Shown: positions 1 through 64,000 of the stretch, in pieces
Layout: every line of letters starts with the position of its first letter
Position numbering within the stretch: the stretch's first letter is position 1
Source of the DNA: an uncultured Paracoccus sp.
GTDB lineage: Bacteria; Pseudomonadota; Alphaproteobacteria; Rhodobacterales; Rhodobacteraceae
Reading direction: 5' to 3'
DNA length: 64,000 nucleotides
Assembly: GCF_937873615.1 (NCBI RefSeq)
Contig: NZ_CALMYP010000001.1
Location: 1 to 64,000 of the forward strand
Program-made: the position numbers and the translations under genes
Notes under the pieces: generated by a model
Database searches by the model: none
The model's input: the letters and a program-made list of their open reading frames with translations, nothing else
Told to the model about the DNA's origin: nothing

Positions 1-28
1 GTTTGAAAGGAACCGGCGTCTCCGTCAA

Positions 29-274
29 ATGTGCGAAAGAATTTGTACGTTATCCATCATCGACGGCTATCCCTTCTCCATCGAAATATACCGCGCCGAA
101 ACGGATCAGAACTGGATGCTTGAGGTCGTCGACCAGGATGGCACCAGTCATGTCTGGGACGACCAATTCTCTTCCGACAAGGATGCCAGAAATGCCGCCA
201 TTCAGGCCATCGAGGAAGAAGGCGCCATCGCCTTCATGCGCGGTGACAATGTCATCCAGTTCCCCGAACGGTGA
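29..274 (+). CDS. Small hypothetical protein
   Basis: An open frame of 81 codons rich in acidic residues, with no signal peptide or membrane segment. The composition and the clean stop look like a real small soluble protein, but I do not recognise the family. The frame stays open upstream to the window edge, so the true start may lie outside. The ATG used here has no well-spaced ribosome binding site. It is followed by a gene-free stretch before the methyltransferase cassette and need not belong to it. Confidence 0.5.
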   Translation: MCERICTLSIIDGYPFSIEIYRAETDQNWMLEVVDQDGTSHVWDDQFSSDKDARNAAIQAIEEEGAIAFMRGDNVIQFPER

Positions 275-608
275 TGCGCGACGCTGATAGCGCCACAAGA
301 CGCATGAACGGCCCGAAGCGGACTCTCGGCCACCTCAGAGCCAGCGTCGGCTTCACGCCCGTCCAAGCCGTTTCGGTATCGACATGCGTCCGATACTTGC
401 CCTACGTTCAGATGACCGATCTGGGCCGGTTCGCTGACCAGTCAGGTTGTGCCGGTGCCGATTGAGTGCTCCTTTCAATGAGGCTTCCGAAATGTGCTGA
501 CGTTGGAGTACTCCGCCAAACTACCGATCGGACGAGACGCCCAAGAACGTCGAGGGAGCATTGCTCACATCGCTTCGTGTGTTGCGACACATCAAAACAT
601 GTGCCACT
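275..608. other. Gene-free stretch
   Basis: About 330 bases between the small hypothetical gene and the Xre-type gene. Short frames on both strands have implausible composition and no start signals. I see no RNA gene or repeat apart from the operator-like words at its right end. Confidence 0.5.
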
Positions 609-626
609 CTACGTCAAACACTACGT
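609..626 (+). promoter_or_regulatory. Operator-like CTACGT direct repeat
   Basis: The hexamer CTACGT occurs twice, starting at 609 and 621, just ahead of the GTG start of the Xre-type gene at 643. Short repeats directly upstream of a small HTH gene fit an autoregulatory site, as for controller proteins of restriction-modification systems. It is not a recognised C-box. The role is inferred from position. Confidence 0.35.
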
Positions 627-642
627 AGGATGAAATATTGAG

Positions 643-930
643 GTGCCGTACGCTGAATTCCTTGCCGAGCTTGAGCGCGCGGCTCTCAGTGTGCGCGGCT
701 TTGCTGACCTCATCGGTATGAACCCCAATTCGATCACTAACTATGCCGGTCGGGGAGAGGTGCCCCAGCACATCGCACTTGTTGCCGTCCTCGTCGCTGA
801 AATGGCAACGAGCGGAGGCGACTATCGCACCGCGATTGCAAAAGTTGCGCCAACGAAGAAGCCGCGCGGAGGGACCCGGCGCGGCCATTTCGGCGGCGAC
901 CGTCAGGCAAGTCTGGATCTGCTGCCGTGA
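643..930 (+). CDS. Xre-like helix-turn-helix regulator
   Basis: A 95-residue protein. Residues 5-45 read as a helix-turn-helix (FADLIGMNPNSITNYAGRGEVP), matching the Xre/phage-repressor layout of a short helix, a turn and a recognition helix. The C-terminal third is basic (KKPRGGTRRGH). The start is GTG, with repeats just upstream that could be its operator. It lies 27 bases before the methyltransferase on the same strand, so it probably controls that operon. An adaptor role other than repression cannot be excluded. Confidence 0.75.
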   Translation: MPYAEFLAELERAALSVRGFADLIGMNPNSITNYAGRGEVPQHIALVAVLVAEMATSGGDYRTAIAKVAPTKKPRGGTRRGHFGGDRQASLDLLP

Positions 931-957
931 GCTCGTCGATGCCACTAGGACCGGATC

Positions 958-3900
958 ATGACTGATTGGCTGACCCGGCTCGAACCGTTCGGCGCCGATC
1001 GGCAAGCACTGCGCTTGCTTGATGCCGACTGCCCAGAACTGCTGCCCTATGCGACGCTGACAAACGCGCGGCGCGACAGCAATTCGATCCTCGGGGTCGT
1101 TGGCGCCGTCTATGAATGGCAGGATGCACCACTGATCTTTCTGGTGGATGCCGACCAAATCGAGGGCGTCACTCAAATCCACCAACTCCGTCGCCTTCTC
1201 GCGATGCGCGGCGATGCGCCCTATCTCGGCATCGCTGCACCTGGTCGACTGGACGTTTATGCTATCGCGCTTGATCACAATACACCCGCGCAGGCGCGTT
1301 TGGCCATCAATGCGTCCGGCGAGGCGCTCAAGGATCTGTTTCCGCATCTGGCCAATCGCCGTCCAAGTGCGACGCGTACTAGACAGAGCTGGATTTCCAA
1401 TGTGGTCCTCAACCTTCTGACTGAGGCGATTGATCGGCTGATCGATCTCGATCTCGACCACGGAGACGCGATCTCCCTTGTAGGACGGGCACTGTTTGCG
1501 CGATTCTTGGGCGATCGCGAGCTTTTGCCGGCGGATCTGGAATCACCCGAAGTCGCCGCCGCTCTGTTCGATAATGCGGACAATGCCTGCGCGACCAGCG
1601 CTTGGCTGGACAGAACTTTCAACGGCGATCTACTGCCGTTGTCGGAAAATATTTTCGAGATCCTACCTACGGATGCCTATCAGGTGCTCGGCAACATCAT
1701 GATGCGCGCACCCGGGGACCAGCTCTTTCTTGGTTGGGCAGAACGCTGGGATCGGCTCGACTTCGCTCACATCCCCGTCGGAGTGCTCAGCCAAGCCTAC
1801 GAGCTTTACCTGCGCAGCCATGCTCCGGAAAAGCAGCGCAAAGAGGGCGGCTTCTACACGCCGCGGCCGATCGCCGACCTGCTTGTCCGGGCATCATTTC
1901 GCGCGCTAGAGCGGGACGGCTCGAGCGCAGCCGCACGCGTCCTCGATCCTGCGGCAGGCGCCGGCGTATTCTTACTGACGGCCTTCCGCGAACTCGTCGC
2001 GGCACGATGGCGCGCCGACGGCAAGCGACCCGACACTCAGCGCTTGCGCCAGATCCTCTATGGCCAGATCACAGGCTTCGACATCAACGAGGAGGCATTG
2101 CGCTTCGCCGCACTCGCGCTTTACCTTGTCTCGATCGAACTAGATCCGCAGCCACAGCCAGTCGACAAACTTGGCTTCGATGATCTTCGAGGCAAGGTTC
2201 TCCACCTCGTCGCCAGCGAAGAGCGAGTGCTGGGCGCTGGCCTCGGCAGTCTCGGCCCCCTCGTCGGCGAAGCGCATCGGGGGCGGTACGACATGGTTGT
2301 CGGCAACCCTCCGTGGTCTACCGGCACCAAGCTGGCTGATTGGCGATTAGTGCTGGAGACGGTCTCGCGCATCGCCAGCGAACGACATGGCGCAAAGATT
2401 GCCCCACCGCTTCCCAACGAGGTGCTCGATCTTCCTTTCGTTTGGCGTGCGATGGAATGGGCAAAGCCGGGCGGCCAGATTGCGTTCGCTCTACACGCTC
2501 GCCTGCTTTTCCAACAGGGTGACGGTATGGTCGACGCGCGCCGGATGCTCTTCCAAGCGCTCGACATTACTTCAGTCATCAACGGTGTCGAACTGCGTCA
2601 AACCAAGGTTTGGCCAGAAATCTCGGCCCCATTCTGCATGCTCATCGCAACCAACCAAGTGCCGGAGACCGGCGCGGGATTCCGACTGATCAGTCCCCGC
2701 CTCGAAACGACGCTCAATGCCTCGGGAACGATGCGTGTCGACGCCCACTCAGCCGAGATCGTCGCGACCCAGCAGATGGTTGAGACGCCCGACATCCTCA
2801 AAATTCTGTTCCGCGGAACGAAGTCCGACCTAGGCTTGGTCCAGCGGATTCGCGGTAAGGAATTTCCAACGCTAGAGACATTCTGGCGCGATGCCGTCGG
2901 CATCTCGACACGCGGCCGCATGGTTGGCTCAGGACAGGGATATCAGCAGCTCCGGCGGAGCAGCCGCACGAGAAAAAACGGAGACGGGCTCCCGGGCGCC
3001 GATGCGGCCTATCTGCACGGTCTGCCTGACGTTACGGTCAATTCCCTTGATGACCTGCTCATCGATACAGAACGCCTTCAAACGTTTCGGCATTCGCGCA
3101 TTCACGACCCCCGAGATCCGCGCCTCTTCCAAGCGCCTCTCGTGATCGTTCACAAGTCTCCCCCTGCTGACCGGGGGCGTATCCGCGTCGGCGTAGCTGA
3201 CTGCCAAGTCGCCTATAATGAGAATTTCTATGGCTATTCGCCAAGTGGATTTGAGCGCGCCAGCGAACTTGCACGCTATATTGCACTCGTGCTCGGCAGC
3301 AAGTTTGCGCTGTGGTTCACGCTGATCACCAGCGGCGAATTCGGGTTCGAGCGAGAGGTGATCGAAAAGACTACCATCGACCGTATTCCGCTTCCCGACT
3401 TCCGTTGCCTCCAGCCTGCCGACTGGGAGAAAATCCTCCAGCTCTTTGAAGACGTGTGCAGATCCGCTTCAGCTTGGGAAGACGTGGATCGCTGGGTCGC
3501 AAGTCTCTATGGCCTAGGCGCCGGTGACTTGCAGATCATCACCGACACGCTGTCCTACAATTTGCCCTTCGCTGAGATCAAATTGGCCGCTCAGGCACGT
3601 CCGGATCCGAAGGCCGCCGAGGATTTCTGCTTAGTCCTTCAAAATGAACTGGCGCCTTGGGCGAAGCGGTTCGGCACATCGCTCAGCGTTCGTATGATCG
3701 CCAGTCGATCGACCTCACCGTGGATGGGTTTTCTACTACAGACGGGGGCAAATACCTCTGATGCAGGGGTCCAGCAGCATTGGGAGGCATTACTCTCGGT
3801 CGCCGACGCTACGGCAGCAACCGAGTTAATGGTGGAAGACGGGAGCGGCGCGCTCCTCATTGGGCGTCTCGCCCAAAGCCGGTATTGGAGCTATACTCAA

Positions 3901-3963
3901 GCGCGTCTCTTAGCCCAGCACATCATCTGGTCGCGCCTCGACATCTTAAAGAGGCGAGGTTGA
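958..3963 (+). CDS. Large N6-adenine DNA methyltransferase (Eco57I/type IIG-like)
   Basis: A 1001-residue protein that should transfer a methyl group from S-adenosylmethionine to adenine in DNA. A GGFYTPRPIADLLV segment precedes motif I, DPAAGAG, at about residue 330; motif IV is NPPW at about 450. The first 280 residues are an unassigned domain without an obvious nuclease motif. The C-terminal half (LGSKFALWFTLITSGEFG) resembles target-recognition regions of Eco57I-class enzymes. The downstream nuclease-like gene starts 2 bases after its stop, implying translational coupling. It may be the modification half of a restriction system or a BREX/DISARM-like methylase; no other genes of those systems are visible. 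Confidence 0.92.
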   Translation: MTDWLTRLEPFGADRQALRLLDADCPELLPYATLTNARRDSNSILGVVGAVYEWQDAPLIFLVDADQIEGVTQIHQLRRLLAMRGDAPYLGIAAPGRLDVYAIALDHNTPAQARLAINASGEALKDLFPHLANRRPSATRTRQSWISNVVLNLLTEAIDRLIDLDLDHGDAISLVGRALFARFLGDRELLPADLESPEVAAALFDNADNACATSAWLDRTFNGDLLPLSENIFEILPTDAYQVLGNIMMRAPGDQLFLGWAERWDRLDFAHIPVGVLSQAYELYLRSHAPEKQRKEGGFYTPRPIADLLVRASFRALERDGSSAAARVLDPAAGAGVFLLTAFRELVAARWRADGKRPDTQRLRQILYGQITGFDINEEALRFAALALYLVSIELDPQPQPVDKLGFDDLRGKVLHLVASEERVLGAGLGSLGPLVGEAHRGRYDMVVGNPPWSTGTKLADWRLVLETVSRIASERHGAKIAPPLPNEVLDLPFVWRAMEWAKPGGQIAFALHARLLFQQGDGMVDARRMLFQALDITSVINGVELRQTKVWPEISAPFCMLIATNQVPETGAGFRLISPRLETTLNASGTMRVDAHSAEIVATQQMVETPDILKILFRGTKSDLGLVQRIRGKEFPTLETFWRDAVGISTRGRMVGSGQGYQQLRRSSRTRKNGDGLPGADAAYLHGLPDVTVNSLDDLLIDTERLQTFRHSRIHDPRDPRLFQAPLVIVHKSPPADRGRIRVGVADCQVAYNENFYGYSPSGFERASELARYIALVLGSKFALWFTLITSGEFGFEREVIEKTTIDRIPLPDFRCLQPADWEKILQLFEDVCRSASAWEDVDRWVASLYGLGAGDLQIITDTLSYNLPFAEIKLAAQARPDPKAAEDFCLVLQNELAPWAKRFGTSLSVRMIASRSTSPWMGFLLQTGANTSDAGVQQHWEALLSVADATAATELMVEDGSGALLIGRLAQSRYWSYTQARLLAQHIIWSRLDILKRRG

Positions 3964-3965
3964 GG

Positions 3966-4682
3966 ATGAGTTCGTCGGCGCTTTTGCCTCGTCCGGACCA
4001 GATCGCGGAACTAACACGCGGTTTAGATTTGCCCTTGGCGGCGATCGAAGAGGTGTATCTGCAAATCATCACCGAAGGCGTGGTCAACGCATTCCAAGAC
4101 ATTCGCGCCAGCGCATTCACCTCCGTCACAACCGGCGACGAGGCCGAGGTCACCGCGCTTTTGGTGACCCGACTCAATCGCATGATCGAGGAGGATACGG
4201 TCTGGCGCCAACTCGTCACTTGCGTGGTAAGGGGCGCCGAGAGCCTGAGCTACAATGGCGAGCATTTGGAAAAGCGCCCTGACCTTTCGATCTTCTTGTC
4301 CGGGCGCGCGCTGCGCTTTCCGTTGATTGCCGAAGCGAAGATCATAGACACCACGCGTGGCGAGAATCTCTATTGCAGCCAAGGTCTCAGGCGCTTTCTC
4401 AATGGTCAATATGGCTGGGGTGGCCGCGAGGCTATCATGATTGCCTATGTGCGGGACGGGACCACGATCGCAGGTCGGCTACAACCCTATCTTGCACAAT
4501 CCGCTCAGACTGTGAGCTACGCCGTCAAAACCGCACCAATCGCGCTTGCGACCACCGTCTGCGACGCCGCCCGTTCAAGTCATGGCCGGTCTTTCCTTTA
4601 TTCGCATACGGCTCCGCCCGCCAACGCTCCGGGTACTGTCACTCTCTGGCATCTTTGGGTCAACGCATCACCGTCGCCATAA
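3966..4682 (+). CDS. PD-(D/E)XK nuclease-like partner of the methyltransferase
   Basis: A 238-residue protein starting at the ATG 2 bases after the methyltransferase stop. A longer in-frame reading from 3780 lies inside the methyltransferase gene and was rejected. It contains D106 (KRPDLSIFL), then about 17 residues later E123-x-K125 (LIAEAKI), preceded by an acidic helix: the layout of a PD-(D/E)XK nuclease core. I do not recognise the family. Next to a large adenine methyltransferase it is the natural candidate for the restriction endonuclease, though this is inferred from motif and context only. The late genes of prophage 1 converge on it from the right. Confidence 0.8.
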   Translation: MSSSALLPRPDQIAELTRGLDLPLAAIEEVYLQIITEGVVNAFQDIRASAFTSVTTGDEAEVTALLVTRLNRMIEEDTVWRQLVTCVVRGAESLSYNGEHLEKRPDLSIFLSGRALRFPLIAEAKIIDTTRGENLYCSQGLRRFLNGQYGWGGREAIMIAYVRDGTTIAGRLQPYLAQSAQTVSYAVKTAPIALATTVCDAARSSHGRSFLYSHTAPPANAPGTVTLWHLWVNASPSP

Positions 4683-4789
4683 CCAAGCCAGCAAACCAAA
4701 TATCTCGGGAAGGCAGCTACCAGTCGGACATCGGCCCCGAACCGGCCGTTCGTCCTTTTCGCAGCGAAAGGCAGCTCTCCGCCCAAGTT

Positions 4790-5056
4790 TCATCCTCTAC
4801 CGCCCAGTTCCGTCCCTTCACACGCCCGTGCCTGCCGCCGCAGCACATGGTAATCCGCCATCATCCCGGCGACGGCGGAATCCTCTGGCATCGCCTCCAA
4901 CTCTTCGGCCGCCCGTTTCTGCACTGCCGCCGGATAGTCCACCACCGGCGGGCAGGCGCCATGATCAGAACCTGCCGTCCCGCAGGCGCTCAGCAAGGTC
5001 ATCGCGATCACGGGGCCGATCCGCCCCGGCCTCCAGCATGTGACGAAGCGCATCAT
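4790..5056 (-). CDS. Probable o-spanin (Rz1-like lipoprotein)
   Basis: From the ATG at 5056 this gives an 88-residue product beginning with a basic stretch, a hydrophobic segment and the lipobox LLSAC, as expected for a lipoprotein. The rest is short and soluble. Its start lies inside the upstream i-spanin-like gene in another frame, the nested Rz/Rz1 arrangement of phage lysis cassettes. It would sit in the outer membrane and help disrupt it at lysis. Sequence identity to known Rz1 is not obvious; the call rests on lipobox, size and nesting. Confidence 0.65.
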   Translation of the reverse strand: MMRFVTCWRPGRIGPVIAMTLLSACGTAGSDHGACPPVVDYPAAVQKRAAEELEAMPEDSAVAGMMADYHVLRRQARACEGTELGGRG

Positions 5057-5204
5057 TGGTCCTTTCCGTGTTTTGCAGGCGCTCGGCCGCGCGACCGGCG
5101 GTTTCGCCGGTTCGCCTTGCGCCAAGGATGAAAAGAAGAATGGCCGCAATAAGGGCCAGCCAGGGCAACGCCCGCCGCCAGAGGGCGTTGAGGACGGCGA
5201 TCAT
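4965..5204 (-). CDS. Probable i-spanin (Rz-like)
   Basis: A 79-residue protein with one N-terminal transmembrane segment (about residues 12-28), then a charged coiled-coil-like periplasmic tail rich in Arg, Glu and Asp. This is the topology of an inner-membrane spanin. It overlaps the endolysin stop by 4 bases and contains the start of the lipoprotein gene in another frame. Confidence 0.7.
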   Translation of the reverse strand: MIAVLNALWRRALPWLALIAAILLFILGARRTGETAGRAAERLQNTERTNDALRHMLEAGADRPRDRDDLAERLRDGRF

Positions 5205-5869
5205 CGCCGCCCCCGCTTCCAGTCGTCGAGCCGGGCGTAGACGGTGACGGCGATGCCGGCCAGTGCCAGCGCGATGAAGGCCCAGCGGAAGGTATCGAGC
5301 CAGGGCAGCAGCGCCTGCACCGCGCCCTGCGTCTCGGCGATGCCGTCCTGCAGCACCTCGATCCCCGCTGCCCCGACCGTGGCGGCACCGGCTGTGCCGC
5401 CACCCTTCATGGTGCGGCTGTCCGCCAGGGACTCGCGCGCCGGAGGCCGGTCAACCGCAAAGCGCGAGGCCCGGTCCGGAAAGGGCTCGCCCCAGACCCG
5501 GGCCGGTCCGATATCGATATGGACGAAGTTCGACCGTGGATAGGTGCCGATGCCGGTAAATCCGGCCTCGCGCGCGGCGGCAATGAAACTTTCCGGATCG
5601 TGGTTCGCCATGGAGATATCGAAGGCGGCGCCGGAGAGGTGCTGCGATTTCTTCGCGCCACCGACGCGGGCATTGTGTTCGGGGCTGCGATAGGCGGAAT
5701 TGACGATCATTGGCCGGCCGAGGGCGCTGCGCAGTACCTGCAGCCGGTCGAGGGCTTCGGCGTTGACGAGCAGCTTGCCGGTGCCGCGGCAGGCGATCTC
5801 TGCCAGGGAAAAATCCGGCCAGCGCCATGCTTCGGCCGGGACATTGCGCCAGTGCTGATAGAAACTCAT
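5201..5869 (-). CDS. Phage endolysin, peptidase M15 family
   Basis: The start is taken at the ATG (MSFYQHW) preceded by GGAG. Residues 1-130 form an M15A-type peptidase domain: SAYRSPEHN, the zinc-binding SQHLSGAAFDIS and FVHIDIG supply the His and Asp ligands. These enzymes cleave peptide cross-links in murein. A Gly/Ala linker and one transmembrane segment near residues 195-215 follow, so it may be membrane-tethered before lysis. It lies directly upstream of the spanins. Confidence 0.9.
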   Translation of the reverse strand: MSFYQHWRNVPAEAWRWPDFSLAEIACRGTGKLLVNAEALDRLQVLRSALGRPMIVNSAYRSPEHNARVGGAKKSQHLSGAAFDISMANHDPESFIAAAREAGFTGIGTYPRSNFVHIDIGPARVWGEPFPDRASRFAVDRPPARESLADSRTMKGGGTAGAATVGAAGIEVLQDGIAETQGAVQALLPWLDTFRWAFIALALAGIAVTVYARLDDWKRGRR

Positions 5870-5944
5870 GTCGGTTCTCCATGTGGAAAAGCCGCCCCCG
5901 GGATTGGGGACGGCTGGTTGCATCTCAGTTGTCGAAGGCGGCGA

Positions 5945-6241
5945 TCAGCGCGGCGGCAGGCGCTCGCGGATGACTTGTGTGTCGGTATGGATCCGAGCGA
6001 GATCACGGTCGATGCGATCGAAGCGGCGGTCGGCCTCGCTGGCGAGATCGTCCTGCCGGGCGGCGAGCTGGTGGATCTCGGCGATAAGGCTAGCTATGGG
6101 ATCGGTGACCGGTGGTGACGCATCCCCTTGGTGTCGACGCAGACCCTTCATCACCGCGCCGATGGCGCCGATGATGGCCAAGGCCAACGCCGTCAGGCCG
6201 GCCCATGCGGGTTCATCGAGCCCGTTCAGAAAGTCCAGCAT
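5945..6241 (-). CDS. Small membrane protein with coiled coil, lysis region
   Basis: A 98-residue product from the ATG at 6241 (MLDFLNGLDEPAW). It has one transmembrane segment around residues 15-33, then a charged helix with heptad-like spacing (IASLIAEIHQLAARQDDLASEADRRFDRIDRDL). Its place between a multi-pass membrane protein and the endolysin suggests a lysis accessory or holin partner. It overlaps the stop of the next gene upstream by 29 bases. No specific family recognised. Confidence 0.7.
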   Translation of the reverse strand: MLDFLNGLDEPAWAGLTALALAIIGAIGAVMKGLRRHQGDASPPVTDPIASLIAEIHQLAARQDDLASEADRRFDRIDRDLARIHTDTQVIRERLPPR

Positions 6242-6650
6242 CGGCACCGGTCCTGTAGGCCGCGAGAAGATCGAAAATGCAGGCCACGGCACAGGTGCCG
6301 GCGCCGATGCCGAGGGCGGGTTGCTGACCGAGGCACCAGGGCAGTGCGAAGACCATCGCCAGAAAGGCGAAGATGCCGGCGCCCAGCACCGCGCCCACCA
6401 TGCGCAGGAGGGGCGAGCGCCGCCAGGCCCCGTTTATGGTGAGACCCACCATGCGCAGAAGGGCGATCCATGAGAGGGGCAGGGCCAGCGCCGCCTCGTT
6501 CAGACCGGCACTGACGAAGCCCGCAAAGCCCGGGTTCCCGGCCAGCGTATCGCCGGGCAGGGCAAGGGTGAGGGCAAAGGTCAGCAGCAGGGCCGAGGTC
6601 ATCCATTCCAGCGCGCGGCCCTGCTGCAGGAAAACGTCGGAAAACCTCAC
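6213..6650 (-). CDS. Holin-like multi-pass membrane protein
   Basis: A 145-residue protein with four likely transmembrane segments (about 15-32, 48-70, 80-100 and 112-133), short loops and a positively charged mid-loop. The size, hydrophobicity and place just before the endolysin fit a holin, but I cannot assign a holin class. It overlaps the preceding gene by 4 bases, so it is translationally coupled to the tail-associated gene upstream. Confidence 0.65.
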   Translation of the reverse strand: MRFSDVFLQQGRALEWMTSALLLTFALTLALPGDTLAGNPGFAGFVSAGLNEAALALPLSWIALLRMVGLTINGAWRRSPLLRMVGAVLGAGIFAFLAMVFALPWCLGQQPALGIGAGTCAVACIFDLLAAYRTGADAGLSERAR

Positions 6651-7390
6651 GAGGGCAGCCCCACGGTCAGGAGATGGATGGCAATGCGCACCGCGCCGCC
6701 GATGAAACTCCCGCCCCGCGCCGTCAGCCGGATCGGGGTGTCGGCATAGAAGGCCTGCGGGCCGATGACGCCGCGATTGGTGCTGCCGGCGGCGATGCCC
6801 AACGATCCGCCGAACTTCGATGCTTCGCTCGCGATGCCGCAGTCATAGGATGTGGCGCCGGTGATCGCTGTGACGGTGCTCGACGATACCCCCAGCACGA
6901 TGGCCCGATCCGGGATGGTCACCGTGCTGTCGCGGATCGCCCCGGACAGCCCGGTCAGAGTTTCCTCGATGACCGCCATGCCGGTGGTGGCGCCATTGCC
7001 GCCCTTCGCCACGGCAACCGCTGCCGATTGCGCGATGAGCCCCATGGCATCGACCATCGGCGCCCATGCGGCGCCGGTCCAGAGAATTGCCTGCGCCTCA
7101 TCCTCGACCCATGCCAGCCAGCCCGGCTGTGGCGAGAACCGCATCCACGCCCCGTCGAGCCAGCAGGCGACATTCCCGTCCCAGCCGGCCCAGAGGCCGG
7201 TCGCGCCTGCGGCGACGATGTAACGCGCACCTTCGGCCGGGCTGGCCGGCGGTGCGGCCAGCGTGCGGGTCGGTACCGAGAGCTGGACCATGGCATCCAG
7301 CATGCGCAGGGCCTCGTTATGGGTGACGTGTTTCTGGGCTTGTGCGGCCATCAGAAATGGCAGCGCCAGATGCGCCGTGGTCTCGGACAT
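6647..7390 (-). CDS. DUF2793 family phage protein
   Basis: A 247-residue protein starting at the ATG at 7390 with AGGAG upstream. The N-terminal 120 residues (LPFLMAAQAQKHVTHNEALRMLDAMVQLSV, then a Trp-rich stretch) match what I know of the DUF2793 domain, found downstream of GTA-type tail-tip genes. The C-terminal part is Gly/Ala/Thr-rich, like a fibre or spike end. It probably decorates the tail tip; a receptor-binding role is inferred from location. Confidence 0.82.
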   Translation of the reverse strand: MSETTAHLALPFLMAAQAQKHVTHNEALRMLDAMVQLSVPTRTLAAPPASPAEGARYIVAAGATGLWAGWDGNVACWLDGAWMRFSPQPGWLAWVEDEAQAILWTGAAWAPMVDAMGLIAQSAAVAVAKGGNGATTGMAVIEETLTGLSGAIRDSTVTIPDRAIVLGVSSSTVTAITGATSYDCGIASEASKFGGSLGIAAGSTNRGVIGPQAFYADTPIRLTARGGSFIGGAVRIAIHLLTVGLPS

Positions 7391-7407
7391 GGTTTTGCTC
7401 CTGCTGT

Positions 7408-10400
7408 TCAGAACCAGAGTGTGGTGATGGGGGCGGCGCCCGGCCCGAAGGCCTGGCCGATCTGGGCGATGCGGAGGCGGAGACTGTCGCCCGGCCCGAG
7501 CAGCGCGCCCCAATCGGCCAGTTGCTGCGCGGCGGTATAGGTCACGCTGCTGGTCGATGCGGTCAGGGTGCGGATCGCGACCGCGCCGTCGAGGATCTCC
7601 ACCTGCCAGTCTTCCCGGGCTTCGCTCATCGGGATGGCGGCGGCGTTCCAGCTGTCGGCCGCCAGTGCCCGGTCGCGCCGGATCCAACGGATCTCCAGAT
7701 CGCCCGGCGCGCGGCCATGGCGCCATGGCTGCCGGACATGCACCGGCGCGAAGGGCCGGAGGCCGATGCCCGCGGGCGTGAAGCTGGCTGCCGCGTAGCT
7801 GTCATCGCTGACCGGCTGCGATGCCGGGCCGATGCGCCAGTTGGCGGGCAGTCCGAGATCTGCCTCGGGCACGGGCAGCGGCACCAGCTGCTCGTCCAGC
7901 ATGACGATGCGCGCGCCTGCTTCCACGACCGGCGCCATGTCCGGTTCCGTGCCGCGCTGCCCGCGCAGCAGTCTTGAGAGGCGATATCGCCCCGGTGCGA
8001 TCAGCTCGGCCCGGGCAAACTGCAGGACCTCCCAGCGTCCGTTCGGCTGTTGGAGTGCCATGGCGTTCTCACCGGCAAAGAGGCGGATATCGGTCACGCT
8101 TTCCAGCCTGCCGTCCAGAAGATCGAGATAGACCGCATTGCCGTGATCGAAGCGCGAGACGGGGCCGACATGCAGCGGCGCCACCAGCACGCCCATCCGC
8201 GCCCGGCGCGAAAATACCCTCATCAGATCGAAGCCCGAGCTTTCAAAGCTCCGGAACACCGCCATCTGTCCGGGCCATGGTTTTGCATGCGCGGCGATCA
8301 GCGCCTGATGCGGGGCCTGATCCTCGCGCAGCTGCGGCAGATCGAGAAAGGCAATGGTTGGCGGGCTGAAACTGACCGGGCGGGCCAGTGTCGCCGGTCG
8401 CGGGCTGCCGGGTGGCAGATCGTAATTGCCCCGGTCCTGTCGGATCGCCTCGATGGCGCGGGCGTCGGCATCGGCGACGGACAGAATCCGCATCTCCACC
8501 AGCCGGCCGTCATGATCCAGATGGATGACATCGCCCGGATCGAGGGCGAGGCGCGAGGGCGGCAGGCGGAAGGCGCCGGTCTCGCGGCCGGTCCAGGCCT
8601 CCATCAGGGCGCGGCGGCAGCGTCGCTCGGCCTCTTCGGGCGGGACGGCGACGGCAAAACTGTCCGAGGCGACGCGGCTGGCCTCGACCGTGATGCGGCG
8701 CGCCTCGACGGTGAGGCCGTCATAATCCTCGTCCGAGCGGGCGACCTGCCACTTCAGAGCCTGCGGCAGTTCGGTCTCCTGTCCCCGGCTCAGTTCCATG
8801 ACCTCGCCCTTGCCGGTGGCGACCATGCCCTCGGGCGACACCGTGGCGATCGGTGCCCGGCCGCGCATGATGAAGCGGATCACGCCCTCGCTCTCAACGG
8901 CGTCGAACCCGAACTGCCGCGCCAGCATGGTGATCGAGGTTCGGGGGCTTTCCAGCGCAGAAATGACAAACCCGTCGCAGGCGCCGGCGAGGCCCGTGAC
9001 GTCGATCCAGGCCTCGGGCATGCCGGCGCGCAGGCAGAGATGGCGGATCAGGGCGGCCAGCGAGACCGCGCCCAGCCGCCCGGTCAGCCAGTGACCGAGG
9101 CGCCAGTTCGCTCCGTCCGACCAGATATCGGGGAGTTCCGGAAAGAACGGATACGGCCGGGCATCCCATGTCCATGCCGCGCATTCGGCCAGATCGACCA
9201 TGCGGCCGGGATATTCCGAGGAGGCCGGGTTGTTCGACGGCTCGCCCCAGAAGAGATATGTGGCTTCGAGACAGGCCCGCTGAATGGCATCGTCGCGCCA
9301 GCCGCGCGAAAAATACGGCAGGAAGCTTTCCGAGGACTTCGGATCGTAGAAGACATTGGGCTGGTTGGTGCCGCGATCCACGGCGGGACAGCCGAGTTCG
9401 GTGAAGCGGATCGGCTTTGACTGCGGCAGCCATGCGGTCGGGGCGGCGGATTCCACACCACCCGGCCGGTCGTAATGCCGGTTCGACCACCAGCCCATAA
9501 GATCCTTGCTGCGGAAGACCCATGGTTTGCCATGGGCGCCATCGGTGATCGGTGTCCGGATCTGCGCGGCCCGGTCGGCGGTAGAGGCATAGAACCAGTC
9601 ATATCCTTCGCCGCCCGCGATGTTGGATTGCAGATAGACGCGGTCATGGATCGCGGGCCAGCCTGCCTTTGCATCGAGATGATCCCCGCCATCGCGCCAG
9701 TCCGAGAGCGGCATGTAATTGTCGATGCCGACGAAATCGATGCTCTCATCTGCCCAGAGCGGATCGAGGTGGAAGAACACGTCGCCGCTGCCGTCCTCCG
9801 GATGATGCCCGAAATATTCCGACCAGTCGGCAGCATAGCCGATCCTTGTCGCTGGCCCGAGAATGGCCCGCACCGCGGCGGCGAGCGAGCGAAGCTGCGT
9901 CACGGCCGGATAGGCGGAGGCTGCCGATCTGATCCGGGTCAGCCCGCGCAGTTCCGAGCCGATCAGGAAGGCATCGACGCCGCCGGCCAGGGCGCAGAGA
10001 TGGGCATTGTGCAGGATCATGCGGCGAAAACCCCAGTCATCTGCCGCGCCGGTCCATGTCACCGTCTCTCCGGCAATGGTGAAATCCGAGGGCTCTGCGC
10101 TGCCGAAGAACCCCGCGACCTGATCGGCGGCGGCTGTGCTTCGGTCCACCGATCCGGCAAAGCCTGCGGCCGGGGCACAGGTGATGCGCCCGCGCCAGGG
10201 CAGCACCGGCTGGCCGAGGGTTCCGGCATGATCGGAATACGGGTCGGGCAGGCTGTTGCCGACCGGAATATCCATCATCAGGAAGGGATAGAAGGTGACG
10301 CGATGACCGCGGGCGCGAAGGGCGCGGATCGCCTCGATGACCGAAAAATCCGCAGGCGTGCCGCCATAGACCGGGCGTCCCTGATCGTCGGGGCTGACCA

Positions 10401-11430
10401 CATGTGCCGCATCGCGGATGATCCCATTCACCGACCATGCCGGCGTGGTCGCCTTCACCGGTATCTCGACCTTCGGCCGGATGTTGCAGTGACCGGCGCG
10501 CAGATCGTCGCCGAACCAGGAGACCACCAGCGAAACCGACCGGACCGCCGGGACCATGGCGTCCAGCCGGTCGAGCGAGACCTCCAGATCAGGTGTGCCC
10601 GCCATGGCATTGACATTCTCCACACCGCCCTCGGCCTTGCGGACCACCGAGGTGGCATAGGCGAACTCGCCCGAGGCCGGGATCATCGTCACCGCCGGTA
10701 CCAGCCCCTCGGCCGTGTCGGGATCTGCCAGAGGCCGAAAAACCTCGAAACTGAGCTGGGGCAGGCGATTGCCGAATGGCGCCAGCGGCAGGTCTTCGAA
10801 AACGACATAGGCGGTGCCACGATAAGCTGGGGTCGCATCCGTTCCCATCTTCGCGGCGATGAAGGGATCGGGCTGCTGATTCTCATCGCCCGGATACCAG
10901 CGCCATGTGACATCCTTCAGATCGACGATATCACCATCGGCCCAGATCCGGCCGATGCCGGTAATCCCTCGCCCTGCCGGGCCTCCGCCGCCTCCATTCT
11001 CTCCACCGGAGAGAATGGTCCCTGCGGGACCGGCTTCGGAACCTTCGGCCAGTGCGACCGCGAAAGACGCATAGTACAGATATTCCGTGGTCTCGACTTT
11101 TGGCCCGCCGCCCTTGCCGCCGCCCTGTTTCCTGCGGTTCACCTCTTCGCGGAAATCCGTGGCCCAGACGATATTGCCGCCGATGCGCATGCGGCCATAG
11201 AGGCGCGGGATCACGACGCCCTCGCTGGCCGAGGTCAGGCGCAGGCTGTCGAGACGCTGCCCTTCGATCCGTTGGCCGGGCATCAGAGAGGAAACGATCC
11301 AGCTGTCGACTATGCTGCCGATGGTGGAGCCGATCATGCCGCCAATGGCCGCACCCGAGAACCCCAGCACGGCGCCGCCGAAGCCGCTGCCGATGGCGGT
11401 GCCGACCGCGCCCAGAATGATCGTGGCCAT
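7408..11430 (-). CDS. Tail-tip/baseplate megaprotein (GTA g15-like)
   Basis: A 1340-residue protein close to the usual 1300 of the GTA host-specificity or 'megatron' baseplate protein. It starts with a Gly-rich hydrophobic segment (GSGFGGAVLGFSGAAIGGMIG), typical of tail-tip proteins that cross membranes. A TIM-barrel GTA domain lies around residues 420-720 (GLTRIRSA, FVGIDNYMPLSDW, WVFRSKDLMGWWS), then a tail-hub-like domain and beta-rich C-terminal part. It forms the tail hub and probably contacts the host. It starts 4 bases after the NlpC/P60 gene. The homologous gene is missing from prophage 2. Confidence 0.95.
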   Translation of the reverse strand: MATIILGAVGTAIGSGFGGAVLGFSGAAIGGMIGSTIGSIVDSWIVSSLMPGQRIEGQRLDSLRLTSASEGVVIPRLYGRMRIGGNIVWATDFREEVNRRKQGGGKGGGPKVETTEYLYYASFAVALAEGSEAGPAGTILSGGENGGGGGPAGRGITGIGRIWADGDIVDLKDVTWRWYPGDENQQPDPFIAAKMGTDATPAYRGTAYVVFEDLPLAPFGNRLPQLSFEVFRPLADPDTAEGLVPAVTMIPASGEFAYATSVVRKAEGGVENVNAMAGTPDLEVSLDRLDAMVPAVRSVSLVVSWFGDDLRAGHCNIRPKVEIPVKATTPAWSVNGIIRDAAHVVSPDDQGRPVYGGTPADFSVIEAIRALRARGHRVTFYPFLMMDIPVGNSLPDPYSDHAGTLGQPVLPWRGRITCAPAAGFAGSVDRSTAAADQVAGFFGSAEPSDFTIAGETVTWTGAADDWGFRRMILHNAHLCALAGGVDAFLIGSELRGLTRIRSAASAYPAVTQLRSLAAAVRAILGPATRIGYAADWSEYFGHHPEDGSGDVFFHLDPLWADESIDFVGIDNYMPLSDWRDGGDHLDAKAGWPAIHDRVYLQSNIAGGEGYDWFYASTADRAAQIRTPITDGAHGKPWVFRSKDLMGWWSNRHYDRPGGVESAAPTAWLPQSKPIRFTELGCPAVDRGTNQPNVFYDPKSSESFLPYFSRGWRDDAIQRACLEATYLFWGEPSNNPASSEYPGRMVDLAECAAWTWDARPYPFFPELPDIWSDGANWRLGHWLTGRLGAVSLAALIRHLCLRAGMPEAWIDVTGLAGACDGFVISALESPRTSITMLARQFGFDAVESEGVIRFIMRGRAPIATVSPEGMVATGKGEVMELSRGQETELPQALKWQVARSDEDYDGLTVEARRITVEASRVASDSFAVAVPPEEAERRCRRALMEAWTGRETGAFRLPPSRLALDPGDVIHLDHDGRLVEMRILSVADADARAIEAIRQDRGNYDLPPGSPRPATLARPVSFSPPTIAFLDLPQLREDQAPHQALIAAHAKPWPGQMAVFRSFESSGFDLMRVFSRRARMGVLVAPLHVGPVSRFDHGNAVYLDLLDGRLESVTDIRLFAGENAMALQQPNGRWEVLQFARAELIAPGRYRLSRLLRGQRGTEPDMAPVVEAGARIVMLDEQLVPLPVPEADLGLPANWRIGPASQPVSDDSYAAASFTPAGIGLRPFAPVHVRQPWRHGRAPGDLEIRWIRRDRALAADSWNAAAIPMSEAREDWQVEILDGAVAIRTLTASTSSVTYTAAQQLADWGALLGPGDSLRLRIAQIGQAFGPGAAPITTLWF

Positions 11431-11433
11431 GGA

Positions 11434-11877
11434 TCAGCTCTCCATTGCGGCTGCGGGAAAAAGAAAAGCGAAGGCGATGCGCCGCCGCCAGGCCGTGGTC
11501 AGCGCTTCTTCGATGACGCCGAGGCGTTCATAGGCGTGGATGAACCGGTCCGGCGCGGTGAGGATTCCGCAATGCTTGACGATGGCGCCGGAGCGCATCC
11601 GGAACAGGATCACCGCCCCGGTTCCGGCCTCATGCGCGCTGATCCGGATCAGAACGCGGTTTGCGGCCTCCGCCAGCACCTCTTCGCGCCCCGTCTCGCC
11701 CCAGTCGCGCGAATAGGCGGGCACGGTGAGCCTTTCCGGTCCCAGCAACTCCCGCCAGACGCCCCGGATAAGGCCGAGGCAGTCGCAGCCGGCCCCGCGC
11801 CGGCTGGCCTGATCGTGATAGGGTGTGCCAAGCCAGCTGCGGGCGATGGCGACGACGCGGGTTGGATCGGCGGGCAT
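11434..11877 (-). CDS. NlpC/P60 tail peptidase (GTA g14-like)
   Basis: A 147-residue protein of the NlpC/P60 cysteine peptidase fold. The catalytic Cys lies in GCDCLGLIRG and the His in VKHCGIL. It should cut peptidoglycan locally so the tail can deliver DNA. The ATG at 11877 overlaps the TGA of the upstream gene; a GTG one codon earlier is an alternative. In prophage 2 the homologue is cut before the His motif. Confidence 0.92.
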   Translation of the reverse strand: MPADPTRVVAIARSWLGTPYHDQASRRGAGCDCLGLIRGVWRELLGPERLTVPAYSRDWGETGREEVLAEAANRVLIRISAHEAGTGAVILFRMRSGAIVKHCGILTAPDRFIHAYERLGVIEEALTTAWRRRIAFAFLFPAAAMES

Positions 11878-12761
11878 CACAGCACGCCTCCGTCATTCTG
11901 TCCGCCGGGCTTCGCATAGCGCGTGATGGCGTCCTGCCCGGGGATATGCGGAAAGCCCCGGAAATTGACCGCATTGCCGAATTTTGTCCTGCAGGTCTCC
12001 AGCCGCCTGTCGCAGCCGGCGCGGATGATGAAACCATCGCCCGGACTGACGCCGCGCAGCGGTGCCTCCAGCAGGGTCAGGGTGACGGCGCCGCCGCCGG
12101 CCTCATGCAGTGCGATCTCGGCCGCCCGGCCGGCATTGGCGCCGGTTGTCCATGCCAGCGATCCGAAAGTGAACCAGCCGCTCGCGAAACCCGAGAGCCC
12201 GGTGGCGATGAAGGCGCGCTCGCGCAGGAGATCGGCGACATGGCCCGTGCCGGTGAAGGCGGGACCCGCGAGATCCACGCGGCACCGCCCGTCGCCCAGT
12301 TCGGCATCGCAGCTCCCCTGGAACACCCGTCCGACGGTCTGGCCGAGCAGATGCGACAGGCTGCGGATCTCGGCGACGAAGGAATGCCGGCCCCGGCGCA
12401 GCTCGCCGATGGCGCCGCGGCGCATCAGAACCCGCTGGTCCACCGCCTGCCAGTTGACGCGCCAGAGTTCCACCAGCGCATTGTCCCAGCGACCGTCCAG
12501 AATGTCGGTCTCGGTGATCCGGTCGGAGGACAAGGCCCCTTCGGCATCCTGTGCATCGACCGAAAGGTCGGACCCGGCGCGGATCTCGGCGGCGGCAAAG
12601 CCGCTGTCCGGTTCGAATGTGGTCTCTGCAAAGGTAAGCGGGCAGTCGTGATCGGTGAATCCCATGACCACGCCATCGGCCCGAATAATCTTCCAGCACC
12701 AGGCCAGTGTGGTGGTGCCGCTGGCGAGATGCGTCTGCAGGGCCGGGGAGAGGGCTTTCAT
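11877..12761 (-). CDS. DUF2163 tail protein (GTA g13-like)
   Basis: A 294-residue protein beginning MKALSPALQTHL with LAWCWKI and GFTDHD near the N-terminus, a pattern I associate with DUF2163 proteins of GTA-type tails. Conserved Cys residues (CDAELGDGRC, GCDRRLETC) resemble GTA hub proteins that bind iron-sulfur or zinc. It is part of the distal tail hub with the neighbouring DUF2460 and megaprotein genes. It overlaps the upstream gene by 4 bases. Confidence 0.93.
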   Translation of the reverse strand: MKALSPALQTHLASGTTTLAWCWKIIRADGVVMGFTDHDCPLTFAETTFEPDSGFAAAEIRAGSDLSVDAQDAEGALSSDRITETDILDGRWDNALVELWRVNWQAVDQRVLMRRGAIGELRRGRHSFVAEIRSLSHLLGQTVGRVFQGSCDAELGDGRCRVDLAGPAFTGTGHVADLLRERAFIATGLSGFASGWFTFGSLAWTTGANAGRAAEIALHEAGGGAVTLTLLEAPLRGVSPGDGFIIRAGCDRRLETCRTKFGNAVNFRGFPHIPGQDAITRYAKPGGQNDGGVL

Positions 12762-13381
12762 CGTCTGATCTCCAGAAGCGGTATCGAGGCGATCGAGCCG
12801 AGGCGCTCGATATCCAGCGTCACGTCCAGCGTGTCGCTGTCGAAACGCACCGGCACGTCGAATTCGAAACCGGCGGTGATGGCGATGCCCTCGCCGGGCG
12901 CGGCGGCGAAACTGACGATGCCGTTCGTATTGTCCACGCTCCAGCCGGAGGTTTGCGGGTTGCCGTTCAGGGAAATCGTCACGCTGCCTGCGACTGGTCT
13001 GGTGATGGCGCGCGTCCAGAACTGCGCGCCGGAGGCGTAGTGCTTCACCAGCTGGAAGGATTTTTTCGTGTTATCCCCGGTGCCGATCTGCTGGTCGGTC
13101 GGAGCGGGCACCTGCGAGGGCAGGCAGGAGCGGTAATCCGACCAGTCCCTGAAGCGGAAGCCGTGCAGCCGCCCGTTCCGCGCCTCGAAGAAGGCGACGA
13201 CCTTGGCCAGATCGTCGGCGCGGCGGATGCCATAGCTGACATCGTATCGCCGCCGGCTGTTCGCCCAGGCCGCATTGCGTTCTTCATCGCCCGAAGCCAG
13301 TTCGACGATGGTGGTGCGCCGCTCCGGCCCGCCTCGGGCGCCGCGCGAAATATCGTCGGGAAAGCGGATCTCGTGAAACAT
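12758..13381 (-). CDS. DUF2460 distal tail protein (GTA g12-like)
   Basis: A 207-residue protein from the ATG at 13381 (MFHEIRFPDDIS); a GTG two codons earlier is the alternative. It has the DUF2460 signature: FPDDISRGARGGPERRT near the start, RRRYDVSYGIR in the middle, and C-terminal FEFDVPVRFDSD and IPLLEIRR. It forms the ring joining tail tube and hub. It abuts the tape measure stop and is collinear with prophage 2. Confidence 0.93.
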   Translation of the reverse strand: MFHEIRFPDDISRGARGGPERRTTIVELASGDEERNAAWANSRRRYDVSYGIRRADDLAKVVAFFEARNGRLHGFRFRDWSDYRSCLPSQVPAPTDQQIGTGDNTKKSFQLVKHYASGAQFWTRAITRPVAGSVTISLNGNPQTSGWSVDNTNGIVSFAAAPGEGIAITAGFEFDVPVRFDSDTLDVTLDIERLGSIASIPLLEIRR

Positions 13382-13383
13382 GC

Positions 13384-15795
13384 TCACATGCCCCTCCGGC
13401 CCATGGCGACGGCGCGGGCGATATCGGCCGAGACCTGCGCCCGGGACTGCCGGAAACTCTCGGCGTCCCGGGTCTGGATATTGACGGTGATGCTGCCATG
13501 GCCCGCGGCCTCGCGGCGTGACAGTACCCGCTCGCCGCGCTGCAGGATCGCCGGGACCTCGTCCGAGCGCAGCCCGGCCCAGCCGCCGCCATGCATTTTT
13601 GGGGCACCCGCAAAGACGCTGGCCGGCACCATGCGGGCCGTCCCGCCCGATCCGACCATGCCGCCGGAATGCATGACATTGGCCATGACCCCGGCGCTGC
13701 CCAATGACCCGGCCCAGCCGCTCAGGGCACTGGCGAGCGGTCCGAGCAGAAATCGCCGCGCGCCGATCTTCGCGAAATCGGCGATGATCGAGCTGACCAG
13801 ATCGCGGATCGAGGCCTTGCCGGTCTTCACGAAATCCCCGAGCGCATTCTCGGCGCCCTGAAAAGCCCCGGTCAGGGCCGATCCGATGCCGCTGCCCATG
13901 TCGCGGGCACTCTCGGCATAATCCGAGAGCGAGGCGGCAACGGCTTCCCAGCCCTGCTTGGCCTCTTCGGCGCCGTCCCTGGCGTCGCGCCCCGCCTGCT
14001 TGCCGGCTGCGCCCGCCCGTCGGGCCGCGCCACCGGCTTTCTCCAGTGCGGCATCGAGGCCTCCGGCAGATATCGCGGCATCGTTCAGCGCCTCCGCGCC
14101 TTCGGTTCCGCCAACGGTGATTGCATCCTGCAGCGCCTGCCAGCTCTCCAGCGGTGCCGTTGCGGCATCGCTGAGCGCGCGGGCCTGGTCGAGATAGTCG
14201 GCGGCGCGGGATGCGGCCTCGCCGGCCAGATCGCCGAAGAGGTCGGGGGGCTCGACATAGCTGCGGCTGAAGGCCTCGGCAAAAGCGTCGGCCGCAGCAC
14301 TGCCGGCGTCCGACGCCGCACCTTCAAACGGGTTGTCGATGCGGCCGAGGTCAAGCGGATCGAGCCGGCCGATCTCGGCGCCGCCTTCGCCGACGGCCCA
14401 GTCGGGCAGGAGCGCCAGCGCGCCATTGATGGCGGCGATGAAGGCGTTGATGCGGGTGACGACGCCGTTCAGCATGGCCTCGATGCCGGCGATCAGCCCG
14501 TTCGCGGCCTGAAACGCGAAATCCCCGATGGTGCCGGGCAGCCGGCCCCAGATCGCGGCCACGGCATCGAAAGCTCCGGACCAGACCGCGACCGTGCGAT
14601 TGACGGCGGTGACGGTGCCGGTGAGGATTCCGTCCAGCACGGTGAAGACGAGCGCCCGATAACCCTCCCAGCCCGCGCCCATGAGCGCGAATGCCCCCTG
14701 AAACGCCATGCCGATGCGCTGTCCGATCTCCAGGGCAAGACTGCCCAGCAGCCGGAAGGCATCTCCCAAACCCCCGACCTTCTCTACCAGCCGTGTGAAC
14801 TGATGGATCAGCTCTCCGGCCGCGACGATCAGCGCGCCGATGCCAGTGCGGATCAGGGCCACCCGCAGGGCGGTCAGCGCGGCGGCGAGGCTGAAGGTGG
14901 CGATGCGGGCCGCGACAAAACCCGCGACCCAGCGTCCGGCCATGAAAGCGGCGAAAGCGATTCCCAATGACGCCAGCCGTTCGAGATTGTCGGCGACCGT
15001 GATCAGGACATCGGCGACGGCCGAGGAGGTGCCCATCATCCGGTCCCATGTGCCGACCAGACGCAGGGCGGCATTGCCGATCAGCGTGAAGGCATCGCCG
15101 ATGGTCGCCGGCATGCTGTCGGCTTCCTCGCGCAGGCGGGTGAGGTTCCCCAGAAGCGCCGTGCGGATGACATTGCCGGTGATGCGTCCATCCGATCCGA
15201 GCTGGCGCAGGCCCGAGACGGTGCTGCCGAGTTCCTCGGCCAGCAGTTCCGCGAGCCGTCCGCCGCTCTGGATCACGGTGTTCAGATCGTCGCCGGCCAG
15301 CACGCCCAGGGCCATCGCCTTGGAGAGCGCATTCTGCACCGAGGCCGCGCGTTCGGCCCGGGCACCGGAAACCACCATGGCATTGTTCAGCGCTTCCGTG
15401 AAATCCAGACTCTCGGCGGTGGACAGACCAAGTTCCCGCAAGGCGGTGGCATTCGCGAGCCAGGATTCCGTGGTCTGGCCCAGTTCCGAATAAGTGCGCC
15501 GCGCCATGCTGGCCAGCCGCTCCATGACCAGCGCGCCCTTCGCCTGCGATCCGGTCGCCAGATCGACCCGCGAACGCAGGTCAGTCCACTGATCGGCATG
15601 AGCCTGCACCTGCCGCAGGCTGAAGGCGCCTGCAGCAATGCCGGCCAGGCGCGTCAGCATGATGCCGGCCCGATCCACCTCGGCCGACATGCGCCGGAAA
15701 CTCCTGGCCCCGGCCTCGCCGACGCCCTGCAGTTCCGCACGGACCTGCCGCCCGTTCTCGGCCACAAGCCGGACGGACACCTTCTTCTCAGCCAT
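13384..15795 (-). CDS. Tail tape measure protein
   Basis: An 803-residue protein setting tail length. The N-terminal 200 residues carry the tape-measure domain (ADQWTDLRSRVDLATGS, QSGGRLAELLAEELGSTV). The middle has Ala-rich helices and hydrophobic stretches (residues 290-480). The C-terminus has the Gly-rich end HGGGWAGLRSDEVPAILQRG and a shared AESFRQSRAQVSADIARAV tail. Length corresponds to a tail of roughly 110-120 nm by the usual 1.5 angstrom per residue rule. Prophage 2 carries a homologue with a different front half. Confidence 0.93.
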   Translation of the reverse strand: MAEKKVSVRLVAENGRQVRAELQGVGEAGARSFRRMSAEVDRAGIMLTRLAGIAAGAFSLRQVQAHADQWTDLRSRVDLATGSQAKGALVMERLASMARRTYSELGQTTESWLANATALRELGLSTAESLDFTEALNNAMVVSGARAERAASVQNALSKAMALGVLAGDDLNTVIQSGGRLAELLAEELGSTVSGLRQLGSDGRITGNVIRTALLGNLTRLREEADSMPATIGDAFTLIGNAALRLVGTWDRMMGTSSAVADVLITVADNLERLASLGIAFAAFMAGRWVAGFVAARIATFSLAAALTALRVALIRTGIGALIVAAGELIHQFTRLVEKVGGLGDAFRLLGSLALEIGQRIGMAFQGAFALMGAGWEGYRALVFTVLDGILTGTVTAVNRTVAVWSGAFDAVAAIWGRLPGTIGDFAFQAANGLIAGIEAMLNGVVTRINAFIAAINGALALLPDWAVGEGGAEIGRLDPLDLGRIDNPFEGAASDAGSAAADAFAEAFSRSYVEPPDLFGDLAGEAASRAADYLDQARALSDAATAPLESWQALQDAITVGGTEGAEALNDAAISAGGLDAALEKAGGAARRAGAAGKQAGRDARDGAEEAKQGWEAVAASLSDYAESARDMGSGIGSALTGAFQGAENALGDFVKTGKASIRDLVSSIIADFAKIGARRFLLGPLASALSGWAGSLGSAGVMANVMHSGGMVGSGGTARMVPASVFAGAPKMHGGGWAGLRSDEVPAILQRGERVLSRREAAGHGSITVNIQTRDAESFRQSRAQVSADIARAVAMGRRGM

Positions 15796-15842
15796 GATCT
15801 GATCTCACTGGAGCAAAGCTGCCTTTACATGCGTCATTGACT

Positions 15843-15861
15843 TATGCGCCATTGGCGCATA
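15843..15861. promoter_or_regulatory. Toxin-antitoxin operator palindrome
   Basis: A perfect palindrome of two 9-base arms (TATGCGCCA and TGGCGCATA) around one base, ending 11 bases before the start of the HigB-like gene. Autoregulated toxin-antitoxin operons typically have such a site bound by the antitoxin HTH. It lies between the divergent tape measure and toxin genes. Confidence 0.75.
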
Positions 15862-15872
15862 TCTGATGGGTG

Positions 15873-16211
15873 ATGATTGTCACCGTGGTCGAAACACCCG
15901 AGTTCCAGCGCCGTGCGCGCAGCCTCATGTCCGAGGCCGAGCGTCTGGCGCTGATCGATTTTGTGGCGCGCAATCCGCTCACGGGTGTGTCGGTCGGCGG
16001 CGGGGTCAGGAAGTTCCGCTTCGCCCGTGACGGCGGCGGCAAGAGCGGCGGTTATCGGGTCATTCACTTCTTCAGCCCGGATGACGGGACGCCGATCTTT
16101 CTGATCACCGTCTTTGCCAAAAACGAGAAGGCGAACCTGACGCCTTCGGAAACGGACATGGTCAGGGAACTCGGCCGGATGCTGTCGGCAAGCTACAGGA
16201 GGACGGAATGA
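15873..16211 (+). CDS. RelE/HigB-like toxin
   Basis: A 112-residue protein with the RelE/HigB pattern: N-terminal VETPEFQRRARSLMSEAERLAL, a central basic strand VRKFRFARDGGGKSGGYRVIHFF, and LITVFAKNEKANLT. RelE-family toxins are ribosome-dependent mRNA nucleases. The ATG at 15873 follows an in-frame GTG at 15870. It overlaps the antitoxin gene by 4 bases in toxin-first order. It is read against the phage late genes, so it is probably transcribed in the lysogen. Confidence 0.9.
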   Translation: MIVTVVETPEFQRRARSLMSEAERLALIDFVARNPLTGVSVGGGVRKFRFARDGGGKSGGYRVIHFFSPDDGTPIFLITVFAKNEKANLTPSETDMVRELGRMLSASYRRTE

Positions 16212-16498
16212 GCGAGGCTTTCAAGAGTATCGAACAGGGTCTGAAGGAAGCGCTGTCGCATGCAGGCGGCGAGGGTCAGGCGCGTGTGCATGAGATCGAA
16301 CTGCCGGAACCGGATGTGCAGGCGATCCGCGCCCGGACCGGTCTGTCGCAGAGCGAGTTCGCGCGCAGCATCGGGGTGAAGAAGGGCACGCTCCTGAACT
16401 GGGAGCAGCGGCGGCGCAGCCCGGACGGTCCGGCGAAGGTGCTGCTGGCGCTGATCGCAAAGGATCCGCAGATCGTGCAGCGGGTCCTGGCCGGCTGA
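16208..16498 (+). CDS. HigA/NadS-like HTH antitoxin
   Basis: A 96-residue protein with a Xre helix-turn-helix at about residues 40-75 (RTGLSQSEFARSIGVKKGTLLNWEQRRRSPDGPA). It should bind and neutralise the preceding toxin and repress the operon through the palindrome at 15843-15861. Its stop lies 5 bases from the convergent stop of the tail chaperone extension, so the pair fits tightly between two structural genes. Confidence 0.9.
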   Translation: MSEAFKSIEQGLKEALSHAGGEGQARVHEIELPEPDVQAIRARTGLSQSEFARSIGVKKGTLLNWEQRRRSPDGPAKVLLALIAKDPQIVQRVLAG

Positions 16499-16503
16499 CG
16501 CGA

Positions 16504-17174
16504 TCATCCCCGGTCCCGGTCCTTCCCGATCTGCTCATTGGTGCGGCGGATCATCTCCGCCTCGATCGCCGGCAGAAGCTCGGCGATGGCGAGGGCGGGG
16601 ATGCCGAGCGCGTGCCCCAGTGCCAGCGCGGCCGTCATGTCCCAGCCCAGCACGGCGCCGGGGATCGCGCGGATCTGACCCGACAGCCTGCCGGCCAGAT
16701 CCCAGATGGCCCAACCTTCCTCGGTCTGGGGTGCATTCAGCCGCGCCGGGCAGTCCTGGCAGGTTTGGCTGCACGCTTCGCAGTACCTGTCGCCCCCGCC
16801 GTAATGCCAGTCGGCGAGGGCGCGGAGACGTTTTTTTCCTGATCCAGCATCAGATGCGGGGCGAGGCAGTCGCGCTGGAAGGCCTCGAACACCGGCCAGA
16901 TATCCAGAAGTGCATCGATGCCTTCGAGTGTGACCGGCACCGGCTTGCCATCCGCATCGCCGACACCCTGCCAGTCGAGAATGACCCGGCGGGCGACGGC
17001 TTTCGCCATGGTGACGGCCAGTGCTTCCTGCGGCAGGTCTTCCGGGACATCCGAGGCGGCGAGATCGCTGCGGGCGGCAGCCATGATCGCGGTGGTGACG
17101 GGGGCGATCTGGAGGCGCAGCCCAGCGGTGAGATCGAGCCAGCGCGGCTCGGCGGTGAGGTTCAGGCGGATCAT
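16504..17174 (-). CDS. Tail assembly chaperone fusion (gpGT-like, -1 frameshift)
   Basis: The long product is made when ribosomes slip back one base at the A AAA AAC site at 16830-16836. After the slip the frame reads KKRLRALADWHYGGGDRYC and runs to TGA at 16504-16506. The extension of about 110 residues has a Cys cluster with CX2CX3CX2C spacing (YCEACSQTCQDC), probably zinc-binding, then WDLAGRLSGQIRAIPGAVLGWD. No ATG opens the second part. Chaperone pairs of this kind coat the tape measure protein during tail assembly. Prophage 2 shows the same design. Confidence 0.85.
16737..17174 (-). CDS. Tail assembly chaperone short form (gpG-like)
   Basis: The unshifted 145-residue product, starting MIRLNL at the ATG at 17174, 3 bases after the tail tube gene. 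It ends in an Ala/Thr-rich tail after the slippery codons (QEKNVSAPSP). The size matches lambda gpG (140 residues). In most siphoviruses the short form is made in large excess. The homologue in prophage 2 conserves MIRLNLTA, MAKAVARR, LDWEGVGD and GIDALLEIWPVFEAF. Confidence 0.88.
   Translation of the reverse strand: MIRLNLTAEPRWLDLTAGLRLQIAPVTTAIMAAARSDLAASDVPEDLPQEALAVTMAKAVARRVILDWQGVGDADGKPVPVTLEGIDALLDIWPVFEAFQRDCLAPHLMLDQEKNVSAPSPTGITAGATGTAKRAAKPARTARRG
16791..16836 (-). promoter_or_regulatory. Programmed -1 frameshift signal
   Basis: The canonical heptamer A AAA AAC lies in the correct register at 16830-16836. A 7-base spacer is followed by a 10-pair stem with one G-U pair (arms 16813-16822 and 16791-16800) and a 12-base loop. 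Slippery site plus correctly spaced hairpin is the textbook arrangement for -1 frameshifting. Confidence 0.85.
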
Positions 17175-17177
17175 GGA

Positions 17178-18116
17178 TCAGTAGCTTTCGATGTCATTCG
17201 TGAGGATGATGGTGGCCATGCGGCCGGTGACGGGATCGCGCGCCGCCTGCCAGTCGAATGTCGCCTGCACCCCGGCCGGGCCGCTGATCTCGATGCGCGG
17301 TCGCGGCAGATAGACGGCATGGGCGGTCAGGGTCAGGCTCTGGCCCGAGGGCAGGGCATAGGCGAACTGCAGGGCGCAGGGCGTGCCCGCAATGGCCTGC
17401 TGAACCAGCGTGCTGTCGGCGAAACGGACCTCGATCTGGCCGGTCAGGGCGGCGATGGTCGGATCGGCGCCGTCGATCATGCCATCGGCGCGGATGGTCT
17501 CGATCCTGTCGAGATTGTTCGAATAGGTCACCTGCGCCGAGACGACATTGCCCAGTGCCGCGCCGTTGCGGGTCACCGATCCGTTGAAATGCCCGAAGCG
17601 GATCAGGTCGAGGTCAGTGAGCGTGCCGGCCTGCGACGCGGTATTTATCGTCTCGCCCTGCGCGATCAGCCCGACGGTTGCGGTCAGCAGGCCGGATCGC
17701 TGAAGCGTCCAGGAGAGCTGGTTCAGCATGACGCCGGAATACATCGCATAGCGGGGGATCTCGGGCAGTCCGGTCTCGATTGCCATCGAGGGCAGGGTCC
17801 AGTTGCCGCTGTGGAATTCGTGGCTATAGGGCCCGGTGCCGGTGGTTTCCGGCGCCCCGAACGCCGCCTTCAGCCAGAAGCCGAAGGCCTCCGCATCGAT
17901 GGGCACGCTCAGATCGCCATCGGCGGTGATCGCATCCCTGACCGGGGCCAGCGGATCGCGGCCGTAGCCCAGCAGTTCCGAGCTGAGCAGCGGCTGTTCG
18001 GCGCTGAGGGTGGAACTGGCGAAGGGCAGGCGGGTGAAACCGCCCGCGGGCGGGGTGCCATAGGTCGTCTCGAACGCGACCGCCAGCTGCGATCGCGCCC
18101 CCTGGGCTCGGGCCAT
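17178..18116 (-). CDS. Major tail tube protein
   Basis: A 312-residue protein beginning MARAQGARSQLAVAFETTYG with repeated beta-strand segments (HEFHSGNWTLPSMAIETG, GHFNGSVTRNGAALGNVVSAQVTYSNN). It matches the homologue in prophage 2 closely. Position just upstream of the frameshifted chaperone pair is the standard place for the tail tube gene. It polymerises into the tail shaft. Confidence 0.92.
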   Translation of the reverse strand: MARAQGARSQLAVAFETTYGTPPAGGFTRLPFASSTLSAEQPLLSSELLGYGRDPLAPVRDAITADGDLSVPIDAEAFGFWLKAAFGAPETTGTGPYSHEFHSGNWTLPSMAIETGLPEIPRYAMYSGVMLNQLSWTLQRSGLLTATVGLIAQGETINTASQAGTLTDLDLIRFGHFNGSVTRNGAALGNVVSAQVTYSNNLDRIETIRADGMIDGADPTIAALTGQIEVRFADSTLVQQAIAGTPCALQFAYALPSGQSLTLTAHAVYLPRPRIEISGPAGVQATFDWQAARDPVTGRMATIILTNDIESY

Positions 18117-18149
18117 GGGATGTCCTTTCGGTGTGGGTGGGGAGGCCGG

Positions 18150-18872
18150 TCAGCGCAGGCGCGGCCGGATCAGCGCGGCCAGCTTCGTCAGGCCTTTTGC
18201 GGTGACCCGGACCTGTTCGGTGACCTTCTCGCTGCCATCGGCGCGCAGAACGGTGGTGACCTTGTGTTCCAGCAGCGAGGCCGCGGTCCTGCTCTGATAG
18301 CCGAGATAGCCTGCCGCGCCCGGGCGTTTGTAGATCCAGCCATTGGCCTGCAGCCAGTCGAAGAGCTCCTTCGGGCGCATCTGCAGGGCCTTGGCCGCAT
18401 CGGTGATGCAGAAGGAGCCATCGGCATTGCGGATCCGGTCGAGGCTTTCGACATCTTCGCGCATCGCCTCGATCTCGCGGGCCTGGTCGCGGTTGATCTC
18501 GACGAGCTGCTGGGTGACGCGGGCCAGCTGCACCGGCTCGCGCAGATCGATGGTGGCAGGCCGGTCCCGTGCGGCATCCTCCAGTTCCAGCCAGCGGTCG
18601 ACGATGCGTTTGCGCAGGATGACATTATAGCCGGAGATCAATGTCAGGGTCAGATCCTTACCCAGCAGGTATTCGGTCTGGCTGCGATTGCGGCTGTCGA
18701 GATAGATGTGCCCAAATCTGGATGCATCTATCTCAAGATCGGCGCAGATGACGTCGATGTCGCGTTTGACATGGCTGTGGCGTTTATCGCAGAGGCTGGC
18801 GATCTCACGGCTCGACATTCTCGGCATCCGATCTCTGTCGGGTGTCGGCGCGAGCTGGGGCAGAATGTTCAT
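18150..18872 (-). CDS. Phage antirepressor with KilA-C-type domain (Rha-like N-terminus)
   Basis: A 240-residue protein from the ATG at 18872, preceded by AGGAAA. The N-terminal 90 residues (MSSREIASLCDKRHSHVKRDID, LDSRNRSQTEYLLGKDL) match Rha-type regulators; the C-terminal 110 (FCITDAAKALQMRPKELFDWLQANGWIYKR) are a KilA-C/ANT DNA-binding domain. Such proteins counteract repressors. It interrupts the tail operon and has its own operator-like element at 18931-18982, so it is a moron-like insertion with separate control. Confidence 0.9.
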   Translation of the reverse strand: MNILPQLAPTPDRDRMPRMSSREIASLCDKRHSHVKRDIDVICADLEIDASRFGHIYLDSRNRSQTEYLLGKDLTLTLISGYNVILRKRIVDRWLELEDAARDRPATIDLREPVQLARVTQQLVEINRDQAREIEAMREDVESLDRIRNADGSFCITDAAKALQMRPKELFDWLQANGWIYKRPGAAGYLGYQSRTAASLLEHKVTTVLRADGSEKVTEQVRVTAKGLTKLAALIRPRLR

Positions 18873-18930
18873 GGCTTTTCCTTTCTGGTTCGGGGGCAGA
18901 AAACCCCGGCTCATCCGTGCAGATTCCACT

Positions 18931-18982
18931 GACCGGCGTCGCGGAATGGACCGGAATGGAAACCCGTGTTCCTGTTCCGGTC
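18931..18982 (-). promoter_or_regulatory. Three-part GACCGG/CCGGTC element upstream of the antirepressor
   Basis: GACCGG occurs at 18931 and 18949 (18 apart), and inverted CCGGTC at 18977, exactly 28 bases after the second. The same arrangement with the same 28-base offset lies upstream of the excisionase-like gene (31685-31737) and the integrase (33935-33986). The box around the second copy reads GGAATGGACCGG in all three. It ends 59 bases from the antirepressor start. Confidence 0.6.
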
Positions 18983-19000
18983 TCACCTGCCACCCTCGCT

Positions 19001-19426
19001 TCAGGCCAGCGCATCGGCGGTGGTGTAATGCAGCGTGATGCCCAGCACGGCGGCGCGGATGGTGGTGGCGCCCTCGACGGGCAGATCGGCCGGTTCCGGG
19101 GCCTCGGCCTCGGTCCAGTTGCAGAGACCGCCCAGCGTTCTGTTCGCCGCCAGAACCGCGCCGATCCCTGCAGTCAGCGCATCGAACCGGTCGTCGAGAT
19201 CGGCGCCGCGCAGGAAGACCTCCAGTTCCGCGCGGTGCTGCCAGTGCCAGCGGAGTGGCGAGAGAGTCACTTCAGGCGTGCCGGGCGTGCCGTCGCGCAG
19301 GATCAGAAGGCCCGCATCCGGGATCCGTTCCGGCAGAACGGCATTGCGCATCACGGTCACGCCGCCGGGCATTGTCAGCAGCGTCGCATGCAGCGCTTTC
19401 AGCGCGGTCTCGCGGCGGGTGATCAT
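19001..19426 (-). CDS. Probable tail terminator / tail completion protein
   Basis: A 141-residue protein whose ATG at 19426 overlaps the upstream stop by 4 bases. It begins with helices (TRRETALKALHATLLTM), then strands (DAGLLILRDG, WQHRAELEVFLRG) and ends LGITLHYTTADALA. The size and place between the neck genes and the tail tube suggest a tail terminator-like role. Assigned by position rather than by motif. Confidence 0.75.
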   Translation of the reverse strand: MITRRETALKALHATLLTMPGGVTVMRNAVLPERIPDAGLLILRDGTPGTPEVTLSPLRWHWQHRAELEVFLRGADLDDRFDALTAGIGAVLAANRTLGGLCNWTEAEAPEPADLPVEGATTIRAAVLGITLHYTTADALA

Positions 19427-20046
19427 CGGGTCTCGCTCCAGCGCCGGGCAATCGCGGCGGGCAGGGCGGCGAGCGCCGCTTTGGCCGGTCGCTCCAGGTC
19501 CAGCCGTTTGCTGAGACGGACCTGCGGCACCAGCAGGAAGATCGGCACCGAAGTGAGACCGCGCCCGGTCTTTGAGCGCGAGCGAACCGCGCGGCCCTTT
19601 CTGCTGAGCCGGGCTTCGGCGATCAGCAGGCTGGGGCCGCTGCGGCGATAGATGAAGCGCAGGCGCAACCCGGTCCGCCGCTCCCATTCGCCCGGCGTGA
19701 TGCGCCCGCCGCGCAGGCTCTTGCCGGCGGCCGGCGTGGGGATCGCCAGCCAGAACCCGTCCGCCGAGCGGATCAGCGGGCCGGTATTATGGGCCTCGAC
19801 GATCACCGGCGCCCGGCTCCAGACCATGGCGGCGGCATTCAGGCTGTCGTGTCCTTTGGGGTAGACCTCGGATCGGATGGTCCGCGCGAGGCGCTGCCCC
19901 AGACCCGCCCGAACAATCTGACCGCGCCAGTTGTCGCGCAGGTTCAACCCGGCATCCTTGATTGCCGCCGTCACCGCAGTCTCGCCGGCCGCGATCTCGC
20001 CCTGCATCAGCTTTGCGATATCGGTGACGGAGGCCGAGAGCTTCAT
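19423..20046 (-). CDS. Neck/tail completion protein (DUF6441-like)
   Basis: A 207-residue basic protein starting MKLSASVTDIAKLMQGEIAAGETAVTAA. A central stretch (EAHNTGPLIRSADGFWLAIPT) and the Arg-rich RRTGLRLRFIYRR look like the DUF6441 family of alphaproteobacterial phages as I remember it. It overlaps neighbours on both sides by 4 bases, so it is made with the neck proteins. Exact role unknown. Confidence 0.75.
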   Translation of the reverse strand: MKLSASVTDIAKLMQGEIAAGETAVTAAIKDAGLNLRDNWRGQIVRAGLGQRLARTIRSEVYPKGHDSLNAAAMVWSRAPVIVEAHNTGPLIRSADGFWLAIPTPAAGKSLRGGRITPGEWERRTGLRLRFIYRRSGPSLLIAEARLSRKGRAVRSRSKTGRGLTSVPIFLLVPQVRLSKRLDLERPAKAALAALPAAIARRWSETR

Positions 20047-20357
20047 AGCGGGTGCAGCTCCAGCGCCCAGATCAGCCGTTCGCGGTCGCGGATGGGCTCG
20101 CCCTGCACCTCATATGTCTCGCCGTCGATCATGACCCGGTCGCCCGGCGCGGGTTCGGGGACCTGCGAGATCATGACATCGGCGCGCAGCGTCTCGGACC
20201 AGACCCGACTGCTGCCGAAACCGGTCACCTCGTCCGGCGCTCTGCGGATCAGCCGGATCGGCACGGCGGGTCCGACCCCGCCCGCGCGCCATTGCGCGTC
20301 CACGGCCATGTTCGGATCGGCAAAGACCCGGGCCAGTGCCGCCTCGAAGGCCAGCAT
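20043..20357 (-). CDS. Head-tail joining protein
   Basis: A 104-residue protein with a beta-rich pattern (ADVMISQVPEPAPGDRVMIDGETYEVQGEPIRDRERLIWALEL) similar to the gpFII/head-tail attachment class, where a GD-x-V-x-I-DG-x-x-Y-x-V motif is common. It lies between the DUF2190 protein and the tail completion gene, the usual place for this function. Confidence 0.78.
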   Translation of the reverse strand: MLAFEAALARVFADPNMAVDAQWRAGGVGPAVPIRLIRRAPDEVTGFGSSRVWSETLRADVMISQVPEPAPGDRVMIDGETYEVQGEPIRDRERLIWALELHPL

Positions 20358-20728
20358 CAGACCGCCACCCCGTTCAGCCTTACCCGGCCGAGGGTCTCGC
20401 CCGCCGTGCCGCCGGTCGCGAGCATGGCGATGCCGATCAGCGTATTGCTGGTGTCTGTGGTCGTGGCGCGTTCAATCACAGCGTCCCAGTAGATCCTGGC
20501 GCCAACCGACCAGGCCTGCGAGGGCTGTTTCGGCAGATCGAAGATGCCGGCCAAAGCGAGGCTGCAGTCTTTGCCCTGTCCCGGACCGGTGACCTCGACC
20601 GTGACGGTGGCGATGCCGAAGAGGCCGCCGGAGAGCAGATAGCCCTTGCCGCCGATGATACTGGCGCCGGGTGCCAGATCGTCGGTCGGCACGGTGATGA
20701 CATCGCCACGGGCAACGAAGTTCTTCAT
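20357..20728 (-). CDS. DUF2190 family capsid decoration-like protein
   Basis: A 123-residue beta-rich protein starting MKNFVARGDVITVPT and containing GGKGYLLSGGLFGIATV and ARIYWDA, typical of the DUF2190/RecA-like capsid cement group in prophages. It lies just downstream of the capsid gene. It probably stabilises the head surface. Its stop overlaps the next start by one base. Confidence 0.8.
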   Translation of the reverse strand: MKNFVARGDVITVPTDDLAPGASIIGGKGYLLSGGLFGIATVTVEVTGPGQGKDCSLALAGIFDLPKQPSQAWSVGARIYWDAVIERATTTDTSNTLIGIAMLATGGTAGETLGRVRLNGVAV

Positions 20729-20800
20729 GGGAGGGTCCTTTCGGGATTGGAGATTGCGCCGAGGGGCCGGGCGGCCCTACGGTCGGGGTGGAGGTGGAAC

Positions 20801-20986
20801 ATGGGTGACAGATCCGGCAACGATGGCGGCAATGCCGCGCGGGACGATCTGCGTTCGCTGATCGGCCGGTTGTGGGATGAGGGCCTGGCGAGCGGGCCGG
20901 CCCCTGCTGGCACGACCATGGCCGATATCAAGGCCGAGGCCCGCCTCCGCCATGATCAGGATGGCGCCGCGCCCGGGTTGCGATAG
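20801..20986 (+). CDS. Small opposite-strand ORF, ParD-like C-terminal motif
   Basis: A 61-codon frame read against the head genes in the 228-base gap between the DUF2190 and capsid genes. GGAGG stands 6 bases before its ATG, and it overlaps the 3' end of the capsid gene by 31 bases. The product (DDLRSLIGRLWDEGLASGPAPAG, then a charged helix) resembles the C-terminal toxin-binding part of ParD-type antitoxins but lacks the ribbon-helix-helix. No toxin gene is adjacent. Could be a remnant or chance. Confidence 0.45.
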   Translation: MGDRSGNDGGNAARDDLRSLIGRLWDEGLASGPAPAGTTMADIKAEARLRHDQDGAAPGLR

Positions 20987-22992
20987 AGCCCGCGCCAGTC
21001 GATGGCTTTCGCGGCAAAATCGTGCCGGGCCTTGATCTCCAGCCCGTCGACCTCGAAGCCGGTGCGGGTCTCGGTGAAGACGCCCTCCTGCCCGTCGAGA
21101 TAGGCATATTCGATGGTGTCGATGCGGGCCGGGTCGGCGGCGAGGAACCACGGATCCTGACCGCTGGCGGGGATCAGGCGCGGTTCTTCGATCACCTCCA
21201 AGCGTCCGGAGAAGGTGTTCACTTCGGCGGTGCTGCCGGGGGTCGTTGCCGTGACCTGCTTGCGGGCCTCGACAGAACGCGGGCCGGGAGGCGTCAGGAT
21301 CCAGCGCGGCAGGATCGAGATCAGCCGGTCCTCGATGCCCTTCTGCTGGCCGAAGGCGCGGTATGCGGCGGCAAGCGCCGATTCCGAGATGACCGAAGCC
21401 GTGCCCTGATTGCCGTGATCGGCGTGAAACAGCGTCTTGCCGTCACCCATGGCCGGGTTCTGCATCAGGATTGCATAGACGATGTCGGATTCGAGATCGG
21501 CGGCCGAGGCGCCGAAGGAGGCGGGCAGGCGGGTGAAGGCGTCGAGATCGTCATTGATCAGCACCTGCCGGGTGATGGCGACGATGCGGCCATAGGTGGC
21601 GAGCGCATAGACCTCGCGGCCCTCGCCGATGGTGCCGTATTGGAACTCGCCCGATTCCAGCACCCGCTGCAGATCCGGGGCGCCGCCGAGCTGGGTCCGC
21701 TGAACGGGTTTGAAATCGGTGATGGTCGCGCGCCGCGCCCAGGCGCCGAAGCTGCGCGGTGTCGCTGCATAGGCCTGGCGCAGCGTGGCATTGGCGACAT
21801 TGGCGAGGATGGCCGGGAAATCGCTGGTCGCGTGATAGCCGGTGGCGCGCTGATCGAACGCCGCGCGGGCGACTTCCATCTTTGAGAGCCCCCGGGTCGT
21901 GCCGCCGCGACGCTCGATGGCATGGCGGGCCATTTCCAGCAATGTCAGGCCCCGGAACGCGCGGCTGCCTGCTTCCAGCGCATGGGCACCGGGATTGTGA
22001 CGATGCAGCAGCGCATTGGTGATCGCATCGCGATAAGCGATCTCCGCCGCACCATCGCCGCGCGCCTGCGCCGGGGCGGGTTCCACGGTCCGCCCGGCCG
22101 GATCGCTTTCGACCAGCCTGTCGAGGACGGCCGAGCGGGCTTCGTCAATGCTGACGCCGCACGCGATCAGATCATCGGCCATGTCGGCGAACCCGGCGCG
22201 GCGACACAGGGCCATGATATCGGCGCTGCGGCGGCGTTCTTCCGAGCGAATGGCATCCGCGTCTGGTGCGGCCGGGGTCGGGTTTGCCGGTGTCGGGCTG
22301 GCCGGTGCCGGGCTGGCAGGCGCCTGCGGCGCGGGACCCTCGCTGCGGGTTGCGGGATCGTCGCGGGTATCATCGGCCTCGGCCGGGCTGTTCTGGGGCA
22401 TGTCGGTTCCTCTCATGGTGATGGTGCAGGGGTTCAGGCGGCTGTTCCGGTCGCCGGGTTCCACGCGGATGCCGGCACTGGCATCGGCGCCGATGGCGAC
22501 GGCGGAAATCTCCAGCGGCTCCCAGTCGATGGCGCGGTAGAGCGCGCGGGTGCCGCCATCGCTCCGGTCGGCCTTCGCGACCCGCTCGAAGCGGTGGACG
22601 CGGTAGCCGACCGAGACATTGCGGATGATGCCCGCGCGGATATCGCGCCAGATATCCTCGACCTCGTCGCGTTCGGAGAGACGGATGCGGGCGAAGGCGC
22701 GGCCGTTCTCGATGCGGATCGAGCCGTCCTCGACCACGCCCAGGATGCTGCGCAGGCTCCAGGAGGCATGGCTGTTCAGAAACGGCGCGCCGCTGTTCAG
22801 CCGGTCGAGCCGCATCGCGCCGGGCGAGACCACCAGTTCCTCGTCGAATTCCTCGTCCCGCGCCCAGGAATAGCGGCGCACCTGCGCGCCGGTGGTCCAG
22901 AGCACCTCGAAGCTGCGCGTCGTCTCATCGACGGATTGCAGCGAACCGGCCCGCCCGATCACGGGCAGGTCGATCGTCTGATCGTTCGGCAT
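20956..22992 (-). CDS. Prohead protease-major capsid protein fusion
   Basis: A 678-residue protein starting at the ATG at 22992 (MPNDQTIDLPVIGRAG). The first 190 residues are a prohead-protease-like domain (FLNSHASWSLRSILGVVEDG supplies a His; RNVSVGYRV, LEISAVAIGAD). A Pro/Ala-rich linker follows (residues 200-250), then a capsid domain (GEFQYGTIGEGREVYALATYGRIVAITRQ, LFHADHGNQG, PWFLAADPARIDTIEYAYLDG). Fusion of protease and capsid is known in Mu-like and related heads. It should self-cleave during maturation. Confidence 0.9.
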   Translation of the reverse strand: MPNDQTIDLPVIGRAGSLQSVDETTRSFEVLWTTGAQVRRYSWARDEEFDEELVVSPGAMRLDRLNSGAPFLNSHASWSLRSILGVVEDGSIRIENGRAFARIRLSERDEVEDIWRDIRAGIIRNVSVGYRVHRFERVAKADRSDGGTRALYRAIDWEPLEISAVAIGADASAGIRVEPGDRNSRLNPCTITMRGTDMPQNSPAEADDTRDDPATRSEGPAPQAPASPAPASPTPANPTPAAPDADAIRSEERRRSADIMALCRRAGFADMADDLIACGVSIDEARSAVLDRLVESDPAGRTVEPAPAQARGDGAAEIAYRDAITNALLHRHNPGAHALEAGSRAFRGLTLLEMARHAIERRGGTTRGLSKMEVARAAFDQRATGYHATSDFPAILANVANATLRQAYAATPRSFGAWARRATITDFKPVQRTQLGGAPDLQRVLESGEFQYGTIGEGREVYALATYGRIVAITRQVLINDDLDAFTRLPASFGASAADLESDIVYAILMQNPAMGDGKTLFHADHGNQGTASVISESALAAAYRAFGQQKGIEDRLISILPRWILTPPGPRSVEARKQVTATTPGSTAEVNTFSGRLEVIEEPRLIPASGQDPWFLAADPARIDTIEYAYLDGQEGVFTETRTGFEVDGLEIKARHDFAAKAIDWRGLYRNPGAAPS

Positions 22993-23002
22993 GGGTCGGT
23001 CC

Positions 23003-24538
23003 TTACTTGTCCTCGCCCGCAGGCGGCGATGTCGGATCGGAGGTCTGCACGAGACCGCCCTTGGTGACGCGGCGCGGATCGCTGTCGAAGACGAGACCTG
23101 CAGCGTCGGATTTTGCGGCAAACCCGGCCCATTCGGCGAGAACTTCGTCCGGATCGTAGCCGCGCCGGGCGATCTGCTGCGGCAGGGTCGAGAATCCCGC
23201 CCGCACCTCCAGAAGATCGGCCTGTGCATCCTGCAGCGGGTTCACGCTTTCGAACTTCGGCGGCCCCCATTCGACCGGGATCTCGGTTCCTTCGGGCAAA
23301 AGGCCCGCCATCACGGCGGCATCGACGAACCAGCGCCAGATCGGCGCGCAGAACATCGGGATGACGGTCTGCCATTGCAGCTGTTCGACCATGCGGCGGA
23401 ACTCGTTCAGGCCGACGCGGCTCGAGGAAAAACTGGTCTGGCTGAGATCGCCGGTCATCAGCGCATAGGGGACGCGGAACCCGGCGGCGATGATGTGCAA
23501 CTGCACCCGGTGCCATTCATAGACCCCGGCGGTCGAGGCGGGCTGGTTGAACCTGATATCCTTGCCGCCGCGCGCATAGGCGATGAGGCCCGGCTCGAAC
23601 TGTTCGATCCGGTTGCCGGAAGCATCCTCGACCACCGGGGCGATGGACTGCTGGTCTTCGTCGGCCCCGAGCACGATGCCGACAAGGCAGGCCTCGGTAC
23701 GCTTGCGGACCAGTTCCGCCTGCTGCCAGTCGTCGACATCGCGGATCGCCCGCATGGCCGGCGTGCCCCATGGCACGCCGCGCGATTGCACCCGCTGGCG
23801 CTCGAAGAGATGGGCGACGCGGTCTGCGGGCAGGCGGGTGGAGTCGAGGCGCCGGGAAAACACCGGCGAGGTATCGCCCGGATGATCGGCAAACATCCAA
23901 TAGGCGGCGCGGCGCCCGCTGCGGTCATATTCGATGCCCTGGCTGATGCGGGACCCGTCCGGGCGGCTGTCGAAACGGGCGGCGTCGAGATGATCGGCCT
24001 CGCGCAGCTCGATCCTGAGCGGCACATCGCGCGCGCCGGTCGCCCGGACAGTGCGGCGGATCGCGAAGACATCGCCGCCCTCGATCATCCCGCGCACCGC
24101 CAGCCCCAGAAGCCCGTGAAAATCCGTATGCCCATGCTGATCGCAGCCAGCTGACCAGCGCTTCCACAGCGCATCGACACGGGCGTTCAGGCCCGCATCC
24201 GCAGTTGCGGCGCGGGGCCGGATGCCGGTGCCGACGATATTATTGACCAGCACCTGCACCGCCTGCGCGGCCATCGGGTTGTTGCGCACCAGGTCGCGCA
24301 TGCGGTGGCGCAGGAGCGGCCCGTCTGCGGCGATCCCGGCATCGGCGGCGGTGCCGCGCGCTTTCCAGCCGGCTGTGCCCCGCCCGCGACCGGCGGCATC
24401 GTAATCGCGGCGCAGATTGCCGATGGCGAGCCGGGCGGCATAGCGCTTTGCGGCCATGCGCGGCGCGACGGCTGAGAGTGCTGCATCGATCAGCCCCCAG
24501 CGCACCTGCGGGGCAGAAGTGTCGCGGATGTCCGGCAT
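23003..24538 (-). CDS. Phage portal protein (lambda gpB type)
   Basis: A 511-residue protein with lambda-type portal signatures: RHRMRDLVRNNPMAAQAVQVLVNNIVGTGIRP near the start, FRVPYALMTGDLSQTSFSSSRVGLNEF in the C-terminal half. It forms the ring through which DNA enters and leaves the head. It lies between the gpW-like gene (3 bases) and the capsid fusion gene, the normal order. Confidence 0.94.
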   Translation of the reverse strand: MPDIRDTSAPQVRWGLIDAALSAVAPRMAAKRYAARLAIGNLRRDYDAAGRGRGTAGWKARGTAADAGIAADGPLLRHRMRDLVRNNPMAAQAVQVLVNNIVGTGIRPRAATADAGLNARVDALWKRWSAGCDQHGHTDFHGLLGLAVRGMIEGGDVFAIRRTVRATGARDVPLRIELREADHLDAARFDSRPDGSRISQGIEYDRSGRRAAYWMFADHPGDTSPVFSRRLDSTRLPADRVAHLFERQRVQSRGVPWGTPAMRAIRDVDDWQQAELVRKRTEACLVGIVLGADEDQQSIAPVVEDASGNRIEQFEPGLIAYARGGKDIRFNQPASTAGVYEWHRVQLHIIAAGFRVPYALMTGDLSQTSFSSSRVGLNEFRRMVEQLQWQTVIPMFCAPIWRWFVDAAVMAGLLPEGTEIPVEWGPPKFESVNPLQDAQADLLEVRAGFSTLPQQIARRGYDPDEVLAEWAGFAAKSDAAGLVFDSDPRRVTKGGLVQTSDPTSPPAGEDK

Positions 24539-24541
24539 GCG

Positions 24542-24745
24542 TCAGTTCCGGCGGAACCCGGCAAAGCCAGCCACCGGGCGGGGACGACCGGCCGCCCCCG
24601 CCATCTCGCGCTCGATCAGGCGGATGCGGGTCAGAAGATCACCGGCGCTGCCATAGTCCACCGATTTGCCGTCATAGGCGACGCGGGTGGTACCCGCCGC
24701 ATAGGCCCGGCGCAGGGCGTCGAGTTCCGTCTCTGTCCAGGCCAT
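24542..24745 (-). CDS. gpW-like head-tail joining protein
   Basis: A 67-residue protein starting MAWTETELDALRRAYAAGTTRVAYDGKSVDYGS, the gpW pattern: helix, beta hairpin with a YDG-x-x-VDYGS motif, then helix LLTRIRLIEREM. gpW closes the head and joins the tail in lambda-like phages. Its ATG overlaps the terminase stop by one base. Confidence 0.9.
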   Translation of the reverse strand: MAWTETELDALRRAYAAGTTRVAYDGKSVDYGSAGDLLTRIRLIEREMAGAAGRPRPVAGFAGFRRN

Positions 24746-26733
24746 CAGAACCAGCCTCCTCTCTTGCGGTTGCCCAGCCAGCCCGATGGGCGGGGCGGGG
24801 GCGGATTGATCATCTGCCGCCGGGGTTGCCCGGCGGGTCGTGTCTGGTCATCGCGGCCGGGCGTCAGCTGTTCTTCCAGCTGTTCCCAGCGGCTCTCGTC
24901 CCAGCGGTCCATGCCCATCAGCCAGGCGGCGGCGCGGGCATAGACCCGGCAGTCCAGCGCCTCGTTGCGCTCGCGGGTCTGCTGCCATTCCAGCCGCTGA
25001 AACCCCTGCCTTGTCTTCACCGTCATCAACTGCTCGGCGGTCAGCTGCTTCGTCCATTCGGCGGTGGTGCCGCGCGGGATATGCACGAAGCCGGCAGGGA
25101 AGCCGTTTCCCGCGGCCCGCTCCTCATCGGTCGGCGGCGACAGCCGCAGAAACCGGTAGGTCTCGGATTTGAACACCGCGCCGGCCACCTTCCAGAGCCG
25201 CACCCCGCGCCGGATCTTTCGCCCGGCCTCGGTCACATCGACATGGGTCGGCCCGTCCACCGGCGTGGCGCGGTCGAACCCGCCGACGCCCTTCACGGCG
25301 ATGACCTGCCCATGGCCCATGCGCCGGCACCAGCCATAGACCGCATCGGTCGTGGCCCCGTCGCCGCTGTCGATGGCAAGCCGCGCCAGCGCCATGCGCG
25401 CCCCGCCCGCGTGTTCCCAGGTCTCGCCCAGAAACGCCGTCAGATCGGCCCAGACCTCTTCGCGGGCGGTATCGCCTTCGAGGACCACGTGATCGACGAG
25501 CCAGCTTTCGAGGTTGCGGCCCCAGCCCCAGACATCGATCTCGATCCGGTCGCGCTGCACATCGGCGCCGGCCGTCAGCAGCAGCGCGCCCTCCGGCACC
25601 ACGCCCAGCGGAAAATCCTCGCGGCGCTCATAGAGCCGCTGCCAGTCCGGCGCCTCGCCGCGCTCGGCCCAGGTCTCGCCCAGCACGGTGTTCTTCAGCG
25701 TCTTCAGGCTCGCATCATTGCCCTGCGCGGCCTCCCAGCCCCGGGCGATCTCGGCCCAGGAGAGCCAGCCGAGCGGCGAATAGAGCCCGCTGATATGAAA
25801 GCCCACGATCCCCGCCGCTTCGGCCCGCCGCCTGGTCTCGGCATCGGCGGTGGGCAGCCATCTGGCCCCGTTCGCCTCGTCCATCATCGCGGTCTTGTGC
25901 CGTTCCGGGATCGGCTCGTCGCAATGCTCGCAGAGGTAATGCGCCGTTTCCGGCTGGCCGGGCGTCCAGCGCAGGCGCTCGAACTTCAGCCATTGCAGCG
26001 CGCCGCAATGCGGGCAGGGGAGATGATAGCGCTGCTGGTCCGAGAGCTCGTATTCCCGTTCGATCCGCGAAAGGCCCTTGACCGTCGGCGTCGAAGCCAG
26101 AAACACCTTGCTGCGATGGCCGAAGCTGATCGTGCGCGCTTCGGCCAGCGCAATCGGATCGCCCTCGCCGTCGATATCGCCCGGATAGGCGTCGACCTCG
26201 TCCAGAAACACCCAGCGGGCCGGCATCGAGCGCAATCCCACCGCACTGTTCGCCCCGGTCAGGATCAGCTGCCCGCCCGGGAACCGCTTGCCGAGGATGG
26301 TATTGCCGCTGTCCTTCGCACGCGACGGCATCACCAGCGCGCGCAGATCCGGGCTTTCCTCGATCAGCGGGTCGATCCGCTGCTGCGACAGGCGCTTGGC
26401 GAGGTCCACCGTCGGCTGCACCGCCAGAAACGGTCCCGGCGCCCGGTGGATGCAGAAGCCGATCCAGTTGTTGCCGGCCTCGGTGGCGCCGACCTGCGCG
26501 GCCTTCATGAACACCACCCGTTGAGCCGGATTGGCAGGCGAGAGCGCATCCATGATCCCGCGCATATAGGGCGTGCGGCCCGTGCGGTATGGCCCGGCCT
26601 CGGAGGCCGCGCGTGAGGACAGGATCCGGTGCCGGTCCGACCATTGGCTGACACTCTGGCTGGGATCCGGTGCCAGCCCATCCAGCCATGCCTGCCGGAT
26701 GTCATCCGCGCCGTCATACTCAGCGAAGGTCAA
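24745..26733 (-). CDS. Terminase large subunit (GpA family)
   Basis: About 662 residues from a TTG at 26733, in frame and preceded by GAGG in the end of the small subunit gene, which it overlaps by 14 bases. Motifs: FMKAAQVGATEAGNNW (ATPase adenine/Walker-like), VFLDEVDAYPGD (Walker B), a zinc-like CPHCGALQW and CEHCDEPIP pair, and a nuclease part with LTAGADVQRDRIEIDVWGWG. It packages DNA into the prohead with ATP and cuts genome ends. An ATG reading at 26799 lies inside the small subunit gene and is less likely. Confidence 0.93.
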   Translation of the reverse strand: MTFAEYDGADDIRQAWLDGLAPDPSQSVSQWSDRHRILSSRAASEAGPYRTGRTPYMRGIMDALSPANPAQRVVFMKAAQVGATEAGNNWIGFCIHRAPGPFLAVQPTVDLAKRLSQQRIDPLIEESPDLRALVMPSRAKDSGNTILGKRFPGGQLILTGANSAVGLRSMPARWVFLDEVDAYPGDIDGEGDPIALAEARTISFGHRSKVFLASTPTVKGLSRIEREYELSDQQRYHLPCPHCGALQWLKFERLRWTPGQPETAHYLCEHCDEPIPERHKTAMMDEANGARWLPTADAETRRRAEAAGIVGFHISGLYSPLGWLSWAEIARGWEAAQGNDASLKTLKNTVLGETWAERGEAPDWQRLYERREDFPLGVVPEGALLLTAGADVQRDRIEIDVWGWGRNLESWLVDHVVLEGDTAREEVWADLTAFLGETWEHAGGARMALARLAIDSGDGATTDAVYGWCRRMGHGQVIAVKGVGGFDRATPVDGPTHVDVTEAGRKIRRGVRLWKVAGAVFKSETYRFLRLSPPTDEERAAGNGFPAGFVHIPRGTTAEWTKQLTAEQLMTVKTRQGFQRLEWQQTRERNEALDCRVYARAAAWLMGMDRWDESRWEQLEEQLTPGRDDQTRPAGQPRRQMINPPPPRPSGWLGNRKRGGWF

Positions 26734-27319
26734 TCCTGACCTCGGCCATATCCGCCAGATGCGCGCGCAGATAGCGGTCCAGCACCTGTTCCAGCGCATG
26801 GGCCTCGACGCCCAGTTCGGCGGCCATGTTCGCCGCCACCCGCGGCGGCCAGTTCAGCCAGGCATCGCGTTCCCGCCGCGCCAGATCGAAGACGCTGTTC
26901 GTCGCCCGCGCCCGGTCGACCAGCTCGCCCTTCATCTTCTCCAGCCGCACCCGCGCCGTCTGCGCTTTCAGCACCTCATTGGCCATCCGTGCGCGCAGGA
27001 AGGACACCTCGCCGCCCGAGCCAGCGGTTGTGTCGCCGCTGTCGCCCAGCGTGGCATTCACCGCGTCGATGGCCGCCTTCGGCACCGGCTTTGTCGCGGC
27101 AGCACGGGCCGTACCAGCGGCAGTCTGCGTGCCCAGCGCCTGCGCATGCACACCGCGCTGCTTCGCCGGATCGGTCTGGCGTTCCCATTCCGCATCCGCC
27201 TTCGCCGGGTCGATGGTCCCGTCGGCCTCCACGCTGATCCGCCCGCTCGCAATCGCCTTGCGAACCGCCATGTCGCTCACGCCGCGCATCGACGCATATC
27301 TGCGGCGCGATACGCCCAT
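26720..27319 (-). CDS. Terminase small subunit (Nu1-like)
   Basis: A 199-residue protein with an N-terminal winged-helix segment (SRRRYASMRGVSDMAVRKAIASGRISVEADGTIDPAKAD) like lambda Nu1. A charged helix follows around residues 105-150 (FLRARMANEVLKAQTARVRLEKMKGELVDR). It binds the packaging site and recruits the large subunit, whose start is nested in its end. Confidence 0.88.
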   Translation of the reverse strand: MGVSRRRYASMRGVSDMAVRKAIASGRISVEADGTIDPAKADAEWERQTDPAKQRGVHAQALGTQTAAGTARAAATKPVPKAAIDAVNATLGDSGDTTAGSGGEVSFLRARMANEVLKAQTARVRLEKMKGELVDRARATNSVFDLARRERDAWLNWPPRVAANMAAELGVEAHALEQVLDRYLRAHLADMAEVRIDLR

Positions 27320-27342
27320 GGGGTGGTTCCTTACATTCCGGG

Positions 27343-27723
27343 TTATCTTCTCTCTGCCTCATCCGCCTTCCAGCAGCTGATGCGCCAGAGTTCGGAGCGC
27401 ATGCGCGGCAACCAGCGGGACCACGCCGTTGCCACAGAGGCGAAGCCGGTCCACCCGCTGGGCCAGCCCATCAGCGCCTCGACGAATTGCGGGTTCAAGG
27501 TCCGGCGCTGATCGGAGGTATCGTTGCCAGCCATCGTCGTCGTGAGGACCTGGCGGCCAAGGAGGCCGTTCACTGGCGTGTTTGCCAGCGTCGTCGCCCC
27601 GTCCTTGTGGTCCCGTGCGGTCGGCGTCATCCACAGTCCCGCCGAATGCGTCAGATCGGCCGATCTGCGATTGCCCGCGCTCGGTTTGTTCCCATCCGTC
27701 GCCAGCGGCGTCGGCCAGAGGCG
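27343..27723 (-). other. Second coding-like frame overlapping the end of dcm
   Basis: In another minus-strand frame the last 380 bases read as a protein-like stretch: LWPTPLATDGNKPSAGNRR, LWMTPTARDHKDGAT, LNPQFVEALMGWPSGW, then TAWSRWLPRMRSELW. From memory this WPTP/LNP-x-F-V-E-x-LMGWP pattern occurs in proteins encoded at or fused to phage cytosine methyltransferases. The dcm frame is also convincing here (motif X), so the DNA seems to carry two messages. No clear start codon is chosen; expression could be by internal start or frameshift. Confidence 0.55.
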
Positions 27724-28351
27724 CAGGATTTCCGTCCGGTTGCCGCCGCTCGAGCGGATGCCGGAGCAGGCGCGCGGGGTCGGCCAGCACGTCCCCTTCG
27801 CGGATGGCGAGGATGAAGAGGCGTTCCCGCTTGTGGGGCGCGCCGACTTCCGCCGCCGTAAACAATCCTGCCGCAAGCCTGTAGCCCATGCCGACCAGTC
27901 CGCCGGCGACTTCGGGGAAGCCGAGGCGGAGATGATGGGCGACATTTTCGAGGAAGACGAAGGGCGGTTCGCATTCGCCGACGATCCGGGCGACATGCGG
28001 CCAGAGGTGGCGCGGATCGTCCGCGCCCCGGCGCTTGCCCGCCACGCTGAACGGCTGGCACGGATATCCCGCAGAGACGATATCCACCGCGCCGCGCCAC
28101 GGCTTGCCGTCGAATGTGGCAATGTCGTCCCAGAGAGGCGCGTGATCCAGGGCCTGGTCTTCCATCCGCGCCACGAGAGTGGCCGCAGCGAAGGTTTCCC
28201 GCTCGACATGGCCCACAGTTCGATATCCGGGCAGGGCGAGGGTGAGACCGAGATCGATCCCGCCCGCGCCGGAGCACAGCGAGAGGCCGAAGAGGCAGGT
28301 GTCATCGGCCCCGGCATCACGTCCGGGGGCAGGTAAAGCCAGGTCATTCAT
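27359..28351 (-). CDS. dcm: DNA cytosine-5 methyltransferase
   Basis: A 330-residue C5 cytosine methyltransferase. Visible motifs: LCSGAGGIDLGL (motif I), GYPCQPFSVAGKR with the catalytic Cys (motif IV), FLENVAHH (VI), RRERLFIL-like KRERLFILA (VIII) and C-terminal GNGVVPLVA (X). No restriction enzyme is adjacent, so it is probably an orphan phage enzyme that shields phage DNA. Its last 120 codons overlap a second coding-like frame, listed separately. Confidence 0.93.
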   Translation of the reverse strand: MNDLALPAPGRDAGADDTCLFGLSLCSGAGGIDLGLTLALPGYRTVGHVERETFAAATLVARMEDQALDHAPLWDDIATFDGKPWRGAVDIVSAGYPCQPFSVAGKRRGADDPRHLWPHVARIVGECEPPFVFLENVAHHLRLGFPEVAGGLVGMGYRLAAGLFTAAEVGAPHKRERLFILAIREGDVLADPARLLRHPLERRQPDGNPAPLADAAGDGWEQTERGQSQIGRSDAFGGTVDDADRTGPQGRGDDAGKHASERPPWPPGPHDDDGWQRYLRSAPDLEPAIRRGADGLAQRVDRLRLCGNGVVPLVAAHALRTLAHQLLEGG

Positions 28352-28355
28352 GGTC

Positions 28356-29621
28356 TCAGCGTCTGTTGGCGGAAAGATCGGCGAAGGTCTTGTCCGTGCC
28401 CTCCAGCACCGCCGCCTGGCCCGTCAGGTTCTGCCAGCGGGTGATGGCGACATCGACATAGGCCGGGTTCAGCTCGATCCCGTAGCAGACCCGGCCGGTC
28501 GTCTCGGCGGCGATCAGCGTGGTGCCGGATCCCATGAAGGGCTCGTACACCGCTTGCCCGGGACTTGAGTTGTTCAGGATCGGCCGGCGCATGCATTCGA
28601 CCGGCTTCTGCGTGCCATGCACCGTTTCCGCGTCCTGATCCCTGTTGGCGATGTGCCAGAGCGTGGTCTGCTTGCGATCCCCCGCCCAGTGGCCCTTGCC
28701 GGTCTTGCGCACCGCGTACCAGCAGGGTTCGTGCTGCCAGTGGTAATCGCCGCGGCTCAGGACCAGCCGGTCCTTGGCCCAGACGATCTGCGAGCGGATG
28801 TTGAAACCGCAGGCGATCAGGCTGTCGGCGACGGTGGTGGCGTGGAGGGCGCCGTGCCAGACATAAGCGACATCGCCCGGAAACAGCGCCCAGGCCTCGC
28901 GCCAGTCGGCCCGGTCGTCGTTCAGCACCTTGCCGGTGCGTTTGGTCCTGGCGGCGCCAGACTGGTTGCGCCAACTCGGGTCGTATTCCACCCCATAGGG
29001 CGGGTCGGTGACCATCAGCATCGGTTTTACCCCGGCCAGCAGCTTATCGACATCGGTCGCAACCGTGGAATCGCCGCAGAGCAGGCGGTGATTGCCCATG
29101 ATCCAGAGATCGCCGGGGCGGGAGATCGGTTCGACCGGGGGCTCAGGCACCTCGTCCTCGCCATCGACCGCGCCGTCCTCGCTGGCATCAAAGTCGCCCA
29201 GCAGAGCATCCAGTTCGGCCTCGGAAAACCCGATCAGGTCGAGGTCGAAATCGATCTCGCGCAGGCTTTCCAGCTCGGCGCGCAGCAGCTCTTCGTCCCA
29301 GCCGGCATTCTCGGCGATCCTGTTGTCGGCGATGACCAGCGCCCGGCGCTGCGCCTCGGTCAGGTGGTCCAGAACGATCACCGGCACCTCGGCCAGCCCG
29401 AGCTTCTGCGCCGCCATGAGGCGACCGTGCCCGGCGATGATGACAGCATCACCGCCGATCAGGATCGGGTTGGTGAAGCCGAATTCGGCGATGGAGGCGG
29501 CGATCTGGGCGATCTGATCCTCGGAATGGGTGCGGGCATTGCGGGCGTAAGGGACCAGCTTTGCGGCATCCATCATTTCGATCTGCAAGGCACGTCCTCC
29601 GTTTCCGCCGTCGCGGCTCAT
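28356..29621 (-). CDS. ParB-domain DNA adenine/cytosine-N4 methyltransferase
   Basis: A 421-residue protein from the ATG at 29621. Residues 15-110 are a ParB/sulfiredoxin-like domain (YARNARTHSEDQIAQIAASIAEFGFTNPILI, IAGHGRLMAA). The C-terminal 250 residues are a beta-class methyltransferase with catalytic DPPYG before the SAM motif YEPFMGSGTTLIAAE. Phages often carry this combination and use it to modify their own DNA. It lies 4 bases upstream of dcm. Confidence 0.93.
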   Translation of the reverse strand: MSRDGGNGGRALQIEMMDAAKLVPYARNARTHSEDQIAQIAASIAEFGFTNPILIGGDAVIIAGHGRLMAAQKLGLAEVPVIVLDHLTEAQRRALVIADNRIAENAGWDEELLRAELESLREIDFDLDLIGFSEAELDALLGDFDASEDGAVDGEDEVPEPPVEPISRPGDLWIMGNHRLLCGDSTVATDVDKLLAGVKPMLMVTDPPYGVEYDPSWRNQSGAARTKRTGKVLNDDRADWREAWALFPGDVAYVWHGALHATTVADSLIACGFNIRSQIVWAKDRLVLSRGDYHWQHEPCWYAVRKTGKGHWAGDRKQTTLWHIANRDQDAETVHGTQKPVECMRRPILNNSSPGQAVYEPFMGSGTTLIAAETTGRVCYGIELNPAYVDVAITRWQNLTGQAAVLEGTDKTFADLSANRR

Positions 29622-29677
29622 GAAAACGCCGGGCGGTGGGACGCCCGGCGGTTGGTTTCCTGTGATCGGGGCAGGGC

Positions 29678-29720
29678 GCGAACCCTGCGAACCCAAAGCT
29701 GCGAACCCGGGCGCGAACCC
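29678..29720. repeat. Four GCGAACCC direct repeats
   Basis: The octamer GCGAACCC occurs at 29678, 29687, 29701 and 29713, all in the same orientation, in a 280-base gap between the ParB-methyltransferase and the DUF6362-like gene. Close same-strand repeats in a phage intergenic gap may be protein-binding iterons. I see nothing else in the gap. Confidence 0.6.
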
Positions 29721-29901
29721 AGAATTTTTCCCTGACGCTAGAGGGCTTGCGAGCCTCTGCCCCCCGCATAGGATCGGGGCGGCGGAGGAACCAGGGCCGG
29801 GGGGCGGGGCTTTCGCCCGGCCTCACCTCGCCTGATCCTAGGTCGAATATGGGCCGAAACCCTTGATAATGTCGCGCCCCAAGTTCGACCCATTCGCGCC
29901 C

Positions 29902-30387
29902 TCACGGCGCCCCGCTCGCGCCCCCGCCGCGCGGTTTGACGCCCGGTTCTGCACCGGTCGATTTTGCGGCGACGGTTTGCGCGGGCCTTTTCTCAAGCTT
30001 CTTCAGGGCCTTGGAGATCGTCAGCAGGCTCGCCGTCCAGCGCCGCCAGGCGGTCGATCGCACGCAGCCGACATGGCGGCAGACGGTCTGCCAGCGATGG
30101 CCCTCGGCCCGCATCCAGACGATGCGCCGGTTGTCGGCCGCCTGCTGCTCGGTCTCGCCGCCGATCAGCGCCAGCCAGTCCAGCGCCTCCTCCATGCGCT
30201 GGATCTCGTGGGCGTTCGGGATCACCCGCATCCGGGCCGGTTCATAGCCATAGGCATGCTTCGCCTCATGCACATAGTCCGGCCAGGACCGGCCGTAACC
30301 GCGCGGCCCTGAGGCGGTTGGGTTCGGCAGGCGCTTCAGGGTCAGTGCGGCTTCCTCGAAGCGGTCCTCGATCTCACGCGGCGTCAT
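29902..30387 (-). CDS. Phage protein, DUF6362-like
   Basis: A 161-residue basic protein from the ATG at 30387 (MTPREIEDRFEEAALTLKRLPNP). A helix-turn-helix-like segment lies at about residues 95-125 (WMRAEGHRWQTVCRHVGCVRSTAWRRW), suggesting DNA binding, perhaps in late gene control or packaging. It overlaps the replication-like gene upstream by 14 bases. I recall the pattern as DUF6362; function unknown. Confidence 0.75.
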   Translation of the reverse strand: MTPREIEDRFEEAALTLKRLPNPTASGPRGYGRSWPDYVHEAKHAYGYEPARMRVIPNAHEIQRMEEALDWLALIGGETEQQAADNRRIVWMRAEGHRWQTVCRHVGCVRSTAWRRWTASLLTISKALKKLEKRPAQTVAAKSTGAEPGVKPRGGGASGAP

Positions 30388-31255
30388 CTTCACCAGCCTT
30401 TCTGTGCGGAATGGGAACGCCGCGTGTTGCCAGCCGGGCAACCGTCACCAGATCGAAGCGCAGCAGGGCATGGGCCATGGTGTTGGTCACCGCCGTCGGC
30501 GGCAGGTATTTGTCCGAGTTGATCCAGTCGGCGAAGAACCGGTGCTGGGCGGTGATGCGGGGATCGGCTTCTCTGCGCAATCTCGCCTGCTTCGCCGCCC
30601 GCACGGCGTCGGTGAAATAGGCCCAGGTCCGGATCGGGCTGATCCTGATCTGCGTGGTGCGCCTGGCGATGGTCGGCAGGATGTCTTCGTCCAGGTCGAT
30701 CCCCTCGCGCAGCCAGCTGTCGATCACATCCGCCGTGCCGGTGATCGCGGCGCGCGATGCCGGGCAGAGGCCGGGACCGCCGGCGGCGAGACAGCGGGTC
30801 TGGGGATCGGTCGCCTCCGCACCCGTGTCCGGCTCGCGCGCGGTAGTAATTACCTGTTGTATACTTACAGGGTTAGTGTCCAGATTCTGGACACGGGATC
30901 TGGACACGGCTCCGGGTGTTTTGGCCGCCTCGCCAGGCCTGTTTCCGTGTCCGAGATCCGGACACGGCTTCTGGGCGAAAGCCTCCTCGAAGGCGAAGAG
31001 GTAGCGCGTCGATCTCTGCCTGCGGGTCGTGGGATCGATGCGCCGTTCGCGGCGGATCAGGCCGGCGCGTTCCAGCTTGTCGAGATGGACGTTCAGGCTT
31101 GAGCGCGACATCTCGGCATCGGCTGCGATCCGGCTCTGGCTGGGGAAGCAGCCGAAATCGGGATTGTGCCGGTCGGCAAGGATGATGAGCACGCGCCATG
31201 TCGCCGCCTCCAGCCCGCGCTGCTGGAAGGCCCAGTTTGTCGCCTGGTGGCTCAT
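30374..31255 (-). CDS. Winged-helix replication initiator-like protein
   Basis: A 293-residue protein starting at the ATG at 31255. Residues 15-75 form a winged helix (ATWRVLIILADRHNPDFGCFPSQSRIAADAEMSRSSLNVHLDKLERAGLIRRER), as in phage replication initiators. A low-complexity linker (residues 95-140) joins a C-terminal helical part (VIDSWLREGIDLDEDILPTIARR, WAYFTDAVRAAKQ). The linker is encoded by DNA full of inverted GTGTCC/GGACAC words next to an AT-rich patch, resembling an origin inside an initiator gene. Could instead be a regulator. Confidence 0.75.
   Translation of the reverse strand: MSHQATNWAFQQRGLEAATWRVLIILADRHNPDFGCFPSQSRIAADAEMSRSSLNVHLDKLERAGLIRRERRIDPTTRRQRSTRYLFAFEEAFAQKPCPDLGHGNRPGEAAKTPGAVSRSRVQNLDTNPVSIQQVITTAREPDTGAEATDPQTRCLAAGGPGLCPASRAAITGTADVIDSWLREGIDLDEDILPTIARRTTQIRISPIRTWAYFTDAVRAAKQARLRREADPRITAQHRFFADWINSDKYLPPTAVTNTMAHALLRFDLVTVARLATRGVPIPHRKAGEDDAA
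30823..30967. repeat. Candidate replication origin inside the initiator-like gene
   Basis: GGACACGG occurs three times in one orientation (in 30885-30897, 30898-30909 and 30956-30967) and GTGTCC three times in the other (within 30823-30832, 30876-30883, 30945-30953). Two pairs make perfect palindromes (30876-30894 and 30945-30966). A patch at 30842-30875 (about GTAGTAATTACC to TACTTACAGGG) is AT-rich against a GC-rich background. Iterons plus an AT-rich stretch inside the initiator gene is the lambda O/ori arrangement. Confidence 0.5.
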
Positions 31256-31404
31256 CGATCGCCTCCCTCGAGGATTTCCTCGATGGACCGGGTCTCGAAG
31301 GCGGTGGGCGCGATGAAGCGCAAGACAACGCTGCGGTCGATGGTCCGTAGGGACAGGATGGTGGCAAGGGCAGCTACGGCGGTAATCATGATCCCCGCTC
31401 TCAT
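31252..31404 (-). CDS. Small single-pass membrane protein
   Basis: A 50-residue product from the ATG at 31404 (MRAGIMITAVAALATILSL), one hydrophobic segment followed by a polar tail. Its stop overlaps the replication-like gene start, and its start overlaps the excisionase-like stop, both by 4 bases. Such tight coupling supports it being translated. Function unknown. Confidence 0.55.
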   Translation of the reverse strand: MRAGIMITAVAALATILSLRTIDRSVVLRFIAPTAFETRSIEEILEGGDR

Positions 31405-31637
31405 CGTGCCACCCTGCGCGCACCGGTCTTGCGGCTTTCCTGTTCCAGCAGCCAATCCTTCACCGCGCCGCGCCGATAGAGCACCTTGCGGCCGATCCGG
31501 ATGCAGGGTGGCCCGATCCGCCGCGTCTCCCAGCGCTTCAGCGTGTCGCTGCTGACCCCGATGATCCCCGCCAGCTCGCGCCGCGGCATCCAGTCATCCA
31601 GCAGCCCTTCCGGCACGCCCGTTGCCTCTTCCACCAT
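31401..31637 (-). CDS. Excisionase/AlpA-like HTH protein
   Basis: A 78-residue protein with a MerR/excisionase-type winged helix at residues 16-60 (MPRRELAGIIGVSSDTLKRWETRRIGPPCIRIGRKVLYRRGAVKDWL). Such proteins bend DNA for excision or activate early genes. AAAGGAG precedes its ATG. It is the first gene of the leftward early operon and has the three-part operator-like element at 31685-31737 upstream. Confidence 0.85.
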   Translation of the reverse strand: MVEEATGVPEGLLDDWMPRRELAGIIGVSSDTLKRWETRRIGPPCIRIGRKVLYRRGAVKDWLLEQESRKTGARRVAR

Positions 31638-31684
31638 GATCCTGCTCCTTTGCGTGGTTGCGGGGCAGAGCGGAGCACGAGGGA

Positions 31685-31737
31685 GACCGGAAAGCGCGGA
31701 ATGGACCGGCGCGGGAAACCCGGAACCCGCGCCGGTC
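31685..31737 (-). promoter_or_regulatory. Three-part GACCGG/CCGGTC element upstream of the excisionase-like gene
   Basis: GACCGG at 31685 and 31704 and CCGGTC at 31732, 28 bases after the second. The second and third parts extend to a perfect 12-base inverted repeat (31704-31715 with 31726-31737) around a 10-base loop. Matches the elements at 18931 and 33935 in layout. Position 48 bases before the start codon suits a promoter-operator region. Confidence 0.65.
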
Positions 31738-31873
31738 GGGCGTTTGCAGGGCAGAACAGGGTGTGAAATGGGATCCTGTTCCGGGTGCGCAGGCGTTACA
31801 GAGGGGTGGAAGCCTGTCCGCCTCCGCTTTGCGCATTCCGTGCCTGGCCAAGCGCATGGACCAACTGACGTTA

Positions 31874-31913
31874 CGTTACCTGACGACGACGTTTCCGCCT
31901 GTCAGCGGTAACG
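31874..31913. repeat. Imperfect inverted repeat in the immunity gap
   Basis: CGTTACCTGAC (from 31874) faces GTCAGCGGTAACG (to 31913) across a 16-base spacer, differing by a two-base insertion. It lies in the 367-base gap between the excisionase-like gene (start 31637) and the plus-strand gene starting at 32005, the place where a lysogeny switch would act. The rest of the gap holds the three-part element and no coding frame I trust. Confidence 0.4.
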
Positions 31914-32004
31914 GGACTCAACTCTGGGGAGAGTGATTCCTATCTACGCGGCACCGGAGGGCAGGTCCCCTTCGGCAGGAATGACGGAGAAAAGGGATTG
32001 CATC

Positions 32005-32601
32005 ATGTCTTTGCCGCCACGCGCATTGTACAGCCTTGCCGAAGTTGCCGCCCGTTGGGGCTGTACGATTGCGGATATCGTCGAGTGGGGTTTTGCCGGG
32101 CATCTGGAGATCGTGGTTGCGATCCCGCCGACCAGCTTTGGCGGTCAGCTGTTCACGGATATGGTGGCGGTGGCACCGAGCGATGTGCTGCGGATGTGCC
32201 GTCGGTGCGGCACCGGACCCGATGAGATCCGGATCCTGCGGGTTCGCCCGCCCGGCGGTGACGTGTGGTCGGTTGTGCAGCCGCCCGAGTCGGGAGTGAT
32301 CATCGACCGGAAGGATCTGGCGATGACCTCGGAAGGGCTGGCGGGGTTCGAGGATCGCTACACTGTCTCCCGCCGAAGCAGCGCTGTCCCGACCGCCAGG
32401 TATGACTGGGAGGCCTTCTACACAGCCTTGATGATCCGCATCCACGAGAACGGCCTGCCCGGAAGCATGACCGAACTGGTCGGCGAAATGCAGGACTGGT
32501 TTGTCCGTCACAGCGCCGATGGCGAGGCGCCGGACGAAAGCACCATCCGCAAGCGGATCAGCCCGATCTGGCACCGACTGCGCGCTGCGCTTCCGGCATA
32601 G
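32005..32601 (+). CDS. Immunity-region protein with N-terminal MerR-like HTH
   Basis: A 198-residue protein from the ATG at 32005. The N-terminus (YSLAEVAARWGCTIADIVEWGFAGHL) looks like a MerR-type winged helix, and the last 60 residues are helical and basic (DESTIRKRISPIWHRLR). It is the only plus-strand gene in the early region, divergent from the excisionase operon and convergent with the integrase (overlap 44 bases). It is therefore a candidate repressor or lysogeny regulator; no known repressor family is recognised. Confidence 0.75.
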   Translation: MSLPPRALYSLAEVAARWGCTIADIVEWGFAGHLEIVVAIPPTSFGGQLFTDMVAVAPSDVLRMCRRCGTGPDEIRILRVRPPGGDVWSVVQPPESGVIIDRKDLAMTSEGLAGFEDRYTVSRRSSAVPTARYDWEAFYTALMIRIHENGLPGSMTELVGEMQDWFVRHSADGEAPDESTIRKRISPIWHRLRAALPA

Positions 32602-33895
32602 GCACAGAGACCTCAACGGGCGGATTGGCATGGACCAGCCGCGGTCTTGCCCGCACAAGGTCGGCGACGGCATCGACGCCTGCGCGCAGCGGCGAATCCA
32701 TCAGATGGGCATAGCGCTGGGTGGTGCGCGACTGCGAATGCCCGAGCAGTTTTCCGATCATCTCCAGCGAGGCGCCACCGCTGACCAGCAGCGACGCAAA
32801 GGTGTGGCGCAGGTCGTGGATGCGGACATCCGGGATATCTGCGGCCTTCTGAATGCCGGTCCAGAACCGGCGCAATTCCTGTACCGGCTGATCCTTGCCC
32901 TCGACATCGCCCGGAAACAGCCAGTCGCAGCCGGTGGGCACAGCCCCCAGCCGGGTCCGGACCAGCGCCACCGTGTCCAGCGAGACCGGCACGCGGTGGA
33001 TCCGGCGCTGCTTGGTATTGGCGGCGGGCTTGGTCCAGATCGCGCGCTCCAGATCGAAATGCTCGAAACGGGCGGTGCGGACCTCGCCAACCCGGGCGCC
33101 GGTCAGCATGCACATGCGGATGATGGCGGCGGCGCGCTGATCCTCGGCTGCGGCCAGCGCATCGCCGAGCCGGGCGATCTCGTCCATGGTGAGAAAGCGT
33201 TCCCGCTCGACCTCCATCCGGCGGCGGAAGCCCAGCGCCGGATTGTCCACCCGCATTTTCCAGGCGATGGCGAGATTGAAGACCTTGCGCAGCATCTCGC
33301 CGGCACGATTGGCCCGGATCGGCGTGGGCTTTGGTGGCGCCAGCGGCTTCGTCCGTTTGGCCTTCGGCTTCTTCTTCGCCGGGCGCGACCGGCCCTGTGC
33401 GATCAGGTTCAACACCCGCTCGACATCGGTGGGTTCGATTTCGCTGACCAGGCGGTGCTTCCAATGCGGCTCGATCAGCTTGCGCAGCATGGATTCCTGA
33501 TCGGCGGCATTGCGCGGCGCCAGATGGGCCGCATGTTCGCGCAGATAGCGCTCGACCAGATCTGGAAACCGAGGGGCCTCGCGGGCATCCTCGCGCTCCG
33601 CCATCGGATCCTGCCCGCTGTCGACATCGCGGCGCAGCACCTTGGCGCGGTCGCGGGCGGCGGTCACGCTCCATTCCGGCCAGCGGCCGATGGTGAACCG
33701 GCGCTGGCGACCGGCAACCCGGTAGTCGAACATGAAGGACCGGCTGCCCGAGGGGTAGATGCAGAGCGACAGGCCCAGCACCTCGGTATCAAAAACCTGC
33801 CATGGCCGGGGCCTGGTCTCGGCCGCCCGGGCCAGTTTCTCGCTGAGCTTTTCTCTATTGCGCAAGGATGAATCTCCCGTCTTTGCCGTCGACAC
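32558..33895 (-). CDS. int: Tyrosine-type integrase
   Basis: A 445-residue tyrosine recombinase. N-terminal arm-binding (DUF4102-type) domain VFDTEVLGLSLCIYPSGSRSFMFDYRVAGRQRR; core catalytic residues in LTGARVGEV (Arg), HDLRHTFASLL (His-x-x-Arg), LLGHSQSRTTQRYAHL (His and the Tyr nucleophile). It integrates and, with the excisionase, excises the prophage. The GTG at 33895 is used; a TTG at 33865 has a better GGGAG spacing. A related fragment lies at 43443-43682. Confidence 0.94.
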   Translation of the reverse strand: MSTAKTGDSSLRNREKLSEKLARAAETRPRPWQVFDTEVLGLSLCIYPSGSRSFMFDYRVAGRQRRFTIGRWPEWSVTAARDRAKVLRRDVDSGQDPMAEREDAREAPRFPDLVERYLREHAAHLAPRNAADQESMLRKLIEPHWKHRLVSEIEPTDVERVLNLIAQGRSRPAKKKPKAKRTKPLAPPKPTPIRANRAGEMLRKVFNLAIAWKMRVDNPALGFRRRMEVERERFLTMDEIARLGDALAAAEDQRAAAIIRMCMLTGARVGEVRTARFEHFDLERAIWTKPAANTKQRRIHRVPVSLDTVALVRTRLGAVPTGCDWLFPGDVEGKDQPVQELRRFWTGIQKAADIPDVRIHDLRHTFASLLVSGGASLEMIGKLLGHSQSRTTQRYAHLMDSPLRAGVDAVADLVRARPRLVHANPPVEVSVPMPEAQRAVGARSG

Positions 33896-33934
33896 ATGCG
33901 TAGAATCGCTGGCTTATCAACAGGATCATTTGCC

Positions 33935-33986
33935 GACCGGAATACAGGAATGGACCGGCGCGGGAAGCCGGGCAGGGGCGCCGGTC
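33935..33986 (-). promoter_or_regulatory. Three-part GACCGG/CCGGTC element upstream of the integrase
   Basis: GACCGG at 33935 and 33953 (18 apart) and CCGGTC at 33981, again 28 bases after the second. The box AGGAATGGACCGGCGCGGGAA is nearly identical to the copy at 31697. It begins 40 bases upstream of the integrase GTG. Confidence 0.65.
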
Positions 33987-34114
33987 CTGCCAGACAGCGA
34001 CAAACGCACCGCACATTGCGAGCCGCTTTGATCTCCAGGCCAGGATCGCTTTGTCGCTGGGGCTGCGATATCGAACCTTGCGGAATGCTTGAAGTTCTGC
34101 ATTTGTTCTTGCTC

Positions 34115-34441
34115 ATGACACGCCGCAGCACACCGCAAGCTAAGATTGACGATTCGGCCTTCCCGGTCCGGGTGCTGATCTGTGTGCCGGAGATGGGCTT
34201 TGGCAGTCGTTCCGATGCACTGCATGGCTGGCTGGAGGAACGGATTGGCCGCGGCAACTATGCTTGGCATGGTGGCGGGCGCGGTGGGATGCGCGACCGG
34301 ATTGCGCTTTATTTCCGTGAACCGGATGCGGCCAGCGCCTGCCTGACAGCCTTTCCGGATCTGGAACTGGCTGACGGAACCTGCCTGCCGGGCTACAGTT
34401 CACCATACCTGCCCTTTGGTAGCTCCGAGGACGACGACACC
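34115..34441 (+). other. In-frame upstream extension of the SRAP gene
   Basis: From an ATG at 34115 (or 34085) a 109-codon stretch reads in the SRAP frame without a stop. The product looks protein-like (PVRVLICVPEMGFGSRSDALHGWLEERIGR, GMRDRIALYFREPDAASACLTAFPDLELADG). It may be a separate small protein whose end was lost, fusing it to SRAP. SRAP chemistry needs Cys at position 2, so a fused product would be inactive as SRAP. Confidence 0.5.
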
Positions 34442-35077
34442 GTGTGCAACCTTTACAATCAGACCACCACGCAGGAGGCGATGCGCCAGCTTTTCAAGGG
34501 CATGAGCATGACCGACCGCGCGGGCAATGTCGCGCCCGGCAAGGTCTATCCGGATCAGTTGGCGCCGATCATCCGCCATGATGGCAATGCGCTTGAGCTT
34601 GTGAAGGCGCGGTGGGGGATGCCATCGCCGCCATCGGTCTTGAAGACTCAACGGGATCCGGGCGTTACCAATGTCCGCAACCTGACCTCGCCGCATTGGC
34701 GGCGCTGGCTGGGCCCGGCGCATCGCTGCCTCGTGCCGGTCACGGCCTTCGCCGAACCGATCAAGGGCGGCAATCAGTGGTTTGCCCCGGCCGAAGCAGA
34801 GACGCCGATGCTCTTCGCCGGGATCGAGGTTCGGGGCTGGAGTTCGGTCCGCAAGGTGAAGGATGGCGAGACCGCCGACGATCTCTATGCCTTTCTGACC
34901 TGCGCGCCCAATGCCGAGGTGAAATCGGTGCATCCGAAAGCCATGCCGGTCATCCTGACCGATCCCCGGGATTGGGAGACCTGGCTTTCGGCACCGATCG
35001 AAATCGCCAGCAAGCTGCAACGCCCGCTGCCGGATGGCGCACTGGCGCTTGTGGATGCTCCGACCGAGGTGCCATGA
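34442..35077 (+). CDS. SRAP family protein (YedK/HMCES-like)
   Basis: A 211-residue SRAP protein. The GTG at 34442 puts the catalytic Cys at position 2 (CNLYNQTT), which after Met removal forms a thiazolidine link with abasic sites in single-stranded DNA. Other key parts are visible: NVRNLTSPHW (Asn), PVTAFAEP (Glu) and VHPKAMPVIL (His). It protects abasic DNA; in phages it may defend the genome. The reading frame continues upstream without a stop. It converges on hsdM. Confidence 0.87.
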   Translation: MCNLYNQTTTQEAMRQLFKGMSMTDRAGNVAPGKVYPDQLAPIIRHDGNALELVKARWGMPSPPSVLKTQRDPGVTNVRNLTSPHWRRWLGPAHRCLVPVTAFAEPIKGGNQWFAPAEAETPMLFAGIEVRGWSSVRKVKDGETADDLYAFLTCAPNAEVKSVHPKAMPVILTDPRDWETWLSAPIEIASKLQRPLPDGALALVDAPTEVP

Positions 35078-35102
35078 GCCCTGAAACTATGGGCCACCAC
35101 GG

Positions 35103-36578
35103 TCAGATCTTTTCGGTCACCGCCTCGAAGCTCGCCATCGCCGCACCAAGCTGGTCCATGATTTCTGCGGCAAGTACGTCCGGCTCGGGCAGATTGTCCA
35201 AATCGGTCATTGACGCATCGCGCAGCCAGAACAGGTCCAGGCTCGCCTTATCGCGCTGCAGCAGCTCCTCGCGCGTGTAGGCGCGCCAGCGGCCGTCGGG
35301 ATTGTCGTCACTCCAAGCGGGTACACGCTTGTGACGGTTGTCGGCATTGTAGCATTTCACAAAGTCGGACAGATGCGCGTGAGTCAGCGGCTTCTGTTTC
35401 AAGGTATGATGCACGTTGGTGCGGTAGTCGTAGAACCAGACCTTCGATGTCTGCGGATCCGGGCTGGCGGCGCGGTTATCGAAGAAGATGACGTTTGCCT
35501 TCACGCCTTGGGCATAGAAGATACCGGTCGGCAGCCGCAGGATGGTATGCAGATCAGTGTTCTGCAGCAGCTTTCTGCGGATGGTCTCGCCTGCTCCGCC
35601 TTCGAACAGCACATTATCTGGCACGACGACAGCCGCCCGTCCTGTGGTTTTCAGCATTGCGCGAATATGTTGCACAAAGTTCAGCTGTTTGTTTGACGTG
35701 GTCGCCCAGAAGTCCTGGCGATTGTAGGTGAGGTCGTCAGTTTCCTGCTCACCTTCCGCGTTGGTGAAGCTCATCGAGCTTTTCTTGCCGAAGGGTGGGT
35801 TGGCCAGCACGTAATCAAAGGTATCCGACGGCGGCGCGACCAGGGCATCAGCTGGGGACACCAGCGTATCGCCGGTCATTTCGCCGATGCCATGCAGATA
35901 CATGTTCATCAGGCACAGACGACGCGTGCCGGCGACGATCTCGTTGCCGTGAAAGGTCGAGTGTTTCAGGAACTCCTTCTGGTCCTTGTCCAAGGAGTAG
36001 TTCTCAGGGTCTGTCAGGAAATCATGCGCAGCCAGAAAGAACCCACCCGTACCGCAAGCCGGATCGGCGATGGTCTTGCCGGGTTCGGGCCGCACGCATT
36101 CCACCATCGCCCGGATCAGCGCGCGGGGGGTGAAATATTGGCCCGCGCCGGACCTTGTGTCCTCGGCATTGCGTTCCAGCAGGCCCTCATAGATATCGCC
36201 TTTGACGTCGGCGCCCAGCATGACCCACTTTTCACCATCCACCATGTCGATCAGGCGGAACAGCTTGGCCGGGTCGGTGATCTTGTTTTGGGCCTTGGTG
36301 AAGATCTGGCCCAGCATGCCCTTCTGTTCGCCCAGCTTGCGCAGCAGGGCGATGTAATGCGCCTCCAGCTCAGCCCCCTTGCGCGATGTCAGACTGGTCC
36401 AGTCATAGCCTGCGGGGATGCCGACATCGCGGTGATACGGCGGCTTGCCGTATTCGTCCGCCATTTTCAGGAAGATCAGATAGGTCAGCTGTTCCAGATA
36501 GTCGCCATAGCCGACGCCGTCGTCGCGCAGCGTCGTGCAGAAGCTCCAGACTTTGGAGACGATGGAGGCGGTATTCAT
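35103..36578 (-). CDS. hsdM: Type I restriction-modification methyltransferase subunit
   Basis: A 491-residue HsdM. The N-terminal helical domain has YLEQLTYLIFLKMADEYG; YFTPRALIRAMVECVRPEPG leads to motif I DPACGTGGFFLAAHD, and motif IV is NPPFGKKSS. It methylates adenine at the site chosen by HsdS. It starts 1 base after the small nuclease-like gene and is the last gene of the hsdR-hsdS-nuclease-hsdM operon. Confidence 0.96.
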   Translation of the reverse strand: MNTASIVSKVWSFCTTLRDDGVGYGDYLEQLTYLIFLKMADEYGKPPYHRDVGIPAGYDWTSLTSRKGAELEAHYIALLRKLGEQKGMLGQIFTKAQNKITDPAKLFRLIDMVDGEKWVMLGADVKGDIYEGLLERNAEDTRSGAGQYFTPRALIRAMVECVRPEPGKTIADPACGTGGFFLAAHDFLTDPENYSLDKDQKEFLKHSTFHGNEIVAGTRRLCLMNMYLHGIGEMTGDTLVSPADALVAPPSDTFDYVLANPPFGKKSSMSFTNAEGEQETDDLTYNRQDFWATTSNKQLNFVQHIRAMLKTTGRAAVVVPDNVLFEGGAGETIRRKLLQNTDLHTILRLPTGIFYAQGVKANVIFFDNRAASPDPQTSKVWFYDYRTNVHHTLKQKPLTHAHLSDFVKCYNADNRHKRVPAWSDDNPDGRWRAYTREELLQRDKASLDLFWLRDASMTDLDNLPEPDVLAAEIMDQLGAAMASFEAVTEKI

Positions 36579-36579
36579 C

Positions 36580-37032
36580 TTAGTCCTCGTGAATGATGAG
36601 GGTGTCGCTGTCGCGGTCCAGTTCCCACATCTCGACGTCGGCCGGGATCATGTGCGCCTGTGTGCGACGGAAATAGGCCAGCAAGGATTCATCGCGCCCG
36701 TTGCGCAGGCTGCGCTCGACAAAGAAGATCTTGCGGTAATGCGGCGGCGCCATGTGGAAATAGAACATGGCCTCGGCCCAATTCTTCATCTTGGCACTGG
36801 GTATATTGCCACCAGCAGTCCAGGTCTGGCACTTGCACTCCACGATCACCGGCGGATCGTCTGAGCCGAGATCGAAGGCGTGGTTCTTGAGTCTATTGCT
36901 AAGGCCGCAGGGCACCTTGTGATTCAGTTCGAGGGGGAGGCCCTGCGATTCCAGGATAGCCCGAGCCCGAGCTTCGAAATCACGGCCGACATGGGCGTTG
37001 CTGATCGCGCCGGCTCTTTGGAAATTGTTCAC
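36580..37032 (-). CDS. Small PD-(D/E)XK-like protein inside the type I operon
   Basis: A 150-residue protein between hsdS (4-base overlap) and hsdM (1-base gap). HAFDLGSDDPPVIVECKC supplies D54, E65 and K67, the PD-(D/E)XK arrangement, with an acidic helix near E20 (FEARARAIL). FYFHMAPPHYRKIFFVERSLR follows. I recall similar proteins beside restriction systems but know no assigned function. It could be an extra nuclease or a DNA-end sensor. Perfect coupling within the operon argues for a joint role. Confidence 0.82.
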   Translation of the reverse strand: MNNFQRAGAISNAHVGRDFEARARAILESQGLPLELNHKVPCGLSNRLKNHAFDLGSDDPPVIVECKCQTWTAGGNIPSAKMKNWAEAMFYFHMAPPHYRKIFFVERSLRNGRDESLLAYFRRTQAHMIPADVEMWELDRDSDTLIIHED

Positions 37033-38561
37033 GCCGACACCTTGCGCTTGCCTTTCTTCGCGGTTGCCGCGCGTGCCTGCTGGATTCGTGCCAATAGAGC
37101 GGAGGCCGGTTCGTCGGTCGGATCCTGCGGGACAAGCTGGCCGGAGAACGCGCGCTTCAGGATGGATTGACGCAGAGCATCAGCGCGGGCTAGAGCGGCG
37201 TCGATCTCAGTTGCGAGACGATCAGCCGCGTCGAGGCGTGTGTCGAGGATGCGGACTATCTCGGCTTGTTCGGTCAGGCAAGGTAAAGGCAACGTGAAGC
37301 CGGAGACATGATCTTGATTGATTTTGTATATACCGGCGGTCGTACGCGCGGCGTCCTCAATTTGGCGGCGAATCGACCATGAATTCCAGCAGAGCAAAAA
37401 AAAGTCGGGTCGAACCACGGAAGCATCAAGGCGCACACGGATCATCGTATCAGGGAAGGCCACAGGCATCGGTTGATCCAACACTCGTCCGCCGATCCCA
37501 ACTAGCTTCTTACTTCCATTTCCACGAGCAACGAAGATATCGTCGTACTCAACGAGGAACGGAAAGGCATCATCCCGTGTCCAATTGCCTTCTTTTTGCT
37601 CCGAGAGGACGATTTTTCCATTTTTCAAAGCGGTGAGGCGCAACACTGGAAAGCCGCCGGACTTGTCCTTGACGGAACGACCGTTAATCAATGGCGCGCC
37701 TAGGATCGTTCCTACGCTTGTCACCGGCCATGGCGATAAATTTTCTGTGGCTTGGTACGTAAATTCAGGTTGCAGTTTAGGCTTCGGCGGCTTCTTGCCT
37801 TTCTCGCCCCCCTCTTTCCAAGTGACTACAGCCTCTTTCCATTCCGCGATATCGGCTTTGTACCGCGCCTCGCGTTCCTTGCGGATGCGGGCGAGGAGGG
37901 TTTGGGGGTCTTCCAGTTTGTCGGGGTTCTGGGCGCGCCAGTCGGCGGTGAGGCGGCCCTCGAAGGCCGCTTTCAGCAGGGATTGGCGATAGAGGCCAAG
38001 CGCGGCCTTCGCCGCCGCAAGGCTCTCGCCCCCCTTGTCGATCTCATCAAACAGCGCCTCTATCTTTTCCACGATGCGGCGTTGTTCGTTTGTCGGCGCA
38101 ACGGGCAAGTGAAAAGCCGACAGTCTAGGCATTTCGATGCTATGGACGGTCGTCCCGCCTTTGCGACAAGTAGCCAATATTGATTGCTCGAATGCCCGGA
38201 GCCCCCAAGCGACATAGCTGGAATCTACACTGTCCGGAAGCGCGAGCGCCTTAAGATCCTGGTTGAGTGCCGTTTCGACAGCAGTCACCGCAATCGGAAG
38301 GGTGTGCGCTAAAATCCCGGAGCGCGTTACAATTAAAACGGAATCAGGAGGAACTAATTTGGTCGCAGAATTATGAACCGCATCGGAAGTAATGCCGTCG
38401 ATAGCAGTTCTTATGACCTTAGATTTCATATCCTTTGGTGAAACCCAAGGGATGGGGCCGTCCCAAAACTGTGCGTTAGCTTTCGATGGCGTGCCGCCGC
38501 CGATCCATGTTCCAAAGTCGGAAAAGGCTGCGCTGGCCCAACCGGGCGGGAGTTCCGTCAT
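37029..38561 (-). CDS. hsdS: Type I restriction specificity subunit
   Basis: A 510-residue HsdS with two target-recognition regions (about residues 1-150 and 265-420) and conserved coiled-coil spacers (PTNEQRRIVEKIEALFDEID and LTEQAEIVRILDTRLDAADRLATEID). PPGWASAAFSDFGTWIGGGTPSK is the typical start. The second half is more AT-rich, as is common for exchanged recognition domains. It overlaps hsdR by 4 bases. Confidence 0.95.
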   Translation of the reverse strand: MTELPPGWASAAFSDFGTWIGGGTPSKANAQFWDGPIPWVSPKDMKSKVIRTAIDGITSDAVHNSATKLVPPDSVLIVTRSGILAHTLPIAVTAVETALNQDLKALALPDSVDSSYVAWGLRAFEQSILATCRKGGTTVHSIEMPRLSAFHLPVAPTNEQRRIVEKIEALFDEIDKGGESLAAAKAALGLYRQSLLKAAFEGRLTADWRAQNPDKLEDPQTLLARIRKEREARYKADIAEWKEAVVTWKEGGEKGKKPPKPKLQPEFTYQATENLSPWPVTSVGTILGAPLINGRSVKDKSGGFPVLRLTALKNGKIVLSEQKEGNWTRDDAFPFLVEYDDIFVARGNGSKKLVGIGGRVLDQPMPVAFPDTMIRVRLDASVVRPDFFLLCWNSWSIRRQIEDAARTTAGIYKINQDHVSGFTLPLPCLTEQAEIVRILDTRLDAADRLATEIDAALARADALRQSILKRAFSGQLVPQDPTDEPASALLARIQQARAATAKKGKRKVSA

Positions 38562-41308
38562 GCCGAGAGTGCCTCGTTCATCTCGGTCATGATGTCCTCC
38601 ATATTGTCGCCGAACAGCGCGTACATCTGCCCCAATCCGCCCTTGCCGTCAAAGGGGGACATGTCCAGATCGTCGTGTTCGATGATGAACGAGGTTGCAA
38701 GGTGGTCGCGGATCATGCGCAGCCAGTCCATCTGCGCCTCAGTGAACTTTTCGCCTGCGCCCGAATGGCGTTTCAGGATCCAGTTCTGGAAATTGCGGCG
38801 CACCCTTTCGGAATGGCGGGTCAGGGTCGCATCCAGCCCGCAGACCCGCCGGATCAGTGCCACCAGCGCCGTCAGATCGCCAGCCGGACTTTCGCCCTTG
38901 TAGTCATCCAGATGCGCATAGGCGCGCCAAACGGTCAGCGGCGCAAGGCGGGGCTGATCGGCCGCAAGCCTTCTCAGTACATCCTTGACCATGGCAAAGG
39001 TGACCTCGGACCGGCGGGCGGGTGTGTTGAAATAGATCGACAGCGCCTCGATCTCATCGCGGTTCTCGTTCAGGTAATCCTCGAACTCCTGCACGATCTT
39101 CTTGGCGTTTTCCTCGACATCGCCCGCCCATTCGGCGCGGGTCAGTGTGTCGAGGTTGTCGTGGTCGATGGTCTGTTCATTGTCGCGCCGGATCGTGTCG
39201 ATCATGTTGATCAGCGGGCCAGTGAAGACATTTGCGGCGTTTTTGATCCGATCCTCGCGCGCGGCGTGCATCGCGGCATCGTCAGGCTCGGGGTGACCTG
39301 CGGCCTTCGCATCCGCCTCGACCTTGTCCGCGTCGATGGCGTCGAACAGGTCACGAACGATGGCGGAAAGCGGTTTGCCCGCCTGTTCCGCGATCTTTGC
39401 CTGGTCGGTATTGTCCAGCCTGTTGTCCAGCCGCGACAGGCGCGAGGCCAGAGAGCTGACCGTTTCCTCTGACCGGTCGCCCATCATGAGGCCCATCGCC
39501 AGATCCTTGAACGGGATCGATGGCTTGCTGTCGAGCGGACGACTGGCGGTCTTCAAAGACTTGGTGACGCCGACGGCATCGACGATGACGTAATGTGTCT
39601 TGGCCTGTGCCGAGGGCGAGACCTTTTTCAGATCGTCCGGTTTGACGACCCGGGTGCCGCGACCTTTCATCTGTTCGAAATAGTTCCTGGACTTCACGTC
39701 GCGCATGAAGATCAGGCATTCCAACGGCTTCACGTCGGTGCCGGTGGCGATCATGTCCACGGTGACCGCAATGCGCGGATAGTACTCGTTGCGGAAGGCT
39801 GTCAGCGACGATTTCGGGTTCTTGGCGCCATTGGTGATCTTGCGGCAGAAGTCATTGCCCTCACCGAATTCCTGCCGGACGGTCTGGATGATGTCGTCCG
39901 CATGGCTGTCGGTCTTGGCAAAGATCAGAGTTTTGGGCAGTTCCTTGCGGCCAGGGAAGATGTCGGGCCAGTTGTCGCGGAAGGCGCGGATGACGGTCCG
40001 GATCTGGTCGGGATTGACGACCGAGCGATCCAGCTGCGTAGCGGCATAGGCTTCCTCGTCATCCTGAACCGCCCAGCGCTTGGCCCGGGTATCACGCTCA
40101 CGCTTCTGCACCAGCTGCTTGGGTTTCAGCGTCTGGCCCTTCTGGGAGATTTCCGTTTCGATCAGATAAACCTCGTTGCCCACGTTCACCTTGTCGGCCA
40201 CGGCCTTTTCATGGGTGTACTCGCTGACGACGTTCTTTTGGAAAAAGCCGAAGGTCCGGTTGTCCGGCGTTGCGGTCAGGCCGATAAGATAGGCGTCGAA
40301 ATACTCGATAACCTGCCGCCACAGATTGTAGATGGACCGATGACATTCATCGATGACGACGACATCGAAGTATTCGGGTGGCAGCTTGGGGTTGTAGACA
40401 ACGGGCAGGGGATCTTTGCGACGGAAGATCTGTTCGGCCGGGTTCTCTTCTTCAGCGGATTCGTCCAGCGGCTCCCCCTTCAGCGTCGCGTACATGCGCT
40501 GGATGGTGGAAATCACCACCTGCGTGTCATTCGCCATCGACGGCGAGATCAAGCGTTGGACGTTGTAGAGTTCGGTGAACTTGCGATTGTCGTCATTGGG
40601 GACGAAGGCCATGAATTCCTGTTCGGCCTGTTCGCCCAGGTTCTTGGTGTCGACGAGGAACAGGATCCGGCGCGCGCCTGCATGTTTCAGCAGACGGTAA
40701 ACCTGCGTAATCGCCGTGAAGGTCTTGCCCGAACCTGTGGCCATCTGCACAAGCGCGCGCGGCCTGTCCGCTTTCAACGATTCCTCAAGCTTCGTGATCG
40801 CGGTGATCTGGCAGTCACGCAGCCCGTCGGGGTCGAGTGCTGGCAGGGCGGCAATGCCGGCCCGTAGGGATTTTGGCGATTGAGCCCAGGCCTTCAAAGT
40901 CTCCGGCCGATGAAATGTGAACACCTCGCGGGATCGCGGCAAGGGGTCACGCGCATTGGTGAAACGGGTGATCTTGCCCGTGCTTTCGTAGAGAAAGGGC
41001 AGCGGCTCCGAGTTGGATACCCATTTCAGCTTCGCGCTGGCGTATCCTTCTGATTGCTCCTCGACGGTAGTGAGGAGCACTCCCAAATTATCTGGCTTCG
41101 CCTCGACGACCCCGACCGCCTGTCGGTCAGCAAACAGAACATAGTCAGCGGGGCCGACATCTGTTTGATACTCTCTTACGGCGATCCCTGGGCCGGCGTT
41201 GAAATCCAACTTGGCCTTGTCCTGCACGATCCATCCTGCAGCATTCAGTCGTTCATCTATTCGATCACGAGCGACCTGTTCAGGGTTCTGGTTCAGATCG
41301 TGCGGCAC
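38558..41308 (-). CDS. hsdR: Type I restriction endonuclease subunit
   Basis: A 916-residue HsdR. An N-terminal nuclease (ADYVLFADRQAVGVVEAKPDN, E-x-K core) precedes a DEAD/SF2 motor: MATGSGKTFTAI (Walker A), VIDECHRSIYNLWRQ (DECH), GLTATPDNRTF (motif III), QMKGRGTRVV (motif VI), and an EcoEI-type C-terminal domain. It translocates and cuts unmodified DNA. It is first in the operon. Confidence 0.96.
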   Translation of the reverse strand: MPHDLNQNPEQVARDRIDERLNAAGWIVQDKAKLDFNAGPGIAVREYQTDVGPADYVLFADRQAVGVVEAKPDNLGVLLTTVEEQSEGYASAKLKWVSNSEPLPFLYESTGKITRFTNARDPLPRSREVFTFHRPETLKAWAQSPKSLRAGIAALPALDPDGLRDCQITAITKLEESLKADRPRALVQMATGSGKTFTAITQVYRLLKHAGARRILFLVDTKNLGEQAEQEFMAFVPNDDNRKFTELYNVQRLISPSMANDTQVVISTIQRMYATLKGEPLDESAEEENPAEQIFRRKDPLPVVYNPKLPPEYFDVVVIDECHRSIYNLWRQVIEYFDAYLIGLTATPDNRTFGFFQKNVVSEYTHEKAVADKVNVGNEVYLIETEISQKGQTLKPKQLVQKRERDTRAKRWAVQDDEEAYAATQLDRSVVNPDQIRTVIRAFRDNWPDIFPGRKELPKTLIFAKTDSHADDIIQTVRQEFGEGNDFCRKITNGAKNPKSSLTAFRNEYYPRIAVTVDMIATGTDVKPLECLIFMRDVKSRNYFEQMKGRGTRVVKPDDLKKVSPSAQAKTHYVIVDAVGVTKSLKTASRPLDSKPSIPFKDLAMGLMMGDRSEETVSSLASRLSRLDNRLDNTDQAKIAEQAGKPLSAIVRDLFDAIDADKVEADAKAAGHPEPDDAAMHAAREDRIKNAANVFTGPLINMIDTIRRDNEQTIDHDNLDTLTRAEWAGDVEENAKKIVQEFEDYLNENRDEIEALSIYFNTPARRSEVTFAMVKDVLRRLAADQPRLAPLTVWRAYAHLDDYKGESPAGDLTALVALIRRVCGLDATLTRHSERVRRNFQNWILKRHSGAGEKFTEAQMDWLRMIRDHLATSFIIEHDDLDMSPFDGKGGLGQMYALFGDNMEDIMTEMNEALSA

Positions 41309-41614
41309 TTCGTAATTCCACTGGACTGCAACTTCCCGCAGATATTGACCGCCTGCTGGGAGAAATGCAATTGCAGCGCCTTGGTGGATTCGTCTCGTCA
41401 GAAGGCCGTCCGCTTTGGGTGTGGGCCGGAGGCCGGTGTGCAGGGGCGCAGGAATTGACTCAACGCCTACTCAACAGGCGAACGCCCTTCGAGTGCCCCC
41501 GAAACGCGGTGAATGCCGATGGGCGGCGGTGGATGCCGGGACTATCGCCAAACATGTCAAAGGCATGTCCGGTAAGGCATTGATATCGTTATATCGGAGA
41601 TTGCTCGGGTCTAT
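41309..41614. other. Gene-free stretch upstream of hsdR
   Basis: About 300 bases with no convincing frame on either strand. It presumably holds the hsd promoter, but I see no certain -35/-10 pair. It runs into the partial tRNA. Confidence 0.4.
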
Positions 41615-41662
41615 AGCCTCATAACCTGAAGGTCGTAGGTTCAAATCCTACCCCCGCAACCA
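41615..41662 (+). repeat. 3' fragment of initiator tRNA (probable attachment-site scar)
   Basis: The sequence from CCTCATAACC through the T-arm (GGTTCAAATCC) to CCCCCGCAACCA matches the 3' part of the alphaproteobacterial initiator tRNA: anticodon CAT, T-arm, acceptor strand and CCA. The 5' half (D-arm and acceptor start) is missing. Tyrosine integrases use tRNA 3' ends as attachment sites, so this is probably one end of an integrated element. Two anticodon-stem G-C pairs are changed, so it is no working tRNA. Confidence 0.75.
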
Positions 41663-41799
41663 GAAATAGCAAATATATCAAACTATTGGATTCCGATAAA
41701 AACAGTCGACATTTTGCGTTTTGAATTCTTGTCAACACCTGGTCAACGTTTATCGAGGCCCCCTGCGACGGTGCGGATAATCGTCGACAGAGCCATCCG

Positions 41800-42111
41800 T
41801 CACTTCGGAAGATCCTCCCGAAACCGGTCCATCTGGTGCATGCGCTCGTGCAGGATGGTCACGATGCCGACGTCCCCGTTCGACAGCCGTCGCCAGTACA
41901 CGAAATGATGCTCGTGCGGGAAATAGAAGCCTTCGACCCCGAACTCGGCCGGGATGGGGCGTGACGCGACGCCATGGCTTTCTATCTGGTCAAACGCCGC
42001 GAAGAGCTCGGTGATGTACCGATCCGCCTGCTCGGCGCCCCAGCGGACGCGCGTGTACCGATATATCTCGTCAAGCCGCAGCGATGCGGCCTCCTGGACG
42101 CGAATTCCCAC
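41800..42111 (-). CDS. parE: ParE-type toxin
   Basis: A 103-residue RelE/ParE-fold protein (IRVQEAASLRLDEIYRYTRVRWGAEQADRYITELFAAFDQI, then HEHHFVYWRRLSNGDVGIVTILHERMH). ParE toxins target gyrase. Its start lies 4 bases after the ParD-like stop. It is outside prophage 1, just beyond the tRNA fragment. Confidence 0.9.
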   Translation of the reverse strand: MGIRVQEAASLRLDEIYRYTRVRWGAEQADRYITELFAAFDQIESHGVASRPIPAEFGVEGFYFPHEHHFVYWRRLSNGDVGIVTILHERMHQMDRFREDLPK

Positions 42112-42115
42112 GAAG

Positions 42116-42370
42116 TCAGCCCCGGTTCCGGGCGATGACCTCGGCTGCCGTCAACGGGCGATAGCTTTCCTCCGGAGCAGCGAAGGCGCGTCTCAGCTCA
42201 GCCTTCAGACGATTGAAGGCTTCAGCCTCGGCCCGCTCCTTATCGCGCCGGATCAGGTCGCGGACGTATTCGCTGATGTTCTCGTAGGACCCGTTCTCGC
42301 CGACGTTCGCTGCCACGAACTCGCTCAGTGCGCCGCTGATGCGGACCGTCATCGTTGTGGTCTGGGACAT
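42116..42370 (-). CDS. parD: ParD-type antitoxin
   Basis: An 84-residue protein from the ATG at 42370. The N-terminal ribbon-helix-helix (TTMTVRISGALSEFVAANVGENGSYENISEYVRDLIRRDKERAEAEAF) binds the operator and the acidic C-terminal part should wrap the toxin. A longer frame from 42532 is rejected because the extra residues look non-coding. Confidence 0.9.
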   Translation of the reverse strand: MSQTTTMTVRISGALSEFVAANVGENGSYENISEYVRDLIRRDKERAEAEAFNRLKAELRRAFAAPEESYRPLTAAEVIARNRG

Positions 42371-42436
42371 GGTCGCCTCCGTCTGCTTGTATTCAAGATA
42401 AGCAAGAATGAACACGCGGGCAAGGCGCACCATGTA

Positions 42437-42467
42437 GCCAATCTCCGCATAACTTGCGGAGATTGGC
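42437..42467. repeat. Perfect 13-base inverted repeat
   Basis: GCCAATCTCCGCA and its exact complement TGCGGAGATTGGC surround TAACT. It lies 67-97 bases upstream of the ParD start and 110 bases before the helicase remnant, in a divergent gap. It could be an operator for the toxin-antitoxin pair or a terminator-like hairpin without a T-tract. Confidence 0.6.
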
Positions 42468-42580
42468 ATGCCGATTCTCCGCAGAGGCCGGAATCGGTGC
42501 GCGCATCGCGACCCATCAAGGTTGCAGACCACCCTAGCCGCAGCACAAACTGACAGGACGCGACGACGAGGCCCAGTTCA

Positions 42581-43442
42581 TTGATTCGACTGCAACAACG
42601 CTCCTTGCTTGGTTTCCTCCTTGACCCCTTTGGTAGGTCTGTCCGCGCAATAGAGCTGGACGGGGATCATATCACGATCACGCGAGGCCGTCAGGTTGCG
42701 ACCGTATCACTGCAGGCGCTGACACATGCACCAGATCTCCGAAAGGGGATGCTCGGGACTGCGCTGACCATAAACTCGCAGGAGCATAACGATGTCACGC
42801 TGAAGGGGGCGGGGCACGTCGCAGCTAGGGAGTTCGCGGAGGAGGTCAAGGAGGCCTGGACGCGCGTCAATCTCGTAGCCCTTGATAAGGAAGCGGCGCG
42901 GCTGGACAGGGTTCTTGCCGGGGTGCTTGGACTAGCGGCGTGCAAGATCGCGCCGCTCATGGATGACGCCAAGGCTCTGGATGCATCGCTTCTATCGAAG
43001 CTGAATGCCGAGGCCATTGGACCTGAGGTGGTCGCGCGTATTGCTACCGTCCGGAAATTCGCTTCCGACCCTCGAGCGGCACGGGCAAATGCCATCGCTG
43101 CGTTCGTCACAGCCGAACTGGACCGATGGAAGGATTTCTTCGACACCATCGAGAGCAAGCCGCTGACGCAGGAGCAGCGCCTGTCAGTTGTCGTCGATGA
43201 GGATGCGACTCTGGTCCTTGCCGGTGCAGGGTCAGGCAAGACCAGCGTCATCACCATAAATGCGGCCTATCTGGTCAAGGCGGGCATTCGTCAGCCGGAG
43301 GAAATCCTGCTTCTGGCCTTTGCAAAGAATGCGGCCGAGGAAAAATTCGGAACTGGTCGAGGCCCGATCCGGCGTGCCCATCGTCGCGAGGACCTTCCAG
43401 GCGATTGCCTACGACATCATCGGGATCGTCGAAGGGTCCAAG
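42581..43442 (+). pseudogene. UvrD-like helicase remnant
   Basis: The first 250 codons read as the N-terminal part of a helicase IV/UvrD-type protein (LLGFLLDPFGRSVRAIELDGDHITITRG) with Walker A LAGAGSGKTSV and the following ILLLAFAKNAAEE. A frameshift near 43350 moves the sequence to the next frame (RSGVPIVARTFQAIAYDIIGIVEGSKPGI). The homology ends at about 43442, where an antisense integrase fragment begins. Motifs II-VI are absent, so it cannot work. Confidence 0.85.
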
Positions 43443-43682
43443 CCCGGCATCGATGTCGCGGCGCAGTTCCTTCGCCCGGTCACGCGCCGCCGCCGTCGAC
43501 CATTCCGGCCAACGCCCCAGCGTCATCCGCCGCTGCCGTCCGGCATGGCGGTAATCCAGCGTGAAGGCCCGGTTGCCAGACCGGTAGATACAGATGGCAA
43601 ATCCCCGCATCTCGCGGTCGAAGATCTGATAGTCCCGACCCGGTTCCGGCACTGCCTCCCGCACCGACTTCTCGTTCAACCT
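43443..43682 (-). pseudogene. Tyrosine integrase N-terminal fragment
   Basis: On the minus strand this reads as an arm-binding domain (YQIFDREMRGFAICIYRSGNRAFTLDYRHAGRQRRMTLGRWPEWSTAAARDRAKELRRDIDAG), clearly related to residues 35-95 of the integrase at 32558-33895. It lacks the extreme N-terminus, cut by the IS21 end, and the whole catalytic part, lost at the junction with the helicase remnant. Confidence 0.88.
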
Positions 43683-43820
43683 TGTCAACGGCGGAGTAAA
43701 ATTCGGCCATTGTGGCGGAGCAAAAGTCGGCCAGTTTGGGGCGAGCGCCTTGGAGCGTGCGGCCCTCATATAGCAAGCCCGGTCCAAGGCGCATTGGCCG
43801 TCAGGCCAATTCTGTGAGGT

Positions 43821-44585
43821 TCATTTGTTAGCGGCGGCGAGGCGGGCGCGGCTTTGATTGAGGCGGTAGCTTTCGCCGTTCATCTCGAGGATGTTGACGT
43901 GGTGTGTCAGCCGGTCCAGCAGCGCGCCGGTCAGGCGTTCGGTGCCGAAGGTTTCGGTCCACTCCTCGAAGGGCAGGTTCGACGTGATCAGGGTCGCCCC
44001 TCGCTCGTAGCGCTGTGAGATCAGCTCGAACAGAAGCTCGGCGCCGGTTTTGCTCAAGGGGACGAATCCCAGCTCGTCGATGATCAGCAGTTTGACCTTG
44101 GCGAGTTTGCGCTGGAGTTGCAGGAGGCGTTTTTCGTCGCGGGCCTCCATCATCTCGTGCACAAGAGCTGCGGCGGTCACGAAGGCGACAGGCAATCCTT
44201 TCTGGCAGGCAGCCAGTCCCAGCCCGAGGGCGACATGGGTCTTGCCGGTGCCGGAGGGACCGAGCGCGATCACATTCTCCTTGCGTTCGATCCATTCGCA
44301 GCGCGCCAGCTCCAGCACCATCATCTTGTTGAGCGACGGGATCGCCTTGAAGTCGAAGCTGTCCAGGCTTTTGATGGTCGCGAACTTTGCGGCCTTGATC
44401 CGGCGTTCCACCATGCGCCGTTCCCGGTCGATCAGTTCCAGCTCGGTCAGCCGGGCCAGGTAACGCACGTGATCTACGCCTTCAGCGGCGCAGATACGGG
44501 CCTGCTTGTCATGTTCACGCAGGAACGTGGGCAGCCGAAGCGTTTTGAGATGGTGGGCCAGCAGCAGTTCGGGTGCATCTGTCAT
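43821..44585 (-). CDS. istB: IS21-family helper ATPase
   Basis: A 254-residue IstB from the ATG at 44585 (MTDAPELLLAHHLKTLRL). AAA+ motifs: Walker A LGPSGTGKTHVALGLG, Walker B LLIIDELGF, then TLITSNLPFEEW. It assembles on target DNA and activates the transposase. It overlaps the istA stop by 4 bases. Identical at protein level to the copy at 54434. Confidence 0.96.
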   Translation of the reverse strand: MTDAPELLLAHHLKTLRLPTFLREHDKQARICAAEGVDHVRYLARLTELELIDRERRMVERRIKAAKFATIKSLDSFDFKAIPSLNKMMVLELARCEWIERKENVIALGPSGTGKTHVALGLGLAACQKGLPVAFVTAAALVHEMMEARDEKRLLQLQRKLAKVKLLIIDELGFVPLSKTGAELLFELISQRYERGATLITSNLPFEEWTETFGTERLTGALLDRLTHHVNILEMNGESYRLNQSRARLAAANK

Positions 44586-46086
44586 GCCCCACCCCCTGCC
44601 AGCAGGCTCATGTAAGATGCGGCGGAGGTGGTGGTGATGTTGGTTCTGGGCAGGAAGGGATAAACATCCAGATCCAGCCTCGGAGGCCTTTGCTCGACCC
44701 TGCACAAGATCAGGTGCTTGATTGCATCGAAGCTGACCGCTCCCATTCGCAGGGCATCTTTGACGGCAAGATGCAGCACGTCAATCTCGAAGCGCTCCAG
44801 AAGGCGCAGGACCTGCACATACTCGCGCTTGCCGGCCTTTCCCTGCCGGGCTTCCAGCAGTCGGCGCAGGGTTTTGAACGCTTCGGGCAACTCCCAGCCC
44901 TGCAGAGGCGCGGCCTGATCGAAGGACATGATCTTGCGTTCGATCAGCGCCAGGTAATGCAGTGGATCAAACACCATGTCGCCGGTGTCATAGGAGCGCG
45001 AATGCTCGGCGATCACCTCGGCACCGCAGCCGATGACAACCCGGGTCACGAAGCCCTTGATCCAGACCGCACGGTGGCCGTAGGCAACTGGCACCGAGTA
45101 ATCATTGCCGCGATAACGCACCACGGATGTCGAGGTGACCTGGCCACTTTGCAACTCACAGGCCTCAAAGGGGGTGCCGGGCAAATCTCGCATCGCCGCG
45201 AGATCGGCCTTCAGCCGTTCCCCGATTCTGACCTTGTGGCCACGCAGAACATCACCCTGGCGCTTGCGGCACTGCTCTTCCAGGTGAGCGTTGAACGCGT
45301 GCCAGTCCGGAAAGGACGGGATCGGCACCATGAAGTTGCGACGTCCGTAGCCGACCAGCCCCTCCACGGCCCCTTTGTCATTGCCTTTGCCGGGACGGCC
45401 ATAGCGGTCCCGGATCACGTAATGCGACAACATCGCGCTGAACCGCTGGGTTCTTTGCCGGGAGCCATCCGGCAGAATCCAGGCAACCAGGCAGCGGTCA
45501 TTGTCATAAAGAACCGACTGGGGAACCGCGCCGAAGAACGCAAAGGCATGGACATGGCCGTCAAGCCACGCCTCGGTATGGCCGCAGGATAGGCCCGGAT
45601 GTAGCATGCGTCGCTGTGCGGCAGATCAAGGGCAAAGGAGTGTGCCTTCTGCTCGACGCCGCCGATCACGACAAGCGCTTCACCAAAATCGGCCTGTGCA
45701 TGACCGGGCGGATGGCTCAGCGGCACGAACATCTCCTTGCCGGTCCGCTTCCGGTCTCGAACATAATCCTTGACGATGGTGTAGCTGCCATCAAAACCGC
45801 ACTCGTCCCGCAACCGCTCGAAAATACGCTTGGCGGTGTGACGCTGCTTGCGAGGGCGGTCCCTGTCTTCAGCAAGCCATTGGTCCATCTGGCTGGTGAA
45901 CGCATCCAGCTTCGGGCGCCTGATCGGCGCTGTTCGCCGATATCCCGGCGGTTCCGAATAGGCCAACATCTTCGCGACACTGTCCCGGCTGATGCCAAAA
46001 TCCCGGGCAATCTGACGCCCGCTCAATCCATCCTGGAAATGAGCGTGACGCACCTTCAAATACAAGTCCACGGTGTATATCCCCAA
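44582..46086 (-). pseudogene. istA: IS21-family transposase, frameshifted
   Basis: An IstA of about 500 residues in two frames. The N-terminal part (GLSGRQIARDFGISRDSVAKML HTH; GHAQADFGEALVVIGG catalytic core) runs from 46086 to about 45585. The C-terminal part (AWLDGHVHAFAFFGAVPQSVLYDN, NDKGAVEGLVGYGRRNFMVP with the catalytic Glu) continues two bases out of register. Removing AT at 45578-45579 restores PAATEAWLDGH, so a 2-base insertion is the likely lesion. Confidence 0.88.
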
Positions 46087-46141
46087 GCCCTCCCGAAATC
46101 CGAAAGGGCAAAAGTGGACGACTTTTACGCCGCCCGCGACA

Positions 46142-46560
46142 ACACTATGCCGTCGCTACCGTGGCCGAGTATTGCTCCGCCGTTCACAATGTGGGCGTCA
46201 AAGCGCGCCAGTTCTTGCGCAACGGCCGTTTCCGAGGCGGGATCCAGTGCTCCCACGCCATCGGCCCGTAACACTTCCAGCAACTGGGCGAGTGCGGCTC
46301 GCAGCTCTTGGCGCATGGGCCGGACCGGATAGGGACAACTTCACGCTGGCATATGCTCTGCCAGGAAGCGCGCGACCAAGGCCTCGCCGATCGTGCTCAG
46401 GCCGCATCGTTCTCCGGTCAGCCAACGGGCGAAGTGCGCAACGCAGCACAAATAGACACGCTGGGTGATCGGGGCATACCGCCCACGGCGCAGGTGAGCG
46501 CCAAATCGCGAAACGTATGGCTGAATAACGCTGTCCTCAGCCACATGCGGGGCAGCGAAT
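46142..46560 (-). pseudogene. Tyrosine recombinase N-terminal remnant
   Basis: The minus strand encodes a core-binding-like segment (VIQPYVSRFGAHLRRGRYAPITQRVYLCCVAHFARWL, GEALVARFLAEHMPA), an in-frame TGA at 46341-46343, then the continuation PMRQELRAALAQLLEVLRADGV up to the IS21 end. The pattern recalls IS-type phage integrases whose gene starts next to TTATGCGCA repeats, which are present just upstream. The catalytic domain is gone. Confidence 0.75.
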
Positions 46561-46625
46561 GGACGCCGACCACCGTGGACATGTTGACCTCCTGTCGGGC
46601 TGAACGTGCCCAGGAGGAGGTCAGG

Positions 46626-46720
46626 ATTATGCGCAGTCCGCCGTGCCGAAAATCGCTGGCGCGTCAGCCTTGCAGGCGCTTCCCTCGGCGGGCTGCGCAT
46701 AATCACATTGTGCGCATAAT
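46626..46720. repeat. ATTATGCGCA inverted repeats
   Basis: ATTATGCGCAG at 46626-46636 faces CTGCGCATAAT at 46693-46703, and TGCGCATAAT recurs at 46711-46720. These lie upstream of the recombinase remnant and may be the recombinase's own end or crossover sites. The rest of 46561-46835 shows no gene. Confidence 0.55.
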
Positions 46721-46835
46721 TTCGGTTCAAGGCAATCACCCGTTCATTCTGGCAAGTAGGGCAGTTTGTTGAAGTGCATTACCGTTGGCATGCGCTTTTT
46801 GGCCGTCATTTGCGGATTGAGCGCGTGGCACCCTA

Positions 46836-47528
46836 TTACGGCAGCTGCCCCTGCAATAGCTTTGCTCTCTGCGCATCAAAGCGCGGGGGGAGGTCACGGG
46901 TCCAATACGCCGTATCCTCCTCGGCGATCTGTCGGGCGCGATCGCCATCCCCCGCCACAAGCGCCGACCAGAAGCGGCGCAGGGTGGTGGTGATGCGGTC
47001 GATGCGCTCGGCCTCATCCGGCACATCGATCAGGGCGGTCACGATGTAGAACTTGCGGTACAATGAAAGCGCATGTTCTGCCACATAGCGGTTGTGGATG
47101 CGGGCGACGGCCTGCTCGCGGAACGCGAACAGCGATCGCGAAAACGGCAGCTTTGCCGAGCGGTCGATCCCGTCGATCTCGGCAAGCGTGTCCCGGCGGA
47201 TGTCCTCCGTCCAGTAGCGCATCACATCCCGGATCAGCGCCTGATCGATAAAGACCTTGACCTCGTAAAGGTCAATGATCTCGCTTGCGCTGAAATCGAC
47301 AACATAGAAGCCCAGGCGGGGACGGCTGACGACCAGCCCTTGACCCTCAAGCTCTCGTGCAGCCTCGCGCAGGGGGCCGCGGCTCACACCCAGGCGCTCA
47401 GCCAGATGGACTTCGTTCAGGCGCTGCCCGGGTTTCAGGACTCCGGTCACGATCAGCCGGACAAGTTCCTCGCGGACGGTATCCGAAAGGCTGGGGTGGT
47501 GCAGCCGGATCATTCCTGCATCATTCAT
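46836..47528 (-). CDS. GntR/FCD family transcriptional regulator
   Basis: A 230-residue FadR-type regulator. N-terminal winged helix at residues 10-75 (SDTVREELVRLIVTGVLKPGQRLNEVHLAERLGVSRGPLREAARELEGQGLV) and a helical FCD ligand-binding domain (IDLYEVKVFIDQALIRDVM, HNRYVAEHALSLYRKFYI). It is divergent from the ornithine cyclodeaminase operon and probably represses it, responding to an acid or amino acid. A palindrome in the shared gap is its likely operator. Confidence 0.92.
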   Translation of the reverse strand: MNDAGMIRLHHPSLSDTVREELVRLIVTGVLKPGQRLNEVHLAERLGVSRGPLREAARELEGQGLVVSRPRLGFYVVDFSASEIIDLYEVKVFIDQALIRDVMRYWTEDIRRDTLAEIDGIDRSAKLPFSRSLFAFREQAVARIHNRYVAEHALSLYRKFYIVTALIDVPDEAERIDRITTTLRRFWSALVAGDGDRARQIAEEDTAYWTRDLPPRFDAQRAKLLQGQLP

Positions 47529-47596
47529 TCGAGTTTTCCCAATCCTGCGGCCAGTACTCTTGCATGGAAAGGACAGGTGACGCCAGACAATAGACT

Positions 47597-47609
47597 GTCA
47601 ACAGTTGAC
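47597..47609. promoter_or_regulatory. Probable GntR operator palindrome
   Basis: GTCAAC-A-GTTGAC, a perfect 6-1-6 palindrome in the 170-base gap between the GntR gene and the ornithine cyclodeaminase gene. FadR-subfamily sites are short palindromes of this size. An AT-richer stretch follows, suiting the operon promoter. Confidence 0.6.
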
Positions 47610-47698
47610 GGTTAACGATTATTGCGGTATTGCGACATCATGCAACAGCGAATGCCCGTGCCTCCGATCTATGGCATTCGCGCAATGGGAGAAGCATC

Positions 47699-48766
47699 AT
47701 GACCGTATCGCAGCCCGTCCCGATGAACCTTGTGCCTTTCGTCAGCGTCGATGACATGATGCGGCTGGTGCTGGATATCGGGGTCGAGTCCGTTCTGGTC
47801 GAACTGGCCGCCTATATCGAAGAAGATTTCCGCCGCTGGGAAAGCTTCGACAAGACGCCGCGGGTCGCCGCCCATTCGGAAGAGGGCGTGATCGAGCTGA
47901 TGCCGACCTCTGACGGCAAGGCCTATGGCTTCAAATATGTGAACGGCCACCCCAAGAACTTCCAGGACGGGCGCCAGACCGTCACCGCCTTTGGCGTTCT
48001 GTCCGACGTGGACAGCGGCTATCCGGTGCTGCTGACCGAAATGACGATCCTGACAGCGCTGCGCACGGCGGCGACCTCGGCGCTGGTGGCGAAATACCTT
48101 GTCCCCGAGGGTGCGCGCACCATGGCGATGATCGGCAATGGCGCCCAGTCCGAATTCCAGTGTCTGGCTTTCAAGGCGGTCTGCGGAATCGACACGGTGC
48201 GGCTTTACGACATCGACCCGCAGGCAACCGCCAAGGCCGCGAGGAACCTGCAAGCAAGCGGGCTGACCGTCATCACCTGCGCCTCGGGCCATGACGCCGT
48301 GCATGGGGCCGAGATCGTCACCACCTGCACCGCCGACAAGCAATATGCCACGATCCTGACCGACAACATGGTGGGTGCGGGCATCCACATCAACGCGATC
48401 GGCGGCGACTGCCCCGGCAAGACCGAACTGCACAAGGACATCCTGTCGCGATCAAAGGTCTTTGTCGAATATCCGCCCCAGACCCGGATCGAGGGCGAAA
48501 TCCAGCAGATGCCCGCCGATTTTCCCGTCACCGAAATCTGGCAGGTCATCACCGGACAGGTGCCCGGACGCACCGACGAGCGGCAGATCACACTGTTCGA
48601 CAGTGTGGGCTTTGCGACCGAGGATTTCAGCGCGCTGCGCTATGTGCGCGACAAGCTGCAGGGCACCGGCTTTTATCAGAACCTCGATCTGCTGGCCGAT
48701 CCCGACGACCCCCGCGACCTGTTCGGGATGATCGAACGGAAATCGGCGGCGCTGACGGCCGCCTAA
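47699..48766 (+). CDS. Ornithine cyclodeaminase family protein
   Basis: A 355-residue protein of the ornithine cyclodeaminase/mu-crystallin family from the ATG at 47699, with GGGAGA upstream. Substrate part: FKYVNGHPKNFQDG; dinucleotide-binding part: MAMIGNGAQSEFQCLAFKAVCGIDTVRLYDID; then INAIGGDCPGKTEL. Family members convert ornithine to proline and ammonia with bound NAD, or act as amino-acid or imino-acid dehydrogenases. It is first in a four-gene operon with hydrolases and a transporter. Confidence 0.93.
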   Translation: MTVSQPVPMNLVPFVSVDDMMRLVLDIGVESVLVELAAYIEEDFRRWESFDKTPRVAAHSEEGVIELMPTSDGKAYGFKYVNGHPKNFQDGRQTVTAFGVLSDVDSGYPVLLTEMTILTALRTAATSALVAKYLVPEGARTMAMIGNGAQSEFQCLAFKAVCGIDTVRLYDIDPQATAKAARNLQASGLTVITCASGHDAVHGAEIVTTCTADKQYATILTDNMVGAGIHINAIGGDCPGKTELHKDILSRSKVFVEYPPQTRIEGEIQQMPADFPVTEIWQVITGQVPGRTDERQITLFDSVGFATEDFSALRYVRDKLQGTGFYQNLDLLADPDDPRDLFGMIERKSAALTAA

Positions 48767-48785
48767 GCCGGCGCAGAGGGAGGGA

Positions 48786-49934
48786 ATGATGCTCAGCAAT
48801 CGTGAAATCGTGGATCTGACCGAGTTGCGTCATCTGCTGCACCAGAGGCCTGAAGTCTCGGGGCAGGAACGCGAAACCGCCGCTGTTGTTGCCGACAAGT
48901 TGCGCCAGATCGGCGCTGACCGCGTGGTGACAGACTTGGGCGGGCACGGCGTCGCCGCAGTTTTCGAGGCGGCCGAGCCAGGTCCGACGGTGATGCTGCG
49001 CGCCGAATTGGATGGGCTGCCGATCGAGGAAACGGGTCTTGTTCCCCATGCCTCGACCATCCCTGGCCGGGGGCACATGTGCGGCCATGACGGCCATAGC
49101 GCGGCCTTGTTGGGCTGCGCCTATGCCTTTGCCCGGCAGCGGCCGGCGACGGGGCGGGTGGTGCTGATGTTCCAGCCCGCCGAGGAGGACGGCTCGGGCG
49201 CGGCGGCGGTGATCGCCGATCCCCGATTTGCCGACCTTCAGCCCGACATGGCGTTTTCCTGGCATAACATGCCGGGCATGCCTCTTGGCCATGCGCGGTT
49301 CCGGACCGGGCCGATGTTCTGCGCCTCGGTGGGCCTGCGGGTCGAGTTGCGCGGGCGCACCGCCCACGCCTCGCAGCCCGAAACCGGCGTGTCGCCGGCA
49401 CAGTCCCTCGCCGCGCTGATCCGCGAGATTGCCGCCCTTGGTCCCGGCGGGCCGATGGACCCGGACTTCGCCCTGGTCACGATTACCCATGCCCGTCTGG
49501 GCGAGCCGAGCTATGGCATCGCGCCGGGCCGGGCCGAACTGCAGGCGACGCTGCGCGCCCTGATGCCCGCCCGGATGGAGCAGTTGCGTTCTGATGCCGA
49601 GGCGCTTGCCCGGCAGGTGGCCCGGGACGCCGGCCTCGGCGTTTCCGTGGAGTGGCACGACGATTTCGCTTCCAGCGCAAACGATGCCGAGGCGACCGAC
49701 ATCATCCGCCGGGTGCTGGATGCAAGGCAGGTGCCTTGGGCCGAGATGACGGAGCCCTATCGCGGCTCCGAGGATTTTGGACGTTTCGGACAGACCGCGC
49801 GCACCGCCATGATCCTGCTCGGCGCGGGAACCGAGGTCAGCGCGCTGCACAATCCCGATTACGACTTTCCCGACGATCTGATTCCGATCGGGGCGGGAAT
49901 CCTGACTGACGCTGCACGCGCGATCCTGGGGTGA
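48786..49934 (+). CDS. M20D-type amidohydrolase, cytoplasmic
   Basis: A 382-residue metallohydrolase. Metal ligands and motifs: LRAELDGLPIEETG, GHMCGHDGHSAALLG, FQPAEEDGSGAAA (catalytic Glu) and a C-terminal GSEDFGRFG with the last His/Asp region. M20D enzymes release amino acids from N-acyl derivatives. No signal peptide. The ATG at 48789 has better spacing from GGAGG than 48786. It lies 19 bases after the cyclodeaminase. Confidence 0.93.
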   Translation: MMLSNREIVDLTELRHLLHQRPEVSGQERETAAVVADKLRQIGADRVVTDLGGHGVAAVFEAAEPGPTVMLRAELDGLPIEETGLVPHASTIPGRGHMCGHDGHSAALLGCAYAFARQRPATGRVVLMFQPAEEDGSGAAAVIADPRFADLQPDMAFSWHNMPGMPLGHARFRTGPMFCASVGLRVELRGRTAHASQPETGVSPAQSLAALIREIAALGPGGPMDPDFALVTITHARLGEPSYGIAPGRAELQATLRALMPARMEQLRSDAEALARQVARDAGLGVSVEWHDDFASSANDAEATDIIRRVLDARQVPWAEMTEPYRGSEDFGRFGQTARTAMILLGAGTEVSALHNPDYDFPDDLIPIGAGILTDAARAILG

Positions 49935-49983
49935 TCGCGCCGCAATCCTGCACACCGCTTCTTACCATCTGGGAGGATGGGTC

Positions 49984-51345
49984 ATGCTGAAAATGAATGC
50001 GCCGCACATGTGGCGCGACATGGTGATCGTGGGCTTCGCCATGTTCGCGGTCTTCTTCGGGGCCGGAAACCTGATCTTCCCGCCGCAGGTGGGATTTCAT
50101 ACCGGCACGGACTGGCTGCCCGGCCTCTTGGGATTGCTGATCACGGCCATGTTGCTGCCCACGATCGGGGTGGTTGCGGTAGGTCTGGGCGGCGGCACCT
50201 TCGAACGCCTCACCCGGCCGATCGCACCGTGGTTCGGCACCGTGATGATGGTTGTGACGATGATCACGGTGGCCTGGCTGGTCACCATTCCGCGCACCGC
50301 CGCCGTTGCCTTCGAGACTGGAATGGCCACGCTGGTTCCCGCGACTGCGGGCGCTGTCGGCAAGGCGATGTTCCTGATCCTGTATTTCGCGATCTCGCTG
50401 TTCTTTGCCATCGACCGCAGCAGCGTCATCGACAAGATCGGCAAGTACCTGACGCCCGCGCTGCTGGTCCTGCTGGTGGGCATCGTCGTCTGGGCCATTG
50501 TGGACCCGGTGGGACAACCGGTCGCGCCGCGAGAGGCCAATCCCTTCACCTTCGGCTTCGTGACCGGCTATCAGACCGGCGATGTGCTGACCGGCCTGCT
50601 GTTCGGCGTCCTGTTCATCGAGGCGCTCAGGCGCAAGAACTATACCGAGGATCAGGTCTTCGTGCCCATGATCATCGGCGCGGCAGCAATCACGTTTGTC
50701 GGCCTGTTCGTGGTCTATGGCGGTCTGGAATACCTGGGCGCGACCGGCAGCGGCCTGTTCGACGAGGATCCGGGCCAGGCGGCGTTGCTGACCGGCCTGG
50801 TATCCAGCCTTGCGGGAAATCTTGGCGCAAAGGCCTTGGCAATCGCGGTGATCCTGGCCTGTTTGACAACCGCCGTCGGCGCCACTGCGGTGATGGCCAC
50901 CTACCTGGCGAAATGGACCGGAAATCGCATCAGCTATCGCACGGGCGCCATCGTCACGACGCTTGTCGCGATTGTGCAGGCCTTCGGTGGCGTGAACTAC
51001 ATTGTTGCGATGGCGGGGCCGATCTTCATGCTAATCTACCCCGTGGCAATCTGCATCGCGATCCTGGGTCTGTTCTCGCGCCTCTTCACCAATGACGGCA
51101 TCTGGAAGGGCATGGCGATTCCCACGGTGCTGATCGGCATCTACGATTCGCTGGCGCTGACCGGATCGATGCTGGGCTTCTCCCTGCCGCAAGGCTTGCA
51201 GAATGCCTATAATGCCATTCCGCTGGCCGGACAGGGCTTTGCCTGGCTGCTCCCCGCCATCGTCGGCGGCGTGATCGGGGGCGTCGTCTGGTCGGCCACC
51301 GGACGCCCCAGCGTCGGCAACCGGCCCGAACCGGTTGCCGGCTGA
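49984..51345 (+). CDS. BrnQ-type branched-chain amino acid carrier (LIVCS family)
   Basis: A 453-residue membrane protein with about 12 hydrophobic segments. The N-terminal GFAMFAVFFGAGNLIFPPQVG is the LIVCS signature, and TIPRTAAVAFE follows. It imports amino acids with a cation. GGGAGG stands before its ATG. Placed between two M20 hydrolases it probably imports the amino acid released in the periplasm. Confidence 0.93.
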   Translation: MLKMNAPHMWRDMVIVGFAMFAVFFGAGNLIFPPQVGFHTGTDWLPGLLGLLITAMLLPTIGVVAVGLGGGTFERLTRPIAPWFGTVMMVVTMITVAWLVTIPRTAAVAFETGMATLVPATAGAVGKAMFLILYFAISLFFAIDRSSVIDKIGKYLTPALLVLLVGIVVWAIVDPVGQPVAPREANPFTFGFVTGYQTGDVLTGLLFGVLFIEALRRKNYTEDQVFVPMIIGAAAITFVGLFVVYGGLEYLGATGSGLFDEDPGQAALLTGLVSSLAGNLGAKALAIAVILACLTTAVGATAVMATYLAKWTGNRISYRTGAIVTTLVAIVQAFGGVNYIVAMAGPIFMLIYPVAICIAILGLFSRLFTNDGIWKGMAIPTVLIGIYDSLALTGSMLGFSLPQGLQNAYNAIPLAGQGFAWLLPAIVGGVIGGVVWSATGRPSVGNRPEPVAG

Positions 51346-51418
51346 CACCTGCCACATTCTTCCCTGCCCTTGTCCCCGAGGGCGGGGCCGCCATCACCCC
51401 GACAAAGGAGAGCTTGAG

Positions 51419-52747
51419 ATGAAGCGAGTTTCCAATGGCGGCTTTGCCGTCACTGCCCTGACCGGCAGTCTTTGCCTGGCGCTTCTGGCCGGCGCGGCCC
51501 ATGCCCAGGACAGCGCCATCGACGCCTCGGCGGCAGCGCTGGAGCAGAAGGTCATCGACTGGCGGCGCGACATCCACCAGCATCCCGAGCTTGGCAACCG
51601 CGAGACCCGCACCGCCGGCCTTGTGGCCGAACATCTGAAGGCGCTTGGCTTCGAGGTGCGCGAAGGCATCGCGGCCACCGGGGTGATCGGGATATTGCGC
51701 GGGGGCAAGCCGGGACCGGTCGTGGCCCTGCGCGCCGACATGGACGCGCTGCCCGTCACCGAGGACACCGGCCTGCCCTTTGCCTCGACCGTGCGCACGA
51801 CCTATAACGGCGAGGAGGTCGGCGTCATGCATGCCTGTGGGCACGATGGCCACACCGCCATCCTGATGGGCGTGGCCGAGGCGCTGGCCGGCATGAAGGA
51901 CGATCTTGCCGGCACCATCATGGTGATCTTCCAGCCCGCCGAGGAAGGCGCCCCCGAGGGCGAGACCGGCGGCGCGCAGCGGATGCTGGCCGAAGGCGCC
52001 TTTGACGATCCCACCCCGGATGCCGTCTTCGGCCTGCACCTGATGTCGGGGATGCCCACCGGCCAGATCGGCTATCGCGAGGGGCCGATCCTGGCGTCTT
52101 CGGACGGCTTTCATGTTCACGTCAAAGGAGAGCAGACGCATGGCGCGATGCCGTGGAACGGCGTCGATCCGATCGTCCTCGCCTCGCAGATCGTGCTGGG
52201 CTTTCAGACCATCCAGAGCCGGCAGGTGGACGTGACCAACCAGCCCTCGGTGCTGACGGTGGGCACCTTCGACGCGGGCACGCGCGCCAACATCGTGCCG
52301 GACGAGGCCGTGTTGACAGGGACGCTGCGCACCTACGACGAGGACATGCGCGCCTTCATCAAGCAGCGGATGCAGGACACCGCAGGGCTGATCGCGCAAT
52401 CGGGCCAGGGCAGCGCCGAGGTCAGCTTCCTTCCGGGCGCCTATGCGACGACGGTCAACGATCCCGAACTGACGCAGGCCATGGAACCCACGCTGCAATC
52501 GATCCCCGGCGTCGAGGCAGTGGTGGTTCCCAAGCGCACCCCGTCAGAGGATTTCTCGTTCTTCGCCCAAGAGGTGCCTGGACTGTTTCTGTTCGTGGGC
52601 GCCACCCCGCCCGACGGCAATCTCGCCGCGGCGGCCCCCAACCATTCGCCGCAATTCGTCATTGACGAAGCATCGCTGCTGGTCGGCATGAGAACGCTCT
52701 TGCACCTGACGCTGGACTACATGGAGAAGCACCCGGCCAAAGGCTGA
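51419..52747 (+). CDS. M20D amidohydrolase with signal peptide
   Basis: A 442-residue M20D hydrolase with a Sec signal (VTALTGSLCLALLAGAAHAQD, cleavage near residue 29), so periplasmic. Motifs: DIHQHPELGNRE, LRADMDALPVTEDTG, HACGHDGHTAILMG, FQPAEEGAPEGETGG and SEDFSFFAQEVPG. It would free amino acids from acylated precursors outside the membrane for the adjacent carrier. AAAGGAG precedes the ATG. Confidence 0.94.
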   Translation: MKRVSNGGFAVTALTGSLCLALLAGAAHAQDSAIDASAAALEQKVIDWRRDIHQHPELGNRETRTAGLVAEHLKALGFEVREGIAATGVIGILRGGKPGPVVALRADMDALPVTEDTGLPFASTVRTTYNGEEVGVMHACGHDGHTAILMGVAEALAGMKDDLAGTIMVIFQPAEEGAPEGETGGAQRMLAEGAFDDPTPDAVFGLHLMSGMPTGQIGYREGPILASSDGFHVHVKGEQTHGAMPWNGVDPIVLASQIVLGFQTIQSRQVDVTNQPSVLTVGTFDAGTRANIVPDEAVLTGTLRTYDEDMRAFIKQRMQDTAGLIAQSGQGSAEVSFLPGAYATTVNDPELTQAMEPTLQSIPGVEAVVVPKRTPSEDFSFFAQEVPGLFLFVGATPPDGNLAAAAPNHSPQFVIDEASLLVGMRTLLHLTLDYMEKHPAKG

Positions 52748-52764
52748 CAGCGCGTCACGCGCTG
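52748..52764. terminator. Hairpin after the amidohydrolase operon
   Basis: CAGCGCG and CGCGCTG flank TCA directly after the stop codon. A short GC-rich stem at an operon end fits a terminator, but no T-run follows. The next 270 bases hold only decayed sequence up to the BKACE remnant. Confidence 0.4.
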
Positions 52765-53031
52765 GCGGTGTCAGTCCTGGATTCCGGCGGGGGGGCTTGC
52801 TCTTCCGCCGGACATCTGTCGTTATGACACTTCCGGATCGTCGCGGCAGAGGCGTCTACGGACACGGCGCTGGTCAAGGGGCAGAGGCGCAAGTCCAGTG
52901 CGGAGGACGGTCGTCCGTCTGACAGAGCTTCGCCGAAAACGCGATCAGGTTCGGGCAGACGCTGCTGCGGGGACGTCCTGTTTGAACGCTGCCGCTGCAA
53001 TCTGTCGGCGCAGGTCTGAAGGGCCTGAGGT

Positions 53032-53840
53032 TCAAGCTGCGGCGATACCGAGGATCTGGCGGGCCTGTTCCGGGTTGGCGACCGGACGATCGTTGCGAGC
53101 GCAAATCTCGACCGCGCGCCGCACAAGCGCCGCGTTCGACGGCGCACGTTGTCTTCAAGCCCGGTCCGGGCGTGTCCGCCCGCGGCGATAGACCATTCGT
53201 TCAGCGTCAATTGCTGCGGGCCGATGCCGGCCGCGCACCAGGGCGCATCCTCGCCGAACAGCCGCTTGACGGTGTGGATGTAATAGTCGAACACGTCGCG
53301 GTCAGCCGGCATGGCGTTCTTTACCCCCATGACGAATTGCACATAGGGACGGTCCTTGATGCGGCCGTCCTTGTGCATAGCCGCCGCCTGGAAGATGTGC
53401 GACAGGTCGAACGCCTCGACTTCCGGCTTGACATCATAGGCTAGCATTTCCGAGGCCAGCCAGTCCACCAGATCGGGCGGGTTCTGGTAAATGCGGGTCG
53501 GGAAGTTGTTCGACCCCACCGACAGCGACGCCATGTCGGGGCGCAAGGACAGCATTCCGCCGCGTTCGCGGCCCGCACCCGACCGGCCCCCGGTGGACAG
53601 CTGAACGATCAGGCCGGGGCAGTGCTTCACCAGCCCATCCTTGAGCCGGGCGAAAAGTTCGGGATCGCTGGTCGGTCGGCCGTCGTCGTCTCGTACATGG
53701 CAATGGACGATCGAGGCCCCGGCCTCGAAGGCCTCGTGGGTGGATTCGATCTGCTCGGGGATCGTGATGGGCACTGCGGGGTTATTTTCCTTGGTCGGAA
53801 GCGAACCGGTGATGGCGACGCAGATGATGCAAGGGGTCAT
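53032..53840 (-). pseudogene. BKACE-type 3-keto-5-aminohexanoate cleavage enzyme, frameshifted
   Basis: The first 237 codons are a good BKACE protein (IVHCHVRDDDGRPTSDPELF with the zinc His pair, STGGRSG, SVGSNNFP, ARTGLEDNVR with the zinc Glu). Right after that the frame is lost by a small deletion near 53128. In another frame the true C-terminus is still readable (AALVRRAVEICARNDRPVANPEQARQILGI) with its stop at 53032-53034. The unshifted frame runs on into nonsense to 52755. The family condenses beta-keto acids with acetyl-CoA. Confidence 0.88.
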
Positions 53841-54295
53841 GACATGCTCTCGGGTTGTTGCTTTGGCGGCGTTGCGCTGGGTTGGAGGAATTGCTTCAAG
53901 GCCGCGTTGAAGCGAGACGCCGATTCCAGGTTGACGATATGCCGGCCCGGCAGCGACAGGTGATGCCCGTTCTGCACAGCATCGGCAATCGCCTTAAGAT
54001 CGGCCGGGGGGCAAACGGGATCGTCATCACCGGAAATTGCAAGCAACGGGTGCATGATCAGGGCAAGCTGGCCTCGAAAATCCGCTTCGGCAAGAGCCGC
54101 GCAACATCCGGTGTAACCATCGACAGAGGTCGTCGCGAAGCTGCCCAGGATGGCCTCGACGGTCTCGCGATAATCGGTGCCGAACCCGGCCATGAACCAG
54201 CGTTCCGCCGTCGCGTGAACAAGGCTTACAAGCCCGTTCGCCCTGACATCCTTGATGCGGGCGTTCCAGCTTGCGGCGGTGCCGATCCGCGCCGC
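53837..54295 (-). pseudogene. Alpha/beta hydrolase fragment cut by IS21
   Basis: The C-terminal half of an alpha/beta hydrolase like 3-oxoadipate enol-lactonase (LLAISGDDDPVCPPADLKAIADAVQNGHHLSLPGRHIVNLE, supplying catalytic Asp and His). The N-terminal part with the nucleophile Ser is missing: the frame runs straight into the IS21 end at 54296. It overlaps the BKACE start by 4 bases, so both were one operon. Confidence 0.85.
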
Positions 54296-54433
54296 TGTCA
54301 ACGGCGGAGTAAAATTCGGCCATTGTGGCGGAGCAAAAGTCGGCCAGTTTGGGGCGAGCGCCTTGGAGCGTGCGGCCCTCATATAGCAAGCCCGGTCCAA
54401 GGCGCATTGGCCGTCAGGCCAATTCTGTGAGGT

Positions 54434-55198
54434 TCATTTGTTAGCGGCGGCGAGGCGGGCGCGGCTTTGATTGAGGCGGTAGCTTTCGCCGTTCATCTCG
54501 AGGATGTTGACGTGGTGTGTCAGCCGGTCCAGCAGCGCGCCGGTCAGGCGTTCGGTGCCGAAGGTTTCGGTCCACTCCTCGAAGGGCAGGTTCGACGTGA
54601 TCAGGGTCGCCCCTCGCTCGTAGCGCTGTGAGATCAGCTCGAACAGAAGCTCGGCGCCGGTTTTGCTCAAGGGGACGAATCCCAGCTCGTCGATGATCAG
54701 CAGTTTGACCTTGGCGAGTTTGCGCTGGAGTTGCAGGAGGCGTTTTTCGTCGCGGGCCTCCATCATCTCGTGCACAAGAGCTGCGGCGGTCACGAAGGCG
54801 ACAGGCAATCCTTTCTGGCAGGCAGCCAGTCCCAGCCCGAGGGCGACATGGGTCTTGCCGGTGCCGGAGGGACCGAGCGCGATCACATTCTCCTTGCGTT
54901 CGATCCATTCGCAGCGCGCCAGCTCCAGCACCATCATCTTGTTGAGCGACGGGATCGCCTTGAAGTCGAAGCTGTCCAGGCTTTTGATGGTCGCGAACTT
55001 TGCGGCCTTGATCCGGCGTTCCACCATGCGCCGTTCCCGGTCGATCAGTTCCAGCTCGGTCAGCCGGGCCAGGTAACGCACGTGATCTACGCCTTCAGCG
55101 GCGCAGATACGGGCCTGCTTGTCATGTTCACGCAGGAACGTGGGCAGCCGAAGCGTTTTGAGATGGTGGGCCAGCAGCAGTTCGGGTGCATCTGTCAT
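54434..55198 (-). CDS. istB: IS21-family helper ATPase
   Basis: Identical at protein level to copy A: 254 residues from the ATG at 55198, Walker A GPSGTGKTH and Walker B LLIIDELGF. Identity suggests a recent duplication or gene conversion between the two IS copies. With istA truncated next to it, this copy cannot move by itself. Confidence 0.96.
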   Translation of the reverse strand: MTDAPELLLAHHLKTLRLPTFLREHDKQARICAAEGVDHVRYLARLTELELIDRERRMVERRIKAAKFATIKSLDSFDFKAIPSLNKMMVLELARCEWIERKENVIALGPSGTGKTHVALGLGLAACQKGLPVAFVTAAALVHEMMEARDEKRLLQLQRKLAKVKLLIIDELGFVPLSKTGAELLFELISQRYERGATLITSNLPFEEWTETFGTERLTGALLDRLTHHVNILEMNGESYRLNQSRARLAAANK

Positions 55199-56195
55199 GC
55201 CCCACCCCCTGCCAGCAGGCTCATGTAAGATGCGGCGGAGGTGGTGGTGATGTTGGTTCTGGGCAGGAAGGGATAAACATCCAGATCCAGCCTCGGAGGC
55301 CTTTGCTCGACCCTGCACAAGATCAGGTGCTTGATTGCATCGAAGCTGACCGCTCCCATTCGCAGGGCATCTTTGACGGCAAGATGCAGCACGTCAATCT
55401 CGAAGCGCTCCAGAAGGCGCAGGACCTGCACATACTCGCGCTTGCCGGCCTTTCCCTGCCGGGCTTCCAGCAGTCGGCGCAGGGTTTTGAACGCTTCGGG
55501 CAACTCCCAGCCCTGCAGAGGCGCGGCCTGATCGAAGGACATGATCTTGCGTTCGATCAGCGCCAGGTAATGCAGTGGATCAAACACCATGTCGCCGGTG
55601 TCATAGGAGCGCGAATGCTCGGCGATCACCTCGGCACCGCAGCCGATGACAACCCGGGTCACGAAGCCCTTGATCCAGACCGCACGGTGGCCGTAGGCAA
55701 CTGGCACCGAGTAATCATTGCCGCGATAACGCACCACGGATGTCGAGGTGACCTGGCCACTTTGCAACTCACAGGCCTCAAAGGGGGTGCCGGGCAAATC
55801 TCGCATCGCCGCGAGATCGGCCTTCAGCCGTTCCCCGATTCTGACCTTGTGGCCACGCAGAACATCACCCTGGCGCTTGCGGCACTGCTCTTCCAGGTGA
55901 GCGTTGAACGCGTGCCAGTCCGGAAAGGACGGGATCGGCACCATGAAGTTGCGACGTCCGTAGCCGACCAGCCCCTCCACGGCCCCTTTGTCATTGCCTT
56001 TGCCGGGACGGCCATAGCGGTCCCGGATCACGTAATGCGACAACATCGCGCTGAACCGCTGGGTTCTTTGCCGGGAGCCATCCGGCAGAATCCAGGCAAC
56101 CAGGCAGCGGTCATTGTCATAAAGAACCGACTGGGGAACCGCGCCGAAGAACGCAAAGGCATGGACATGGCCGTCAAGCCACGCCTCGGTATGGC
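55195..56195 (-). pseudogene. istA: IS21-family transposase, 3' fragment
   Basis: Encodes the C-terminal two thirds of IstA (from AWLDGHVHAFAFFGAVPQS through GNDKGAVEGLVGYGRRNF to the natural stop). The HTH and first catalytic residues are gone. The break lies within a few bases of the 2-base insertion that disrupts istA in copy A. Confidence 0.92.
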
Positions 56196-56501
56196 GCGCG
56201 GGGTCATGCGGAACAGGACGAGTGCGCCGGGCCCGGCATCAGAGGGCCGGATTTCGGGCATCATCGCCCGCGCGCCTTCCGCCAGAACCTCTCGCGGGCC
56301 GGTCTCGCCCCAATCCCGGCTATAGGGCGGGATCGGGAAGGGCTCGTCGCCGACAACTTCCCGCCAGACACCGCGCGCGAGGCCAAGGCAATCACAGCCG
56401 ACCCCGCGCAGGCTGGCCTGATCGTGGTATGGCGTGCCAAGCCACGACCGCGCGGTGGCGACGACGCGTGAGGGATCGGCCGAAGTCGAGGGGCGCGTCA
56501 C
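56196..56501 (-). pseudogene. NlpC/P60 tail peptidase, truncated
   Basis: The N-terminal 102 residues of a tail peptidase like that of prophage 1: ARSWLGTPYHDQASLRGVGCDCLGLARGVWREV with the catalytic Cys, then ALVLFRMTPRA. The frame then enters IS21 sequence, so the His and third catalytic residue are missing. It would be inactive. Confidence 0.9.
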
Positions 56502-57382
56502 AGCACGTTTCCGTCATGGCCGCCGTCCTGGCTCGCATAGCGCAGGACCGCATCCTGACCCGGAATGTTGGGGAACCCTCGGAAGTTGGCCGTGTTGGCG
56601 AACTTGGCGCTGCAGGTGGCGATCCGCTTGTCGCAGCCCGCGCGGGCGATGAAGCTGTCGCCCTCGGCGACGGCGCGCACCGGTGCCTCCAGCAAGGTCA
56701 ATGTCGCGATGCTGCCATCCAGCCCATGCGCCAGCACTTCAGTGATGCGCCCCGCATTTGCGCCGCTGTTCCAGGTCAGGGTCCCGGAGGTGAACCAGCC
56801 CGCATCAAACACGGACAGCCCCGAGGCCATGAATGACCGGTCGCGCAAGATGTCGGTGACGGCACCCGTACCCTTGTAGATGGCGCTTTCCAGATCGATG
56901 CCACAGCGCGCATCACCCAGCGCCGCGTCGCACCCCGCCTGAAACGTTCGGCCGACCGTCTGACCCAGAACATGCGCCAGCGAACGGACCTCAGCCACGA
57001 AGGCCATGCGCCCGCGCCGGATTTGCCCGACAGCGCCCCGGCGCAGAAGCACGCGCTGGCTGGTATCGGCCCAGTTCACCCGCCACAGCTCGACCGCCTC
57101 ATTGTCCCAGCGCCCATCGAGGATGTCGGTTTCGGTGATGCGATCCGAGGTCAGCACGCCGGTGGCATCCTGCGCATCGACGGCCAGATCGGTGCCCGCG
57201 CGGATTTCCGAGGCGGCAAACCCGCTCTCGGGTTCAAAATCGGTGCCGTCGAAGGCCAGCATTCGGTCATGATCGGTGAAGCCCAGCGCCACACCATCCG
57301 AACGCGAAATCCGCCAGCACCAGGCGAGCGTGGTGGTACCGTCATCGAGATGCGCCTGAAGCGCGGGGGAGAGCGACTTCAT
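56498..57382 (-). CDS. DUF2163 tail protein (GTA g13-like)
   Basis: A 294-residue homologue of the prophage 1 protein of the same length (MKSLSPALQAHLDDGTTTLAWCWRISRSDGVALGFTDHD). Conserved Cys pairs (CDAALGDARC, GCDKRIATC) match the family. It overlaps both neighbours by 4 bases. Confidence 0.93.
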   Translation of the reverse strand: MKSLSPALQAHLDDGTTTLAWCWRISRSDGVALGFTDHDRMLAFDGTDFEPESGFAASEIRAGTDLAVDAQDATGVLTSDRITETDILDGRWDNEAVELWRVNWADTSQRVLLRRGAVGQIRRGRMAFVAEVRSLAHVLGQTVGRTFQAGCDAALGDARCGIDLESAIYKGTGAVTDILRDRSFMASGLSVFDAGWFTSGTLTWNSGANAGRITEVLAHGLDGSIATLTLLEAPVRAVAEGDSFIARAGCDKRIATCSAKFANTANFRGFPNIPGQDAVLRYASQDGGHDGNVL

Positions 57383-57594
57383 TTCCGCCCCCAGCCGCGC
57401 AGCAACGCCAGCGAGGCCAGCGCCGAGGAGACGACCCCGCCCGAGGCGCCGGTCAGAGCGTAGAGGTTGAAGGGGCGGATATCGAGCGCGCCGGTTGCAA
57501 GGTCGAACTCAGCGAGGCCCGCCATGGCGAGGCCGGAAGCGGCAAGGCAGGCCAGATAGACGAGGCCGCGAGCGAGGGTCCAGTTCATGTTCAT
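57379..57594 (-). CDS. Small two-segment membrane protein
   Basis: A 71-residue protein from the ATG at 57594 (MNMNWTLARGLVYLACLAASGLAMAGLAEFD), with two hydrophobic segments (about 8-28 and 45-66). It sits between the lysozyme and DUF2163 genes, overlapping each by 4 bases, so it belongs to the inserted lysis cassette; a holin-like role is plausible. Confidence 0.68.
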   Translation of the reverse strand: MNMNWTLARGLVYLACLAASGLAMAGLAEFDLATGALDIRPFNLYALTGASGGVVSSALASLALLRGWGRK

Positions 57595-58286
57595 GCTCCG
57601 ATCAGAGATTTGAGGAAAGCGAGAAGGCGTGCGGCCAGCGTTGCCCCGGTTTCCGCAGGTTCTGGCGCAGGTGCTGCATGCGTGGTCGGGGATGGGACGG
57701 AAGGCGTCGGTATGGCTGGTCGGCCGATGGTCGGGTGCAGCAGCGCCAGCGCCTCGGCCTCGGTCAACCGCCGGATCGGTCGCGCGAAACTCACCCGACC
57801 GTGGCGGTCCACCGCCCAGACGGCAATGTCCCCGGTCGGATAGCGTCCCGTCGCGAAGAGGGTGCGTTCGGCCTCGCGCCGTGGCCGGATGGCGGCGGGC
57901 TTGAGCCAACCCATGAAGCCATCGGAGGCAGCCGTGCGATTTCCCGTATTGAGGGCCTTCGTCAGCGCCGCCTTGGCGATGCCGCCGGTGTTGTAATGAA
58001 ACGAGACCAGCGCATCGAACTCGTGCGGTTCCAGAGGCACCTTCACCGCGCGCCGCACCGCCGTCTCGTATGTAGAGACGTCGACGCGGAAAAGCCGGAA
58101 TGCCTCGCGGATCCCGGCATCAGAATCGCCGGGCATGCCGCGCGGCATGTGGGCAGGGTCGGGGGCTCCGGCCTCGGCGGTATGGCCGATGCCGAAGGTC
58201 CAGACATCGTTCACATCGAGATAGGGTCCGGGCACGATACCTTCGTGCCGGATCAGGGCCAGAAGGCCCCGGTCTGTCATGTGCAT
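57591..58286 (-). CDS. Phage lysozyme, GH24-like
   Basis: A 231-residue lysozyme. IRHEGIVPGPYLDVNDVWTFGIGHT has the GH24 Glu, and the G-x-GHT Thr; FDALVSFHYNTGGIAKAALTKALN continues the fold and WAVDRHGRVSF follows. A Pro-rich linker leads to a C-terminal amphipathic helix. It hydrolyses murein glycans. Prophage 1 uses an unrelated M15 peptidase instead. Confidence 0.9.
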   Translation of the reverse strand: MHMTDRGLLALIRHEGIVPGPYLDVNDVWTFGIGHTAEAGAPDPAHMPRGMPGDSDAGIREAFRLFRVDVSTYETAVRRAVKVPLEPHEFDALVSFHYNTGGIAKAALTKALNTGNRTAASDGFMGWLKPAAIRPRREAERTLFATGRYPTGDIAVWAVDRHGRVSFARPIRRLTEAEALALLHPTIGRPAIPTPSVPSPTTHAAPAPEPAETGATLAARLLAFLKSLIGA

Positions 58287-58290
58287 GGGA

Positions 58291-58422
58291 TCACCCGATG
58301 GCTGAGAAAAGGAGAATCAGGGCCGCGATGGCGAAGCCGACGCGCAGCCTGTGGCTGTAGGTCCGCTGCGGATCGGTCGCATCGCAGCGGAGGGAACGCG
58401 CGAGGCGCAGGAGGTCACTCAT
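58291..58422 (-). CDS. Very small membrane protein, lysis cassette
   Basis: A 43-residue frame from the ATG at 58422 to TGA at 58291. It has a charged N-terminal half (MSDLLRLARSLRCDATDPQRT) and one transmembrane segment (VGFAIAALILLFSAIG). It overlaps the holin-like gene by 8 bases and ends 5 bases before the lysozyme, filling the gap exactly. Probably a spanin or holin accessory; no family recognised. Confidence 0.6.
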   Translation of the reverse strand: MSDLLRLARSLRCDATDPQRTYSHRLRVGFAIAALILLFSAIG

Positions 58423-58765
58423 CGCCGGGGCCTTCCTTTGCGCCGCGCAGGCGCGCGAGGATCAGCTCTATGAAGGCGGGGCCGAAGACCCCGACGAGAT
58501 AGGCCGCCGATCCGGCCGCGCCCCCGGCGGGAATGGCCTCGGGCGGCAGGCCAAGCCAGCGGGTGACAAGCGCCATCAAGAGGCTGCCCATCCCCGCCGC
58601 GATCAGGCCGCCGATGAGAATATGGCGCAGGGCGTCGCGGAGCCGCATCCGCGTGGTCAGCGCATTGGTCGCGCCGCCCAGCGCACCCCAGGTGGCGAGG
58701 ATCACGGCGGTGGAACTTGCCAGATCGCGCAGCACCGTGGCGAAGAAGCCGGATTCATCATTCAT
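58415..58765 (-). CDS. Holin-like membrane protein
   Basis: A 116-residue protein from the ATG at 58765 (MNDESGFFATVLRDLASSTAVILATWGALGG). It has three hydrophobic segments (about 17-32, 48-68, 78-98) and a charged C-terminus (ARLRGAKEGPGDE), as in class I holins. It overlaps DUF2460 by 4 bases and lies upstream of the lysozyme. Confidence 0.78.
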   Translation of the reverse strand: MNDESGFFATVLRDLASSTAVILATWGALGGATNALTTRMRLRDALRHILIGGLIAAGMGSLLMALVTRWLGLPPEAIPAGGAAGSAAYLVGVFGPAFIELILARLRGAKEGPGDE

Positions 58766-59388
58766 CTGCGGATCTCCAGAAGGGGGATGGACGTGATCGA
58801 CCCGAGGCGCTCGAGGTCGAGGGTGACGTCGAGCATGTCGGTGTCGAAGCGGACGGGGACGTCGAATTCGAAGCCCGCGGTGATCGCGACGCCCGCGCCG
58901 GGGGCGGCGGCGAAGGTGACGCTGCCGGTGGTGGTGTCGACGCTCCAGCCGGACATCTGCTCCACCCCGTTCAGAGCGAGGCGAACTGTTCCCGCGACCG
59001 GCTTGGCGATGGCGCGGGTCCAGGTCTGCGCCCCGGAGGTGTAACGCTTCAGCAGCGCGAAACTGGTGACGGCACCGTTGCCAGTGCCGATGGGTTGGTC
59101 GGTCGGACCGGGCGCCTGCGAGGGAAGGCAGGATTTGTAATCGGCCCAATCCTTGTAGCGGAAGCCGTGCAACCGGCCATTGCGGGCCTCGAAAAAGGCG
59201 ACGACCGCCGCCAGATCGTCAGCGCGGCGGATACCATATGCGACATCATAGCGACGGCGGCTGTTGGCCCAGCTGGCGTTGCGTTCCTCATCGCCAGAAG
59301 CCAGTTCGACCACTTGCGTGCGCCGTTCAGGGCCTCCGCGCGCCCCGCGGCTGATGTTGTCGGGGAACCTGACTTCATGGAATGCCAT
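58762..59388 (-). CDS. DUF2460 distal tail protein (GTA g12-like)
   Basis: A 208-residue homologue of the prophage 1 protein: FHEVRFPDNISRGARGGPERRTQVVELASGDEERNASW at the start, RRRYDVAYGIRRADDLAAVVAFFEARNGRLHGFRYKDW in the middle and IPLLEIRR at the end. The two copies are similar enough to be partners for homologous recombination. Confidence 0.94.
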   Translation of the reverse strand: MAFHEVRFPDNISRGARGGPERRTQVVELASGDEERNASWANSRRRYDVAYGIRRADDLAAVVAFFEARNGRLHGFRYKDWADYKSCLPSQAPGPTDQPIGTGNGAVTSFALLKRYTSGAQTWTRAIAKPVAGTVRLALNGVEQMSGWSVDTTTGSVTFAAAPGAGVAITAGFEFDVPVRFDTDMLDVTLDLERLGSITSIPLLEIRR

Positions 59389-59397
59389 GGATGATCC

Positions 59398-61824
59398 TCA
59401 CATTCCTCGGCGCCCGAGTGAGACCGCCCGGGCAATGTCGGCTGCGACTTGCGTGCGGGATTGCCGGAAGCTTTCGGCGTCGCGGGCCATGATGGTGACG
59501 TTGATGGCGGGTGTTGAGGACGGTCCCTGGCCGTAACCAGCAGCCTCACGCCGCGACAGAACCCGCTCCCCTCGCTGCAGGATTGCCGGAACCTCGTCGG
59601 GCTTGATCCCGGCCCAGCCACCCGAATGCATGCGCGGGGCACCGGCGAAGGCCAAAGCCGGGACCATGCGGCCCGGGCCCGGCGATCCGACCATGCCGCC
59701 CGCGTGCAGGATGTTGGCGAAGATGCCACCTGCGCCGCCCAGCGTACCCGACAGCGCATTGGCGATGGGACCGAGGATGAAGCGCCGCGCTGCAAGTTTC
59801 GCGAGATCGGCGATCATCGACGTGACCAGGTCGCGGAAATCCAGCTTGCCGGTCTTGACGAACTCGCCCACGGCATTCTCGGCCGAGGTGAAGGCAGAGA
59901 CCAGCGCATTGCCGATATCGGCGCCAATGTCGCGGGCTTTCGCGGCATAGTCAGCGAGCGTGGCCACGGCCGCTTCCCAGCCGGTTTTGGCCGCTTCGGC
60001 CCCGGCAGCCGCAGCTGCCCCTGCGCCACCAGCGGCGCGGCCAGCCTCGGTCATCGATTTGTCCAGCCGGTCGGCGGCATCGGCTGCGCCGTCGAGGGCA
60101 GCTTCACCCTCGCTGCCAGCGCCAGAAACGGCGTCCTTCAACGCCTGCCAGCCTTGCATTGGGCGTGCAGCGGCATCGGCCAGCATGCCGGAAGCCTCGC
60201 GCCAGGCATCCGCACGGGCGGTGGCCTCCCCGGCCATTCCGGTCAAGCCAAGGTCGGGCGTGGTGACGTAGGTCTGCGCCATCGCGGTCGAGAAGGCTTC
60301 TGAGGCGGCAGTTCCGGCCGCAGCAGCCGATCCGGCAAAAGGGTTGTCGATCTGGCCCAGTGCCACGGGATCCAACGTGCCGATCCGGACCCCACCTTCG
60401 CCCACGGCCCAATCGGGAAGCAGGTCGAGCGCCGCGTTCAGCCCGTGGATAAAACTGTTGATCCGGGTTACGACCCCGTTCAGCATCGCCTCGACACCGC
60501 CAATCAGACCGTTGGCTGCCTGGAAGGCAAAATCACCGATGGCACCGGGCAATTGGCCCCAGATCGCCTTCACCGCGTCATAGGCCCCTTTGAAGATGCC
60601 CGCCGCCGAATTGCCGAAGCTGGTCACCGCCTCGACCGAAGACTGCATCGCGCCGTAGATGGTGGCCTGCAGCCCGGCCCAACTGGCTTCGATCTTCGAC
60701 CAGGCAGATGCGGCCCCAAGGCCGATGCGATCCCAGACCTCCAGCGCCAGATCCTTCAGAAGGCCAATGGCTGCGCCAAAACCGCCAGCGCCCGCGACCA
60801 GCCGGGTGAACTGGAACACCAGCTCCCCTGCGCCAACGATCAAGGCGCCGATGCCGGTGCGGATCAGCGCCCCGCGCAGGATCACCAATCCGGTTGCAAG
60901 GCCGCGAACGGACAAGGCCGCCGCCGCCAGCCCCGCCACCCAGCGCCCGGCCATCAGCGTCGCAAATGTCGCGGCATAGGTGGTGAGGCGGCCGATGTTG
61001 TCGAACAGCGCGTTGATCGCGATGCCAATCGGCCCGGTGCTGCGCGCCATGTCGGCCAGCGTGTTCGCGATGGTTTCCAGTGCCGGGGCAACAGCCGCGG
61101 TCAGCCGGTTGGTCAGGCCGAGCCAGATCAGGCTGAGCTTGGCGATGGCATCACCTGTGCGTTCGATCTGGGCGGCATCGCTGGCACTGACTGCTACCCC
61201 GAAATCGCGCACATCCTGCGCCGCCTCGCGTAAGGTGGCCGGGTCAATCCGCAGGAAGGCCAGGGCGGCCTTGTCGCCGAACAGATCGGAGGCAACAGCC
61301 GCCCGCTCCGCTTCCGGCACGAACCGGTTCAAGGCTTCCTGAATGGCGACGATGCGCTGGTCGAGCGGCAGGGCCTGCAGGTCAGAGGCCGAGAGGTTCA
61401 ACCGTTCCAGCGCGCCGACGGCCGATCCGGATCCAGCTGCCGCTTCCGACAACCGGGTGGTCAGCTTCTTCGTGGCCTGTTCGATCTCCCCCATCGACAC
61501 GCCTGCCAGCTCACCGGCCCATGTCAGCACCTGCAGACTTTCGACTGTGGTTTTCAGGGACGCGGCCATGTCAGCTTGCGCGCCAATGGTTTCCAATCCG
61601 GATCGGACCATCGCCACGCCAGCCGCAGCCGCCGCAACCGTTACTGCCGCCAGCGCGATCCCGGCCTTGCGGGCAAAGCTGGCGAGCCGGGTGTTGGCCG
61701 GTTCCATCTCGGTCGAGAGACGGCCAAACCCTCGCGCACCGGCATCGCCGATGCCTTCCAGCTCTGCACGCACCTAACGACCGCCCTCCGCCACGAGGCG
61801 GACGGACACACGCTTTTCAGCCAT
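59398..61824 (-). pseudogene. Tail tape measure gene with early nonsense codon
   Basis: The ATG at 61824 opens MAEKRVSVRLVAEGGR, matching prophage 1, but codon 17 is TAG (61774-61776) where prophage 1 has CAG (Gln). The rest (791 codons) is intact, with the tape-measure front (AALKTTVESLQVLTWAGELAGVS-type, different from prophage 1) and the shared end (HSGGWAGIKPDEVPAILQRGERVLSRREAAG). A GTG follows the TAG directly, so restart or amber suppression could still give a nearly full-length protein. Confidence 0.82.
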
Positions 61825-61893
61825 TTCTGAGTTCCTTGATTTTGCCGCTCCGGCGTCTTACGTTCTGCGCATCGATCATGGAGGCGTATGATC

Positions 61894-62106
61894 ATGTCCG
61901 AGACCGCAACCCTGTCTTCGAAATTCCAGATCTCGATCCCCAAGGCGATCCGGAGCGCGCAAGCCTGGGAGGCCGGGCTGACCTTTGCCTTCATCCCCAA
62001 GGGCACGGGCGTCCTGCTGGTGCCGGTCCCGAAGCGGGAAGTATTGAAGGGCCTCGCGCGCGGCGCATCCACCACGGATTACCGTGACCGCGCGGATCGG
62101 TTCTGA
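61894..62106 (+). CDS. vapB: AbrB/VapB-type antitoxin
   Basis: A 70-residue swapped-hairpin AbrB protein (TATLSSKFQISIPKAIRSAQAWEAGLTFAFIPKGTGVLLVPV). The ATG at 61894 is 9 bases after GGAGG; another ATG two codons upstream is too close. GATCAT/ATGATC arms around the ribosome site may be the operator. Its stop overlaps the toxin start. Confidence 0.9.
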   Translation: MSETATLSSKFQISIPKAIRSAQAWEAGLTFAFIPKGTGVLLVPVPKREVLKGLARGASTTDYRDRADRF

Positions 62107-62486
62107 TGGTCCTCGTCGACACGTCGGCGTGGATCGAATGGCTGATCGGCTCGCCCACCGGGGAGAAGGTGGCCGAACATCTGCCCGAACAGGCCGACTG
62201 GCTGGTGCCGACCATGGTGCAGCTTGAACTGACGAAATGGCTGGCCCGCGAGGTCGGCGAGGACAAGGCGGATCAGGTGATCGCCTTCACGCAGGTCTGT
62301 CAGGTCGTGGCGCTCGATACCGAGATTGCCCTCGCCGCGGCCGAGGCATGTCGGGACCACAAGCTGGCAACGGCGGATGCGATCATGTTCGCCACGGCGC
62401 GGGCCCGGGCTGCGACGCTGCTGACCTGCGACAGGCATTTCGAGGGCCTGCCGGGCGTCACCCTGATCGAGAAATTCAGGGGTTGA
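62106..62486 (+). CDS. vapC: VapC-type PIN-domain toxin
   Basis: A 126-residue PIN-domain ribonuclease. Acidic residues are in VDTSAWIEWL, MVQLELTKW, KLATADAIMFATA and LLTCDRHF. VapC toxins cut tRNA or rRNA. The 3' end overlaps the convergent tail chaperone extension by 11 bases. The pair occupies the same place as the HigBA-like pair in prophage 1. Confidence 0.93.
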   Translation: MVLVDTSAWIEWLIGSPTGEKVAEHLPEQADWLVPTMVQLELTKWLAREVGEDKADQVIAFTQVCQVVALDTEIALAAAEACRDHKLATADAIMFATARARAATLLTCDRHFEGLPGVTLIEKFRG

Positions 62487-63155
62487 CGCCCGCCGCGCTG
62501 CCGTCCGCCATCTGTTCGTTCAGCTTGCGCACCATGACCGCCTCGATCTCGGGCAGCAGTTCGGCGGCGATCAGGGGGGTGATGCCCAGCGCCCGCGCCA
62601 TGGCGAGGGCCGCGCCCATGTCCCAGCCCAAGACCGCGCCGGGGATCACCCGCATCTGACCACCAAGGCGGCCGATCAGATCCCAGACCTGCCAGCCTTC
62701 CGGCGTCTGGGGCCGGTTCAGCCTTGCCGGGCAGTCCGGGCAGGGGCCGTTACAGGCGGCGCAGTAGCGGTCGCCACCGCCGAAGCACCACTCGGCGAGG
62801 GCGCGGAGACGTTTTTTTCCGCGTCCAGGATCAGGCCCTTGGCGACATACATGGTCTGGAACGCCTCGAAGACCGGCCAGATTTCCAAGAGGGCATCGAT
62901 GCCCTCCGGGGTGACGGGCAAGGGGTGGCTCATGGCATCGCCCACGCCCTCCCAATCCAGCACGGCGCGACGGGCGACAGCTTTCGCCATCGCAAGGGCC
63001 AGCGCCTCCTGGCTGGCACCCTCGGGCAGGGCTTCGATGGCCGGATCGGCGCGTGCAGAAACCATCAGCGCGGTGGTCAGTGGGCCGACCAGCAGGCGCA
63101 GGCCGGGGGCGAGGTCAAGCCATTCCGGCGTGGCGGTCAGGTTCAGGCGGATCAT
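62476..63155 (-). CDS. Tail assembly chaperone fusion (gpGT-like, -1 frameshift)
   Basis: Slippage at A AAA AAC (62811-62817) joins the short form to an extension reading KKRLRALAEWCFGGGDRYC, with CX2CX3CX2C (YCAACNGPCPDC), WDLIGRLGGQMRVIPGAVLGWDMGAALAMARALG, ending at TGA 62476-62478. The extension aligns with that of prophage 1, including the Cys cluster, which supports both being made. The 3' end overlaps vapC on the other strand. Confidence 0.86.
62718..63155 (-). CDS. Tail assembly chaperone short form (gpG-like)
   Basis: A 145-residue product starting MIRLNLTATPEWLDL, the same length as in prophage 1. It has an Ala/Thr/Pro-rich end after the slippery codons (AEKNVSAPSP). An in-frame ATG 14 codons upstream lies in the tail tube gene and is not used here. 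Confidence 0.88.
   Translation of the reverse strand: MIRLNLTATPEWLDLAPGLRLLVGPLTTALMVSARADPAIEALPEGASQEALALAMAKAVARRAVLDWEGVGDAMSHPLPVTPEGIDALLEIWPVFEAFQTMYVAKGLILDAEKNVSAPSPSGASAVATATAPPVTAPARTARQG
62772..62817 (-). promoter_or_regulatory. Programmed -1 frameshift signal
   Basis: A AAA AAC in register at 62811-62817, then a 7-base spacer and a stem (arms 62794-62803 and 62772-62781) with a 12-base loop, as in prophage 1. One mismatch and one wobble weaken the stem relative to prophage 1. Confidence 0.82.
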
Positions 63156-63157
63156 GG

Positions 63158-64000
63158 TCAGTAACTCGCGATGCTGTTGATGAGGGTTGCGGTGCACATG
63201 CGGGCCGGGCTGGCGGCCTTGGCAGCCTGCCAGTCGAACGTCGCCTGCACACCCTGCGGCCCGGAAATCTCGATCCGGGGGCGCGGCAGATAGACGGCGT
63301 GGGCGGTGAAGGTGAAGCTTTCGCCCGATGGCAGGACATAGTCGAAGCTGATCTCGCAGGGATCACCGTTGATGGCCTGCGTGACCAGCGTGCTGTCGGC
63401 GAAGCGGACCTCGATCCGGCCGGTCAGCGCGGCGATGGACGGGTCGGCCCCGTCGATCTTGCCGTCGCTGCGGATGGTCTCGATCCGGTCGAGATTGTTG
63501 GCATATGTGATCTCGGCGGAGACGACGTTGCCCAGGCTGCTGCCGTTCCGGCTGATCGCGCCGTTGAAATGCCCGAACCGCTTCAGGCCCAGCTCGGCGG
63601 GCGTGCCGGCCCCGGTCGCGGCGGCGATGGTCTCGCCCTGCGCCACCAGCCGGGCGGTGGCAGTCAAGAGACCCGAGCGCTGCACCTGCCAGGAGAGCTG
63701 ATCCAGCACGCAGCCGGAATACATGGCAAAGCGCGGCACTTCGGGCATGCCGGTCTCGATCGACATCGAGGGCAGGGTCCAACTGCCCGAGCGGAACTCA
63801 TGGGTCCAGGGCCCCGCGCCGGAGGTGATCGGGTCGCCGAAAGCCGCCTTCAGCCAGAAGCCGAAGGCCTCGGCGTCGACTGGCACCATGACATCACCGT
63901 CGGCCGTCACCGCATCCTTGATCGGCGGCAGCGGGTCGCGGCCATAGCCGAGAAGCTCGCTGTTCAGGAGTGGCTGCTCCGATCCCAGCGAGGTGCTGGC
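63158..64000 (-). CDS. Major tail tube protein, 5' end beyond window
   Basis: At least 280 residues matching the prophage 1 tail tube: NSELLGYGRDPLPPIKDAVTADGDVMVPVDAEAFGFWLKAAFGDP, HEFRSGSWTLPSMSIETGMPEVPRFAMYSG, GHFNGAISRNGSSLGNVVSAEITYANN and PRIEISGPQGVQATFDWQ. The start lies past the window edge. Confidence 0.92.
   Translation of the reverse strand, partial: ASTSLGSEQPLLNSELLGYGRDPLPPIKDAVTADGDVMVPVDAEAFGFWLKAAFGDPITSGAGPWTHEFRSGSWTLPSMSIETGMPEVPRFAMYSGCVLDQLSWQVQRSGLLTATARLVAQGETIAAATGAGTPAELGLKRFGHFNGAISRNGSSLGNVVSAEITYANNLDRIETIRSDGKIDGADPSIAALTGRIEVRFADSTLVTQAINGDPCEISFDYVLPSGESFTFTAHAVYLPRPRIEISGPQGVQATFDWQAAKAASPARMCTATLINSIASY

Follow-up and report, generated by a model that had tools for sequence, protein, structure and literature searches.

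A putative controller-regulated restriction-modification cassette with an uncatalogued nuclease family in an uncultured Paracoccus sp.

Locus organization

The DNA analyzed here, called the window throughout, is a stretch of 64,000 nucleotides from the genome of an uncultured Paracoccus sp. Close to its left end are three consecutive + strand open reading frames at 643-930, 958-3963, and 3966-4682, in the regulator-methyltransferase-nuclease order that the initial annotation of this DNA had read there. The first (643..930, GTG start, 95 amino acids) encodes an XRE-like regulator that is a probable controller. The second (958..3963, ATG start, 1001 amino acids) encodes an adenine-type DNA methyltransferase (MTase), recognized by library matches and motifs, and the third (3966..4682, ATG start, 238 amino acids) encodes a PD-(D/E)XK-type nuclease, recognized by its conserved residues and by profile alignment. 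The gap between the regulator and MTase genes is 27 nt and that between the MTase and nuclease genes is 2 nt; in two plasmid relatives, the latter two genes overlap by 4 nt. Ahead of the regulator, at 566..625 of the + strand, is an operator-like array of three tandem pseudo-palindromes with the consensus YACAT-N6-ATGTR and a start-to-start spacing of 22 bp.

The nearest relative was a 14.7-kb stretch of a Sphingomonas contig (L010), which gave a single DNA alignment with the window (81%). This alignment spans window positions 560-4679, starting just ahead of the first operator-like palindrome and stopping with the nuclease gene, and extends nowhere else in the window. Two other relatives aligned with the window over 561-4492 (L015) and over 639-4677 plus a 44-bp piece at 561-603 that corresponds to the operator region (L011). 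As bounded by DNA similarity to these relatives, the three genes form one cassette.

The first gene product had been called Xre-like, a description that is based on its homologues, which carry the annotation "XRE family transcriptional regulator" and are 63% and 58% identical to it, and not on any library match of its own: for the 95-residue protein, neither the Pfam, PADLOC, and NCBIfam scans (E up to 1) nor the PHROGs scan (E up to 0.001) gave a match. An XRE-like gene precedes the MTase gene in 22 loci, the window included. Among the 30 close loci described below, 17 have an XRE-like gene, 3 (L024, L027, and L029) have another small ORF judged by eye to be HTH-type, 4 have no recognized regulator, and 6 lack the upstream part. 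A small ORF also occupies the regulator position in several of the distant plasmid loci, and two of these ORFs are annotated as MerR family.

A tandem palindromic, operator-like sequence is present upstream of the regulator's own gene. The short repeats that had been noted there earlier, at 606-626, are indeed present and are part of this larger array, falling within its third, degenerate site. The first pseudo-palindrome is at 566-581 (CACATCGCTTCGTGTG) and the second is at 588-603 (CACATCAAAACATGTG); the third, at 610-625, has more than 2 mismatches and was placed by its spacing. Within 120 bp upstream of the regulator, a YACAT-N6-ATGTR site with at most 1 mismatch was found in 20 of 20 loci, and a second site 22 bp away with at most 2 mismatches was found in 19 of the 20, compared to a background of 0 to 0.07 sites per kb at 1 mismatch; the consensus was derived from these same regions, and the counts are thus a description with a background figure rather than an independent test. 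The 20 loci are those of the 22 XRE loci that remain when L046 and L048 are left out.

The arrangement resembles that of type II restriction-modification (R-M) systems with C proteins, such as Csp231I and PvuII. C-boxes are described as two tandem inverted repeats ahead of the C gene, and the C-box of Csp231I is given as CTAAG-n5-CTTAG in two copies (PMC4824078). The likeness lies in a small regulator gene that comes first and in the tandem palindromic sites before it, whereas the cassette differs in its operator sequence, in its regulator-MTase-nuclease order with the nuclease gene placed immediately behind the MTase gene, and in having a regulator that matches no library model.

The nuclease family and its pairing with the methyltransferase

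The initial annotation had placed the catalytic core of the 238-residue protein at D106, E123, and K125. These residues were found at those positions and were invariant over 20 sequences with 16 to 66% identity to the window protein, as were Y136, F144, M158, H206, and H229; E59, G140, R143, Y149, and I225 were nearly so. The resulting conserved pattern is E59, D106, E123-A-K125, Y136-x3-G140-x2-R143-F144-x4-Y149, H206, and H229. Over 62 loci, D106, E123, and K125 were unvaried where present, with gaps only in the fragmentary copies L037 and L038. When the nuclease profile was compared by hhalign to six HSDR_N-type domains, each of which matches Pfam HSDR_N or HSDR_N_2 at E <0.01, the score was 41.1 (E 1.4e-5, probability 80), and 60 column shuffles of the same comparison scored at most 14.1. 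The alignment places D106 and the E-A-K on the HSDR_N motif and is limited to 41 columns around the D/E-x-K. The PD-(D/E)XK assignment is supported because the D/E-x-K residues are unvaried and because the profile is similar to those of HSDR_N domains, and the small protein thus appears to be the restriction-like nuclease that had been proposed. It shares the D-x(n)-E-x-K core with HSDR_N and HSDR_N_2 (PF04313 and PF13588) by profile alignment but differs from them in that the 20 members scanned have no significant Pfam match and in its additional conserved Y-x3-G-x2-RF-x4-Y, H206, and H229.

The unfamiliarity of this protein, also remarked on at the outset, was confirmed, as none of Pfam, PADLOC, NCBIfam, PHROGs, and the PDB sequences yielded a significant match to it. 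With E limits of 1 for Pfam, PADLOC, and NCBIfam and of 0.001 for PHROGs, the window nuclease itself had no match. Scans of the 20 members at E up to 1 returned no PADLOC model and, from Pfam, single-member chance rows to 5 families, the best at 0.043. Only chance-level rows were obtained when PDB sequences were searched with the nuclease and broad nuclease profiles, and no nuclease relative was found in viral contigs and phage records.

The MTase and nuclease genes adjoin each other in 64 loci, the window included, down to about 20% identity. Of the proposed trio, the pair is conserved in all 64 loci and the homologous regulator, as third gene, in the 22 given above. Sixty-two of the 64 pass the nuclease HMM at 1e-8, and a same-strand MTase frame lies beside the nuclease in all 62, no two of which have identical nuclease C-terminal stretches. 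The records range from Alphaproteobacteria to MAGs labeled Acidobacteria, Chloroflexi, and Gemmatimonadetes.

These loci came from several searches. The close nuclease alignment, used as a profile against genome contigs, found 30 loci with the MTase family directly upstream in 30 of 30; the profile was made from the 4 closer sequences, the 7-sequence alignment being too divergent. In one of these loci, L039, which is counted as a pair, the nuclease is reduced to a 30-residue piece. A tblastn search with the nuclease gave four plasmid loci, and in all four, as in one distant class genome (G332), the nuclease is paired with the MTase. The broad nuclease profile (A7), run against 398 phylum and 198 family genomes, added 8 new genomes, 7 with an adjoining MTase and one (G848) with a nuclease fragment and no MTase. 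Searching 115 class genomes with the PADLOC model PDLC03623 found 4, all with the same gene pair, although one of them, G087, repeats a genome already in the broad-profile set. A tblastn search of plasmids with the MTase gave 48 records, five of which (H6-H10) were the nuclease-hit records again. Twenty of the remaining 43 were inspected, and a nuclease ORF was directly downstream in 18 (17 by HMM and L082 by motif only); the two exceptions were a type I HsdM (H43) and a Thermus protein (H44). Neither H3, whose coordinates are those of H2, nor G337, which is L029, was counted twice. Not every locus with an MTase profile match (E <1e-15) passes the nuclease HMM, and the six that fail it are L039 and L082, which enter the count as pairs through the fragment and the motif, respectively; L083, a type I HsdM; L084, the Thermus protein; and L074 and L075, which were found via another IIG model and for which stretches of up to 1.5 kb were checked.

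The divergence of the MTases paralleled that of the nucleases (r = 0.94 over 21 taxa), a value that none of 2000 label permutations reached. Alignment A5 comprises the window and 20 of the 30 close loci; L011, L013, L028, L029, L031, L032, and L036-L039, with truncated or broken MTase frames, were left out. Alignment A6 holds 26 of the 30 plus the window, without L036-L039. Alignments A7 (20), A8 (17), and A9 (20) contain hand-picked diverse members, A8 without L007, L044, and L045 and A9 also without L046.

Two interpretations of this pairing have to be weighed, and they overlap in all but the question of partnership. In the one that we prefer, the nuclease is a dedicated partner of the MTase. 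In the other, the cassette is an ordinary type IIP-like R-M system whose nuclease works independently, as a homodimeric restriction enzyme that has a specificity of its own, and is linked to the MTase only as a neighboring gene. Type IIP-like restriction enzymes are typically of about the size of this 238-residue protein, which fits the second interpretation, and any linked R-M pair whose recognition site is stable should show co-divergence. No clear swapping of recognition regions was seen among 210 pairs of 21 MTases, which would also agree with it. A linked operon of two independent enzymes is co-inherited as well, and co-inheritance is therefore no proof of a complex. On the other hand, type II nucleases often change their MTase partners, and the constancy seen here contrasts with that: in the loci examined, the nuclease family stands beside the MTase family to about 20% identity, with the exception of one fragment. 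We regard the type IIP-like interpretation as a serious contender whose chances fall somewhat below even. A dedicated partnership seems the most likely because the two families stay paired over great divergence, and we favor a complex between the MTase and the nuclease, to which the near-exclusive pairing in the loci examined and the co-divergence point.

The methyltransferase and the type IIG label

The MTase matches the Pfam families N6_Mtase (E 3.8e-19), Eco57I, and MmeI_Mtase, and its motifs are intact, with D330, G334, and G336 in the SAM-binding motif and N450-P451-P452-W453. Over 69 aligned rows, D330, G334, G336, N450, and P452 were unvaried where present, while W453 was replaced by F in 9 and by Y in 1, and P451 was replaced by A in 1. 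An unassigned N-terminal region of 280 residues had been described for this protein. The N6_Mtase match does start at residue 276, but a PADLOC profile covers residues 134-812, leaving only about 130 residues unmatched. We read the architecture as an N-terminal domain of about 130 residues, a presumed helical connector, the N6_Mtase core at 276-564, and a presumed C-terminal target recognition region. Of 17 members scanned at E up to 1, 3 had TaqI_C-like recognition domains (best 3.6e-4); the window protein was not among them, and its recognition region is placed at the C terminus by architecture. Phages gave one weak match to the MTase core. At L044 (3971-6190), the MTase is without about 270 N-terminal residues, and the nuclease gene is still directly downstream.

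The PADLOC model PDLC03623 ("type IIG") matched 17 of 17 diverse MTases of the family at E <1e-20, the best at 2.8e-250 and the window protein at 5.6e-23, and PDLC03603 matched 13 of the 17. The MTase thus belongs to the profile family of PADLOC REase_MTase_IIG, from which the cassette differs in having its nuclease as a separate downstream gene and an N-terminal domain without a conserved catalytic motif. This domain, about residues 1-130 (958..1347, + strand), could be aligned across the family; in the alignment of 20 members, not one residue was invariant and no D/E-x-K column was conserved, and neither Pfam nor PDB contained a significant relative of the domain. Compared with the nuclease itself, it gave no match. 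The idea that it is a degenerate nuclease was tried and rejected: hhalign with HSDR_N-type domains gave an E value of 0.096 and a probability of 0.6, and 1 of 40 column shuffles equaled the score. In that nonsignificant alignment, FLVDAD stands opposite FLVEDK, a register that is suggestive and not evidence.

Because the N-terminal domain has no invariant residue, no conserved D/E-x-K, and no significant relative, we do not file the MTase as type IIG; the nuclease is a separate gene and, since a conserved D/E-x-K is missing from the N-terminal domain of the MTase, appears to act in trans. A search for fused comparators with two further PADLOC IIG models found 2 of 200 and 0 of 150 genomes. The Thermus protein L084 has an N-terminal KPD...EDK domain matching HSDR_N_2; it is not matched by the nuclease profile, and no gene is annotated directly after its own. 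That the cassette encodes a true type IIG enzyme followed by an unrelated gene would agree with the PADLOC label on all 17 MTases scanned, but the Thermus comparison, the absence of a conserved D/E-x-K from the N-terminal domain, and the conservation of the downstream gene with the MTase all argue against it. The family-wide pairing largely contradicts it, and we consider it the least probable of the explanations weighed here, with hardly any chance of being right.

Weak similarity of the MTase to PglX and MAD2 models raised the further idea of BREX- or MADS-like exclusion without target cleavage, in which the nuclease would be an accessory or an abortive effector. The scores were far below the curated cutoffs (37.9 versus 720 bits for MAD2 and 30.1 versus 900 for BREX-6 PglX), and DNA similarity to the nearest relative stops at the three-gene unit. 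No BREX or MADS multigene cluster is annotated beside the cassette in the four plasmid loci, as judged by annotation only. We find this explanation highly improbable.

Acquisition and decay of the cassette

In a close search of 101 genomes, comprising the window's own and its relatives, the nuclease was found only in the window's own genome, and the 198 family genomes searched with the broad profile added G908, a further family member with the pair, and G848, with a fragment. The G+C content of the cassette is 59.7%, compared to 64.7% for the window. The cassette looks horizontally acquired. A comparison of window positions 1-5400 with the rest found no exact repeat longer than 14 bases that could represent prophage attachment repeats flanking the cassette, and there is no tRNA within the window. 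Elsewhere in the family, an Agrobacterium plasmid (L005, 3035-9434) and a Jannaschia contig (L018, 38-6437) share 6.4 kb of 84% identical DNA that includes the regulator and most of the MTase gene, a likeness that suggests exchange between distant lineages.

Split or broken frames were found for the MTase in L007, L011, L028, L029, L037, L038, L045, and L085 and for the nuclease in L036-L038; they may reflect decay, true splitting, or sequencing error. The G848 locus (L066) carries a nuclease relic without an MTase at about 5290-5700, with a Y-C-x2-G-x2-RF-x2-GQYA stretch and a stop inside the match; a C-terminal piece of it was also recognized by eye. As judged from this relic, the cassette seems to decay in some genomes. 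If the broken frames are taken as decay, they might also fit a regulatory or orphan methylation cassette with a nuclease that is inactive or serves some other purpose. This is no more probable than the BREX- or MADS-like explanation: where present, the nuclease residues D106, E123, and K125 show no variation over 62 loci, nor do D330, G334, G336, N450, and P452 in the MTase.

Proposed function

Taken together, these observations make it likely, in our judgment, that the locus is a horizontally acquired, controller-regulated R-M cassette in which the nuclease is probably the dedicated partner of the MTase. It has the features of a type II R-M system, namely, adjoining MTase and nuclease genes, intact MTase motifs, and an intact catalytic signature in the nuclease. 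The MTase, an enzyme of the m6A class with its own presumed target recognition region, would mark a specific sequence in host DNA, and the 238-residue nuclease, encoded by the next gene of the presumed operon, would cut DNA without the mark, most likely as a trans subunit dedicated to the MTase and not as an enzyme that could be exchanged freely. The tandem palindromes before the regulator gene are probably bound by the XRE-like protein, which would set expression such that modification is established before restriction.

The initial annotation had suggested that the cassette may be an undescribed defense system. This holds in the sense of an uncatalogued R-M variant but not of a new kind of system, and activity against phages is a predicted property. 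A literature search, which had subscription papers and REBASE outside its scope, found no description of the MTase-nuclease pair, and the nuclease may possibly have been listed before as a putative restriction enzyme. HVO_A0006 of Haloferax volcanii, a PD-(D/E)XK protein for which joint action with a separate modification component has been suggested (PMC4389544), was considered as a counterpart of the cassette and set aside.

Pfam, PADLOC, NCBIfam, and PHROGs yielded no significant match for the restriction-type family to which the nuclease belongs, yet this family is paired with an MTase that PADLOC labels "IIG". If the proposed function is correct, some systems counted as type IIG would be two-subunit systems. 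A broader and more tentative proposal is that the family represents a "split IIG" class, with an MTase of IIG architecture whose N-terminal nuclease remnant serves as a docking domain, an obligate small nuclease acting in trans, and alternative controllers that are XRE-like or of another HTH type. We regard this class as conceivable but rather doubtful; if it exists, surveys based on the PADLOC model would record its systems as single-gene IIG and miss the nuclease. The family would be a source of new specificities and would allow a test of how an enzyme resembling IIG can pass its nuclease function on to a partner.

Genomic neighborhood

Position 1 of the window is the end of the contig (C1), and the left neighborhood of the cassette is cut off there. 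The prophage that the initial annotation had recognized beside the cassette is borne out by genes for an M15 peptidase, a GTA-type tail protein, a tape measure protein, and a capsid protein at 5.2-23 kb. The tail protein (7408-11430, - strand) has GTA TIM-barrel and Rcc01698-type domains (Pfam 3.9e-157), is of the kind found in gene transfer agents, and lies near the tape measure protein and a capsid-protease protein. Also in the phage region, at 28362-29696 (- strand), an N6_N4 DNA methylase carries a fused ParB-like domain at its N terminus; it may be a modification enzyme borne by the phage, and another phage-type DNA methyltransferase (phrog_1008) adjoins it at 27349-28347.

A type I system had likewise been reported nearby, and a complete-looking R-M set of HsdM, HsdS, and HsdR (EcoEI_R_C) is present about 30 kb from the cassette, at 35106-41308 (- strand). 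Beside these genes, at 42581-43561 (+ strand), a GAGSGKT motif recognized by eye marks what is presumably the N-terminal part of a UvrD/Rep-like helicase. At the window site, the type I system is the one element that speaks for the defense island proposed for this region. Among the 22 plasmid loci inspected that carry the cassette, 5 have annotated defense-type neighbors, a raw count without a background rate, and 17 have no clear defense neighbor in the flank that was read. By annotation, the neighbors are SIR2, DarT, and ABC-three-component genes at the first of these five loci and caspase-like and AbiE genes at the second, where further neighboring genes form what we take to resemble a Dnd-type set. 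At the other three of the five, the annotated neighbors are TIR in one, TIR and SIR2 in one, and Shedu and PIN in one.
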